Positions 1 through 64,000 of a stretch of 64,000 nucleotides of DNA are shown here, piece by piece. A model generated the notes under the pieces. It was not told the DNA's origin, did no database searches, and worked only from the letters and a program-made list of their open reading frames with translations. Position 1 is the stretch's first letter. The number at the start of each line of letters is the position of its first letter. The stretch is taken from positions 31,975,001-32,039,000 of the forward strand of contig NC_091677.1 in the NCBI RefSeq assembly GCF_042453785.1, read 5' to 3'. Made by a program: the position numbers and the translations under genes. Source of the stretch: Malus domestica (lineage: Eukaryota > Streptophyta > Magnoliopsida > Rosales > Rosaceae).

Positions 1-383
1 AAAGAATAAATTAGTCCCGTCTATCTTATCTTTATTTCTATCAGGCCATCTCTAACCGAGGGCTGGCCAGAGGGCTCGTTTTAGCCCTCTGGCCCTCCAA
101 GATTCCTCAAGATATTAATATTTTAATGAACAGTACAGGGCCATATTGGCATCCGTCTCCAACCAAGGGCCAAAGGGCCAGAGAGCTCGTTTTAGCCCTG
201 TCACAAAAAACCGTCTCCAACCGAGGGCCAAAGGGCCATAAGGCCAAACATAATTTATTATTTAAAAACTACAATTTAAATTCAAATCTAACAGCTAAGT
301 GATGTTAACATGATGTCAGCTAGCCGTTGGTAGCTGACATCATGCTGACGTCAGCTAGCCGTTGGATTTGAATTTTTGTTTGC

Positions 384-391
384 TATAAATA
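384..391 (+). promoter_or_regulatory. TATA box of the Harbinger transposase
   Basis: TATAAATA lies about 100 bp before the ATG at 485, suitable for a start site near 415 and a short CT/AT-rich leader. Confidence 0.6.
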
Positions 392-484
392 GGGTGGATA
401 TTGGGCTATAATTCACACAACTTTAAATTCAATCTATTTCAATTCAATCTCTTGCAATTCAATCTCTTTCAATTCAAGTTTGCA

Positions 485-1888
485 ATGAATTCCAACTTTG
501 GATCTTCATCCAATTCCAATTGGGGGTCCTCATCCAATTCCAAATTGGAAGCAAAATGGGCGCAAATGAGACGAGAAGATGAGGAGTCTGATGAAGAAGT
601 TCAAGTAAGGCGCAACAAACAAAACATGGCAGCAGCCATGGCTGCGGCCATGGTGTGTCAGCCAACTGAGGAACAACCTCAATGGGGTGGCTCTGTTGCT
701 GGTCGCTCTTACAAACCACGAAACAGAGCGATGACGCATGCCAATCTGATGAACAACTACTTTAACCCCAACTCGGTGTACACAGAAGAGGATTTCAAAT
801 GTCGCTTCCGGATGAGGCGTCATGTCTTCGAGCGTTTACTTCGTGATGTCCAGCAGGTCAATCCATACTTTCGACAGAAGCGGGACAGAGCAGGCCGCCC
901 TGGTTTCTCACCTCATCAGAAGGTTACTGTTGCACTCCGAATGATGGCATATGGCTCCTCAGCTGATTCGATGGATGAAACCCATGGTATGTCTGAGTCT
1001 ACATGCCTTAATACTCTTGAAGAATTTTGTAACACAATTGTTCAAGTTTACAAAGACGAGTACCTCCGAGAGCCAAATCAAGAAGATCTGAATCGGCTCC
1101 TTCACAAAGCTGAAGACCGTGGGTTTCCGGGCATGATAGGGTCATTAGACTGCATGCATTGGGATTGGAAGAACTGTCCCACTGGATGGCAAGGAGGCTT
1201 TAGCGGAAGGTCGAGAAAGCCAACTGTTGTGTTAGAGGCAGTTGCCTCATATGACACATGGATCTGGCATGCTTTCTTTGGAGTCCCTGGATCCCAAAAT
1301 GACATTACAGTTCTTGGGCGTTCACCCCTCTTCAATAACTTGACGGAAGGTAAAGCACCTCAACTTGACTACTACATCAACGACCGTGAATACAATATGG
1401 GGTATTACTTGGCAGATGGCATCTACCCAAAGTGGGCGACACTTGTCCAAGCAATTCCAAAACCTAGGAATGATGCAGAAAAGTTGTTTACCTTACACCA
1501 AGGGGCATACCGGAAAGATGTTGAGAGAGCTTTCGGTATTCTACAAGCACGGTGGAAGATTATCAGCGAACCGGCAAGAGGGTGGAGTCGAGAAAATTTG
1601 AACTCCATCATGATGTCTTGCATCATATTACACAATATGATAATGGAGGATGAGCGAGATGGGTATATTGATGGAGAGTCCGATGATGACCAAGAAGATC
1701 CAAATAGGTCAAGAAGGGCTCTAGCAAAAATATATGATGGGCCTAATTTGCCTTTCAATCCAAGAACTGGTAGTATCTCTATAAATGAGTATATGAGGCG
1801 CTATAGAATGATACGTTCTCGTGCCACAAATAAGTACCTACAACAGGATCTTGTTGCACATCTTTGGGCCAAAAGAAGCATGGAGTAG
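485..1888 (+). CDS. PIF/Harbinger DDE transposase (DDE_Tnp_4 type)
   Basis: This is an uninterrupted 467-residue protein. It would cut and move the element at its terminal inverted repeats. The three acidic catalytic residues fit the family pattern: D222 in GSLDCMHWDW, D273 in GSQNDITVLGRSPLF and E347 in RKDVERAFGILQARW. The N-terminus is Ser/Asn-rich, then acidic and Ala/Met-rich. Residues about 100-180 hold the helix-turn-helix-like region (MRRHVFERLLRDV, VTVALRMMAYG). The open frame extends upstream to 401, but the first ATG is at 485, after a TATA box at 384-391, so I start there. No introns are needed. Similar proteins are often annotated as nuclease HARBI1-like in plants; here the TIRs and target duplication show it is still part of a transposon. 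Confidence 0.93.
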   Translation: MNSNFGSSSNSNWGSSSNSKLEAKWAQMRREDEESDEEVQVRRNKQNMAAAMAAAMVCQPTEEQPQWGGSVAGRSYKPRNRAMTHANLMNNYFNPNSVYTEEDFKCRFRMRRHVFERLLRDVQQVNPYFRQKRDRAGRPGFSPHQKVTVALRMMAYGSSADSMDETHGMSESTCLNTLEEFCNTIVQVYKDEYLREPNQEDLNRLLHKAEDRGFPGMIGSLDCMHWDWKNCPTGWQGGFSGRSRKPTVVLEAVASYDTWIWHAFFGVPGSQNDITVLGRSPLFNNLTEGKAPQLDYYINDREYNMGYYLADGIYPKWATLVQAIPKPRNDAEKLFTLHQGAYRKDVERAFGILQARWKIISEPARGWSRENLNSIMMSCIILHNMIMEDERDGYIDGESDDDQEDPNRSRRALAKIYDGPNLPFNPRTGSISINEYMRRYRMIRSRATNKYLQQDLVAHLWAKRSME

Positions 1889-2065
1889 GCTTTTAAGTTT
1901 TATGTTGTTAAATGTTTTTAAAAATGTTGTTTAAGTTTCATGTTGTTAAATGTTTTTTTATGTTGTATAATTTGTATGTTGGTTAATGTTATTTAATGTT
2001 GTTTCATATTGTTTAATGTTGTTTCATGTTACTTAATTTAATTTAATGTTGTATAAATGGCCTAG

Positions 2066-2465
2066 GAAGTTATAGGAAAAAAAATAGAATTGAAAAAAAA
2101 TATGAAACAAATTTTGTGAAATAGAAGTTATAGGAAAAAAAATGGAATTTAAAAAAATATGAAACAAATTTTGTAAAATAGAAGTTATATGAAAAAAAAA
2201 TATGAACCAAATTTTGTAAAATAGAAGTTATAGGAAAAAAATAGAATTTAAAAAAAAATTGAAACAAATTTTGTGAAATAAAAGTTATAGGAAAAAAATG
2301 GAATTTAAAAAAAATATATGAAACAAATTTTGTAAAATAGAAGTTATAGGAAAAAAAATAGAATTTAAAAAAATATATGAAACAAATTTTGTAAAATAGA
2401 AGTTATAGGAAAAAAATAGAATTTAAAAAAAAATTGAAACAAATTTTGTAAAATAGAATTGAAAC
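2066..2465. repeat. A-rich tandem array, about 57-bp unit
   Basis: About six to seven imperfect copies of a unit built from GAAGTTATAGGAAAAAAA, then AATTTAAAAAAATATGAAAC, then AAATTTTGTAAAATA. The array lies in the transposon's 3' noncoding part. The open frame on its minus strand is a repeat artefact. Confidence 0.85.
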
Positions 2466-2545
2466 AAAATTTGATTCATATGAAAAGGAAAAAAAAAAGG
2501 GAAAAAAAAGAAGTTTAAATTCATAAAAAAAAAAAAAGTTAATAC

Positions 2546-2713
2546 AACGGCTACTAGCCGTTATATTCAAAAAAATTCAAACTATTAATGTCGGTTATAA
2601 CCGACACTAATAGTAATTAAAAATAAAAATTTTGCTTTTGAATAACTATTACTGTCGGTTATAACCGACAGTATTAAAAAATTCTTCTTTAATGTTGTCG
2701 GTTATAACCGACA
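2546..2713. repeat. Subterminal palindromes of the Harbinger element
   Basis: The 18-bp perfect palindrome TGTCGGTTATAACCGACA occurs three times, at 2589-2606, 2653-2670 and 2696-2713. The flanks differ (the second extends to ACTG...CAGT). A fourth inverted repeat, AACGGCTA-C-TAGCCGTT, is at 2546-2562. Near the left end CAGCTAGCCGTTGG occurs twice between about 317 and 366. The shared core (A)ACCG or CCGTT resembles plant MYB target cores, so these may be sites for transposase or a Myb-like helper. Confidence 0.8.
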
Positions 2714-2872
2714 GCAATAGGAAAACATTATAAAAAAAATAGCCAGCCCTCTCTGATCCCGTGGGACCCTTCTAGATTTCAGAGCCATCTGGCCTAGCCC
2801 TTGGTTGGAGACGGTTTTAGGGCTATTTTCGGCCCTCTGGCCCTCTGGACCCTTCGGTTAGAGATGGCCTCA

Positions 2873-4510
2873 TATTGGTTGATAGGAAATAATATTCATA
2901 ACATATATTTGAACAATTCGGTAACAATAAAAGTAATAATCTCAAAAGGTACAATTTAAGGCGGAGCAAATCACATAATTCAAACAACTCGTATTACTAA
3001 ATTTAAGCACAATTCTAAACCGAACTCATGCAATTCAAAATAACTAAAATCCTGAATTAACTAGTAAGTTTAAAACTTGACTGCCACTGTAAATCAAAGT
3101 CATGGGACAATAGAACTCACCAAATCTTTCAATGAAGAATTTGTAGAACAATTGCCGTATTTATATACTCAAACTTGGTATCCACTCAATAGTGCATAAT
3201 AGCGAACATAAGTCCTAATCTAACTAGTAGGCCAAAATCATATGATACATGATAAAAATTATGTAGCGAAGAACCATGTCTCAGACCCACTCCATAAAGT
3301 GTAGGATACCTGAAACAGAATAAAGTGCATCACATGTGAGACAAAAAAACATAGAAGTAATAAGGTGAAACATAACATAGTATAGTGTAGGGAATAAAAT
3401 ATAATTTGTTTTTTGGTGCAACAGGTAGGTAAAAGTAAATTTTGTGGTTTATTAAGGGTAAAAGAATGTTTTTTCTTCCCCTTGAAGCACTTATTAGAAT
3501 ATTATACTCACTTTGTCTCATACATTTACTAGTGTTACTCCTTACACAGATTTTTCGTGGTAACTCTTAAGTCCTTCTCGATTCACATTTCCACGCCCAT
3601 ATTTCATGCTTTATGAGTAACGACCAAGACAGTGCCAAACAACTCCCTCTAATTTTACTTCGAATTTTCGACAATGTCATGTTTTTAGAATTCAATCCTA
3701 ATAAGGAATGAATTAATCCCACACTCATTTCATTTGAGAAAATCTCAAAGGCGCCCCTATATAATCCCCTTCTTTGTATCTCCTCAATCCCACCACTAAT
3801 CTCACCACAAACCATTTTTTTCGTGAATCGTTCCCATCGCCATCAGAAATGATATGTGTGCTGCAACAATATTAGAAAATAAGAATATAAATTCTGATAA
3901 GAATAACCATAAAAATCACAAACCGAATATACCACAGCAATAAATGTGTATAAAATCAATGTAGACAACAGAGAAAGTAAGAAGTATATCAATGTAGACA
4001 ATAGAGAAAGTAAGAAGTATGTTGACAAACTTGGACGTTGAGTTTTGCATAAATGCAGTATCCTAAATACAGAATTTTGCCCACGTTCGTCTACCATGAT
4101 TCAACAATCTATAATTCGAAGTCGAACCACTTTAATCTTCAGACTTTGACGAACTCAATATATTCTATACTCTCAAGACACAACTCAGAATTTGAACAAA
4201 GAATAAAAGGCGATGGAGAAACTCCACTATTTTTTTATTTAGACGAGTGGGATGGTTGAGTTTATATAGAACTCTAACCACCCCCTTTTGAAACATTATG
4301 ACTATTGAATTAAGTTCCAACGAATAGATGCAACTCATGCAATTGAATTTGAATTCAACCAAAATACTTGACTATTATTTTCATTCACACAGAAATTAAA
4401 TATTATAATATTAGAAAATTAATAATATAACATATAATTTCCAACAATGTACGTCTAGGGAAGAAAAGAAGATTAAAGCCCCTTTCCTGCCACCGAAGAA
4501 AGTTCCGTTA
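2873..4510. other. AT-rich spacer, nothing recognised
   Basis: No coding frame longer than about 85 codons and no motif I recognise. A short direct repeat (ATCAATGTAGACAA, AGAGAAAGTAAGAAGTAT) is near 3956-4020. Confidence 0.5.
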
Positions 4511-5463
4511 TTTTTTAATGGGTAAATTACACTTTACCATCTCAGGTTTGAGGTCTATTGCAACCTCATACAACATCTTCAAAACATTTCACTTTCATAC
4601 CTCAAGTATTATTTTATTTTAATATAATATATTTGTTACATTTGCCATCAATTGATTCGTTAAAAGCTGATGTGGTTGCCAAATTTGTGCCACATGGCAA
4701 AAAAATAATTTTTTATTACCCTATTGAAAAAAAAAATGAAAACCCAAAATCTCATTCCTTGACCACATCCCTCTCCTCCACTTTCTTCACCTCCCCTCCC
4801 ATCCAAAACTCACCCCATCCCACCCCACCCTATAATCTTCATCCCATGCCTCCCTCCCTCCCTGCACCTTTCATCCCTCCCTCTCCGCGCACCTTCCTCC
4901 CTCCTTGCACCCTTCATCCCTTTCTCGCCATGGACCAAACATTGCAAATCCCTACAATTCCACGTACCATGGCTTGAAACAAAACCCAGCAAATCCAAAT
5001 CCAAATCTAAATCCCTTTCTACAAAAATCTCCTCAAACCAACCCAAAACCCATCATCTTTTTATCGCCAAATCCAAATCTCTCTAAGCAATGATGTGGTT
5101 CATCCTGCGAGTCTACACTTTTTCGAGATCTCCGACCGCCGACGAAACTGAGTTTTTGTTGGGTGACAAAGGGTCTGATGTATGTCATCTTTGCCGCCTT
5201 GATGACATTTCTGACTGTCAGCGCCCTCAGCTTGTATGGACGATATGTGATGGCAATAGTGTGCGCCGTTCCGAACCACCACAAATTGGTGAGGCTAACG
5301 ATGCTTGAAATATGGCGGTTGTGGTAGAAACAGGAGTCGTGGACACGACTGTCGAAAATGCCAACATCTCCATCCCTCCGACATTCTCTGCCTCCTTATG
5401 TTGCATCGTATTGAGTCTCCCTCTACCTTCGCTCGCATTCCTTCCATTTTCTTCTGTTGTCGG

Positions 5464-5622
5464 CGACTTGGTCTCGCCGGACAATGGCGACCTTTAGTAT
5501 GAGCTCTTCCACGGCTTCTCGCAGCAACGTTGCCAGAGAGGATCACCCGTGTTCGTCACACTGCCTGTGGATTCCATGGTTTCAAGGGCGCGCAGTCCGG
5601 AGGCCCAAGGCCATGGGAAAGT
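5464..5622 (+). pseudogene. Captured beta-amylase-like gene fragment
   Basis: Read from 5498, the frame gives YELFHGFSQQR, then RGSPVFVTLPVDS. After a one-base shift it gives AVRRPKAMGK. This matches the start of the catalytic domain of chloroplast beta-amylases, where PVFVMLPLDSV is followed by a short loop and RRxKAM. The fragment stops soon after at the right TIR, so no active site is present. It has an in-frame stop at 5495-5497 and the frameshift near 5580. Upstream sequence (5090-5460) is also GC-rich but I do not recognise it. The family call is by eye. Confidence 0.45.
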
Positions 5623-5753
5623 GGGGGTGGGGTGGGATGGGATGGGTTTTTGGATAGGAGGGAAGGTGAAGAGAGTGGGGGAGATGGGGGTGGTTGGGGG
5701 AATGGGTTTCTGGGTTTTCAAATTTTTTTTTAATAGGGTAATAAAAAAATTGA

Positions 5754-5783
5754 CACGTGGCATAAATTTGGCAACCACGTGGC
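5754..5783. promoter_or_regulatory. Two G-box/ABRE-like sites in the right TIR
   Basis: ACACGTGGC at 5753-5761 and CCACGTGGC at 5775-5783 are perfect ABRE/G-box cores. The left TIR has the mutated CCACATGGC. The sister element carries CCACGTGGC near 51232-51240. Function is inference. Confidence 0.4.
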
Positions 5784-5955
5784 ACAAATGTGGCAGCCAC
5801 ATCAACTTTTAATAGATCAATAGATGGAAAATGTAACGTTATATTGAAATAAAATAGTACTTGAGGTATGAAAGTGAAATGTTTTGAAGATGTTGTATGA
5901 GGTTGCAATAGACCTCAAACCTGAGGTGGTAAAGTGTAATTTACCCTTTTTTAAT

Positions 5956-8146
5956 TCATTAACAACATTGTTGTGTGACCATGATTTTTGCAAGTTGCTC
6001 GAATTTATGCCTCCATCTTCCTCGGTGATGTGTAAATTTGATTGCAACAATTCTTTGTGTGCTTTGTTGGTATCCATTTCCACAAATGACGATATCCGCA
6101 CATTTTTGGTGTTCTATTTCATTTTTCACTTTATTTTCGAAGTTGTGGAACATGAACATTTTAAGAACTTTATACATAGGTAACTACATTTATAGTTGTA
6201 CTATCTTTCATAATTTCCTTTGTATACAGATTCAAAAACCAGACATTAGCTAATGTGATGAAGTTTCGAAGGGTTAAAAGGTGTGTATACCCTCATATAG
6301 CAACAAAATTTCTCACCAAATTGAAGGCAACAAACTTATAGTCTAACCTCTTTTACCGATACCACCAAGTCCCAACAATTATGACAAGCGTCATTGCCAA
6401 TCCAAATGTTCGTTGTCTTAGCCGTCATTCTCTATCATTTCTGTGGTGGTGGCCCAATGTTGTGAGGAAGATGAAAGCACAAGGAAGAGAGAGACGGGTG
6501 AGAAGTCCTAACACTACCGAATTAGAGAGATTGTATGATAGCAGGTGAAGAAAGATGAAGAAACTAGAGAGAATCGCAGAGAGGGAGAGAAATGAACAGA
6601 GGATTTCACATTAATTGACCAACAAAAATGTATACAACTGTTTATTGCATGTAAGTTGTAACAAACTATTCTAACAACCTAGCATATGTGGCAACTCATC
6701 CAGATAGAGAAGAAAGAAGGTAATGTTATGACGTTGTCGCGTAATGGATATCTACTTCGAGCTAGTTAATGTATGAACTAGGGTTGAATAGAGATTGTTT
6801 AATTTAGTTTGGTTGATCTTTATCCAACAAAGATGCCAAATATGAAATATGCATGCAAGAGGCTTATATATATATATATATATATATGAATTATGCATCC
6901 ATTCTTCGTGACTATGGTCAGATTAGCATGACTACTAGAGTCATTCAATCAAGGGGGAGAAAAGACCTATACCTTACCAAGTTGATTTTTTAAGGGGTTG
7001 CGTAATTAGTGCCCACTATTAAGAAATTGTATGGTACGTGAATGGAATTTTCTACCGACTTCTTTCATTCCACTTTCAGTTTCTAGTTAATTGGAGCACG
7101 ACTTCTACCTTTTCCAAAAGCAACAAAAAATCTTCATAGTATATGAACTTTTTCTAGTGTTTTATTATTGAGCATAGGTATGGTTTTTTTCCGCCCATTT
7201 TCTATTTAGCAAATAAATAATAATTTTGTCTATCAAAAAATGGTCTTGGACAACCAATAATGATTTTTTTTTATTTTTTATTTTTTATTTTTTTTAGAAT
7301 TTAGCTGCTTAGTGATCCACTTACTTCCATTATTTTATTGGGCAGCAATTCGTTTGAGTATTAGTTCGGACGATAAAAAATGGGGAAATGATGATTTTAA
7401 AATCTTTCATAGTAGCTAAGGTGAACGTTACGATGAAGTGAAGAGGAAAGGAGAATTTTGTTCGTAAATACACACGATATTATCTACATTAAAAAGTGAG
7501 GCGGTGAATTAAGCTGAACACGACACGAATTAAAGAGAAAATGAGAAATTAAATGAGTCATGCATGAGAGAAAGAAGAGAAGTGTTAAAATTTCAAAATA
7601 CAAAATTGGGCCCAAACACGAAGCAGAGGCCCACAATTTTTTTTTCTTTATTTGAAGATCATCATTAAAAAAATATTCAAATAAGAGGTTGTCTGGCTAT
7701 CAAAATGTATCAATAAATAGACGGTTCATTGTGAATATAGCAAACATTTGGATGACTAAACGATCTCCATTTCAAATGATTTTTTGTAAGAGTGATCTTC
7801 AAATGAAGATGAAGAAATTGAACAATTCCATCTATAAATTTTATATGGTGTAGGTACCTTATTCGTAAAGAGTAGGATATGCGAACTTTCCGCATGAGAG
7901 GATGCAAGTATTATCCTTCTATTAAATTCTAACAATATTTGATACTTCGTAGTTTTCCTCTCGGAATGATCACTACTCGTTCTTGGTAGACTTTTGCGAA
8001 GATTGAGATTTCAATTTTCATCATGTGATATGTTCTTGGTCGTACACCCACTACCTAGGATATTTGTACAAACACTCGACAACCAAAATGTTTTTGGCAA
8101 GACTGTAGCCAAAACCTTTCTTGTACATCAATCCTTGATCATTTAA
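5956..8146. other. AT-rich spacer with a TA microsatellite
   Basis: No gene recognised. A (TA)n run is at about 6865-6888 and T-rich low-complexity sequence at 7265-7310. Confidence 0.5.
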
Positions 8147-8149
8147 ACA

Positions 8150-8800
8150 CACTAGTAAAAAAAAAAAAATTCCTTGCACGAAGGATCTTGAAGTTCGTCG
8201 CTCAAGAAGGGATTGCGCGACCAAAAATAACACTCGTCGCGCAAAGACTCTTACAGAAAAGTATACATCCTTTGCGTAATGTCAATCGAAGTAAAGAGTT
8301 TATAAAACTTCCACGCAACAGTCTGATTTCGAATCCTTTTTCTGTTTTATTACAAACAAAGTGCATATGTAACAAATGAGTGCGGAAAACACTTCCCGTT
8401 GCTAAAAACCTTTTTATCGAGAAGGGAACGACTTTGCAAGTTTTCGTTGGCCATATTGCCAAAAAAAACTTGGCAATTGGTATTTTGTAATTGATGGCAA
8501 AAGATATAAGCCGTCGATAGCAATGTAAACTTTGTAAAGTCCACACAAAGAGAGAGAAACATAGGTCGGAGTTGAACCATTTCCAATTTCCTAGCACGCG
8601 ACCGCAATGTGTTATCTTGCAGCAGCAGTCAAAATGTCCAACAAAATCTAAATACATAAGAGCCTGACCTACACCTTGCAACGAATACCATGCGGTTATC
8701 GTATTCATTGCGACACTGAACAAGATGCTGGTTGATTCACGTTCAGCGTACCAACTGGCAACCTGCAGTTTTTAGAATAAACTTCAATTAAGCTAGCGGC
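8150..8800 (+). mobile_element. Possible CACTA (En/Spm-like) element end
   Basis: CACTAGTAAAAAAA at 8150 is the typical plant CACTA terminus. It is followed by short GC-rich subterminal motifs (TTCGTCGCTC, TTGCGCGACC, CGTCGCGCAAAGA) in both orientations, as in this superfamily. I find no matching end ending in CTAGTG nearby and no transposase, so this is at best one end of a truncated or very old element. The inner limit is arbitrary. Confidence 0.4.
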
Positions 8801-9239
8801 GAATACAGATTAAAATGCAACAATTAGACACACAGCTTTCGCAAATCGGATTTACTATACTTTATATACGAAGGCCAAACAGGAGTTATTATACCTTATA
8901 TAACTTCACAGGAATTCATGGTACACATACATATACCCTCCCCTCACCTAGAAACCGAGAAACTACTACAGAGTCACAAACAAGTTTTTGTTTCGATTTT
9001 AAATCAAGTTGAAGATTGAGAACCTTTTTATGGATGATTGATATACTAAAGGAAACCCATTGTTACCCCTTCACCTCTATAAGAATCCAAGAGAGGAACA
9101 AGATTCGAACGCAATATGTAGAATGGAGAAAAACAAATTCCACCGAGTGGCAACTAATTTCATAGTATATTTCCCTGCTCAATCAAGTACATCTTATGGT
9201 TGATTACTTTTCCATATGCACGTACTAATTTTAAGCAAC

Positions 9240-9257
9240 TGTGAAAAGTCGGAAAAC
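9240..9257. repeat. Left copy of 18-bp target-site duplication
   Basis: TGTGAAAAGTCGGAAAAC is repeated exactly at 14063-14080. It brackets the chimeric insertion 9258-14062. Confidence 0.85.
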
Positions 9258-9320
9258 TCCCCGATAAGCTACAAATATGTACATATGCATGAGTCAAAAT
9301 AAACACACAAGAGGGAGCCT

Positions 9321-10001
9321 TCACAAAGATTGCTTAGGAGAAGTCTCAGCAGTCGGTAGAGCCTCAGAAAGAGAAGGCACCGGAGGGGGATCATTTGGAG
9401 CCTCAGTACTGGACAGAACCCTAGAAGGAGGAGGCATCAGAGGTTGATCATTCGGAGCTTCATTATGCGGTACAGCCCCAGAAGACGAAGGCAATAAATG
9501 CCTTTGAAACAAACCCACAAATCTCTGATGATCAAGTAAAACCTGACCATCAGTTTCCTTCATCTGGTCAAGCTTCCTCTTCATGTTTGTAGCATAGTCA
9601 TGTGCGAGCCGGTGCAACTGTTTATTCTCATGCTTGAGCCCCCTAATCTCCTGTTTGAGACTCATCACTTCAGCCGCCAATGACTCAACTTGGCGGGTTC
9701 GAGCAAATAGGCGTTGGGCCATATTAGACACAGAACCTGCACACTGAACACTGAGAGCCAGCGAATCCTTAACAGCTAACTCATCAGACCGTTTGGAAAG
9801 TAGTCTGTTATCTTTGGGAGTGAGAAGGTTCCTGGCCACCACCGCAGCGGTCATATCATTCTTCATCACGGAATCCCCAACGGTAAGAGGACCAGTAAGG
9901 GAGACGAAGGATGGGCGCCATATGTTGTCTGGAGAAGGCGGGGCTGCCTCTTCAACAAGGTTCAAGTCAAAACGACGGTCAGAGGGGCTAGACATTTTCA
10001 A
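9321..10001 (-). CDS. Coiled-coil protein of an LTR-element family, antisense to the LTR
   Basis: This is an open frame of 226 residues running opposite to the LTR orientation of the element that carries it. Residues about 20-70 include a conserved-looking block (NIWRPSFVSL, LTVGDSVMKNDM, VVARNLLTP). Residues about 85-145 form a heptad-rich, probably coiled-coil stretch (RQVESLAAEVMSLKQEIRGL, KHENKQLHRL). The C-terminus is a Pro/Ser-rich tail with a repeated EAPNDxPxxP motif. A relative of 205 residues is at 44404-45021. I recognise no enzyme, gag or DNA-binding domain. Antisense extra frames are known in some plant LTR elements; function is unknown. Confidence 0.6.
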   Translation of the reverse strand: MKMSSPSDRRFDLNLVEEAAPPSPDNIWRPSFVSLTGPLTVGDSVMKNDMTAAVVARNLLTPKDNRLLSKRSDELAVKDSLALSVQCAGSVSNMAQRLFARTRQVESLAAEVMSLKQEIRGLKHENKQLHRLAHDYATNMKRKLDQMKETDGQVLLDHQRFVGLFQRHLLPSSSGAVPHNEAPNDQPLMPPPSRVLSSTEAPNDPPPVPSLSEALPTAETSPKQSL

Positions 10002-10128
10002 AGGTGTTGAAGAGAGAAGAGGTCGGACAAATCAAGATCTTAGAAGTGCAAGAATGAAGCTTCTACTGGTGGAGATTCAAGTGTGCTTTGAAACTTAATG
10101 CCAGCCCCTATAAAAATCTGCACTCGAC

Positions 10129-12043
10129 GGAGCTTCAGAAATCGAAGAGGCGCCTGCTCAGAAATCGAAGAGGCGCCTGCTCAGAAATCGAAGAGGCGTT
10201 TGCTTTCTCAAAAGTTGGGCTGCTTAGAGATCACGAGGGTTGATCTCAGAAATCGAAGAGGCGTTTGCTTTCTCAAAAGTTGGGCTGCTCAAAGACCACG
10301 AAGGCCGATCTCAGAAATCGAAGAGGCGCTCGCTTTCTCAAAAGCTGGGCTCCCCAGAGACCACGAGGGCCGATCTCAGAAATCGAAGAGGCACCTACTT
10401 TTCCAGCCTTGTCAGCACCTGTCACACGCACACTCAGCTTTGCGGAAATTATGGGCATTCTGTCGAAGACTTCTGGGGAAGTAGAAAACACATGAATCTT
10501 ACTGTTCAATCACCCACTTCCCACACGCAACAATAGCTCACGGGTACCACAGATAACTTTGCCAAAGTTCTCTGCCAAAGTTGAGCACGTGAAGCTTGCA
10601 GCTCCCACTACATCGCTCTGACCAAGAAGGGTAAAAGAATAGCAAAGAAACAACACTAACAAAGTTTAGACCCATAAATTTTGAAGGTCTAGCTACCATA
10701 TTATTACCCACAAGGGTAAAGGAACAGTACCACTGCTGGATAATTGGAAAGTCCCTGTGTGTCAACCTCTGTGCTTCGTGGCAAGGTAGACTAGCAAACA
10801 TGCCCAACCTTTACTCACATTCGAGAAAACACTCCCAATAAGATTGCTTGCTCCAAAATCGAAGAGGCACCGTCCTCCAAATCTCGAGAGCCAGACTCCC
10901 AACATGACTACTTTCTTAAAAATCGAAGAGAGGGTAAAGGAACAGTACCATTGCTGGATAATTGGAAAGTCCCTGTGTGTCAAACCTCTGTGCTTCGTGG
11001 CAAGGTAGACTAGCAAACATGCCCAACCTTTACTCACATTCGAGAAAACACTCCCAACAAGATTGCTTGCTCCAAAATCGAAGAGGCACCGCCCTCCGAA
11101 TCTCGAGAGCCAGACTCCCAACATGATTACTTTCTCAAAAATCGAAGAGACACTGCTTCCCGAATCTTCGAGAGCCAGACCCCCAGCATGATTGCTTTCT
11201 CAAAAGTCGATGAGGCATCGTTCTCCGAATCAATCGAAGAGGCACTCGCTTTCTCAAAAGCTGGGCTGCTCAGAGACCACGAGGGCCGATCTCAGAAATC
11301 GAAGAGGCACCTACTTTTCTAGCCTTGTCAGCACCTGTCACACGCAACAATAGCTCATGGGTACCACAGATAACTTTGCCAAAGTTCTCTGCCAAAGTTG
11401 AGCACGTGAAGCTTGCAGCTCCCACTACATCGCTCTGACCAAGAAAGGTAAAAGAATAGCAAAGAAACAGCACTAACAAAGTTTAGACACATAAATTTTG
11501 AAGGTCTAGCTACCATATTATTACCCATAAGGGTAAAGGAACAGTACCACTGCTGGATAATTGGAAAGTCCCTGTGTGTCAACCTCTGTGCTTCGTGGCA
11601 AGGTAGACTAGCAAACATGCCCAACCTTTACTCACATTCGAGAAAACACTCCCAATAAGATTGCTTGCTCCAAAATCGAAGAGGCACCGTCCTCCGAATC
11701 TCGAGAGCCAGACTCCCAACATGACTACTTTCTCAAAAGCGAAGAGAGGGTAAAGGAACAGTACCATTGCTGGATAATTGGAAAGTCCCTGTGTGTCAAC
11801 CTTTGTGCTTCGTGGCAAGGTAGACTAGCAAACATGCCCAACCTTTACTCACATTCGAGACAACACTCCCAACAGGATTGCTTGCTCCAAAATCGAAGAG
11901 GCACCGCCCTCCGAATCTCAAGAGCCAGACTCCCAACATGATTACTTCCTCAAAAATCGAAGAGACACTGCTCTCCGAATTTCGAGAGCCAGACCCCCAG
12001 CATGATTGCTTTCTCAAAAATCGAAGAGGCATCGTTTTCCGAA
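10129..12043. repeat. Nested tandem duplications inside the LTR-type element
   Basis: There are three levels. At 10129-10400, short copies of AGAAATCGAAGAGGCG alternate with TTTCTCAAAAG(T/C)TGGGCT. A larger block is duplicated with an offset of 817 bp (10522 onward repeated from 11339). Within each copy a unit starting AGGGTAAAGGAACAGTACCA recurs about 217-219 bp apart (10712, 10931, 11530, 11747). Many minus-strand frames here are products of these repeats. Confidence 0.85.
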
Positions 12044-13444
12044 TCTCGAGAGTCAGATACCACAGACCACTTTTTCAAAGTGCTCTGACAGAGTTAAAAC
12101 ATGTGAAACTGGCAGCTCCCACTACCGTGCTATGACCAAGCAGGGTAAAGGAATAGCATTACTACTTGTTGTTAGGGAGACTCCTATATATGTCGACCTC
12201 CATCCCCAACGGACAGGCAGACCTGCAAAAATGCTCAACCCTTCATCATATCTAAGAGGGCACTCCCAACGAAGCCTTTCGAAATATTCAGCTTTCTTTC
12301 CCCCCGATAATACCTCTGCAAACAAGCTATACTAGAGCAAGAATCTCATATCATCAGGGTTAAAAGCAAGAGTATCCCATATCATGCTTTTTTCCTGTCT
12401 TTTCCTTTGGCCTTGTTTTTACCTGCAAGACAAGGAGAAAGAGAGCAATCAGTCAGCACTTGGAATCAAGCTTCCAGCCAGGAACTGACTGCCTGGAACC
12501 CCTTACCTGATTACTTACCTGGCATTGCTCTCGAGTACTCATCTTCAACATGTTATGTTTCCAGGGAAGATTACGCATCTGCTTGAGGAACAGATAGGGC
12601 AAGTGCGAAGGATACAAGGAAGCATGTGGAGACAAGCGTAACAGCACACGTGCCGATACATCCATTACTCTGTCAAAAGCAAAAGTATCCTATATCAGCA
12701 GGGTGGAACGTACTCTAGATTTGATGGACTTGTTTTGACCCTCAAATTCTTCAGTCGGCCTTATACTCTGGAGGAAACCAGAAAACCCTCCAGCTCAGTT
12801 CAAGAATAAGCCTGTGGAAAGTTACTTCTTCAAAAGCAAAAGTATCTCATATCATCTCTTCTCATTTTTCTTCTCTTTATCCTTCATGCTGCTGCAAGAT
12901 GGGGAGAAGGTGAACAATCAGTCGGAGCTCTGATTGCTTACCTTGTCTGTCACCTCTTTCAGCAGACCCCCTAGCTCGGCGAGTTGGGGGACTCCTACTA
13001 CATGGTTTGTATCGCGCTTGACCAAGCCTGAAACTACAAGTAAGCTTCAAGTGAAATTGATACATTACCTTGTGCATCTCCACCAGTTAAAGATACCACC
13101 CCTGGATGGAGGAAGAGTACTTCCAGAGAAGATGCCACATCTACCTATGAGACAGATAAGGCAAGTCAAGACGACACCACACTCCGATACTTAGAAGTTT
13201 CGTGATTACGAGATCATTCTCCCACAATATTTCCTAATGTCATTTGTACTAAATCATTCACTTGTACTCACTAAAGGAGAGCTTGAACCTATGTACTTGT
13301 GTAAACCCTTCACAATTAATGAGAACTCTTCTATTCCGTGGACGTAGCCAATCTGGGTGAACCACGTACATCTTGTGTTTGCTTTCCTATCTCTATCCAT
13401 TTATATACTTATCCACACTAATGACCGGAGCAATCTAGCGAAGA

Positions 13445-14062
13445 TCACAAAAAGCGACCGTTTTCGCTACCTAGGATCTATCTTGCAAGAGAACGGAGAA
13501 TTAGATGGAGATCTCAACCATAGAATACGAGCTGGATGGATGAAGTGTAAGAGTGCATCCGGCGTGTTGTGTGACCGTCGTAGGCCACTGAAGCTCAAGA
13601 GAAAATTTTATAGGACGGCAATAAGGCCAGCGATGTTTTATGGCACAGAATGTTGGGCGGTGAAGCATCAACACGTACACAAAATGGGTGTAGCGGAGAT
13701 GAGGATGCTTCGTGGGATGTGTGGGCACACGAGAAAGGATAAGATTGGGAATGAGGATATCCGAGGTAAAGTAGGAGTAGCCGAAATTGTAGGAAAGATG
13801 AGAGAAAATCGGCTCCGGTGATTTGGACATGTGCAAAGAAGGCCGACTGACGCTCTGGTTCGAAGATGTGACTACGGGACAGAGGTTCAGGGCCGAAGGG
13901 GTAGAGGAAGACCTAGGAAAACTTTGGAAGAGACTCTAAGAAAAGATTTAGAGTACTTGGATCTAACGGAGGACATGACACAAAACCGAGCGCAATGGCG
14001 TTCTAGGATTCATATAGCCGACCCCACTTAGTGGGAAAAGGCTTTGTTGTTGTTGTTGTTGT
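13445..14062 (+). mobile_element. 5'-truncated RTE-type LINE, 3' end with (TTG)n tail
   Basis: It encodes the C-terminal end of a LINE reverse transcriptase protein: RFRYLGSILQ, LNHRIRAGWMKCKSASGVL, YGTECWAVKHQHVHKM, MRMLRGMCGHTRKDKI, and then GRRGRGRPRKTLEETL and a terminal ADPT at 14029. One TGA at 13819-13821 stands where the family has Trp before FGHV. After the stop come GTGGGAAAAGGCTTTG and about seven TTG repeats (14044-14064), the usual 3' end of this plant RTE group. The right copy of the target duplication follows directly. Confidence 0.9.
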
Positions 14063-14080
14063 TGTGAAAAGTCGGAAAAC
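14063..14080. repeat. Right copy of 18-bp target-site duplication
   Basis: TGTGAAAAGTCGGAAAAC, identical to 9240-9257. Its first bases overlap the end of the TTG tail. Confidence 0.85.
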
Positions 14081-14389
14081 AAAACGATCTAGCAGATATA
14101 TTAGCTTATGACTACTCAGCATGGCAAATTAAGGAATACAAAAAACCCTAAACATGGTACTGTGGAAAACAAAAGCAAAGGAAAATTTTGCCTTATACCC
14201 AAAATTCTTCAAATCGAAAAGCAACATGTGCATACATATACTCCAGCAATAGGAAGTTTCATATTGCTCAGAGGATTATTTAGTCTTCATGAGAATATAA
14301 AAAATGTTAAGTTATTATTGTGACTGAAAGCACAGGTCAAAACATAAACAAAAAAAAAGAGAAATAAAAAAATAACAATAAGATATAAC

Positions 14390-16247
14390 TTACTGGGCAC
14401 TATTCTGCAAGTTCTTTTCAGCCTTCATGTTCTTACGCCGCTTTTTGAAAGCTGGAAGAACAGCACAAGAAGTTGGAGAGACGCCCAAAGAAGTTGGAGC
14501 AGGGGGCAAGGAAGTTGGAGCAGCAACCAAGGAAGTTGGGGCAGTAGACAAAGAAGTTGGAGCAGCAGCCAACGAAGTTATGGGAAGCTGGGGGGTTGCT
14601 TGAGAAGCTGGTTCCTCTTGCTTCCGTTTGATAAATTCATGGTGTGGAGGATGCATTCCCAAAGATGCCTCAGGTGCAGCAGCTATTGGAGTGTCAGTTG
14701 AGATTCCATAACTTTGACCTGCGTTTACTGCTGAAGTAGCAAGACTGGCATGAGAACAGTCTGGCTCCTTACTCTTATGTGCAAGTTTGTTTTTAGACCT
14801 AAGGATCTCCAACATAATGGGCGCTGATTCAGAGTCACCTGAATTTATCTTCAATTAGTCAGCCACAAGAAAATAAGTGCATGCACCACATTAACTCACA
14901 AATAAGTTTTAAATTACTTTAAACAAATATGTATAATTAAAATAGTAAAAACAATACCCAGAAGCGATTGAATAACAGCACGAGCCGCCAACTGTTCAGC
15001 CTCTTTCTTTCTTTTTGCAGCTTTCCCTTTATAAGTCACACCATTGAAAACCAAAGAAGATACAAAAAATGGAACCCTCGCTTTTCCCTGAAAAGTGTGG
15101 TATGTAGGTGGTTCAATATTCCTCTTCGTTCTATAATCATTCAGGATGATCTTGCACAACATCAGATCCTGAAAATAACCAATGGAATGTAGTGAAATTT
15201 AATATCTTCCATTCCTTTCTATATTGCATGGTAAACGCAAAGTGTAAAACAAGCAAGCAAAAATTTCATTTAGATAGTGATGATGCCCCAAAAAAGAGTT
15301 GCAAGCTAATTTGACAAAACAAGTTTTTGACAATTCATATAGTATGTTAAAACAAAAAATTTGTACCCAAACAGAAACTTTGAGTATAGAAAACTGAACC
15401 TCATGAACAGGAGTAACAGAAGGAATATTAGGAATAGGAGGAACTTCATCCTTTATCTTCTCCGTTAAACTAATCATGGCAAGTCTCGCTGCATCTTGTT
15501 CAGCAGCTTTTCGCCCAGGAAATGTGTCGGGTGAAGTATAGCAAACTCCACCAACCAACACAGCAGACCTATAGACTGGTTTATTTATCATTCCTTCATT
15601 AACAGTCCGATAAACAGGAGGCGAAATACCTGCTCGCTGGGCATATTCATGCAGCTGATTTTTGTGCGTCAGGTGACCTGGTAAGCCGATATGAACTCAA
15701 ATGTATAAGAACTACCAAAGATCCAATCTTTTGCAAGTTCAAAACCATTATTAAAAAAAAAACGTGAACTTTACAGAATTGTGAGCTAAATTTCATTTCT
15801 CAGATTAAAAATGAAATCAGAGTAAAGTAGAAAACACTTAGAGCTACACAATTTATAATTTTGATTGGAATCATAATTTTTATCCACACACCCAAAGAGA
15901 TTCTTTCAATTAAATCCCGGCGGCGATATCCCACCTCATGATTAATAAGTCGCATATCATATCACCGCGAATAGATACAGAACGAAAGGTAAACCACAAC
16001 AAAACTAGTTTGTTCTCCAAAACCAGACATAACAGTTTCTATAATCTTTTGGGTGAAATATACAGAAAATTATAGGTAGAACGATGTGGGACTTACTCTT
16101 GGAAGAAGAAGCTGATGGAGAAGCAGAAGAAGCCGGATGCTGAGCCGTAACTTTGTGCTGAACCGGAGTCGGAGTCGGGTTTTGTGGTGGAGGTTGGTTT
16201 GAGGGCTGCGATCGGCGCTGAGGGACATTGGAATCGGAAGCCGCCAT
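14390..16247 (-). CDS. Double-stranded RNA-binding protein with two DRBM domains
   Basis: There are four exons: 16247-16097, 15677-15400, 15168-14958 and 14838-14390. All junctions are GT-AG and in phase, giving 362 residues. The N-terminus (1-50) is Pro/Gln/Ser-rich. DRBM 1 is about 55-125 (NQLHEYAQRAGISPPVYR ... FPGRKAAEQDAARLA). DRBM 2 is about 144-213 (CKIILNDYRTKRNIEPPTY ... KRKKEAEQLAARAVIQSLL). The intron after VHE lies where the plant DRB1/HYL1 family joins its two domains. The tail has degenerate APTSL heptads (about 306-337) and a basic KKRRKNMKAEK stretch that could act as a nuclear signal. Plant relatives bind dsRNA and help Dicer-like enzymes; which DRB branch this is I cannot say. 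The start at 16247 is the ATG after a CCTGTGGAA context; an in-frame ATG lies 30 bases upstream. Confidence 0.9.
14464..14580 (-). repeat. 21-bp coding repeat in the DRB gene
   Basis: Five to six degenerate 21-bp units encode (A/S)PTSLxx heptads in the last exon, between DRBM 2 and the basic C-terminus. Confidence 0.8.
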
Positions 16248-16405
16248 TTCCACAGGTGTAAGAAGCTTCTGCTTCAATTTCTAGGGGTTCTGAAACGTGT
16301 TTTCTGTTACGGTGGTTCTGTTTACTTATTTCGGGGGAAATTTTAAAAATATTTTTTAGGAGCCCAAGCCCATCAATGATAGACACTTGATCCATTGAAC
16401 TTTTG

Positions 16406-17280
16406 GATTAATGGTCTCTGTGCTGATAGGGTAATCGAAATGTAACCCACGTGGTGAAAAAATTCGGATTTAAACTCTCGTAGTGAAGTCCGTTAGGATT
16501 TAAGCCCAAAATTAACATTTAGGCAAACTCTCCGTTAACCTATTCTTTCTTCATAACCAAAAGAGAAAAAAAAAAATTAAAAAAACATAAAATCCGTTCA
16601 GTCAAGGATATGAATCCTTTGCTTCATGCTTTGATTTCATTCAAAACTCTTTTGTCCACCAAAGAGACTAGATTTATTTTTATTTTTATGCAGCACTAGC
16701 CAATCCAAGTAAAATTGAAAACTTTAGTTATCCTTACTTATGTGGGAGCTTTAATTGGATTGCTTGTTTGTTATTTTCATAGGAATCTGCATAGCCACCA
16801 GATGTAGAAAGTATTGCTTAATAGTGCCAAGTCAACTTACTCAATGACCCCAGACCCTCAAACATCTAACAAATGACAGTAATTCATCATCCAAAACAGA
16901 ACCAGCCAAAACTCAGTAATCCTTTCTTTGGAATCACCTGTCAAGTTGTTCCTGCTCAGGCTCGGAACCTGCAGTTGTTTCAACTTTCAACTGCCCAATC
17001 TTCGGAGGGATTTGACCTGAAATCTTATTGCCGCTCATTCTCATCTGAGGATTCATCAACAATGGCATGAACAACAAAGGGAAGATGAAGAGCTAGAGAG
17101 ATAGAAAGAAAAAGAGAGAGAGAAGAGGCAAGTCGAAAGTCTCTATGTGGGGGGAATGTTAACAGAGAGAGTAATTTTGGACTCATAATCCTAAAGATTT
17201 TTACCACAAAGGTTTAAATCCAATTTTTTTACCACGTGGGATATCTTCCAATTACCCTATTACCACTGGGACTATTAATC
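16406..17280. mobile_element. TIR element, probable Mutator-like or MITE
   Basis: The left end GATTAATGGTCTCTGTG with GATAGGGTAATCGAAATGTA matches the reverse complement of the right end (GATTAATAGTCCCAGTGG, AATAGGGTAATTGGAAGATA). The match continues through CCCACGTGGT(G/A)AAAAAATT and GGATTTAAA. I could not find a clean target duplication. The interior holds a short ATG frame at 16873-17070 that looks protein-like (QLSTAQSSEGFDLKSYCRS) but is unrecognised; the opposite strand can be read as an LRR-like GNKISGQIPPKIGQL. It may be captured gene sequence. Confidence 0.6.
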
Positions 17281-17311
17281 TAATTTCGCCTAAACTTTTA
17301 CATTTTTTAAT

Positions 17312-17431
17312 GGAAATTGTTATTAGCACTCCTAAAATTTCATTTGGCACTCCAAACTTTCTACAATTAGAAAGAAAAATACAATTGAGAGGAGTATAGA
17401 ATGAGTTTTTTGGAGTGCTAATAACAGTTCC
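17312..17431. mobile_element. Short MITE (120 bp)
   Basis: The ends GGAAATTGTTATTAGCACTCC and GGAGTGCTAATAACAGTTCC are inverted copies. They are flanked by TTTTTTAAT (17303-17311) and CTTTTTAAT (17432-17440), eight of nine bases alike, suggesting a Mutator-type 9-bp duplication. Confidence 0.75.
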
Positions 17432-17894
17432 CTTTTTAATTTGTTATATAAAATAATATTTTAAAGGAGTTGTCATATCAACTTTCTAAAATTATTACTT
17501 TGTGATTTCACTCTAACTTCTTTAAATTTTTCATCTAAAATAAGCATGTGTTTAGGGTTATTTCAGACTAAAAATAGAGGAAATTTAACGAAATTAGAAT
17601 GCAGATGACAATTAATATCTAAGAAAATTAATACGACAAATTGCTTAATATTAAAAGTTGAAAATGTGGATAAATTCATAGAAAAATAAAAGATAGATAA
17701 GAGATATCATTCCTATAATTTTTCTTACGACTATTTCCGATCCAAGAAGAAGATGGAAAGGGAGTCGGAAACCCAAAACAACATAAATGGGAGGAAACAA
17801 TCAACCAAAATGGCCAAGACACCGTCGTTTCCAAGCCTAGCCCCTGTAGTATTACAAAATTACTAACTTTTTCACCATTTATCATTATTTGTAG

Positions 17895-18301
17895 AGTAAA
17901 TTGTAACAATAGTCTCTCAACTTTAATCAAATTGGAGCAATGATCCCTCAACTAAAAATTCATTACCACTGGTTCCACAACTCATCAAAATATGTACATA
18001 TGGTCATTTTCGTCAAATTCATTAGAATTTTGTCAAAATGAGTTATATTGGAAGGAATATTGCTACAATTAGGTTAAAGTTGAGGGATCATTGCTCCAAT
18101 TGGATTAAAGTTGAGGGATCATTGCTCCAATTGGATTAAAGTTGAGGGACCATTACTCCAGTTAGATTAAAGTTGAGAGACCAATGGTAATAGATTTTTA
18201 GTTGAGGGACCATAGTTACATGTTTTAATGAGTTGAGGGACCAATGATAATAGATTTTTAATTGAGGAACCATTACTCCAATTGAGTAAAAATTACAGGA
18301 T
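17895..18301. repeat. Inverted and tandem repeat element
   Basis: The flanks are inverted copies of a TTGGAGCAATGATCCCTCAA type motif. The middle (about 18068-18185) has tandem units of roughly 34 bp with GTTGAGGGATCATTGCTCCA and ATTGGATTAAA. It is probably a foldback or MITE-type element. There is no gene. Confidence 0.6.
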
Positions 18302-18854
18302 CATTGCTACAAGTATGGAAATAACACAAAGTTTAAGTAGTTCAATTCTCAAAATTAGGCTCCATCCACTGAGTTTCTTTAGATTAATGGAGAATAGAGT
18401 TATAAACAGCACTTAGCTAGAACAGTATGATTTTCTCTCGTACTTTGTTCTACGCCTCTAAGGGGTTGTTCTCCTCCTTATATAGGTCATTTTCTAAGTC
18501 TTAAATTTCTTTTATTTTGAAATTGTAACTTTGCATTTAATGCGCTAAATGCACTTATTTGACTTGCTAATTGTTCTTCCCCTCTTTCGTCGACATGTTG
18601 CTAGTCGTCTCCTTACGAAATTTGTTAAAAAACTAACTGAAGATCTCTCCACAAGCACTTATTTAACCAATTCCATCACCTCACATGCAATTATTTAACC
18701 AATTGCTAGTTGTCTCCTTACATTACATTTGTAACCACATGATGTTGCTAACTGAAGATCTAGTGATAAAATGGGTTTAAAAAATAATTGTTAATACCAA
18801 TTGCCGGACTATTTATTTACAGAACTAAGGCAATAAATAACTAGCCTTGATTAT

Positions 18855-18995
18855 TTTATTATATATATTTTTAACAAATGATATTATTTACACTAAAGGA
18901 ATGTGAGCTTAACTTCACAATGGACTAGCAATAATATTGTTTAAATTCATCTTTAACGATAATCGAATCTAAAACTTCTCACCTACAAACGAAGA
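18855..18995 (-). mobile_element. SINE-like fragment
   Basis: The minus strand reads GTAGGTGAGAAGTTTTAGAT, TCGATTATCG, then ATTGCTAGTCCATTGTGAAG and TTAGTGTAAATAATATC. It is collinear with 31690-31865 (+). The B-box-like TTCGATTATCG suggests a tRNA-derived SINE. Confidence 0.5.
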
Positions 18996-19288
18996 GAAAT
19001 CCTTATTTTAAATTAAATAGATTAAATTATGTTAGGGCCAATTAAAAGCACCCAAACGCTAAAGGTACAAAGGTAAAATTGATTTGCGCACGTGAGAATC
19101 CGATACAAAGAGATTTTTTCCTTCCCTTCTTCCCATCGGTTTTTCGACAGGAAGGGATACCATCCTCCGCTTCACCACCTGCGTCTGTTTTCAAATGCTA
19201 ATCTAGGTTCCCGAAGCTTTGTAAATTTTTCTCCCTTGAGTTCCTCTTACAAATATTCATATGGCCAGAACCAGCAATCAATGACGCC

Positions 19289-20866
19289 ATGGCTACCCAC
19301 TTCCCCACAATCCCTTTTCTCCAAACCCAAATCACCATAAACGCCAACCCTCTAAGAAACTGCAATCTTCTTCCAACCCAATTCACATAATCCCCAATCC
19401 CCCAACCCTTGTTCACAAAACCAACAATTCTTCAGCTGCATCTTTTTTGCCGGCGAACCCACATCCCCAAACCCCAATAGCAAAACGCCCAACCTTCTCC
19501 TTGTACCTCGACACTCCATATCTGCCTCTTAAAATCAAGATTCTCTGCGAAATATTGGCGAAAACCCACACTATTTCTGTTGAGGAACGGTTAGAGGAGA
19601 CTGGTGTTAGAGTGACCCAAGAAGATGTTGAAGAGGTGCTCAAACTGTCCTACGGGTTCCCGGGCTCGTCCGTGAAGTTCTTCCGGTGGGTCGATAGCTA
19701 GCTGAATGACTTGCACAACCCCTATGCTTGGAACTTGGTTGTTGATCTTTTGGGCAAGAATTGCTCCTTTGATGCAATGTGGGACGCCATCAGTGCCATG
19801 ACAAAAGAAAGGTTACTATCTTTGGCCACTTTTGCTTCTGTTTTAAGTAGTTACGCAGTTGCCAATCATATCAAAGAAGCTATTTCGACTTTTAAGTGTA
19901 TAAGCCAGTATGGTTGTCCTAGGGACATTGTCCTTGAATTCACTTTTGAGTGCAATCTGCATAGATGGCAAGGCCGTTGATGCCTTTTAGTTTTTGCGTG
20001 TTGCCAATGTTAGTATTAGGCCGAACCCCGATACTTATGCCATTTTGTTGGAGGGTTTGGAAAGTGAAGGCAACGTAGATTGTGCTAGGCATGCTTTTTT
20101 CTTCTAAGATGGTGATTAAGATTGGTTGGGATCCAAACAATGTGCTGGCTTATGATTTGTTCTTGAATACTTTGCTTAAGGGACCTGATGGGATCCGCGG
20201 GTGGTGAAGTTCTTTAAGACCTTAAAAGATATGAGGTGTTATCCGGGGATCAATTTTTTCAGGCTTGCGCTCGATGAGTGTGTCAATAAGGGCGATGCTA
20301 GGGGAGCTGACAATTTTTGGCGAGCAATGATAGGGAGAATTGGATTCCGACCTGATACAAGTATGTACAATGCGGTGATTTCTTTACATTGTCATGATGG
20401 CAATGTAGATTTAGCGAAAAGGATATTGGACGAGATGGTGTACGATGGGCCGTTCCCGAATTCACAAATATATAACACGGTGTTTAAGTTTTTAATCAAG
20501 GATAGGAAGTTAAAGGAAGCTTCGACATTGTTTACTGAGATGGTTAAAAATGAGTGTGTTATAGAGCTCGTTAATTGTGACACAACAGTAAGGATTTTCC
20601 TGGATTCTGGGGACCTGTACTTTGCTATAAAAGTTTGGAAGTGCATGATGGAGAATTACCATTCTGGCTTGGAGGATACCGGGAATTTGTTGGTCATAGG
20701 GCTATGTGATCTGAATAGGGTACCGGAAGCAGTCAAGTACGCGGATGATATGATTGCAAGAGGAATCAAGTTAGAGTTTTCAACTTTGTCAAAGCTGAAA
20801 CAGAACCTCTTCCAAGCAAGGAAGGAAAACGTGTACGATGAACTTTTGAGGAAATGGAAAGCTTAA
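19289..20866 (+). pseudogene. Pentatricopeptide-repeat (PPR) protein pseudogene
   Basis: The region encodes recognisable PPR protein in several frames. After an N-terminal stretch (MATHFPTIPFLQ) it gives EETGVRVTQEDVEEVLKLSY, then NPYAWNLVVDLLGKN and a final open 221-codon part (20201-20866) with PPR motifs such as TSMYNAVISLHCHDGNVDLA and SQIYNTVFKFLIKDRKLKEA. The frame is broken by a stop around 19352, a shift before 19447, TAG at 19699-19701, a lost base near 19934, TAG near 19987, and shifts near 20100 and 20200. Such proteins normally bind organelle RNA. A decayed host gene or duplicate is the simplest reading; no splice sites rescue the breaks. Confidence 0.85.
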
Positions 20867-21177
20867 TAGGTAGGTTAGAAATACTTAGACTTACACATGT
20901 TTGCGACATAGTTGCTCTAGTTTCGTATTCCATCTATGCTGTGTCAACTGATAGATGTAATTTCAGATAATGACGATATTACTTATTTTCTTCTGAATGT
21001 AATGGCTCCCCATTCAAACTACCAAAAAGATAGTAATACCCTAAACCTCATATCCTCTGGTTTCACAAAACCACACATTCATTCATATGAATCATAATTC
21101 ACTCACTTTTCGCTAATTAGAAATAATGTAAACATGAGTGAAGCAGGGGAGCCAGCCTAATACAAATATCTTAGCTG
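20867..21177. other. Spacer between the PPR and UMPS pseudogenes
   Basis: The two pseudogenes are tail to tail. Only presumed 3' untranslated sequence is seen. Confidence 0.5.
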
Positions 21178-23680
21178 TTGTTGCTGCATTTAGCCAAGTA
21201 TGCATCCCAACCTTGACGACGGTATTCACGAGCGACCTCAGCAGGGTTTGCGGCTTTTATGATTCTATGGCCCCCAATTATGATGTCACTACCTCTATCA
21301 TAGATGACCTGGAATAAAATTTGTTTCAGGCACAAGGCTGGCTAATAAAATAGTAGAGTAATATGAAATGCAGGTCGAAATATAGACAAGTGATATAAAA
21401 GCCCATTTGAGCGATCCCTCGAAGAATGGTGTGAACATCAAATCTCTTAAGTTATGGTTGCCAAACCGATACGAAAGTAGTGTAGTATATAGTAAACTTA
21501 CAGAGTTTGGAGTGTTATATTGCTGGCCAAGAGCATCACTGCCAGTCACCAATTGTACTCCAGAAGTTGCCTGGATGAAAACTGGATTTACAGGTGCCCC
21601 TGGCCATGATGCTGGATTAACTGAAATGAAGCCAATCACAAAATCAGAATGCTCATCCGCAATCTTCACCACGGTAACTGTGTAATCTCCCTTTGCAAAG
21701 TTACCGGCTGAGCTCATTTCAGCAAGGAACAATAGGCCCCTGCCACGTGGCAAACCCTATGAGAGAGAAAGTACAAAAGCAGTAAACAGTTAGGAAAAAT
21801 GAATTATCTGAGCAAAATTAATGCAGAGAGATCCATCAGTTCAAAGTTGCATAAACCTTCAACTTTAGTCTGTCAACTATCCGGGGACCAGAGATTATAT
21901 GACAGTTGACAATATCAGCCCAGTCGAGTATATGGAATATACCCCTACAAACAGAAGAACCGAGAAGCTAAAGGAAGGGAAATGATACTAATAGAAAGAA
22001 AAATAAGAAGAAGAAAAAAATGAGCCTGAGCCTAAACCTCACCCTTTATACTGCATTGTTACTGTGTTACCAATGTCTGCAAACTTGTGATCTTCGAAAA
22101 TTAGGAAATTATGTTTCTCTGCAATCTTCAATTGGACAAGGCACATATCAGCTATAACTTCACAATTTCCAGAAGCTTTGCTTGATTTAACTAAAACTTA
22201 AGCAGAAATTAAGAATAGATAAAAATTTACTATCTCAATCTGCAGCAATATTCATATCAATGCCATTAAGAAATTATAAAATCCATATGAACCAGTAGTC
22301 ATCAATCATAATTAATATCAAGTTGTACATTGCAAAAAAAAACAAGTTTAGAGATATACCGAGCGAAGTTTAGAGCCAAAATCTGGAGTTAAATCGGGCA
22401 ATATATCGACATGGGTTTTCAGTAAACATATCTTCGGCCCAACCTGCATTAAAATGTATAGAGTATACCATCAGTAACCATCACAATCATAGATATTCAT
22501 TTATCCCCCACTCCCTAGTTCAAATCTGTATTAAAAAATTCTATGATGGTCCGCCATTCTATACTTCGAGGTGTTTAACCATTAGATCTTGATCTTTGTA
22601 TCTTTGACCGAATATCTAACAGTTACAAAGTATACTTGGAAATCTCATTCGTGTCATAAAAATTGGCCTCATCCGTATGATGTAACATTCGTCTATCTCC
22701 AAACCTGCATGGCAGTTCATAGTCCAACTTCTTGGTAATGCCCACGTGTATCAAAGAGGTCAACTTCTTGTCTCAAACGATACAATTCAAATCAGCAGAT
22801 GCTTTCATAAATTTTTAGGGAAAATTAAAAAATTCCAAGAAAATCTCACATTCTCAACAATGTCGAGCAACTCCTTGGCAGTCCCAACATCGGCAGCCAC
22901 ACATAGATTGCTCTGCTTCTACACTATCACCTCGAAAAGCCGTTTCCCTTGTGGGATTCTTCGACACCTTCGCTCTCTCCTCAAACAACAAACCCTTAAC
23001 CCTAACTTTCTCCACGTTTGTCGAAACAACCGGCGGCGGCGGCGCCACCTTCCAATTCTCCTAAAAAAACTTCAAAACAATCCCCTGTGTCTCCTCCGCG
23101 ATCTTCCCATTCTCCTTCAACACCTTCACCATCTCGCTCAGGCGAAACAGCGAGTGCAATCGAATCTCGTTCTCCTCCAAATTCTCCCTACCTCCTTGCT
23201 CCCGATCGATGAAAACGACGATGTCTTGGACCTTCAGCCCTGCGGCGCGTAAGGGCGCAGCCATCTCCAAAATCAACGCGTCGCTTGTAACCAAGTCCTC
23301 GATTATGAGGCAAACTTGTTCGAGCTTAAAGATGCCTTCAATAGCCTTGGCGGTTCCGTAGTCCTTGACCTCCTTGTGGTGCATGAGCATGTGAAGGTCA
23401 TGGCACGTGCTGATGCACGTGGCGATGGGGAGGCGGTGTAGGGCACACCACAAATGAGGTCGTAGCGCGTGGAGGAGGGGACATTGGCGATTAGGATTTA
23501 GGAGATTTGGCTGAGGAGGGAGGGGTATGATACAATGAGGCGGAGGTCTATGTAGATTAGGGAGAAGATGCCAGATTTGAATTTGAAGATGCCGGATTTG
23601 AGTTTGAAGTTGCCGAACTTGACGGCGGCGATTTCGTGGAGTTTGAGGATGATGGACTCGATAGACGACAAAGACGCCAT
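21178..23680 (-). pseudogene. UMPS: UMP synthase (OPRT-OMP decarboxylase) pseudogene
   Basis: Plant UMP synthase makes UMP from orotate in two fused domains. All parts are seen in order: the OPRT domain in exon 1 (about 23680-22850; [47 protein letters not shown]), then five exons of OMP decarboxylase (near 22443-22360 [20 protein letters not shown]; 22131-22045 [17 protein letters not shown]; 21955-21867 [16 protein letters not shown]; 21757-21500 [17 protein letters not shown]; 21305-21178 ending [13 protein letters not shown]). Exon 1 is broken: CAA to TAA after LLSQIS (near 23500), a shift near CGVPYTA, a stop near 23047 and shifts near 22950. It also carries an extra 21-bp tandem copy coding KSGIFKF. 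Junctions in the 3' exons look intact. The decarboxylase motif reads DHKFADIG instead of the usual DRKFADIG. It is probably a decaying duplicate. Confidence 0.93.
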
Positions 23681-23734
23681 TCTGATAAGGCGGTGGCGGC
23701 GGATGACTGTTTTTGCTGTGAGAATATACAGCTG

Positions 23735-24125
23735 TAAAATAAAGTTGTTAAGTGTTTGGTAAACATTTTTTTGTAAAAGTGTTTTTAATAAAAATTAAAA
23801 AAAAACAATAGTATCTGAGTGTTTGGTAAATTTTTATATAAATTGCTTTGAATATGTTAAATGACTAAAAAAATAATATTTAATGTGATATAATAATTGT
23901 CAAAAACAATAATGTAGGTACAAAAATAGTAATTTTGTAAAACATGTGGGAGTATACTTTTCATTTGAAAAGTTCATTAAATGAGCATTGATTACAATGT
24001 TTTGAAAGAAAAAAATCATTTTTTTTAGAAGCATGGTAGACACTACCTCTGCTTTTCTACTTTAATTGATAGCAGTTAAAAAAAAAAACATTTTTTTTTT
24101 GTTTTACCAAACACTTTTTAATAAA
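23735..24125. mobile_element. Possible MITE
   Basis: AAGTGTTTGGTAAAC near 23749 is matched by inverted GTTTTACCAAACACTTT near 24100. The interior is AT-rich and noncoding. No clear target duplication. Confidence 0.35.
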
Positions 24126-24175
24126 CTTTTTTTTTTTTTTTTTTTTAATGTACCACAATCCCAAATCAACCCTTA

Positions 24176-25091
24176 TGGCGTGTTTACGAAACCGGAATGG
24201 AATGGCAAGAAACGGAATTGGATTTTTTCTAGGCATTCAAGCTGTTTACTAACATTTCCGGAATAAAAAACAAGATGGGGTCCACTTAAAATCAGGAATT
24301 GGATCCCTAAATCTCTCGGAATCGGATCCCCTAGATGGAGGTGGTATTTGGATTCCGGGGAGAAGGCTCTTCCAATAATCTAACTTTTATACCCAAACTA
24401 CCCCCGCATCTTCTACGTCCCCCTTCGTACCTGTGACTCTCTTTGCCCAATCTGCCGACTCCCTTGCTCGTTCACCAGCTTAATCATGATTCTGGATGAT
24501 TTTGTGCCAGGATTTGAGACGCGTTCGGTATCTGGAATTGAAGCGGCAGTGGTGGTCACTACACTCTAACACCTGGAATTGAAGCTGCAGTGGTGGTGGA
24601 TCCACTGCTATGGTGGTTGTGGGGTATATTCGGCTGTGTGGTTGGAGAGAGATGGAAAAATAAGAGGGGGAAGCGGAAAAATAAGAGGGGGAAGCTAAAG
24701 GTAGTTTTGGGGTATGAGGGCGCTGAAGATGGTTTTGGGGTATGAGGGCGGTGCGGAGTTTACGAGAAAGAATAAAAATGAAGAGTTTATGGGTGATTGG
24801 GAACCGAGCAAGGAGATTTGTTGGGTGTAATTTAATTTAATTAATTAGTATGAAAATAATTTATTTATGTAAAGGCAATTTAGTACTCATATTAGTTTTA
24901 ATTCCGATTGAAGTGAATTAGTAAATAACTTATATGAACTCAACATCATTCATATTCCGATTCCAGACAATTATAGTAAACAACTTTAACAGGAATCTGA
25001 TTCTGATTCCACTTCATTTCAATTCCTCATCAATCCAATTCCTCCTCAATCTAATTCCTCTCAATATGATTACGGATTAGTAAACGCGCCA
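24176..25091. mobile_element. Non-autonomous Harbinger/Tourist-like element
   Basis: The ends TGGCGTGTTTACGAAACCGG and (inverted) TGGCGCGTTTACTAATCCGT form a TIR. TTA flanks both sides (24173-24175 and 25092-25094), the classic target duplication. There is no coding frame. Inner sequence repeats GGAATTGGATTC and CAATTCCTC motifs in opposite orientation. Confidence 0.8.
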
Positions 25092-25489
25092 TTAATGTAT
25101 CAATAAGTTGTGGTAGGCAAATCCCAAGTCCCTGATGAAGTTGGGCTATATAGCCTATAGCTAATTTGGGCTCTCAAGTTGGGCCGTCGGCTGTTGGATG
25201 GTATTTGGGAGGTCACCAATGTGCAAAATCTTTTTTGGAATCATTTATTTATTCATTATTCATTTGTTCTTAATTTTAATTCTCAAATCATTTCACCCTT
25301 AACACACACAAATTTCACAAATCATTTCATCATTCCCTACTCATTGGCCCTTTCAAGCCATTATTACCATAATTTCTGTCCTTACTTTTTAGATAATCAA
25401 AAGGCTTACAAGCCAACTAAAATGTTCACTTCTTAAACATATTTTCAAATTTATTTATCCTTCAAATCTTTATATTGTCCAAAACTGAA

Positions 25490-26012
25490 TGGAAGCCAAA
25501 CCTGCTAAACCAAATCGAACCAAACACCCAATGGGCCACTAGTAGCTTGGTTTGGTTCGATTTCACTTTGTAGGTTTAGTTAAAATCTAATTAAACGAAA
25601 CCATATTTTATAGTAGTTAACAAGAAAAAAATTGATGGTTCAATAGTAAAAGAGAAAGTGTTAACATGCACGAACTTTTGATCTTATAGAGGTTACTTGT
25701 TTAGTTACGTTTCTTTCAACATATTTGGGCTTCAAGTTGGTTTAACTAGTTTTGGATTGAAACTAGGCTAATGGTTAATTGGAAATTGCGTTTAAAAAAG
25801 AAATGCTGAACAAAAATAAATAAAATATTAATTTACATATCCATTCAATTTTTGAACCACTAAAACTCAAACCGAACCAATAATTTTATGGTCAATTTGA
25901 TTTTTTTAGTTCCGATTTGATTTTCATTTGATTTGGTTTTTTTTTATTTCAATTCAAAATTCGCTTCAATTTTTTTCGATTTTCGATTTTTCGAGCCCCC
26001 CTCTAATTCTGG
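25490..26012. mobile_element. Degenerate hAT-like MITE
   Basis: AAACCAAATCGAACCAAACA near 25508 and GGTTTGGTTCGATTT near 25550 start the block. It ends CGATTTTCGATTTTTCGAGC-CCCCCTCTA, homologous to the right end of the element at 52528-53420. Boundaries and target duplication are unclear. Confidence 0.45.
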
Positions 26013-26323
26013 CTGTCCCACACTAGGGTGAACAGGAAGAATCTCTCTCTTTTATGGGATCAACGCACGCTTTCCCTCCCCCCACTTAAAATAATTGCCA
26101 TTAGTTTTCTTGGTAAAGGGAAAAAACAATCCCAAAAGTAAGCAAGCGACCCCATAACCATATAAAATTAACAACACCCACCCTCCTTCTTCCTCCTCTG
26201 AGTCAGTCGGTCTCTCTCCTGCCAAATATTTTTCACAGATTGCACTTTCTCCCACTCTAATCCAACCTTTCTTTAATCCAAAAAACCCATTTGTTATAGT
26301 ACATTGCTGTCTCTGATACTCCA

Positions 26324-26348
26324 TCTCTCTCTCTCTCTCTCTCTCTCT
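26324..26348. repeat. (CT)n microsatellite in the kinase leader
   Basis: About 12 CT units lie 125 bp before the kinase start codon, probably in the 5' untranslated leader. Confidence 0.8.
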
Positions 26349-26473
26349 GTCCACCCACATTCATTTGGAAATTCTCTCCTACCCTGCAAGCAAAAGCAGC
26401 TTTCACCTTTTCTGTGGGTCTCTCTCTTGTTTCTGGGATTGTGTGCTTTTACTCATTGAGATCTGCTTAAAAA

Positions 26474-28941
26474 ATGGGTTACTCCCCAGGCACTTTCACC
26501 TACTCCAGAGAGCCACCCAATGCTCCTCCTCCTCTTCCTCTACACACTTCCTCCTCTTTAGCCATACATCACCATTACTACAATGACCACAGACTCAAAA
26601 CCCTTGTAAAGAAAATGTTCAGGCAGCTTGGTCTGGCCTGCTTTCTCCCACCTCCTCGCCGGAGGACGACCAACCAGAAGACCCCATTTGATGACGACGG
26701 CAACAATGGCGGCAACAGCAGCAACAACAACAAGAAGATAAATTTAGAGCACAACAAAGCGTGGCTGCTGGCGGAGTCCGGCGGGTGTGGGGCGGAGTTG
26801 GCAAATGCCGATCCCCAATCGGTTCACTCCTCTTTCAGGTTCAGCTTCTGCTCTCAGGTCGAGCTGGAATCCATGAACATGAGCTCCTCCGCCGCTGCAA
26901 CGGTTCTAATGGTGAATTTGGGAGATGGGTTGTCTGAATCCAAAGCTAAAGAGATGCAATGGAGGAGATTTGAGTCGTTGGAGAGGAGCATATCCCCAGT
27001 GGCTCACACGCTGATCAGATTTAGCTACGGTGAAATTCTCGCAGCTACTCGTAATTTTTCGAAAGGTAATCAAATGCGTTTGTTTTGTTTGAATCAAAAT
27101 TTGATCTTTTATTGTATGAGATTGTAATGGAATTTGTTGTTCTGGATAGGTAGAGTTTTAGGGAGAGGAGCTTTGAGCTGTGTGTTTAGAGGCAGAGTTG
27201 GGATTTTGAGAACTGCTGTGGCGATCAAGCGATTAGACAAGGAAGATAAAGAGTCTGCTAAGGCATTTTGTAGAGAGCTGATGATTTCTTGCTCTCTTCA
27301 CCACCCAAATGTAACACCTCTTGCGGGATTTTGCATCGATCCAGAGGAGGGTTTGTTTTTGGTTTATAAGTATGTCTCCGGGGGAAGCTTGGAGTGTCAT
27401 TTACATGGTGAGTTCTCTTGCTTCGGTCTTTTGAACTCGAATTTGATTTGAATTTGGTGAGTTTTTTAGTGATTTATGGCACATACACATTTACAGAGAA
27501 AAAGAGGGGAGTTAAGGGCTCTGCAACACTTCCTTGGTTCGTAAGGCACAAGGTTGCTATTGGAATTGCTGAGGCAATTGCATATCTGCATAATGGAACT
27601 GAACGCTGTATTGTTCACAGAGATATCAAACCCTCGAACATTCTCCTTTCGTCCAAGAAAACTGCCAGGGTAAATGGAGAGCAATTTTATGGACTTCATT
27701 CTGGTTTGAAATTGAATCTTTTGATTGATTGACTGCGGTTTATCGACATTGCTTGCAGCTATGTGATTTTGGATTAGCCACTTGGACTTCCGCACCTTCC
27801 GTCCCTTTCCTTTGCAAAACTGTCAAAGGAACATTTGGGTATGATCTTGAGGAAACTTGACCATAAAGAAACACTTTTTTCCTGTTGCTTGTTCCATGAA
27901 GATTTTTTTTTATTCATTGCACAATTTTTAAATGGCATGTGCAGTTACTTGGCTCCTGAGTATTTCCAGCACGGGAAAATATCCGATAAAACTGACGTGT
28001 ATGCTTTTGGGGTGGTCTTGCTGGAATTGATAACTGGTAGGAAGCCGATTGAAGAAAGAAGGCCACAAGGAGAAGAAAACTTGGTTCTATGGGTAGGTGC
28101 ATCTTTCTATCTTCTTTTTGTGCCTTTAGCTCTTTTTTTACTATGTGATGGTGAATTGATGGGCCCTTGATTGCTTCTCATGCTTGACATAGTTTCTTTT
28201 CTTGTAATAGCTTATTCTTCTATGACAAAGCGATATTCTATTCTAATCTAATTTATAGGAAGTGGGATTCAAACACATGTGTAAGGGGAAGACACACTAT
28301 CCTGGCTAATTGGCCTAACCCACGTCTCCTTAGAAGTTTATTATAAACTTTTTTAAAAACATTCATTCATTCAATCGGGTTGCTTACTCCCTTGGATAGA
28401 CACTTTGCTTGGCAAGGGTTTTGTCTACCAACCACATCACTTTCTGAGAATCAAATTTCTTGAATCATTCTGTAAACTTTCTGTATGGTGTTTAGAGCAA
28501 GTCACCAAAACTTCTTGTTTAAAATATGAACGATGTATGGTTGCTATAAGTTATAACTCACACGTGTCAACTTCCGTTTTTAATCAGGCAAAGCCCCTCT
28601 TGTGTAAAGGGAAAGGAGCTATTGAGGAGCTGCTTGATCCACATATAAAATGCACTTCGAGAAATTCAAATCAAATAGCCCGGATGATTGAAGCTGCAGC
28701 TGCCTGCATAACGAGTGAAGAATCCCGAAGACCGAGCATTTGTGAGATAATGGCAATACTTAAAGGTGAAGAAGAATGTATCGTTTCCAAGAGGAAGAGG
28801 CCTAGTTTTCTGGGGAGTGGACTGGTCATTGATTGTCATTCTCAGTTACAGCAAACGAAAAGCGAGGTGCAGAATCACCTAGCTTTGGCTATGTTAGGAG
28901 TTTCCGAGTTTGAAGACGATGATCACCTTTGCGCTTGTTGA
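26474..28941 (+). CDS. Receptor-like cytoplasmic protein kinase
   Basis: There are six exons: 26474-27065, 27150-27407, 27497-27669, 27759-27838, 27945-28092 and 28588-28941. All are GT-AG and in phase, giving 534 residues. No signal peptide or membrane segment is seen, so it should be a cytoplasmic or membrane-attached Ser/Thr kinase. The N-terminal 190 residues are low-complexity (Pro, Asn, Ser). [16 protein letters not shown] leads into the kinase domain. Key residues are present: G-loop LGRGALSCV (201-209), VAIK with K224, HRD 324-326 in [15 protein letters not shown] 344-346, and APE 371-373. The domain ends near [15 protein letters not shown] and the other residues suggest an active kinase. 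The substrate is unknown. Intron 5 (28093-28587) contains a SINE-like insert. Confidence 0.92.
28215..28325 (-). mobile_element. tRNA-derived SINE fragment (Au-like) in kinase intron 5
   Basis: The minus strand reads TAGCCAGGATAGTGTGTCTT (A-box-like region), then TGTTTGAATCCCACTTCC (B box), then TAGATTAGAATAGAATATCG and CTTTGTC. This resembles the 3' half of plant Au-type SINEs, from memory of the family. Confidence 0.5.
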
Positions 28942-30547
28942 TACATTGCACCGGAACTATCTGGATTTTTCAGTTCTTAGATTTGTTGTTGCTTGCTTGA
29001 ACTCTGAACAGAGTGGTATGCTAGAAGTGAGTACGAGAGTTGATATTGTAGGTAGGAATAGGAGTCTGCTGTGTATATATCTTCCATGTACCTGTCCCTA
29101 TCCAACTATTCTAACAGGAAAATTGTAACACATTTTTCTTCTTTTTTTAGTTTAAAGATTTTGTGTCATTGTCATCTTAACTTGTAAGCGAAATATCATA
29201 GCTTCAAATCTCGTGGAGGGTGAGTTCATTATGAATTCCTTTTTCACAATGGTACGAAGAACGACGCTTGCAGCTCACGTTTGCTTGAGAGATTTCGTAA
29301 GAAGAAAACTGGCCCGAGTTAGACATGATTTTTAAGATTTTCGTTGAACAATGGCTAGTTCTCCAAAACTGAAGCTATTATTAAACTCAAAATTCTCACT
29401 TGCAAAGAAGGTTATGGCATCTTGTTGGACAACCATTAAGCCTTGAAACTCGAAAGCTAACTTCTCAGAGCATCTTCGATGGAGATTTCAAAAAATAAAT
29501 GTCAAATGTTAATTTGATGGCTGATGTGACAATGTCAGATTTTCTCTTCCTCTAGCCCATATATTTTCTTTGTTATAAATATTATCTGTAAGACCTATTT
29601 TTAAAAATAAATAAATAAAAATAAATTTTCAAGATTTATAATTTGTGGATTAACAAGATCTACACAATAAAATATTTTAAAAAAAATTAATCGACACCAC
29701 CTTTTCTTAAATGCCTAATTTGACAATAGAATTGACATATCGATTGAAATTTCTTCGTATCTTCAAATTTGATTGCGTAGCGTTCCACTTAAAATTTAGT
29801 ATCTCATTTAGAGATGGTGTATAACATTTGACCCTTGATGGCAATTAGCTGGAACATTTGATATTTGAAGTGCCATTAATTCAAGTCTCAAGGTTTTTGG
29901 TTATGGTATTCATAAATAGGATATGTGGACTGGTTTTTGGTTACAGTGTCACATCAAACGTGATTTTATTGGCCAATTGCCAGATTTTAGCCAAATTTTG
30001 CCATTTACAGGCAGCATTTTCCAAATAAATAAAATTAACATCCATGCACATGTAACATGATATGTAGATACATTGACTTCCTATACATTTTTTGATGTAC
30101 ACTTGAATTTGGGGTCATATGCATTTTATATACACACACACACACACAAGCAAACAACATTTTGTTTTCTTTTCTTTTTTTGATGAAAATTATGGTAAAC
30201 AACTTGTAATTTTTTTTTTGCCTATATAAAATATATGAAAATAATTATAAAGTGGAGTTTGCAGTTTAAGTGATTAAAAGCATTCGTTCATAGTTTCAAA
30301 ATCATGTGTTTCAGTTTCTCATTTGCGAGCACAACTCATATATAAATAAATAAATATACCAAGATATCATTTGGCATGTGTACACTTAAACAAATGGTAC
30401 CATATGTATGGTATGGGAAAATAAGAAGTTTACAGTCCAACTACCAAATCATTTCTATTCAAGAAAAATTGAATTAAAACAGAAACACACAACACATTAA
30501 AGAGAATGGCATAAACAAATTAATAAAATTGAAGATGAACATTGCCA
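28942..30547. other. AT-rich spacer between kinase and polcalcin
   Basis: The presumed 3' end of the kinase is followed by noncoding sequence. Around 29165-29250 is a worn fragment similar to the SINE-like family at 31690. An (AC)n run is at about 30131-30148. No gene seen. Confidence 0.5.
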
Positions 30548-30805
30548 CTAAAATATCTTGGCAACATCCTTAATTAAACCACGGTTAGCTAGAGCAAAAT
30601 CCAAGTACTCCTTGTACGAAATGAAGCCATCACCATCGGTATCAATCTCCGCCATCATAAACTTCACTTCATCTGGTTGAACACAGCCTAGTGTTTTTAA
30701 TGCATCTCCTAGCTCGGTTGCAGAAATTAGGCCATCGCCGTTGGTGTCAAACCGCTTGAAAATTCTCTCTCGATCAGCCTTTTCTTTAGGATCTTCTTCA
30801 GCCAT
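30548..30805 (-). CDS. Polcalcin (two-EF-hand pollen calcium-binding protein)
   Basis: A single-exon protein of 85 residues, the normal polcalcin size. Two canonical EF-hand loops are seen: DTNGDGLISATE at 20-31 and DTDGDGFISYKE at 55-66, each with Asp at position 1 and Glu at 12. The acidic N-terminus (MAEEDPKEKADRERIFKRF), the linker and the end (DFALANRGLIKDVAKIF) fit polcalcins such as the Bet v 4 group, small pollen proteins known as cross-reactive allergens. The ATG at 30803-30805 lies in an AAAAATGGCTGAAG context. The gene seems whole and likely pollen-expressed; expression is inferred from the family. Confidence 0.95.
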   Translation of the reverse strand: MAEEDPKEKADRERIFKRFDTNGDGLISATELGDALKTLGCVQPDEVKFMMAEIDTDGDGFISYKEYLDFALANRGLIKDVAKIF

Positions 30806-32546
30806 TTTTTACAATGGTTAGATCAAAATGTGTTTTCTCTAGGTCGAGTTTTGGTTTCTTGATGATTAATGAATGTGAAATTGAGATGTAAAAGCAAATA
30901 TTGTTCTGCGATAAATGAATGAAGTGACCGATAAAAAGTTTGGTTCTTAAAGAGATGGTTTTCTAAAAGGGTAAGGTAGTCCTTCAAATTAGGGGTTTGA
31001 AAATGAGTTGCGGATACTTGCCTATGAAACTTTCAACAGTTTTACCCAAATAAGGAAAAAGAATTTTTCTAACATAACTTGTTGTAGAGCTTGTTGTTCG
31101 GGAAATACATAAATCCTCACTAGTCATTTTTGTTCTTACAATCTAGCGTCTAAGAAAATAAATGCAGGTGTCTTTTTCTGCATAAATAAAGAAACGTGGA
31201 CATATATTTGGTTTGTTTTGGTGGATAATTTTTGGTCAATTTGTAAGAGGATTGGTTACATGTTTTAGTGGTTTATCCATTTTTATTACTATTTAAAGAA
31301 AAAGACAGTTGCCATGGTTCGGTGAAATAGTACTAATCGATGTGTTAACCAAAAATGGAAAGTTCTTGAAGGGACCACTAAGTGCATTCCACGCGTCAAA
31401 TACATGTGGTGAGATGAGAATCATGATGTTGAATGGATTATGTGATTTGGGAGATTTTCTTTTAATTGACTGTCACATTACTTATAATTTTTAAACTTAT
31501 TTTTTATTTTTCTTTTTGGTAAATATTTTTTAATTTTTATTAAACGCATAATATTGATCACATTGCTACATTTTAATACACATGAGCCTTACTTTGTTAG
31601 GCTCACTTGTATTAGAATGTGTTAGCAACGTAGCCAATTTTGAGTGTCGTACACCCATATTATAAACATCGAAATTAATAACACCACCACTTAACAGTGC
31701 GGCTCTACCATAGTTTAGTTGTCTTCTTCTTTACTTATAGCTGAGAGATTTTAAGTTCAATTCTTATCAAGGGCAAATTCGAACCAACCCAATTATTATG
31801 GTTAGTCAATTGTGAGGCTTGACCTAGTATCTCACTGTTAGTATAAATAATATCGTATGTATGAAAAAAGAAAAAGACAGAGTGGCCATAAGTTTCGAAA
31901 CGACGTGCTCTAACAAAGGACGATTGACTGAAAGGACTTGTTTCCGGCAATATTCGGTTCTAAGTCCCATATGAGCTTGAGAATGGAAGTTCCAGAAGAT
32001 TAGGTAATCAAGCCTAACAAATGGATTCCACAATCAAGGAAACAAAAGAGAAGATTATAGAAAGCAAACAATACAAGTGATTTGCAAGAACATAGCTTGT
32101 ACATTCTAGAGACAGTAACACCACGTAACAATGCAGCCATGTTGCTTTTAGTCCACGAAAATTACATGCTTGCTCGATAAAAACTTTTAACAAGTCCCCG
32201 ACTTTGTATGGGGGTCACTTAAAAACTAGAACTGATAATATACCCGATACAAAGCTATATGGTAAGTTGTAGGCAGAACAAAAATGCGTAGTAAAATAAA
32301 CGATGAAAATATCTGGATCAGAAACATGAGAAAAGTAAAAGAATGTTATTAATGTCGTACCTCAGAACGAACGTTTATTGAATTACAGTGACATGGTGTT
32401 ATACAATCAACAACTTATTTCCTTGAACCAATTAATTTTGCTACAAATGGTTGAGGTCTACCTCACAACACCACGAACTGGCTACGACAGTAGATCTGAA
32501 GTTTACATTTATTGGAAAGCAGGTAGTTATACTTACTTGAAAAAAC
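30806..32546. other. Spacer between polcalcin and fructokinase
   Basis: The polcalcin upstream region and an AT-rich stretch. A SINE-like fragment at 31690-31865 is listed separately. Nothing else recognised. Confidence 0.5.
31690..31865 (+). mobile_element. SINE-like fragment
   Basis: Reads TTGTCTTCTTCTTTACTTAT, GAGAGATTTTAAGTTCAATT, then ATTATGGTTAGTCAATTGTG and TTAGTATAAATAATATCG. It is collinear with the minus strand of 18855-18995. The B-box-like AAGTTCAATTC suggests tRNA origin. Confidence 0.5.
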
Positions 32547-35500
32547 CTAGGCTACAGACTTGAGAAGGACATTCAACACCGATTCTCGAGTTGGCAAAGC
32601 CGGAATAGCACCTCTCCCCATCACAGTCAATGCGCCGCAAGCGTTGGCAAACAGGAGCGCATCTCTCAGTTTGTCCTCGTCCTGCATTTCAAATCCAGAT
32701 GGCCACTCTCTTTAGGTTGACAGGCATAATCTATTGTTAAAAAAAAAACATAATAATGTAGGATATAACTTCTAACGCTATATTTTCAGTCAATAAAATG
32801 GACGACAAGTACGGTTTAAATGCAGTACATGCTTAAATCTAAGTCTTTAATAAAGAAGCTCTACCACTATCCAACACTAAGTTTATAATTTGAGAATTTC
32901 AACAAAAAAATGTAGTTCCCAAGTCATATGATGAATAACAAATACGTCAAAAACATATAATGTTGAAATTATCTTCTACAACTCAAAAAGCAATTGTCAC
33001 CTGTACTCTGTTCTAGCAACGTCTGGAATAAAGGTGACTTTCTTATTCTTCAAGAGGCAAGATCACAGTTGCCCAGTTAATTAGGAAAGGATTTCCAAGG
33101 AAGATAACTAGTACGTAGAGAGTTTAGGCTATCGTTTTTCAATTTAACCCAATGATACCCCTCCTCCCTAACATTTAACAATGTAACCCACTAACACTAA
33201 AATAACCCTAGTATGTAGACGAGGGGATTGGAAAAGGATTAGACATGAAGAAAACTCATTCATTCTAATCCTACCATTTTTTGGATAGGATTGGAATGGA
33301 TAGATTTCTTCATGAGTAATCCATCTTCTATCCTCTAGTTGGTCATAGTTTTTTCTTTTCTCCCCTCAACATGCCTTGAGATTAGGGATTTACCCATTCC
33401 CAATCCAATCCTACGTATCAAACAAGCCCCAAAGTTCTCTAAATTTTTGTGTCCGAGATGCAGTACCTGAAGCAAAGAAAGATCAACAGCTAGCTGTGAT
33501 AATATTCCAGCCACAAATGCGTCCCCAGCACCAGTGGTGTCCACTACATCTACCTTCATACCCTTGACTCTTCCACTGAATTCCTGCAAATACATAAAAT
33601 GTGCGGTTTCAGATACACAAACGCTAGGAAGAGAAGTATATTGCGGTTTCAGAAATGTTTGGAAAAAGATGCGCAAAGAGAAGCAAGCAGTCTAAATTGC
33701 TCCTACTTGGTATTCACACGAGAATCAAATTAATTGCTTTTACTGAGATTTCTAATAAAATCAAACTAATTCACCAAAATTGATATATACTCACTTTATA
33801 GTATCATCAATATCAAACTGTGCAATTAATACATTCATCATTTTTTTTCATAAACTTTCAACATATCTCAAACACTCTTATGATATTACTTGAACTACTT
33901 TTTTATTAAATTAATAATACTCTAAGATTCAGACGTTATAATGCATGAGTCAATGTGTAACAGCATATTTGAAAGCTTACCTTGGTGTAGTACCTGCAAC
34001 CATCAGGGCCCTCAGTGACCAGAAGTAATTTAAGATTTGGGTGGTACAATTTTCGAACAACATTTTCATCATATGGATCTTCTCCTTCCGTTAGAAAAGA
34101 AATCTCTTCTTCACTTATCTGAAAAACAAATAATCAAATTTTCTGACACAATATTTCCAATTTCTTTTAGCACTTCCCCTTTACCATTTTCACAAAAGGG
34201 GCAATGAAAATCAAATATGAACCTGCATAGTTAAAGGTTTAATTACCTTGATAACATCAGCAGAGTCCCATATACTCAAAATTCCTTCTCTAGCACTCTT
34301 TGCGGAAGGCCACAGTGGAAGCCTGAGGTTGGGATCGTAGGACAGAACTACACCAGCGTCCTTTGCAGCTTTTGTTGCTGCAATATGAGCCGACTTGCAT
34401 GGTTCCGTGATAAGACTTATAGAACCATAATGTAATATTTTTGCCTGCCACAGGATGGTCAAGACAGATTCCGAACATTACTATAAAGAAAATGACTAAC
34501 AAGTCAAATAAAAAATGGGTGGTGCTATCCACACACCACCCCTTTTTACTTTCTGCACAGCACAGCCCTCTCAATTTCCGGCCAATGGATTGAATGAATT
34601 GAAGAAGATCAAAGGACAGAAATTAACAAGAGGTGTGTGGATAGCACCACCTTAAAAAATAAACGGACAAAACTCTGCAAAATAAAATCATGTCAAACAC
34701 GCATGCAAGTTGATATCCAACAATAAGAAGAGCCCAAAATGGGGTGACCAAAATTAAACACACTGATACTGGAGTCTGCAGCCGTCATGATGTCACAGAT
34801 GCACAAATGTAAGTGGGTTTGGAACTTTGGATTCTAGAATAAAGAGTTCAAATTTAAGTATCCTTCTCATGTGAGGTGTACTATGTGATATTGAAAAGTT
34901 GGTTTAGGTTTACCAGTCTTTAATCAGATGATATATTAGTTCTCTAGACATTTCCTTTATAACTAATATTTATCTTTGCCTTCTTTTGACTCTTTACAAT
35001 TATAATCTTTCAGTGTTATTTAACTAACAACAGCAACTGTTTCATACCTTCCTAATTAAATCAAAATCAAGTTCAGCTTCTTGAAGCAACATATCAGCAC
35101 TAGGGTTACGATAAAACATGAACTCACGTTCCCCATCACTCCTCAATGTAACAAATGCTAAAGCAGTTCGTGCACCAGGATCAAAACGCAATCCCTCATT
35201 GTTCACATTATTCTCCTTTAGTATATCAGCAAGCATGTATCCAAATTCATCTTCCCCGACCTGCAGGCATTGCATAAATATAAAATACCTGAAAGGATAA
35301 GATTGCCCTGAACTTAAGATTTTATAAAACAGTAAAAAATTGGCACAACACAAGAGAACTAGTTTTGTTTTTGTTTCGCTACTTTAATGCAGAAGAAGAA
35401 CTCAGATGCAACAATACAGCTAAGAAATACAATAGAAAACTAGGTTGAAAGTGTCTAAGCATGCACAATGCAACTATGATAGGCAAGGTACGCTATGTTG

Positions 35501-37632
35501 AAAGTGGTCAAATTATTAGTTAATGACTCAAAATATTAAGTAACTGTGGACTTCATATAGAAACCAGAACAACAATAATATGGATACATATGTTTAAAAT
35601 GATACCTTTCCAATAAAAGCTGATGAGCCACCAAGACGAGCTATGCCAACTGCAACATTAGCAGGGGCTCCTCCAGCAGCTTTTTTAAATGCAGGTGCTT
35701 CAGCCAATGAAAGTCCATTAGTAGTTGGGACAAAATCAATCAGCATTTCCCCGAAACAAACCACAAGGGAGGATTCTTTTGTGTCCGATAGCACATCTCC
35801 TGCAAATGCTTTTCCTAAAATATTTTACTGTCAGGCAGTGAAAGGCTCAGTTTTTAACAACAGAAATTTTGATAATTAAGTAAGCAGAAGACCAAAAGCT
35901 GTATGGTAATGTCACTCATGATTCAAGTCATATGCAAAGCACGTTCTGCACAAATAGCGAAATTTAAGAAAGCACAAGCTCATGGTCCTAATTACAGCAA
36001 TCCAAGAACAATGTGTAGAATCCAGGAATTTAGTTTGGCAATTTCATGGTGTGCACATTTACTGAACAGTGACGTCAAAATAGAACTTGCAGTGCATTAT
36101 AAAATGAGACAACTTGGATGCCTAAAGAGCATCAGGAGTAAAGGTGGAATTAAGACAAAGTCAAGACAATCAAGATGGAATCAAGACAACTACGAGTAGA
36201 TCAAGACATCACCTGACCTCTAGAGTACTTCCGGGTTTTGGTTAGGGTTAAAGAGACTGAACTATGATAAGTTCTTCGAGCGACAAACATAGAGATAGCA
36301 TGTGCCGAGAAGTCTAGAATAGGATATGACTAAGATCCTTAGGAGTAACTAAAAACTGAATAGACATTAGGCACAATAAAAAGTCAAAACACAAAAAATC
36401 ACAACTAAATTAACATTCAGGATGCCTAAAAGCTGTCCTGGAAGACAAGGACATTGGCTGGTCAACCAGCCACCCTCTAAGTGGGCTGAAAGGTTTTCTC
36501 GGGGAACCAGATACCCCTGGTCAACCAAAGATTTCAGCAGTCGACCAAGATAACTCAGCTACCACAGCTTTTCGGTGCACAAGGGTCTTTTACCAGTGAA
36601 TTATCCCCTTCAACTATCTTTACAAAATCAAACTTTCAAATGTATTTGACATGTTGACCATGAGCTGCTGGCTCTGTTTGAACCTAAATGCTCCTATAAC
36701 TCTCGGAAGAGAGCAATACCAAGGGAGTGATGCTCCTCTCAACTGTCCCATGGCCAATCGAAACATCTCTTTTAGGTTTTGGATGCTTAGTGGATTCCCC
36801 ACCTCTTCTCTAATGGAGGACTTCAGTGTGAACACTGACGTAAGTTATCTGGTATATTATGCTGGAATCTGTTTTGCTTTGCCTAGATTGTTTTAATCCT
36901 TACTAGAACATTTCTCCTCGATGCCAGCATGCACTGCTCTCCAGTCTCTACCTCGGAACTTTCCAATATCCTTCCTTCTTGTTTCCTTCTCATATTGCGG
37001 AATCCTAAAATCCTAAGCTGGATGACATTTCTTAACATTTTGCATTTGCATTTATTTTACAATTAAAAGGTCCCGAAACATCGCTTGCAGCTTTCACTTC
37101 AATTGCCAAAGATAAAGATAAAATCGGGACACTTATAGAGCTAGACGTCTCACATATGTAGCCAACAAGAACCAATCACAACAATGCAATTCTAACATTC
37201 ATGATCCAAATACCCAAACGAAAATTTGACCAGAAAATGCAAATAATGCCCAACAAACTCCAAATACCCAAATGAACAATTCATACAATACTTCAATCCA
37301 ATCCAGGAACATCACACAAACTCCCCCAAATGAACAATTCATACAATACTTCAATCCAATTCAGGAACATCACACAAACGCCCACAAAGTACGTCATAAT
37401 TCAGCAAAATAATCAGATAGATAAACCAAACAAAACCAGTATTCCAAAGAGGCTGATAGAACTCAGAAACCAAAGCATTACCTTGGACATTCGATCTGGC
37501 AATGGAGGAAGAACTGAGAGGTGGTGGGGAAGCAAATGCAGAGGCTCTGACTGTCCGTTGACTAAAAGAAACTGAATTGCGAGGCAAAGAAACCACCCCG
37601 CCGAAGCAGAAAGCAGTAGAATGAAGAGCCAT
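32547..37632 (-). CDS. FRK6: Fructokinase, chloroplast type (pfkB family)
   Basis: There are seven exons: 37632-37482, 35814-35606, 35260-35048, 34444-34247, 34118-33981, 33583-33467 and 32681-32547. All are GT-AG and in phase, giving 386 residues. It phosphorylates fructose to fructose 6-phosphate with ATP. The first 50 residues are Ser-rich and poor in acidic residues ([10 protein letters not shown] ... ARSNVQG), fitting a plastid transit peptide. The pfkB core follows: [29 protein letters not shown], and the ATP/catalytic signature DTTGAGDAF (318-326) with base D324. The start is the second ATG of the frame (37632), which fits the MAL start of Arabidopsis FRK6; an ATG at 37683 would add 17 residues. 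Intron 1 is 1.67 kb. A 136-bp MITE sits in intron 3. Confidence 0.94.
34517..34652. mobile_element. 136-bp MITE in fructokinase intron 3
   Basis: GGTGGTGCTATCCACACACC and GGTGTGTGGATAGCACCACC are inverted ends. TAAAAAAT flanks both sides exactly (34509-34516 and 34653-34660), an 8-bp duplication as for hAT-type elements. Confidence 0.85.
37273..37388. repeat. 58-bp tandem duplication in fructokinase intron 1
   Basis: Two near-identical copies of a unit with ATGAACAATTCATACAATAC, TTCAATCCAAT and CAGGAACATCACACAAAC lie about 95 bp inside intron 1 from exon 1. Confidence 0.85.
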
Positions 37633-38935
37633 CAAAACAATCGCAGACCCAGAAGAGAATTCGAACCAGTTGAGATCTTCCAAATTCGATTTTACTCTGA
37701 AGCTCTTGCGGGAGAGAAGTAGCGTAGTCGTAATGTTTGTCGCCTCGTCAAAGTTCTTTGGACTGCCGATGGACTATGTTGTTCTAAATGGTTGGTCCCC
37801 CCGAAGCCGTTGTTTTGTTGCCATGTGTGACGAAATCTATTCCATCGTCTATTCTATTCTCACCAGACAAAATTTGATTTTGAATCGGGCATTCCATCGC
37901 ATAATTTGAATATTCTGCGGACCATAGTGTTCGAAATTTAAGATCAGAAAATTCGGACTTTTTGTTTATATGAAAGCTCTATAAAAAATCTAAATTTTTT
38001 TAATTGCGTGAGATGAGACAACGAAATGAGTTAATAAGAATCGTCAGATTTAATTTCAGTAATCTAGATCGTCTTGTCCTTAAACTCCTGTACTCCGGTG
38101 TATTTGATGCAGTAGTCAATATTATAAATGAGTGTTACAAAGGGAGTTACGTTGCGATCCTTTAAAATTAGTGTTAGGGAAGGGTATTTTTGATTTCATG
38201 CTTCTTTGCGAGGCACAAAAATGTAGCACCATCGTTGTGATACCAAAAGTTAGTGTTACGGCAAAATATGTCAAATTTCTGTGTTGAAATGATTACAATG
38301 CACTTTTGGTGTGATGTCAAAAGCATGAGCGAGTCCAAACATAGACTAAGTTCGTATATGTTCTTATTGTCCTACATCATAGCAAACATCGTCATGGCTA
38401 TACTATGGTAAGAATTTTATACACCAATTTAGCGCAAGACTATGAGAACGGGAAGAATTCAGGAAACGATGAAGACGGAGAAAATTCCAACAATACCACA
38501 CCCACACAGAAGGAGCTGGAAAATCAAGTACTGTCAAGTACTTCTTATTGTGTCATAACGAGAGTGAGTAAGTTGTAACAAAACACGCCACATACTCGCC
38601 CTTACTATGATACATCATGCACAATTAAGTTAAGACTTAAATCATCTTTATGACTTAATACAAATCCCAATGGGTTCGGTCCCAACGTGGCTCGTTAACC
38701 CAAAAATAATACTAGGCTCAAATTGAACCCCTAAATGCCGATATGATTAATTAACTAATTTAACTTATTAGATTCAAAACTAATAAATCTAATTAACTAT
38801 ATTCGGCACGTGTTCAATTTTATATAATATTAGAGTGCGATTCCAATTGTTTTAGTGAATTAAACCACTTTTTTTTCTTTCTCTCTCTTAACAAGGACAA
38901 TAATCATTAATCATTGAGAGTCAGTTAGACGACCA
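37633..38935. other. Upstream region of fructokinase and spacer
   Basis: Promoter-side sequence of the fructokinase gene. No further gene or repeat recognised. Confidence 0.4.
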
Positions 38936-38938
38936 TAA

Positions 38939-39823
38939 GAGCAACTCCAGCCATCCTTGTTGCTCGGGGGACAAGCTCCAGGAAAGGGCCCGAGGGCCGG
39001 TGGGAGGAGGTCCAGCGGTGAAGGGTCCGAGTGAGGGTGGGAGCCCGAGTTGCAGGCCCGTGGAAAATTGACAGGTCTGGTCCCCGAGCCTTGTGACGTC
39101 ACGCTGACGCAAGGGCTGGGTCCGGCCTTTTTTTTTATTTGTTTTGTGTCAGGCGCGTGTCCCTCACTCGCGAGTGGGGGCGCGTCGTCCGACAGGATTT
39201 CAGGGGGGAGGGCCCGCGCGCTCAGACATCCCAGTTATCATTGGGAAGCCACGTGGCTTCCCACGGTTCGTTCGATCCCAACGGTTCTTTAATAAGAACC
39301 GTCCGATTTGCAACGGTAATAAAAAAAAAGTTGATTTTATATCAACCGTTCGATCTGAGATCAACGGTTGATATTAATCTGCTTTATAAATTTAAAAAAA
39401 AAATAGTTTTAAAATTAATAAAAGTTACCGTTGTGACACGTGGCACAATTTGGAGTGTTAGAATTCAAAAATTTTTAAATCCAACGGCAGAGATTAATTA
39501 TTTGAATAAAAACTTTAAAAAATCCGAAAAATTTGTAAAAAAATCTGAATTTTTTTTTTATAAAATGACACGTGGCGCAACGAGAATGATTTAAAAAATC
39601 TTATCCGAAATTACAAATAATTTTATTTTGTATTATTTAAACAAACAAAAAAAAACTAATATTTTATTGTCTATTGCCAGAGGGGAGGGCTCCAAGGGTG
39701 GAGATGCAAATGACAATTACTATTCATTAATGGCAGTTACTATTCATTAAAGTCAGTTACTGTTCAATATGGTGGATTCAATAGTGGATTGCCAGGGGAA
39801 GGGTTCCATGGATGGAGTTGATC
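38939..39823. mobile_element. Non-autonomous Harbinger-like element
   Basis: The left end GAGCAACTCCAGCCATCC pairs with the inverted right end GATCAACTCCATCCATGG. TAA flanks both sides (38936-38938 and 39824-39826), the 3-bp duplication of PIF/Harbinger. The left third is GC-rich (38950-39240). The middle has many AACGG/CCGTT motifs. No transposase. Confidence 0.75.
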
Positions 39824-39826
39824 TAA

Positions 39827-40156
39827 GTGATACCAAACCCGTTCATACCAATATAGCATGTATGTATGTATATATGTAGAAAATCTTTCACATTGAATTG
39901 GTATGAGCTTTTACCGAAAAAAAACATAGCAATTGGACCTTAGGCCTTTTGTGGACTCGACCTAAAGAGGAATTCATTGGGCCTTATGAGTGTTGAGGTC
40001 CATTTTAATAAAAATAAATAAAAACATCTAATTAATTTCCCGGTTTAGTGCGGTTGAATTCGGTTTTTATTGTCTACAAATCGAAAATTAAATTGGCCTG
40101 AACCGGTTTTGTAGCCCAGCAGACACAAACCACGAACCACAAAACAGAACCCTAAG
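39827..40156. other. Spacer, nothing recognised
   Basis: Short AT-rich sequence with a GTATGTATGTATATATG run near 39860. Confidence 0.4.
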
Positions 40157-42385
40157 GGTGTGTTTATTGCATCAGACTATCTTAGACTGGACTAACTTCA
40201 GGAACTAAACTGGATTGGCTTGGCATGAACACTGGACTAACTTCAAAAACTAAGTTGCATTAGTTTGACATGGATTGGCTTCGCATGAACTAAGCAGTAC
40301 TAGAATTGTGAAACGTTTGGTGCAGTACCGGACTGGCCCAGACTAAACTTTTTTAATTATGAAAACTTCCACTTTCTTGTCAAAAACTTTTTTCAAGAGA
40401 GAAGATGCTTCATTCAGAATACCATTCATTTGCTTTACATGAAAGTCTACATATTTTTTCATCATTGTCAGCCACCAATACATTTACAAATTGCAACTAC
40501 TTAGTGCTTAAACTTGAGTTCCTTCACATATTCTTCAGTGCCCTTCAACCACTTGTCTACGTCTTGAGTGCTTGAATTGCAACAGCGCAGTCTACGGAGT
40601 GTCCAGAATATGTAAACCCATGAAAAAAAGAACCAAGCTTGCTGCTGACATCTGAAACTTCTGGGCTCACAAGAACAATGCATTGGCATTTATGAACCTA
40701 AAGTTAAACTAATGCATCAAGTGTAAGATTATTATTGCGGAAACAAACATGAACACAAATACAATTACCCACTAACCTTGCGAAACCATTGCAGCTTAAG
40801 AAAATAGAGCTCTTCTACCCTCGACACTACTGTATGCAATTAACAAATAATGGGGCTTGTTCTTTTGCGTAATTAGTGTGAATGCAGGACCCCTATTATA
40901 TATCCTCAGTGGTGGTATTTGATTAGGTTACTTCCCATCATGTAATCCTAATACAATCATATAAACAAATATCCTTATCACCGCAAACCAAAGTTATCAT
41001 ATCAGAATAGTTAACTTATTGAAAACCGAGACTACTTATAGCTGTGTATCAATCCAAATACATTCCCTGATAGCTTTACAAGTATAGTTCATCCCAAACT
41101 CTTATGACTTCAATCCCTTAAGCACGTGTAAAACAAGCGATAAGCTCTAATTAAGCTTACATTCTCCCACTAAAGCTAACACATGTTTTACATAAGCCAC
41201 CATATAAGAAATCATTCTTGAGTGGCCACGAGAATAGGAACAACAAATTCCCAGTAACAAGTTTCTGTCATTGGCTAGCATTCATGAAGAACTAAAGGGA
41301 ATTATGTCATAGAATTCACAAACATGCAAAGTAAGACTAACCACCTCCCCGCTGAAGTCAACTGTTGTATTCTGATGTGTATAATTGATAAATGGCATTC
41401 CCAATTCACTGACACCGACAATGGCCAATATTACAGTCATGAATTAACAATCTCGAAGGATTTTCCGCACCAGACCATCAATTTAAACAATAACAACAGC
41501 TACATTCATGTGATTCGAGTTTCACCATAACAAAAAACCAGAAAATCCATAAAGCAGCACACAAATGCATATTATCACAAGCATACAACCAAGACCGGGT
41601 GTAAAAAGACCCACATATAACAATATCGGTCAGAAATCCATCAATATTTGAAGCAAAAACAACACAATAAACCGAACGGACAAAACCCAAAGCAAAAACA
41701 AACACATGCAATCAAAATACAGAATACACCAAGTAATGAATCAATGGAAGATCAACTTTATCATTTCCAATTGCCCTGTAATGTATTGAGCAACCTCCGT
41801 CAAGCCAGGACGCCCCTCCTATCAACAAATTGGGAAATTGCGAATAAGTACCTCAACCCAAAACAAAACATTGTCCCCAATCTCTCCAATAGCAATTACA
41901 ATGGGGAATTCAAATAAAACCCAGCGAAAAATCCCAATTTTTTTCTTTCAATTTGGACAAAAAAGGGAGAAAAATGCAGTGAGGGCAATGAAAAGTGAGC
42001 TCACCTGGCGGTCGTCGATCTCTTGGGCCAAGACTCGAACGTGCTCGACGGCTCTGGCTTCCGAGAAGCAATTGAGAGGGACGCCGATCTCGACCTGCTT
42101 GATGAATGGAGGGAGAGAGAGAAGTAGATAGATAGGGCAAGGGAGAGAGAAGCAGATGAAGCAGATAGATAGAGCAAGGGAGATAAGCGGACGAAGAGAA
42201 GCAGATGAAGTGAAGCAGCGAAGGTCTTAGCAATCCGATGCTTTTTCGATGGGACTCGCTAAGACTGTCTAGCGACGTCCGGCTAGTCCCACTAAAGGTT
42301 GTCCTGCTGCGTAACAAACAAGGTATTGCTCTAAATTTTAGTCCAGTCTAGTCCAGTGAAGGCTATTGGTGGCAACCAAACACAA
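40157..42385. mobile_element. Probable TIR element carrying spliced gene sequence
   Basis: The left end GTGTGTTTATTGCATCAGAC plus AGACTGGACTAA resembles the inverted right end (TTGTGTTTGGTTGCCACC, then CTAGACTGGACTAA). The minus strand of 42105-41740 holds what look like two exons (listed separately). No transposase recognised. Target duplication and exact ends are uncertain. Confidence 0.45.
41751..42110 (-). pseudogene. Two-exon gene fragment, unrecognised
   Basis: On the minus strand a frame reading IKQVEIGVPLNCFSEARAVE then HVRVLAQEIDDRQ ends at a GTGAGC donor (near 42002). An AG acceptor (near 41818) is followed in the same phase by EGRPGLTEVAQYITGQLEMI, then KLIFH and a stop. The codon usage and in-phase junction look like a real gene, but I do not recognise the family. 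It may be a captured fragment inside the TIR element or the end of a small gene. Confidence 0.4.
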
Positions 42386-42646
42386 GTTTCTAAAGCTACT
42401 GTAAAACCTCTCTCCACCGCTGACACACCTCAGAACGAAGCATAGAGAAGCCCGCCTCCATCACCATCCAGAACCAGCCTCCATCACCATCCAGAAAACC
42501 AAAGTTGAAGAAGAAGAAGGCCGCACCATCCTCCACGGACCACCAAAACGATCGTCACTCAGAAACAAAGGAAGAAAGATCCAATGAGCGACATCGCTAA
42601 TAAGGGAGAATACGGGAAGGACCAACAAAGGTCAAAAAGTGAAGCG
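42386..42646. other. Spacer left of the copia element
   Basis: A short direct repeat of GCCTCCATCACCATCCAGAA occurs twice near 42455-42495. Otherwise unrecognised. Confidence 0.4.
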
Positions 42647-43079
42647 TGTTCTAAAATCGATCGTGGTGCAGTGGAATAAATAACAGGACATAAAATTTAC
42701 GAGGTTTTTCTACAGTCACTGTGACTAGAGTACATTTTCGGGGCAGCAGTGATGATTTCATTGTAATCTGCAATAATAAGAGTACAAAGATAACTCTCTC
42801 TATTATCTTCTCTCGTCTTCTTTCCTCTCTCTCTACCGTGAGTCTCTCTGTATGTTTTTTTTTATTGCATTCGAGTGCTCTATTTATAGAGCAACTCGTA
42901 TTATTACAATTTCACATTTACAACACCCAATGTAGAAAAACGATCTCCTGCATCCAAAGTCAATTTCCATTTTCATGGGTATTGAAAACTTATGCCAAAG
43001 TTGAAAACGCATTCTGTGTGAGAATTGGAAAGTCTTCCAAGGTACTGTGGGCATTCACTACCCAGCAGTATTTTCAACA
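42647..43079 (-). repeat. Copia 3' LTR
   Basis: 433 bp, collinear with 48049-48485. It contains a TATTTATAGAG stretch (TATA region on the minus strand reads CTCTATAAATA). Confidence 0.88.
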
Positions 43080-44403
43080 CTCCCCCTTGGATGCCCACAT
43101 ATCAACATTAGTTACCTCGTTAAGATCTTGATCTGTTTTGGATGCTCCCCCTGTTTTCAAATCATTTAAGTTGATCGTTGATCATTCTGCTTCAGTCTCT
43201 TACTAAGAAGAGTTGCCGAAAGAGATGTTTTACTTGTTAACTTTCCATAGGCTTGTTCTTGAACTGAGCTGGAGGGCTTTCTGCTAGACTTGCTTCAAAA
43301 GTTTGAATTTACTCCTTTTATCTGAAGCTGAATTTTATTCAAGGGTGGTGGACACTTGACTTTGAATCGGACTTGTGATTTCTTCAAGGACCTTCGAGGC
43401 TTGATCTTGAATGAAATTGGACCATGAGGAGCTTCACGTGGCAAGTGATCTTCGGTTTTGTCGGGGATGCTTCAATGTATCATTTTCACTTTCCTTACTT
43501 AATCCCCTTGCTTAAGTAGTATTTTCCCTGGGTTTCCCCCATGCATGTGTGGCATATTCTGCTGCAGTATTTGCCTTCTGATGCAGTAGTGGAATGCAAC
43601 CCTTGTATTTGGATGGTTCATTACTTCTTGGTGACTGGAGACCCAGCTCCAACAACAGTTGAAGATGACTGCTCGAGAGCTAAGTAAGCAATCAGGAAAG
43701 GTTCCAGGCAGTCGGTTCCTTACCTGGAGTTTGAGTGGAGGTTCTGACATATTGCTTTCTTTATCCTTGTCTTTGCAGGTAAGAACAAGGACAAAGGAAA
43801 GGACATGGAGATTGCATGATATGAAATACTCTTGCTCTCGTCCCTGAAGATATGAGATACTCTTGCTCTGGTGTGACTTGTTTGAAGAGGTATTCTCGGA
43901 AAGGAATAAAACTGAGTATGTTGAGAGGTTTGGTTGCAGATGCATCTTCGGCAATGAGAGAGAGAGTTAGGAGTTTTGGATGTGTGTCTTGCCATGGAGG
44001 ATGAAAGTCGACATATATAAGGATTTCCCCAATAGTAGGTAGTGGTGTGGATGTGACTTTGTCATCCACGCTTGTCGACAACAGTGTTGTAGTTGAAATA
44101 GTGAAATTCACGCGTTTTCAACTTTATCAGAGATCTTTGACAAAGTTGTATGTGATATCCAAAAGTTGAGATTGCGTCTGAAAAATGCCAACAAACTTTA
44201 TTCAGGAAAATCTGGCTTTTGAAATTCAGAGAGTTGTGCTTCTTCGGTCTCTGAACAAGTGGCTATATTGCCTCTTCTTTTATAGAGGTATTGCTTGTAT
44301 TCAAATTTGCACACTTTGAAGATTTCCCACTTGTGAAAATTGTCTCTGCTGTATTTCTAAGATTTCACTATATCCAACCTTTTTCTTTCATCAACTTCTG
44401 AAA

Positions 44404-45021
44404 ATGGCTTGCCCATCTAACATTTGCTTAGATTTGAGTCTTAAGACTAATAAAGGCGAGCCCCATCAGGATAATATATGGCGCCCGTCTTTCTTATCTT
44501 CAAATGATCCTCTTACGGTTGGGGACTCTGTGATGAAGAATGACCTAACCGCTACAGTGGTAGCTAGGAATCTTCTCACTCCCATGGATAACAGAATCTT
44601 TTCAAACCGATCTGATGAGGCTGTCGTTCAAGACTCTTTGGCTCTCAGTATTCAATGTGCAGGCTCTGTATCCAATATGGGCCAACGCCTACTTGCTCAA
44701 ACTCGCCAAGTTGAATCATTGATGGCTGAGGTGGCAAGTCTTAAACAAGAGATTAGAGGGCTCAAGCACCAGAATAGAGTGTTACACATGCTTACAAATA
44801 ATTATTCAACGAGCATGAAAAGAAAGCTCGATCAGCTACTAGAATCCGAAAGTCGGACGCAAAGTGACAATCAAGGGTTCAGGTCTTTATTCCAAAGACA
44901 TCCATTGTCTCAACCGTCTGGAGTTTCACCAAGTACTGAGGTTCCAAATAATCAACCTCTGGTGCCTCCCCCTTCTGGAGTACTTCCGAGTACTAAGGCT
45001 TCACATGAGCAACCTTTGTGA
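44404..45021 (+). CDS. Second copy of the coiled-coil LTR-family protein
   Basis: An open frame of 205 residues clearly related to that at 9321-10001. Shared blocks are DNIWRPSFLSS, LTVGDSVMKND, VVARNLLTPMDNR, SLALSIQCAGSVSNMGQRLL and VASLKQEIRGLKHQN, plus a Pro/Ser-rich tail with EVPNNQPLVPPPSGVLPSTK. It lies inside the copia element, opposite to copia transcription, between the decayed pol and the 3' LTR. Sequence upstream (about 43460-44400) is also collinear with the other copy, so this could be a nested relative of that element or an extra antisense frame of the copia family. Function unknown. Confidence 0.6.
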   Translation: MACPSNICLDLSLKTNKGEPHQDNIWRPSFLSSNDPLTVGDSVMKNDLTATVVARNLLTPMDNRIFSNRSDEAVVQDSLALSIQCAGSVSNMGQRLLAQTRQVESLMAEVASLKQEIRGLKHQNRVLHMLTNNYSTSMKRKLDQLLESESRTQSDNQGFRSLFQRHPLSQPSGVSPSTEVPNNQPLVPPPSGVLPSTKASHEQPL

Positions 45022-48000
45022 AGGTTCCCTCATGTTTTCATGTGTATGTTTGTAATTTCTCGGAGATATGAATAGATAAGCTTTATTTCATTCAATGTAT
45101 TGTGTCAAATATAATAAAGCATATATTGCACTAAGATGTGGTACTTCTGGACCAAATATCAATTCAACTTTTCGCTCACGAAGATGAATGATTTTTCTTA
45201 GTGTCTAAATATTTGAGTATTCAACTCATAATCTTTAATCCATATGGTTCTTTAATATCATAAACATCATGGATAAGATTCGTGTTGGCATATTGTTCGA
45301 TCTGCAGTTCGAGACAATATTTCTCTCAACACTTTATAATCTTTCTTGACTCTTCACGAATCCCAATTTAACATCATCAACTCTTAAGGAGTTCTAATTT
45401 AATGTCATCAATTCTTGCAAGAGATTTTAGTATGTTGCAACAATATCATAATGATAGTACTCACTAAGGCAATTATACCACTCATTGGTATTGAGTACAT
45501 ATTTTATGTTTTACCCTTCGGATGCTTACTTCAAGCAATTTGAATCCTTCAGGGATTTTCTACACTTCATGACACATTTTTCTTTGGAATTTATACAGAG
45601 CAACTTGCTCCCATGTATAATTGAAGGATTTACTTATGGAGATATGATGTGGGCGACTCACAACCCTTCGTATATAATTCTCCATTCATATGAACTCGTT
45701 TACAACCTTGTGTCATATCATGTGAGTGTATTTCACTGTATTACAAATGCCCAATGTAACCTCCTTGGTTCAACATCTTTTGGCTATTTGTATTATATTC
45801 AAATATATAGGTCCATGTTTTCACGTTCTTACAAAATTGTAATGGAATTTCCTTTCTCCATCTTTGTTTTTCGTTGAAAAGAACGAGACTCAATATCAAC
45901 ACAACTCATTGATGATTTTAGTAGCTATTTGTAAGAACCAAAATTACCATTGGTTATCATCAATCTATGATCTCATATTCTCATGTGCATGCACATGCAT
46001 AAAAGCTTTTTATTTCTTTGGATATCCATTGCCTCTTCAAGGGTATTACACTATCTCTTCCAGGATAGTCGTAATTTAGAGAATGCGTATCATAACCTCT
46101 TCTTGAGCATTATAGAGCTTGGATCTTAATCTCCACTTTCGGGAGTTGAGTCATTGGAACCTATACGTCTATCATGCTTCATGCATAAGACATCAACATT
46201 CCCATGTCCGCGAATTGTCCTTTCTGGGATGTGAATCCATGCGGCAACTGTCATGCTTCTAGCATGCAACAGTTATGCTTTGGGAATGTAATAATTCAGT
46301 AATGTCATATTCTTCTTCTTTCAAAAGACTGAATCTTCTGAGTCTGAGGGTTTGTCACACTTCAGGTGTGTAACATATAACTCATTTACTGCCTCATTAT
46401 TTTGTCCAAATAGGGACATCAATTCTTGTAAGCACATTTGCAACAAATATATGTGATTTCATCACTTTTGTTGCATCATTAAAGGCATCTGGCATTTGAT
46501 TGACACATCATTGCATCATTCAATTATTCTTACTTCATTTTCATGTTGGTTGCTTCGTGAATCAAAATAAGACAAATTCTCTTCGTTCTTCTGGAACGAT
46601 CCTTTATTGTCATTCTTCTGGAATGATATTTTCTCCCCTTAACGGCGGGGAAATTGTCTTATCAAAATGACAGTCCGCAAACCATGCAATAAATATATCC
46701 CCAGTTAAGGGTTCTAAATATTAAATGATAGATGGTGTTCAACATCAATGCCCATTTCAGTACATTATGGCAGTGCAATAGACACATAGATAACACAACA
46801 AAAAACTCGTAAATGTATAATGTTTGGCTAGTGCCCAAACACGAGTTGTACTGAGGAATATTGATGGTTGGCAACTGGTATCAACCGAACTTAATAATGC
46901 GTCATGTAAAATGACATGTCCACATGTAGAAAACTGGTAATTTCGTTTTCATGAGTAGAGCGCGAGTAATCAATTTCATCCGCTTAATAAATGCTTCTGC
47001 TAAACCATTTTGAGTATGGACATAAGGAACTTCTGGTTCTTATTTAATAGTCTGTAGACTGAGACTCTTATGGCTTTTATTACAATTAAATTGAGGCACT
47101 ATGGCACTTCAAACTTACGGTACTTATCAAGGAACTTTATGTCTTGATCTTGAGGATCAAGGGACTTCATGCTCGATCCTTTTTGTATGATGGAACTTCA
47201 TGTCCAATCATTTTTATATGATGATGATCAAGAAACTGCAGGTTCTGATCTAATCAAGGAACTCTGGGTCCTTGTTATACTCATCGTAACAAAATATACG
47301 TACAATAAATAAATTAAAGCAATAGGCGGTAATTCCAGCCATAGTAAATAAATTGCATTTAAGTAAATAAAGCTTGTGAAAAGGGCTTTAATTTAGCACC
47401 ATTCACATAAATCAAAACTTAAAGCCGTAGGCGGTAAAACTGTCAATGATAAATAAATTGCTTTAAAGTAAATAGATATTGTGAAAGGGTTTTAAACCAA
47501 CACCAATTCACATAAATAAATATATATTTTTCTTCTTTCTTTTCAGATGGTATGACATATACCATTTCCCATTCCCGTGTTTTCTTCAATTTTTCTTGCA
47601 TGGCCTAGAGAACATAGCATCGCGAAGTAAGAACCTCCATACAGGAACATAGATGACAGCGGGGTTGATGGAGGTACAAGAGAGGGAGGCCTATGTGGAG
47701 TCAGTCTTGCCATCACCATCTTAGACAACCGAGTATTCATGGGAGTTCTCGAGATCCGTCGAAAACGACGCGATCTGGGTTTCCAAGCCTGATGAGATTT
47801 TTCTGGATCTCTGGAAACCAGTTGTCAGGTACGAGTTTTCTTATCTTGTGACGACTACAGGTCGTTGTAAATTTCAATTCTCACCGGAATTCGGTGGGGT
47901 GCTTCTGGCGCGGTGGGAGATACAGAAAATGGACACACATTTTATTATGTGAGATTTTTGGCTAGCAGAGGTGGGAGGTAGGTAATGTTTCACCGGATTT

Positions 48001-48048
48001 ATGGCGTTGTGCTTTCCACTGACATGAGAGCTTATAGTGCTGATAACG

Positions 48049-48485
48049 TGTTGTAAAATCGACGGTGGGTGTAGTGGAATAAATAAACAGGACACAAAAT
48101 TTACGAGGTTCCTCTACAGTCAGTGTGACTGGAGTACATCATCGGGGCAGCAGTGATGCTTTCATTGTAATCTGCAATAATAAGAGTACAAAGATAACTC
48201 TCTCTATTATCTCCTCTTCTCTTCTTTCCTCTCTCTCTCTACCGTGAGTCTCTCTGTATGTTTTTTTTTATTGCATTTGAGTGCTCTATTTATAGAGCAA
48301 CTCGTATTATTACAATTTCACATTTACAACACCCAATGTAGAAAAACGATCTCCTGCATCCAAAGTCAATTTCCATTTTCATGGGCATTGAAAACTTATG
48401 CCAAAGTTGAAAACCCATTCTGTGTAAGAATTGGAAAGTCTTCCAAGGTACTGTGGGCATTCACTACCTAGCAGTATTTTCAACA
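48049..48485 (-). repeat. Copia 5' LTR
   Basis: 437 bp, collinear with 42647-43079, followed by the AAGCG target duplication. Confidence 0.88.
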
Positions 48486-48490
48486 AAGCG

Positions 48491-49785
48491 AAGCGAATTG
48501 AGATTTAGTGGAAAGATAATGAGGCTATTTAGACATTCTCAACAAAGAGAAGGACACACTACATAGCGCTTCTTATTAAAATTAATTTGTGATACATGCA
48601 AAGACAAAGCCAAAGATTCAATGGATGGGGGCAATACTTAAACAATAAAATCACAAATTAAAAGAGCTAAAGAATTACTAAACAAAATACTTATATATTA
48701 ATACATAAAATTTTTCATTACAACATCCCTCGACTCATTTTCATATTTTAAAAGCGTTGCATGACAACTTCATTACTAACACAATCAAATATCTCTCTAT
48801 CTATAGAAAAATAATCATGTTATTATTCATCCATTAGTCACCTATCTGATTTCTCAATCTATTCTTCCAAAATTCTTGGGCGAAAATGTGCAGTATCAAT
48901 TAGAACAATTAATGCTAATATCACAAGCAAATAAACTAGTGATACACTTTGCTAATGTCACAAGCATGTTCATTTTTTTGCAACCAAATGAGTGGGGGCA
49001 TCTGCCCCCCCTAACCCATGGTGGCTCTGTCCATGAATACATGTTTGATTACAAAAAAAAAAAAGTCATATTGGTAGATAAATACAATTAAGAAATAACA
49101 TATATGAATAGGGCTATAAGAAGAAATAATTAAAGAGATAATTAGAAGGAGAATTCGTATGCTACATTTTAAAGCGATGATTATTAATAATAAAATAGTC
49201 CTAAACTCAAAGAATCGAACATATTTTAATAAAACAACTATGTTTAATATGGGTCAAAATTTGAACCCATTTCGTAGCATAAATTACACGAAACTTTTTC
49301 TAGAACAAGAAAATGAGACATGGGTGCTTACCTCAGTTATTTAAATAGTTGACCTATGCATATACATCACTTGTTTTGGATATTTATCTACGCGATTTCA
49401 TCTCCCATCAAAATTCGGGAAACAAAATCCCAAATCCGATTTGAAAACAAAAATTTTATTTTACTTAATTAATCCACGCGCGAAATCAGGTAACCGGTAA
49501 TCCTATTCCCCCAAACCCAACTGTATTTGTATTTTGTATCGTTACGGATTCGAATCCTTTTAACTTTCCCCTTTCAGGCCAGCACAAATCTTCACCTTTT
49601 TTCCATACAAATCCCCTACGCCCCACCTCACTATCTCTTTCCACGTTTCCACATCTTATTCGCTGTTGACAGCCCACAGCTTCAAACAAATGGCTTGTAG
49701 ATCCCAATTGTAATAGGTCGGCACGCACCCGATCCCCGCCGCCGCAAGATGTACGCGTCAAATTTTCAAAAACGTGTGAATGGCC
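48491..49785. other. Spacer upstream of the calmodulin-like gene
   Basis: AT-rich sequence without a recognised gene. Around 48960-49030 it contains GGGGGCATCTGCCCCCCCTA, probably repeat-derived. Confidence 0.4.
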
Positions 49786-49795
49786 TATATATATA
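49786..49795 (+). promoter_or_regulatory. TATA box of the calmodulin-like gene
   Basis: TATATATATA lies 114 bp before the ATG. It is followed by a CT-rich leader (CTCTCTCTCT near 49855-49870), typical of plant leaders. Confidence 0.6.
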
Positions 49796-49899
49796 CATCT
49801 GTTGTTAGTCAAAAGCTATCAAACAGAAACAGAAAAGCTCCAAATCTCTCTCATCACTCTCTCTCTCTCTAGAAAGTCTCTCTCACTGTGTTTGCTGCG

Positions 49900-50364
49900 A
49901 TGTCAAAGAGCGATTTGGTTTCCAAAGGCTCGGGAGACGGCGCCGCCGGCTCCATGGAGGAGCTGAAGAAGGTCTTCGACAAGTTCGACAAGAACGGCGA
50001 CGGCAGGATCTCCTGCGACGAGCTCAGGGGCGTTTTCGGCGATCTCGGTTCCGAGACGGCCTCACTGGAGGAGGTCCAGCGCATTATGGCTGAGTTCGAC
50101 AAGGACGGCGACGGTCACATTGACATCGAGGAGTTCGCCGAGATCATCAATGGCGGATCCACCAAGGAGCTTCGCGACGCGTTCGACCTCTACGATCTCG
50201 ACAAGAACGGGCTGATCTCCACGAGTGAGCTGCATGAAGTGCTGAAGCGGTTGGGGCAGAAGTGTTCGCTCAAGGACTGCGCGAAGATGATCAGCTCCGT
50301 CGATGTCGACGGCGATGGCCACGTCAACTTCGCCGAGTTCAAGAAGATGATGACTCGCAAATAA
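49900..50364 (+). CDS. Calmodulin-like calcium-binding protein, four EF hands
   Basis: An intronless gene for 154 residues. Four EF-hand loops are seen: DKNGDGRISCDE (30-41), DKDGDGHIDIEE (67-78), DLDKNGLISTSE (99-110) and DVDGDGHVNFAE (135-146). Each has Asp at position 1 and Glu at 12, so all four should bind calcium. The variable N-terminal 18 residues, the length and the FDLYDLDKNGLIS stretch resemble the Arabidopsis CML26/CML27 group. Such proteins act as calcium sensors in the cytosol or nucleus; the target is unknown. The frame is open upstream to 49888, but the first ATG is 49900. The gene is GC-rich compared with its surroundings. Confidence 0.95.
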   Translation: MSKSDLVSKGSGDGAAGSMEELKKVFDKFDKNGDGRISCDELRGVFGDLGSETASLEEVQRIMAEFDKDGDGHIDIEEFAEIINGGSTKELRDAFDLYDLDKNGLISTSELHEVLKRLGQKCSLKDCAKMISSVDVDGDGHVNFAEFKKMMTRK

Positions 50365-51049
50365 AGCGATTGAAGCGAATGGATCGGTAAAGCAACATAA
50401 CAGTACAAAAAATTAGTTAGTATAAAATTAGAGTTTAATTAGGGATTTGGATTTAAATATCTTAGAGATTGACGTAGTTAATTTTAAGGTATACAAAACC
50501 TATTGAAGTATTACTGGTGCTAATTGTTCGCGTTTTCAAATATTTTTCTTCTGGTTTGTTCTATTTTGCTTTATCTTCTTTTAATTTTTTAATTTTATTT
50601 TACGGCTAATGGTTTGTTTGCTTTGTTGAATTCAACTGCAAAATTTAGAGTGATTTCAATGTGTTTAGTCGTTAAATTTGATTTCCACACGTTTTTGCAG
50701 TTGAAGAAAAATTGGTGAAAATTAAATTATTATATTTGGTTTTTATTTAATATTTTATTTATTGTATTGGTAGATTTATTATGCAAGTGGGTGGGAGTAA
50801 CAAAAAGGGTGGTTGGTATTGATAAAACTTGGGTGATGATGTTCCCGTGTTTGAGGTGGTAACGGTGGTTGTACGAAATATAAATACACATGCGGTCATG
50901 TGTCCTGTCTTTTTTGCTGACCTCAACGCGGAATTGGACTTTTTGCTTGCTTTGTTTGCCTGTTCTTCTTTTGTGGGTTGTTTTATTCTCACTTTACAGA
51001 TGGTTGAATACACTACATATACTGAATACATCTTACAATTACTTTTTCA
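50365..51049. other. 3' flank of the calmodulin-like gene and spacer
   Basis: Presumed 3' untranslated sequence, then AT-rich DNA. A short frame at 50829-51227 runs into the next TIR and looks non-coding. Confidence 0.4.
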
Positions 51050-51909
51050 ATTCAAATTGAATAAATTATATAATACATTTTTAGGTTTGAGGTTTATTAC
51101 AACCTCATACAACATCTTTAAAATGTTTCACTTAATACTATTTTATTTCAAAATAATACATCTGTTAGATTTTCTATCTATTGGTCTGTTAAATGCTGAC
51201 GTGGCTGTCACATTTATGCTAATGTAGCTGCCACGTGGCAAAAAAAATTTATACATTAAAAATATTATAATATTAACCCTACTTAAAAAAAATAAAAATA
51301 AATAAATAACCCAAACATAGAAATCCTTCCCCGCAACCCCACATCCCACCCCCACCCCCTTACCCATCTCTTCCTTCCCGTCTGTCCATCCCCTCCACCC
51401 GTCCATCCATTCCTTCCACCCCTCCATCCCCTCCACCCGAGCACCCCTTAGCGCGGGTCCCACCTCGACCTATCTCTCTCCTTCCCTCTCTCTCCTCGGT
51501 AAAATGTGGAATTTGTGATGCGAGTGTGGTTTTTGAGGTCTAGTGCCTCGCCTACACCGTCCTCCCAACCGCTTCACCTACACCGTCCTGACTCAACCAC
51601 TCCAACAACCCTATCCAAATTTCTCCATATATTCTTCTCCCCTCCCAAAAAAAAAAAAAAAAACTCCTAACTTTCACTCCCACTCTCAAAATCCAAATTC
51701 CAGCCATTGTTGATGGACCATCGTCTTGCCTTCTCAACCCTCAAGCTCCGCATAACCACCGTCTTCACTCTTTCCCACCCCGCCGTCTAATCGTGGACCG
51801 CTGATCGGTTCTTGAGGCCGTTGACCGTCGTTGCCGGAGCCGGGGCGAGCCACTGCGAGTTCAGCAGCCTCAACTTGCCTCTTGACCCCCGAACCTGACC
51901 CGGAAAGGA

Positions 51910-52050
51910 CCTCTGCACCATCTTGTAGAATCATCCGCATCTATTCCATCTTGCGATCACTCAGGAGTTAAAGAAGTTGGCCGATGATCGGGAACTCACT
52001 CTTTCGCTTGCGTCTCTCAATGCCGCCTCACATGAGGCCTGCCTTCATAG
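51910..52050 (+). pseudogene. Captured DUF760-like gene fragment
   Basis: The frame reads NHPHLFHLAITQELKKLADD, then RELTLSLASLNAASHEACLHR, and ends at a GTATTT donor at 52051. This matches the start of the DUF760 domain of the plant UV-B-induced protein At3g17800 family (helical region with HPHL...ELKKLADDRE...EAxLHRR). One TAG stands just before NHPHL. Only this exon edge is present, so it is a transposon-captured piece, not a gene. The family call is by eye. Confidence 0.55.
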
Positions 52051-52527
52051 GTATTTTCTTAAATCTCATTACTTTTTTTTTTCTTCTGGTTTTGCTTAAA
52101 TTTCATATGAACGTATAAAGGTTCTATTTTTACAGTAATCTTTCCAGATTTATGTGATATTTTTATTTTTATTTTTTGTAATTTTTCTCGTAAAGATTGA
52201 AACTTTTTTAAAGTTGTTATTGTGATGTTTAAGCAATTTAACTGTAAAATAATGACTAAAATCCAATCCCTCTAGCTGTTCATCTCCTAATTTGTAAACG
52301 GGTTGGTTGGTGGGTAGAATCAGGTATGGAAGTGCTTTAATGGGGATGAATTGCGAGCTGAGTGGTGGATTTTGTAAATGGGAGTTGCAAAGAGGTGAGG
52401 GGAACGAAGGGGATCTGGGTTTGGGTTTTTTTTGTTTTTTGTTTTTTTTTAAATAGGGTTAATGTTATAATCTTTTTATTGTATATAAAAAATAAAAATA
52501 AAAAATTTGCCATGTGGCGGCCACATC

Positions 52528-53420
52528 TAGGGGTGGGTTCGGTTCAAATCGGTTCGATTTTTTGCCACATCTAGGTTTGGTTTTTTTTTTCTGTTCGGTT
52601 TTTTCCGGTTCGGTTTCGGTTTTTTGTTTTTGTTTTTTTTTCAAAAAATGAAAAACATTGAAATTTTAAATTTTAACATCTCCAACACAATCATAACATA
52701 AACATTCTAACTAGAATCAAAGACAATGAAAATAAACATTTAAAGTTAACTAAAATCATCAATCAAGTCTTCCAAAGTCCAAACTAACAACCTCACAACA
52801 CAAAAATCGTACAAATGACTTAGAAAAGTTAAATTGCATGATGTTGTTCAAAGATCAGGGTTGTTTGCTTGTAACTGCATGTTGACAACTTGATTAGTAA
52901 AAGTAATGCGTGGGTGGATTTATTTAGTGTGTGTTAGATTCTTTTCCATCACAAATTACGCAAGTAATCTACCCAAAATAAATGTTTATAGATTCTGTTA
53001 CATATTATATGAGAGTAGATTTAGAAAAGAAAGCTGGGGCAGAAGTAGACGGTGCTATGTAGATGGATGTAGGTACTTCAGGAGGAGGTTTGGTTCCGAA
53101 ACCTTATATGGGGGAGAAATAATACGTTAGGATTTAGAGTTTTTATAGGCCTTTTTTTAATATTTTGAGCTCAAAGTTTGGCAACACATTGGGTTTAGCA
53201 CATTTTAACTTACAAATTAGGTTTAGAAAATAATACCCAAAACAAATAATTAAATAAAAAATTAATTTAATTAATTCGGTTCGGTTCGGTTTGGTTCGTT
53301 TCTAGATCACTAAAACTGAAACCGAACCAAAAGAATTCGGTTCGGTTCGGTTTTTTCAATTCGATTCGGTTTTTTTTTCGATTCGATTTTTTCGGTTTTC
53401 GATTTTTGAACCCACCCCTG
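52528..53420. mobile_element. hAT-like non-autonomous element
   Basis: The ends TAGGGGTGGGTTC and (inverted) CAGGGGTGGGTTC form a 13-bp TIR. GCCACATC (52520-52527) and TCCACATC (53421-53428) flank it, an 8-bp duplication with one mismatch. Both ends are rich in GGTTCGGTT and AATCGAATCG motifs in opposite orientation. No transposase. It sits inside the Mutator-like element. Confidence 0.8.
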
Positions 53421-53457
53421 TCCACATCAGCACAAATGTGGCAGCCATGTTAGCATT

Positions 53458-53827
53458 TGTTTATACCATATTTAGGGCATCCGTATTTAGATTTCGTACA
53501 AATATTCAGGGGACTTAAATGTAATTATGTAATAAAGGAAGGAAGCAAATATGTAATAAGTGAGGAGCTCTTATTCTATAAAAGGACTCATCACCTTCAC
53601 AATTAAAGAGGCCATTTCTTAAGCCTTCTCACCCCTCTCAAAGTCTCACTCTTATTACAGAGGCTCTCACACTTTTTCCCTCACAATCCTCTCAGAAATA
53701 CAATAATCAGTGTGGACGTAGCTCAAACATTGGGGTGAACCACGATACATCTTGTGTTATTTACATTTCTTGCAGATTCACGGTCGGATTTACGTTGTTT
53801 CAAGACCTCCGATTTTGTGCATCACCA
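53458..53827 (+). repeat. Left LTR
   Basis: 370 bp with TTCTATAAAAGGACTC as the TATA region, collinear with 56991-57360. Confidence 0.88.
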
Positions 53828-54960
53828 TTTGGCGCCGTCTGTGGGAATTGATATGAAAAGTTGTGTCGGTTCTCTTTCAATTTTTCACCTCCGCCATGAA
53901 TCTGCAGAAACCCAGAACCTCTCTCCTTGGGTTGTTCCAAAAAAAAAAAAGCTTGAGATTTTCATCAGAGAGTAAGTGTACCTAAAGCTGTGTCCTTTAT
54001 AGTTGCTAGAGCGCAGGACGACAATCACCACTTCCTAAGAGGTTGTAAACAAAAGGAATCCGGAGCAGTGCAACACTTCTCAGCCACACTGATACGGTGT
54101 TGAGTGAGGAAACAAAAAGCTGAAATGGACACAAAGCGAGATTTGAAAGGGACGACAGAAGGCGAGAATGGAAAGAGGAAAAGGACAACGCACAGCTTGC
54201 AAAACGACTTTCAGAGCTCCATAACCTATCTTCTCCCTGCATAAACTTCCTCCTCGTGTGCTTCTCCAGGTCATCTTCTCTGTACATAAAATCCCCCACG
54301 TCTTTTCTACCATAAAGGACATCTCCCACCCCATGCAGCCTTGTAGCAGAGAAATGCAGGAAATGAACTCCCCAGCTTCCTCATCGCAACTCTCCCTTCA
54401 AGACCACCACCACCTCCAACAACGATGTCGGCAACGGCTCCTCCTTCAAAATCCACAAACATTGCAAACAGTAATGGAATTGGAGATTCGCGAAGCCTTT
54501 GCCGTTGGGATCCGAAACGACGCCGTACTCCACCACATGGCAGGTAGGTCGCTACGTGCTTTTCCTCTTCATCTTCTTCTTGCTCGGACGGAAGAAGCAG
54601 CCAACAAATGGCCACGGCGGACGGCCCCGACAACCGTACGAGTTTCAGCGCTCGCTCGTGCTATCCTGATGTTGGATGGTTGGACAAAAACGTAGATTCC
54701 GTCTTGAAACTCCGACTTTCATTCGGGTCTAAAACCCACAACAGGCTCGTCATCACACCATTCCCAGTCAATGATGATAAACCTTCATCTTGCGCACAGA
54801 CGCGTATACCAGCGCCATCGCCTACCATCTCCTCCGCGTAAATCCACCATTATGGGTCACTTCCGCACACTTCCACACCAACGCCGTCGCTTGCCACCTC
54901 CTCAACACTTCCTCTGATTACACACTTCCCCGAAACTACTCAGCTCAGCAGCTTGAACTG

Positions 54961-55182
54961 ATGGAGTGCGCTTCCAAGACGGCGAAGCTGACGGTGGACA
55001 CGAGCAGCCTCTCAATCTGCATGAAAGGCAAGCACCGGGAAATCCGGGACAGGGTGGTGGAGTACTTCAACAAGCGGCCAATGTTTCAGACACCGATGGA
55101 GATTTTGAAGGACAACTACCAGGAGCTTTGCATGAAGCAGCTTGTGGGGTTAGGGAGAGAGGCTGAGATCAGGCTTTTCTGA
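54961..55182 (+). pseudogene. Acyl-CoA oxidase (ACX2-like) fragment inside the LTR element
   Basis: The frame gives KLTVDTSSLSICMKGKHREI, then RDRVVEYFNKRPMFQTPMEI and LKDNYQELCMKQLVGLGREA. This lines up with the N-terminal part of plant peroxisomal acyl-CoA oxidase 2 (sequence of the type KGKH..I..K...FFN.RPDLQTP.EI.KD.HRELCM.QL..L.REAG). It stops after EIRLF at 55180, so FAD-binding and catalytic parts are missing. The adjoining open frame upstream (54790-54960) and GC-rich sequence on both sides (54340-54790, 55230-55340) look coding but unrecognised. The fragment is presumably a transduced host exon. Confidence 0.65.
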
Positions 55183-56029
55183 TTCGCGTTCTGGGTTGTG
55201 AGATTTCGAGATAGACAGAGAGACAAGCCGTGCTCGATGGAAATGAGCTAAAAGCCACCGGAGCTGAGCCTTTGATCGACGGGCGACACGGCCTCTACAT
55301 CCATGGCTGGGAAATTGAGTCTCGCAAACGCTCCACACACACATATATATACATACATATTCCATGCCACCGACGATCAAGGAGACTGGAGACTGGAAAT
55401 TTCTTTGCTTGTGATCATATCCCTTCCTGCACATAGTGACAGGTTTAGCCCATCTTTTGGATCACCTCAATTTCTACGTTATCACTTTACGCTACTCATT
55501 CCTCTCAGCTCATAGACAGAACAGAGAGAAAGGTGCGGTGGAAAACAGGAAGAAGATAAGTTTTCTTACAATATTTCTATTATTATTCTCCTTTGTGTTG
55601 TCTGCCATATGCCAAAAGGAAGAAGAGAAAAATGAAAGCGAAAGCAAAGCAGAAAGAGAAAAGAAGAAAGCAAAAGCAAAGCAGAAAACGAAAGCAAAAG
55701 CATAGCAGAAAACAAAAGCAAAAGCAACGCACCAACGATCTGCAACTGTCGAAGCTTTTGTGTCGAAACCTTTGTTTTGAATGATGTAATTTATTTTTCT
55801 TATCTTTCGCAGATATCTGTATAACCCCAACAGAGGGTAAAAAAAAAACGGCAAAACCCAAAATAAATGGGCTGGCATGTTGTGGAGGGCGCAGGTCCAT
55901 AAGCCCATAATAGCACAAACCAGGTGACCAAAAGTACGCCCAGTACTACAAAAAATTATTCGGCACCCCGCCGCTATTACCACCAACCAGGTGATCAAAA
56001 GTACGCCTAGTACTTCAAATTATACATGA

Positions 56030-56335
56030 GCATTACTCATGTCAATCATACATAAACATTCATGAGCATCACTCATGTCAACATCCATGAGCATCACTCA
56101 TGTCAATCAACATAAACATTCATAAGCATCACTCATGTCAATCAGCTTCAAAAGCTTCATTTACAGAGCTCTAGCTTCAAAAGCTTCATTTACAAAAGCT
56201 CTAGCTTCAAAAGCTTCATTTACATAGCTCTAACTTCAAAAGCTTCATTTACAAAAGCTCTAGCTTCAAAAGCTTCATTTACAGAGCTTCAGCTTCAAAG
56301 CTTCACTTGCAAAGCTTCAAGTACAAAGCTTCAGT
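56030..56335 (+). repeat. Tandem repeats in the LTR element
   Basis: Units with ATGAGCATCACTCATGTCAA and CATAAACATTC are followed by about six units of GCTCTAGCTTCAAAAGCTTC plus ATTTACA. Confidence 0.85.
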
Positions 56336-56504
56336 GCAGGGTATACAAATACCACTTCCGAACAACCGCCACTTCGACCCATACATGGATTCAATTTGAA
56401 GTCTCTAGCCAACAGAATCTATTGACCAAAGACTTGGGGGACTATATTATGTACCATATATTGGGCCTCATGAAAAATACTTGGGGGACTTAGCCTATTA
56501 TTTA

Positions 56505-56835
56505 TGTACTGAGGAGCGAGCCCTTATTTTATAAAAGGGACTCTCTCACCTTCATTAGAGAGTATCGCCACCAACTGAGCAACCGCCTCGCTGCGAGCAT
56601 CACTCCTAACCCATTATTCATGTACTGAGGAGCGAGCTCTTATTCTATAAAATGGACTCCCTCACCATCATTAGAGAGCATCGCCGCCTACTGAGCAACC
56701 GCCTCGCCGTGAACATCAACTCTAGCCCATCATTTATGTATTGAGGAGCGAGCCCTTATTCTATAAAAGGGACTCCCTTACCTTCAACACCACAAGCCGA
56801 GCCAACCAAGGCAACATAAGCCATGAGCCTCGCAG
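56505..56835 (+). repeat. Three TATA-bearing tandem units related to the LTR
   Basis: Three units of about 110-120 bp share ACTGAGGAGCGAGC, then TTATTCTATAAAA.GGGACTC and CCTTCATTAGAGAG (copies near 56508, 56623 and 56738). The motif matches the U3/TATA part of the flanking LTRs. Confidence 0.8.
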
Positions 56836-56990
56836 CATGTGCTACTTCTAGTTGAGCATCATTTTAGATTGAGCACCGCCTTATATCGAGCATCAGTTCA
56901 AGACAACATCTAGTTACTTCGGCCCACACATGGACTGAATTTCAAGTCTCCAGCCAAAAGACTTTCTTGACTGAAGACTTGGGGGACTAT

Positions 56991-57360
56991 TGTTTATATC
57001 ATATTTAGGGCATCCGTATTTAGATCTCGTACAAATACTCGGGGGACTTAAATGTAATTATGTAATAAAGGAAGAGAGCAAATATGTAATAAGTGAGAAG
57101 CCCTTATTCTATAAAAGGACTCCTCACCCTCACAATTAGAGAGGTCATTTCTTAAGCCTTCTCACCCCTCTCAAAGCCTCACTCTCATTACAGAGGCTCT
57201 CACATTCTCTCCCTCACAATCCTCTCAGAAATACAATAATCAGTGTGGACGTAGCCCAAACATTGGGGTGAACCACGATACATCTTGTGTTATTTACATT
57301 TCTTGCAGATTCACGGTCGGATTTACATTGTTCCAAGACCTCCGGTTTTGTGCATCAACA
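56991..57360 (+). repeat. Right LTR
   Basis: 370 bp, collinear with the left LTR, ending CATCAACA before the GCATT target duplication. Confidence 0.88.
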
Positions 57361-57543
57361 GCATTAAATAGACCAATGGATGGAAAATCTAACGGATGTA
57401 TTATTTTGAAATAAAGTAGTACGTGAGGTATGAAAGTGAAATGTTTTAAAGATGTTGTATGGGGGTTGTAATAGACCTTAAATCTGAGAGGGTATTATGT
57501 AATTTACCTATTAAAATTTATTCGAATACATCTCACATACTTT

Positions 57544-58278
57544 TGTAAACATGAAAATCCTGGCGACAAATGGGGCAAGAACACATGTAGAAAGAATATG
57601 TGTATTAATGAATTTGCAGGATTACAATCTCTTTACAACTTGATCCCCTGATTTGATGTCCGAAACGTGTAGATGTGTAATGTTGTTGATCCAAGGGTCA
57701 CGATGACTTGATCTTGGATGAATGAGGGCCGAGAAGCCAAAAATGCTTTGCTTCTTTCTCGTTGCTTTGCTTTGAATGTATGATTCTTGGGGATAGTTGA
57801 TACCTTGATGGAGAAGCCTATTTATAGGCTTTGAGAATGAATCGCCACCACAATTTTTTTCTTCCCACCCATTTGTGGCCTAACTTATGGTCTAATTTTC
57901 CCACTTAATACAATTTTAAACTTGAAGTGGCCTAACTTATGGCCTAATTTTTCCACTTAATACAACACTAAAATTGAAGTGTGCTTGCCCTGTCATTGTC
58001 CAAATGAGAAAAACTTGTTTTGATCCGTAATGGATTGAAGTGTACTTGTCTTGTCATTGCCCAAAATGAGAAAAAAATCTTGTTTAATCGTCCAAGGGTA
58101 TTTCTTTTGATACCCTTCATGCACCCCTTTTCAATATGAGGTGATTTGTCCAATTTTGTTGAGTCACACGCCATGTGTACAATTTGTACGACACATGGCG
58201 TATGCCATGTATGCCCTGACACGTCGAAACTTTAATGCATTAGTGAACATTTAACTCACTGAAATTTTGATGTCTACA
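57544..58278 (-). mobile_element. Probable solo LTR
   Basis: On the minus strand it starts TGTAGACATCAAAATTTC and ends CATGTTTACA. It contains GCCTATAAATAGGC as a TATA region and an AT-rich leader. ACTTT and AATTT flank it (four of five alike). No second copy or internal region is seen in the window. Confidence 0.6.
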
Positions 58279-58283
58279 AATTT

Positions 58284-59246
58284 TTTATATATCCTTACGC
58301 ACCACACTTTCATCCCTGGCCCTCGATTGTCAACAAGAACTCTTAAACACCACATATGGGCTCTTAATCATGTTTTAGGAAGGGATTCTTGATATATTCT
58401 TCTACAAAAGGTATCATAACACAACTACAAAACAGTAAAGCTAATATCAACCAAATAAATCACGAATGAAAGTTATCTTCTTCTTCTTCTTTTTTTTTTT
58501 TTTTTTTAAATCAACACGTTTATAATTTTATTGATTAGGGTTTTGTTCTACACTAGTGGATGATAGTGACTTTGAAAACTTGAAAAGAGAAAGAGCCTTA
58601 TGTCATACACATTGGAAGTGATTTGATGTGTATTTAGAATTTTTAATTTCCTTTTAAAATCTAATGGGGCCTAAATAGTCATTTTATATAAGGGTATATA
58701 AGTCATTTAATAATAAGTTTTAATGTGGAGTGTATTTAACAATATGTGGGTGCTAATAAAAAATCCTTCCTTTTTTTTCATCTTATAATTAAAAAATAGT
58801 GTTATTCACACACTTATTTATTTTTCACATTTTTTATTAATTTCTTTGATATTCTCAAGTTCATTCCATCTAACAATTAAAAATCGAGAAGGGTATATAA
58901 AAAGTAAAAAGAAGTGTGTGCAGATTCTGAAAGTTGTGTTGGTCTCGTGGGTTTTGAAACCTGGATGAGTGAAGAAACAAAATTGTGTATTCTTGTATTT
59001 TGATCACTCCGTATACCTGCCTGTGGAAGAAATTCTTCTACACAAATGTCTAAATTTTACATGATATTATTTATTCTTTTAGCTTTTGTTAAAAGATGTA
59101 GTGGCACGCTTTATGATACGCATTCTTTGGGAAGCTTAAGAGAGTTTTGAGTATGTCCGAGGATTTGTCATCCGATACATTAAAAATTAGACAAGAGAAG
59201 GTACCAAAACAAAGGCCAAGCGGGAAACAAAGTAAACGCAAATAAG

Positions 59247-59277
<31 letters not shown>

Positions 59278-61930
59278 AGAATAAGTGAAATGCTCTTTTC
59301 TTTTCTGATTTATATTTTTGAATTGAACAAAATACACGATAAAAAAAACCTACTAGAAACTAAAAATATTAAAAAGAAAACGAGAAAGCACGTAGTTATT
59401 AATTCATATGATGATATATGTTCATTTGTTTTGCTCGCGAAGCGGTATACCGAAAAAAGAAAAGCGTATCGGCCCCAGGATCTTGGAGGGGAAACCAAAT
59501 TTTGGGATAACGTATGGGCGTTCCCAAGTTATCTGATGTTGATTGGTTGTTATACTTATACCTAAGCAAAATTAATAAGCGTTGGGGTCCACGACTCCCT
59601 TAAAAAAAAAAAAAACTTTATAAGGCATTTAAGAGCGCTTTTACGGTTTTTGAGTAATAAATATATATTTAATAGAATATTTAAGTGGACAATAAAAAAG
59701 AAGAAGTGAAAAATACAGTAGTGAGGCCCAAAATAATGTCAAATGGGGTTCTAACCTCAAGAATCTCAATGGAAAGTCTCACTTTATTTTTCAAAACTTC
59801 ACGGTGAGACGAAAGTGAAAATAAATAGATTGAACGATAATTTAAGTACAACTGGATGAGGATTGGTAATGTGGTACCGGTTTTCCCTATTCCAATTTAT
59901 TTACTTTATTTGAGTAACCAATATTAAATTCAAATATCTGTAAATTTAGGTTTTAAATCGTTGATTACAAGTATTTAAGTATGAATTATAATAGATTTTG
60001 CACAGAAAAATATATTTTGAAGAACTTGAATATGACAGTTGTTGTTATGGTAAAAGAATTAAAAGAAAAATTAACAAAAATAAACAAAAAAACAAAAAAA
60101 TGAAAAAAAATGAAAAGGGTGATCGGTATTATGCTAGCGATAGGTTTAAGGTGCAGTCACTACCTCGCTTGTTCTTGTGGACAATCGGTAGCAAAGTACC
60201 AATCGTATCTTTTTCTATTTTATTTATTTATTTTCTTTTTTCCTTGAATTTTTTTTCTTCCTACGTTACTTTATTTAGATTCAAATACCTTTATATTTAT
60301 ATTTATATCCTTGTTTTTGAGTGTTTTGACATGGATAATAAGACAATTTTCACCGAAAATACATTTTCTAAAACATGAAGATGATAGTTTGGTGTTATGG
60401 TAAGGGCAAAAAGAAAATTTTAACAAAAATAAATAAAATTGATGGTTTAGGCAGAGGGAGATGCAGTAGCAGCCCAAGCCCATTGAGCTCAGGCACTAGT
60501 AGCAACCCACCTTATGCCCTCGAGAAGGCCTAAGGTGCAGCAAAAGTAGTAGAGGCCCATGAGGTTTAGGGTTTAGCATATCATGAATAGTAACAAGTAT
60601 ATGGTAGCAGGCCGTAAAAATAACATCTTGAGTTCGGTGTGTTTCAGGGCTCGGCACACTCGAATATAAAAATTGGTACCATATGGAATATCCTGCAAAT
60701 ACAAATTTAACTATGCACAGTAGACTAGTCTAATGAGTTAGTCAACTGGTTACAAGTTAATCAGTGATATAAAGAGTAGTTGCAATAACAAATCCTAATT
60801 GACCAATACATCCAACAAATCCTTAGCTACGGAGTAGCTTTACCTTTGTGCAACATTGCCTTACACGAGATGAACTCTTTCGATCTTCACGAAGTGGCAG
60901 CTCCTCATGAGCTCTTCACCTTGTGGCACCAATATCAACTCAAATCACAAAATGATATAATGTTATGATATGCATTTAAAATCTGGATTCAACAACCAGT
61001 CAGTTTCACCAGTCAAACAGTTAAAAGAAGAAACTGACGAGAATCCAAAACAGGTCAGTTTAAAGATTTGAAACTTGAAGAACTTGACCACAAAAATAAA
61101 ACAAAACCAAGAAGAACATGCAACTCTATTCTACAATGAGTGGGTGTTTAATGCATGAACATGGTTTTGTGGTTAGGGTTTCTAAAGAAGAACACAAGAG
61201 GCAACACAAGGTTTTAAAACACTCTTTGAAAATGTAAAATTTTCTAGCCAAAACAAATGAGCAATTAAGAAGATTTTAAACACGCATTTACAGAGAAGAA
61301 TTTATAAATATTCAAAGACAAATATTACCCAGAAAAATGCTTGATGCTCATAAGGAAATCTGAGATAGAGAGGAAAAAGCAAACCGTCTCAAAATTATAA
61401 ACTTTCTCTCCAAAGAGGAAATGAAATCCTCTAACCCTATTAAAACAAAACCTTAGATTGCTGCAAACAAGGTACAAAGACACTTGTCAAATGTGCAAGC
61501 AATATGAGCAGATCAATGGTAAAAAGCTCAATCTCGTCTAAAAGGTGTCAGTTAGCCCATGTGAGTTATCTTAAATTGCATGCCTAGCTAGCTGGATAAC
61601 ATCAAGAAATTTTGACGAGACAAGGTCACTAGTCAAAATGCATAAATAAGTTAAACATGAAATGCATATGCATAAACAAACATTTTGAGATGAAATGTGC
61701 CACATCACATTTACTCTAGTAGCAACAGCCCATAATCAAAATATATCCTAAAAGCTAGATTGAGCATGTGTGAGGTTCAATTACAATATTTGACAAGGGA
61801 AGCCAAACCTAAAAGTCTTTGACTTCACAGATATTCTTTGGCTCACTGCAGTGTGGTGGAGAAATTTGTTTTAAGGAGGGGTTACTATTTTAAAAATTAC
61901 AACTTTAGGATGAATTCTTTCAGGGTTGAC
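58284..61930. other. AT-rich intergenic DNA
   Basis: No gene recognised. T-rich low complexity at 58485-58508, a (TA)n run at 59250-59277 and A-rich runs near 60055-60120. The short frames here are low in complexity. Confidence 0.5.
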
Positions 61931-61939
61931 TACAACTTA

Positions 61940-62210
61940 TAAATGCCCCACCCCCGACAATAATGCTTCGTCCGGCCAACCATGCTTGACCCTGAGATTA
62001 AAACTAAACTCTACCCTTATTGATAACAGCCTATAAATGCCCACCATCAACACCAATGTTTCATGCAGGCAACAATGGTCAACCTGGGATTAAAACTAAA
62101 CCCTCCTCCCATCACCAATGCTTTGTACGGACAACAATGGTTGACCCGTGAGATAAAAACTAAACCCTACGCGATATTGATAGCGTCTTATATAAGCTCC
62201 ACTCACAGCA
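61940..62210. repeat. Imperfect tandem repeat, three units
   Basis: CAACAATGGTTGACC and GATTAAAACTAAACCCT type blocks recur three times (near 61970, 62070 and 62135), with CTATAAATGCCCACC between two of them. Confidence 0.65.
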
Positions 62211-63656
62211 CCAAACTCATTGCTTTAATAATTGTTTATAATCCTTTATTGGACATTGATACGAACAGTTGAAACTTTCTCTGCAAATTCACCAAATGGG
62301 TCTTTGGAAAAATAGTCTCTGAAATTATCCACGATTTACCAACACCATTAGTTTTCTTTCAGTTCATGTGTTCTTTCAATTCAACCAATTCGCACCACTA
62401 GTTCATCGATTTGTTACATTTCCCGTCAATGCAGGGAAAATGAGGATTGGATTAGATGGGATAAGTCGCAATTATGTTGAAGGGGAAAAAAAATTGCGGC
62501 GACTTGGAGGTAGGGAATTGAATGCTCAAGAAGAAAACTTGTTCATTCCACTCCTCCCCAAAACGGTAGGACATAGGAGAAATTTCTTTCATGGTTAATC
62601 CCCTCAACTCTACCTTCAATATACCTCGAATTTATAGGGTCATCCATTCCAATCCAATCCTAGACACCAAACAGGACCGTTGTTTAATAAAACCTTTCAA
62701 GCAAATCGAAAACTGGTTTCATCTCCAGGTAGTACAACATTGAAAGCAGTTGGTGTCTCCTAAATCAACCATATTATAGTCCTAATCCTAAAATCTGGCT
62801 GAGCTCTACTCCGTTCCATCCCATTGGGTTTTTGCCTGAGCTTCTTATCAAAACATGGTTGTCATTACATGACATGACTGAGTAAATTCTAAATGAAACA
62901 TAAAAGTAACAATTCCGGCACGGAGCTCTGACTAACAACTCCGGCACAGATCTCTGATTGGCGGTTTCTCGCAATCAAATTCAAACCAACTAATATAAAC
63001 CACCTAAGTAACAATTCTGGCACAGATCTCTGATTAGGCGATTTCTCGCAATAAAATTCAAACTAACTAGTATACACCATCTACAATGCCGTACTTTTCA
63101 GCACTAGCAGTCAACATGCCGAACCACCACTCGAACAAAAGCTACCATTGTTGTCACCAGCATTCAACTCCATCCGCACACCATGCCCGAATTCTGGTAC
63201 AAATTTGCCTTGCCTCTAATTCAGAACCCAAAAGTGATCTATTCTTCTACCGCCTAACACCCGAAAATAACCATCTATTCAATTCGTGAGGAAATACGGT
63301 TTATAGTGTACTAATTGGGATAAGTTTCATAACTTACTCCTTCAACAAAGCCTAAATTCCTTAAACACCAACACACAACACATATTTCAAGTAAGAAAAA
63401 AGCGGTCTATTTTTCGCTATAAACAGTTTCTAATATGTCCATCAAATTCAAATCATAGGAATTAAACATCACAGCAGACTGATTTCGCATTCGAAAATTA
63501 TGTTCTACCTAACATTTAACACATCGGAAGGAATTGGATTGAGCAAAAACCCCCCAAATCAAGCTGTAATTTTCATAAAAACACACTACAATTACAAACC
63601 GAAAAATTCAACCTTTCGAAAAAGGAAAAACCAAAAAGAGAGTAGAGCTTACAAAA
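62211..63656. other. Spacer downstream of the Hikeshi-like gene
   Basis: No gene recognised. A duplicated segment (AACAATTC(C/T)GGCACAGATCTCTGATT) occurs near 62935 and 63010. Confidence 0.45.
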
Positions 63657-64000
63657 TTACAAAGCGAAGCCTTTCAAGTACTCAGGATCGCGCTTAGCCC
63701 TCTCCTGAAACTTCTTGAACCACCGGTCCAATATATCCATAGGCACCACCAGCTTGCTCCCATCCACGCCGCAAAACGACTGCATGAAATTGAACAGGTT
63801 CTCCCCAACCTTCATCGCCAGCCGCTCGATTCGCTTCTCGGCGGTGACGTCCAGCGACGGAAGCGTCGCCAGGTCCTCCACCGACACGCCGATTTTGGCC
63901 GACAGCGGCGTCGCGTCGGCTGTGAGCTGGAGCTGGCCGCCGGGCTCGGGCCAGGGCAGAGAAAGCACCGCCGAAGGCCTCGCCACGGTGACGGCGCCGC
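63657..64000 (-). CDS. Hikeshi/OPI10-like protein, C-terminal part
   Basis: A partial gene cut by the right window edge. The 114 visible codons read ARPSAVLSLPWPEPGGQLQL, then KIGVSVEDLATLPSLDVTAE, FMQSFCGVDGSKLVVPMDIL and a C-terminal DRWFKKFQERAKRDPEYLKG-FAL. This is the C-terminal domain of the Hikeshi/OPI10 family, which in animals and plants carries Hsp70 into the nucleus under heat stress. The coding part is GC-rich. The visible 344 bases form one exon; the N-terminal domain with the FG-repeat and Hsp70 contacts lies beyond 64000. Confidence 0.92.
   Translation of the reverse strand, partial: GAVTVARPSAVLSLPWPEPGGQLQLTADATPLSAKIGVSVEDLATLPSLDVTAEKRIERLAMKVGENLFNFMQSFCGVDGSKLVVPMDILDRWFKKFQERAKRDPEYLKGFAL

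Follow-up and report, generated by a model that had tools for sequence, protein, structure and literature searches.

How part of an LTR retrotransposon and the 3' end of a LINE came to lie side by side within a single target-site duplication is the question raised by a locus in a predicted intron of apple (Malus domestica). The locus lies in a 64,000-nt stretch of contig NC_091677.1, referred to here as the window. The best explanation of the whole, which we hold with a modest degree of preference, is a single target-primed reverse transcription by an RTE-type LINE enzyme that included a template jump and left a chimeric cDNA in the intron.

The insert is bounded by an exact 18-bp direct repeat, TGTGAAAAGTCGGAAAAC, whose copies at 9240-9257 and 14063-14080 enclose 4,805 bp, as the first-pass annotation had reported. 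When both strands were searched for this sequence with up to three mismatches, only these two sites were returned in the window (0.06 expected), and none of 100 shuffled sequences contained two. Identity ends at 18 bp and stretches no further to the left or the right. The other exact pairs in the window (at least 18 bp long, copies more than 500 bp apart) were sorted by eye and read as repeat families, LTR pairs or simple sequence. One seeming exception, the pair 5782-5799 and 53430-53447, is a repeat-family copy split by an LTR retrotransposon, element A. The right copy of the duplication adjoins a (TTG)7 tail (14044-14064, plus strand), and since the TG with which this copy opens could equally belong to that tail, the size of the duplication is best given as 16-18 bp.

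The left ~4.2 kb of the insert is the 3' part of an LTR retrotransposon in sense orientation (9258-13449, plus strand, with a right edge uncertain within 13380-13468), truncated on its 5' side at the duplication. Its anatomy was read from two LTR elements in the window, A and B. Colinear homology to element B covers 9307-10045, 12161-12554 and 12779-12824 and was extended to 9258, while 10046-12160 matches B in short pieces only. The plus-strand segment at 12779-12824 resembles B upstream of its 3' LTR (B 43283-43238, 93%). An antisense ORF of the element (9321-9995, minus strand, 224 aa from its ATG) is homologous to an ORF of B (44320-45021). Internal tandem and segmental duplications with units of 23, 65 and 219 bp occupy 10135-12057 on the plus strand, and within them 10522-11231 recurs at 11339-12045 (97%). 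Farther right, a purine-rich TTGGGGGA noticed by eye at 12984-12991 (plus strand) may be a polypurine tract; the 3' LTR of element A is preceded by a similar one. The 3' LTR of the insert would start at 13003 on the plus strand and end, possibly incomplete at its 3' side, around 13449. It carries a landmark, GTGGACGTAGC..GGGTGAACCACG..TACATCTTGTGTT (13338-13379, plus strand), that is common to both LTRs of element A and matches their downstream portion; the landmark scored 57, whereas two sets of 200 shuffles peaked at 32 and 27. The foreign part is thus in RNA-sense orientation, in agreement with elements A and B. The alignment with B and the landmark shared with A bear out the earlier reading of the left 4.2 kb as an LTR-type element. 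Element B itself was considered as a candidate for the TGTT/AACA LTR families of Rosaceae, as these are described in the available part of PMC5659011, and this was dropped, its LTRs starting with TG and ending with CA.

The LTR part had also been said to begin at the duplication, and its homology to B does start at 9258 under stricter gap scoring. The 75 bp just inside 9258 align with B from the first base and score 49.6 (maximum of 1000 shuffles, 30.4), and the 75 bp just outside score 22.7, a value reached by 18% of 1000 shuffles. A longer outer stretch of 218 bp, compared with B 45060-48046, scored 29.5, which 56% of 200 shuffles reached. When the edge of the alignment was left free, it fell exactly at 9258 in two of the five scoring schemes, in which gaps were penalized more strictly; in the three with cheaper gaps the alignment ran on beyond the duplication, its left end falling at 9010 or 9028. 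We read this leftward run as a chance extension, since the outer sequence, taken by itself, does no better than its shuffles. No LTR-length direct repeat was found between the ends of the insert, and no 5' LTR at its left edge. Intact LTR integration leaves two LTRs and a 5-bp duplication; here the left edge is interior sequence and the duplication has 18 bp.

The last ~0.6 kb of the insert is the coding 3' end of a LINE (13454-14031, plus strand, left edge uncertain), in one frame that is interrupted by a TGA at 13819-13821 and closes with a TAG at 14029-14031. Its length suggests that the LINE part is 5'-truncated. The peptide FRYLGSI, encoded from 13462, is presumably a LINE protein motif. 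Tail, insertion site and putative protein motifs together fit an RTE-type LINE. The seven flowering-plant RTE families in Table 3 of PMC3747384 all terminate in (TTG)n or (TTGATG)n. The insertion signature of plant RTE elements, in the portion of PMC13295347 available, consists of a duplication that starts with T, has typically (not universally) A as its second base, and follows a T-run some ten nt upstream. The duplication in apple begins with TG, sharing the initial T and departing from the typical TA, and a TTTT run at 9229-9232 (plus strand), 8-11 nt upstream of the duplication, fits the published signature. The joint chance of a T-first duplication with TTTT 8-11 nt upstream is about 1.8% in this window. 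The first-pass annotation had named a 5'-truncated RTE LINE with a TTG tail; the frame running to the TAG and the (TTG)7 array agree with this, but Pfam and PDB lend the RTE assignment no support. For the LINE part, Pfam returned nothing above its cut-off (one sub-threshold AT_hook, E 0.17), and PDB sequences gave one unrelated match (E 1.2). Protein patterns from the LINE frame had 105 matches in non-plant genome contigs and 18 in viral contigs, with no relative in either set; the pattern from the antisense ORF had one match in viral contigs, again no relative. DNA patterns taken from the end of the LINE and from the region of the LTR and its junction matched nothing in viral contigs or in the non-plant genome contigs. 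A further pattern was absent from the window, and sequence strings looked up in paper texts gave no match.

Where the two parts meet can be bracketed between 13380 and about 13468 on the plus strand, the landmark ending at 13379 and FRYLGSI starting at 13462; the junction proposed earlier near 13440 could not be confirmed more closely than this. The terminal sequence of the element A LTR was not found near the junction. Beyond the landmark the LTR part extends for ~70 bp before giving way to the LINE, and no poly(A) longer than an A5 run (13449-13453) follows it. The LTR part therefore seems to run past the likely poly(A) region, the position of which is presumed, and this suggests a read-through RNA; an LTR mRNA with a normal end would lack the stretch beyond that region. 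A junction hairpin was considered as a pause site and dropped, its best window ranking 35th among the 24-nt windows of the LINE part.

The composite lies within a predicted host intron on the minus strand (8763-14393, donor GTAAGT, acceptor CAG) of 5,631 bp, which would measure 808 bp without the insert. A neighbouring ORF (15199-15696) contains a dsrm domain, and intron and ORF probably belong to one gene, apparently for a dsRNA-binding protein.

A single LINE-driven insertion is well supported because the duplication is exact, the LTR homology stops there, both parts share the sense orientation, and tail and site are of RTE type. We therefore consider it highly probable that one RTE-driven event inserted a single chimeric cDNA. 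Both parts are sense-oriented, as RNA templates require. Under this scenario, an enzyme of the RTE clade would have nicked the target near the T-run, primed on the TTG tail of a LINE RNA and first copied about 0.6 kb of it. It would then most likely have jumped to a nearby LTR-retrotransposon RNA, of which about 4.2 kb may have been copied before copying stopped at 9258, and integration would have duplicated 16-18 bp of target.

Given one event, a template jump is slightly favored over an RNA that was already fused. The first-pass annotation had proposed both one event and a jump; the single insertion of both parts holds, and the jump is plausible, but a pre-joined transcript leaves an identical scar. 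Such a transcript, formed by 5' transduction, is a possible though less probable source. It would come from an RTE copy situated within the 3' LTR of an LTR element or directly behind it, with both in sense orientation, so that transcription of the element reads into the LINE and ends at its tail. The RTE proteins would recognize the LINE 3' end of the fused transcript, and its cDNA would be inserted once, 5'-truncated. This route accounts for an LTR part that seems to pass the likely poly(A) region. It also has precedents in the available parts of two sources: LINE machinery is thought to mobilize SINEs with a common 3' end, including the partner of a plant RTE (PMC3747384), and 5'-transduction chimeras of L1 are documented, with 17 insertions carrying mRNA or lncRNA sequence (PMC13174262). 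However, it would need a particular source locus and read-through. Trans-splicing or RNA ligation, both proposed for LINE-1 chimeras in the available text of PMC13174262, could also have joined the two RNAs before insertion, which we judge very unlikely here.

A LINE may instead have inserted with its duplication and later received an LTR element, after which a deletion took out the 5' part of the LINE along with the 5' LTR and half the interior of the LTR element. Plants often carry nested LTR insertions, and under cheap-gap scoring the homology has no sharp edge on the left. However, the deletion would have had to end precisely where the duplication ends on its inner side, homology to B reaching 9258 with zero bases between, and no 5' LTR is seen; we regard this history as unlikely. 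Repeats are easily misjoined in assemblies, but an artefact joining unrelated repeats is extremely improbable here: the 18-bp duplication sits exactly at the two ends of the composite, which also lies inside a plausible intron that has both a donor and an acceptor.

Comparable chimeras are known from other lineages, as far as the available portions of the sources describe them. In the MINE elements of Magnaporthe, WEIRD RNA is fused to a 5'-truncated MGL LINE and template switching has been invoked; direct repeats at the outer edges were shown for 19 of 31, and for the other 12 no check was possible (PMC2104539). Like the apple insert, MINE elements combine the 3' end of a 5'-truncated LINE with a foreign RNA copy, direct repeats lying outermost. 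Their partner, however, is a full-length non-coding RNA in a recurrent chimera, whereas in apple a truncated LTR retrotransposon is joined to a plant RTE-type LINE at one locus. Mammalian LINE-1 chimeras with U6, Alu, mRNA or lncRNA, for which a template switch or a fused RNA has been proposed, likewise have one target duplication and both parts in the same orientation, but belong to the L1 clade with poly(A) rather than an RTE-type TTG tail (PMC13174262). In HERV-W pseudogenes processed by LINE-1, LINE machinery likewise inserted LTR-element RNA and left a target duplication; these copies end at R with poly(A), their 3' LTR being without U5 (PMC5016936). By contrast, the LTR part in apple has a LINE attached and seems to reach into U5, the R/U5 border being presumed. 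Plant RTE-clade LINEs and SINEs share with the insert the TTG tail, the T-first duplication and the T-run about ten nt upstream, but their ordinary copies, as the available parts of PMC3747384 and PMC13295347 present them, are without a foreign 5' part. For partial Sadhu retroposons of Arabidopsis, template switching has likewise been proposed to explain foreign sequence in plant retroposons; the foreign stretch in the described case is 19 bp, and the available part of PMC2848041 names no partner from an LTR element. Among the listed titles and abstract openings of open-licence literature, no plant LTR/LINE chimera was found.

The mechanism is already known, in mammals and fungi, and it is the partner that is unusual. 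If the insert arose in one event, a plant RTE-clade enzyme is able to bring in, beside its own tail, several kilobases from an unrelated element, and the chimera formation of L1 and fungal LINEs extends to multi-kilobase LTR-element RNA in the RTE clade. LTR regulatory sequence could in that case reach a gene intron without integrase. It is a speculative and rather doubtful extension that LTR-element RNA has, in the RTE-LINE machinery, a second entry into plant genomes that needs no integrase, either through jumps to LTR transcripts produced by read-through or through a multi-copy composite element of fused LTR/LINE transcripts. Recent copies of such chimeras would allow the joining step to be counted across the genome.

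The composite insert, in which a fragment of an LTR retrotransposon is followed by the 3' end of an RTE-type LINE, is flanked by an exact 18-bp direct repeat, TGTGAAAAGTCGGAAAAC, at 9240-9257 and 14063-14080, as the first-pass annotation had claimed. These are its only copies in the window when up to three mismatches are allowed; the chance expectation is 0.06 matches, and none of 100 shuffles held two copies. Identity between the copies ends after exactly 18 bases on both sides. As a (TTG)7 array (14044-14064) stands directly before the right copy, its TG can be assigned to either tail or target, giving a duplication of 16-18 bp and an insert of 4,805 bp (9258-14062). Among all exact repeats of 18 bp or longer whose copies lie over 500 bp from each other, inspection by eye placed the remaining pairs in repeat families, paired LTRs or simple sequence. 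The one pair unexplained by self-comparison (5782-5799 and 53430-53447) is a repeat-family copy split by another LTR element, element A. This short element (53458-57360) lies inside a dispersed-repeat copy (53430-57522), its left flank matching 5782-5799 and its right 5800-5960. A short dispersed repeat family is found at 4517-4830 and 5625-5949, 51062-51219 and 57356-57522, with one copy pair inverted about 1 kb apart.

The LINE part has a single frame that is interrupted once, by a TGA at 13819-13821, and closes with a TAG at 14029-14031; the FRYLGSI of this frame starts at 13462. We take the frame to encode the C terminus of an RTE LINE protein of plants; searches of the LINE part gave no Pfam match above cut-off (AT_hook was the one hit below it, E 0.17) and, among PDB sequences, one unrelated match (E 1.2). 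The TTG tail supports the RTE identity: in the excerpted text of PMC3747384, all seven flowering-plant RTE families carry a (TTG)n or (TTGATG)n tail, and 224 of 233 L1 families a poly(A) tail. The plant RTE signature excerpted from PMC13295347 is a T-run about ten nucleotides upstream and a duplication with T first and typically A next. Here the duplication begins with T, its second base is G rather than the typical A, and TTTT occupies -11 to -8. In this window, an initial T combined with TTTT anywhere from -14 to -7 has a chance probability of about 1.8%. The array, the T-first duplication and the upstream TTTT fit the RTE end with a TTG tail noted earlier.

The left part resembles element B, a minus-strand LTR element with LTRs at 42645-43079 and 48047-48485 (94.5% identical), TG...CA LTR ends and a 5-bp duplication, CGCTT. 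BLAST matches are colinear and in sense orientation: 9307-10045 (two pieces, 72-78%), 12161-12554 (74%) and 12779-12824 (93%, about 160 bp before the 3' LTR of B), with short matching pieces only in 10046-12160. Internal duplications (23-, 65- and 219-bp units) are dense in 10135-12057, where a 710-bp segment also recurs at 97% identity. Antisense open reading frames at 9321-9995 (-) and, in element B, 44320-45021 (+) share 130 of 204 aligned residues; their dN/dS of about 0.27 (bootstrap 0.16-0.40, 200 resamplings) suggests selective maintenance despite running opposite to the element.

For the inner 75 bp (9258-9332), the alignment to B starts at the very first base, opposite B 45066, and scores 49.6; the best of 1000 shuffles reached 30.4. 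The outer 75 bp beside the duplication score 22.7, reached by 18% of 1000 shuffles, and the outer 218 bp against B 45060-48046 score 29.5, reached by 56% of 200. The claim that the LTR part starts exactly at the duplication held in these shuffles and in the two of five free-edge scoring schemes with stricter gap costs, which start at 9258; the three with cheaper gaps extend to 9010 or 9028, as a separate earlier alignment to B likewise ran left of the duplication. Since the outer sequence alone does no better than shuffles, the extension looks like chance, and LTR-element sequence most likely ends where the duplication ends. Such a cut is what a reverse transcript stopping there would leave, unlike an integrase product.

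Toward the LTR/LINE junction, the clearest landmark is 13338-13379, present as a 47-bp span in both LTRs of element A (53458-53827 and 56991-57360; duplication GCATT, with TTTGGCGCCG after the 5' LTR). It scores 57 against shuffle maxima of 32 and 27 (200 shuffles each), which identifies the region before 13380 as belonging to the downstream portion of a plus-oriented 3' LTR. The 5' LTR of B gives a mere 20-bp match there (score 25); with an interior module in common with B (9258-12824 versus 42645-48485) and this landmark with A, the LTR elements appear mosaic in composition. Near the junction, neither the terminal sequence of LTR A (best match 7 of 15 mismatched) nor its primer-binding site (11 of 20) was found, which hints at a cut inside the LTR. 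Because A and B differ in their LTR ends, the LTR of the insert's family may have another end again, and it is conceivably complete at the junction; related apple and pear LTRs presumably reach about 60 bp further. This argument bears mainly on whether the template RNA was already fused.

That both parts came in together, as the first-pass annotation proposed, fits the exact duplication, left edge, tail, site and common sense orientation, all of which one target-primed event would account for; such an event very probably inserted the composite. A nested insertion followed by deletion is highly improbable, since its breakpoint must coincide by chance with the inner edge of the duplication. The simplest reading of the joining is a template jump: reverse transcription would start from LINE RNA, then jump to LTR-element RNA, and the transcript would stop at that inner edge. 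Precedents are the chimeras of Magnaporthe (PMC2104539, in excerpt) and of LINE-1 (PMC13174262, in excerpt). Alternatively, read-through transcription from the LTR element into a LINE copy located within or next to an LTR could have supplied a fused RNA, whose insertion would leave an identical scar. LTR A has AATAAT just before the landmark (at 53702), so its RNA plausibly ends near there; by analogy the insert, extending some 70 bp beyond the landmark, would pass the putative poly(A) region, and the LTR template was perhaps read-through RNA. Such RNA would fit the fused route and is also compatible with a jump onto a read-through transcript; we regard the fused template as the less likely source. 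In contrast to the insert's LTR, the L1-processed HERV-W copies described in the excerpt of PMC5016936 stop at R, with a 3' LTR without U5. The kind of event is already known, and this is a single locus with a hypothetical joining mechanism; our search of the open-licence literature found no plant RTE insertion with kilobases of LTR retrotransposon.

The insert lies within a predicted minus-strand intron (donor GTAAGT, acceptor CAG) of 5,631 bp, or 808 bp without it. Across the predicted splice the upstream frame carries on for 18 residues before a stop. For the adjoining open reading frame (14390-14854), Pfam gave no match at an E cut-off of 0.01, and its upstream neighbor (15199-15696) has a dsrm domain (PF00035, E 7.3e-8); we infer that the two belong to one gene. 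Elsewhere in the window, a 499-residue open frame at 389-1888 (+) matches Plant_tran (PF04827, E 1.9e-98) and DDE_Tnp_4 and is presumably a PIF/Harbinger-type transposase.
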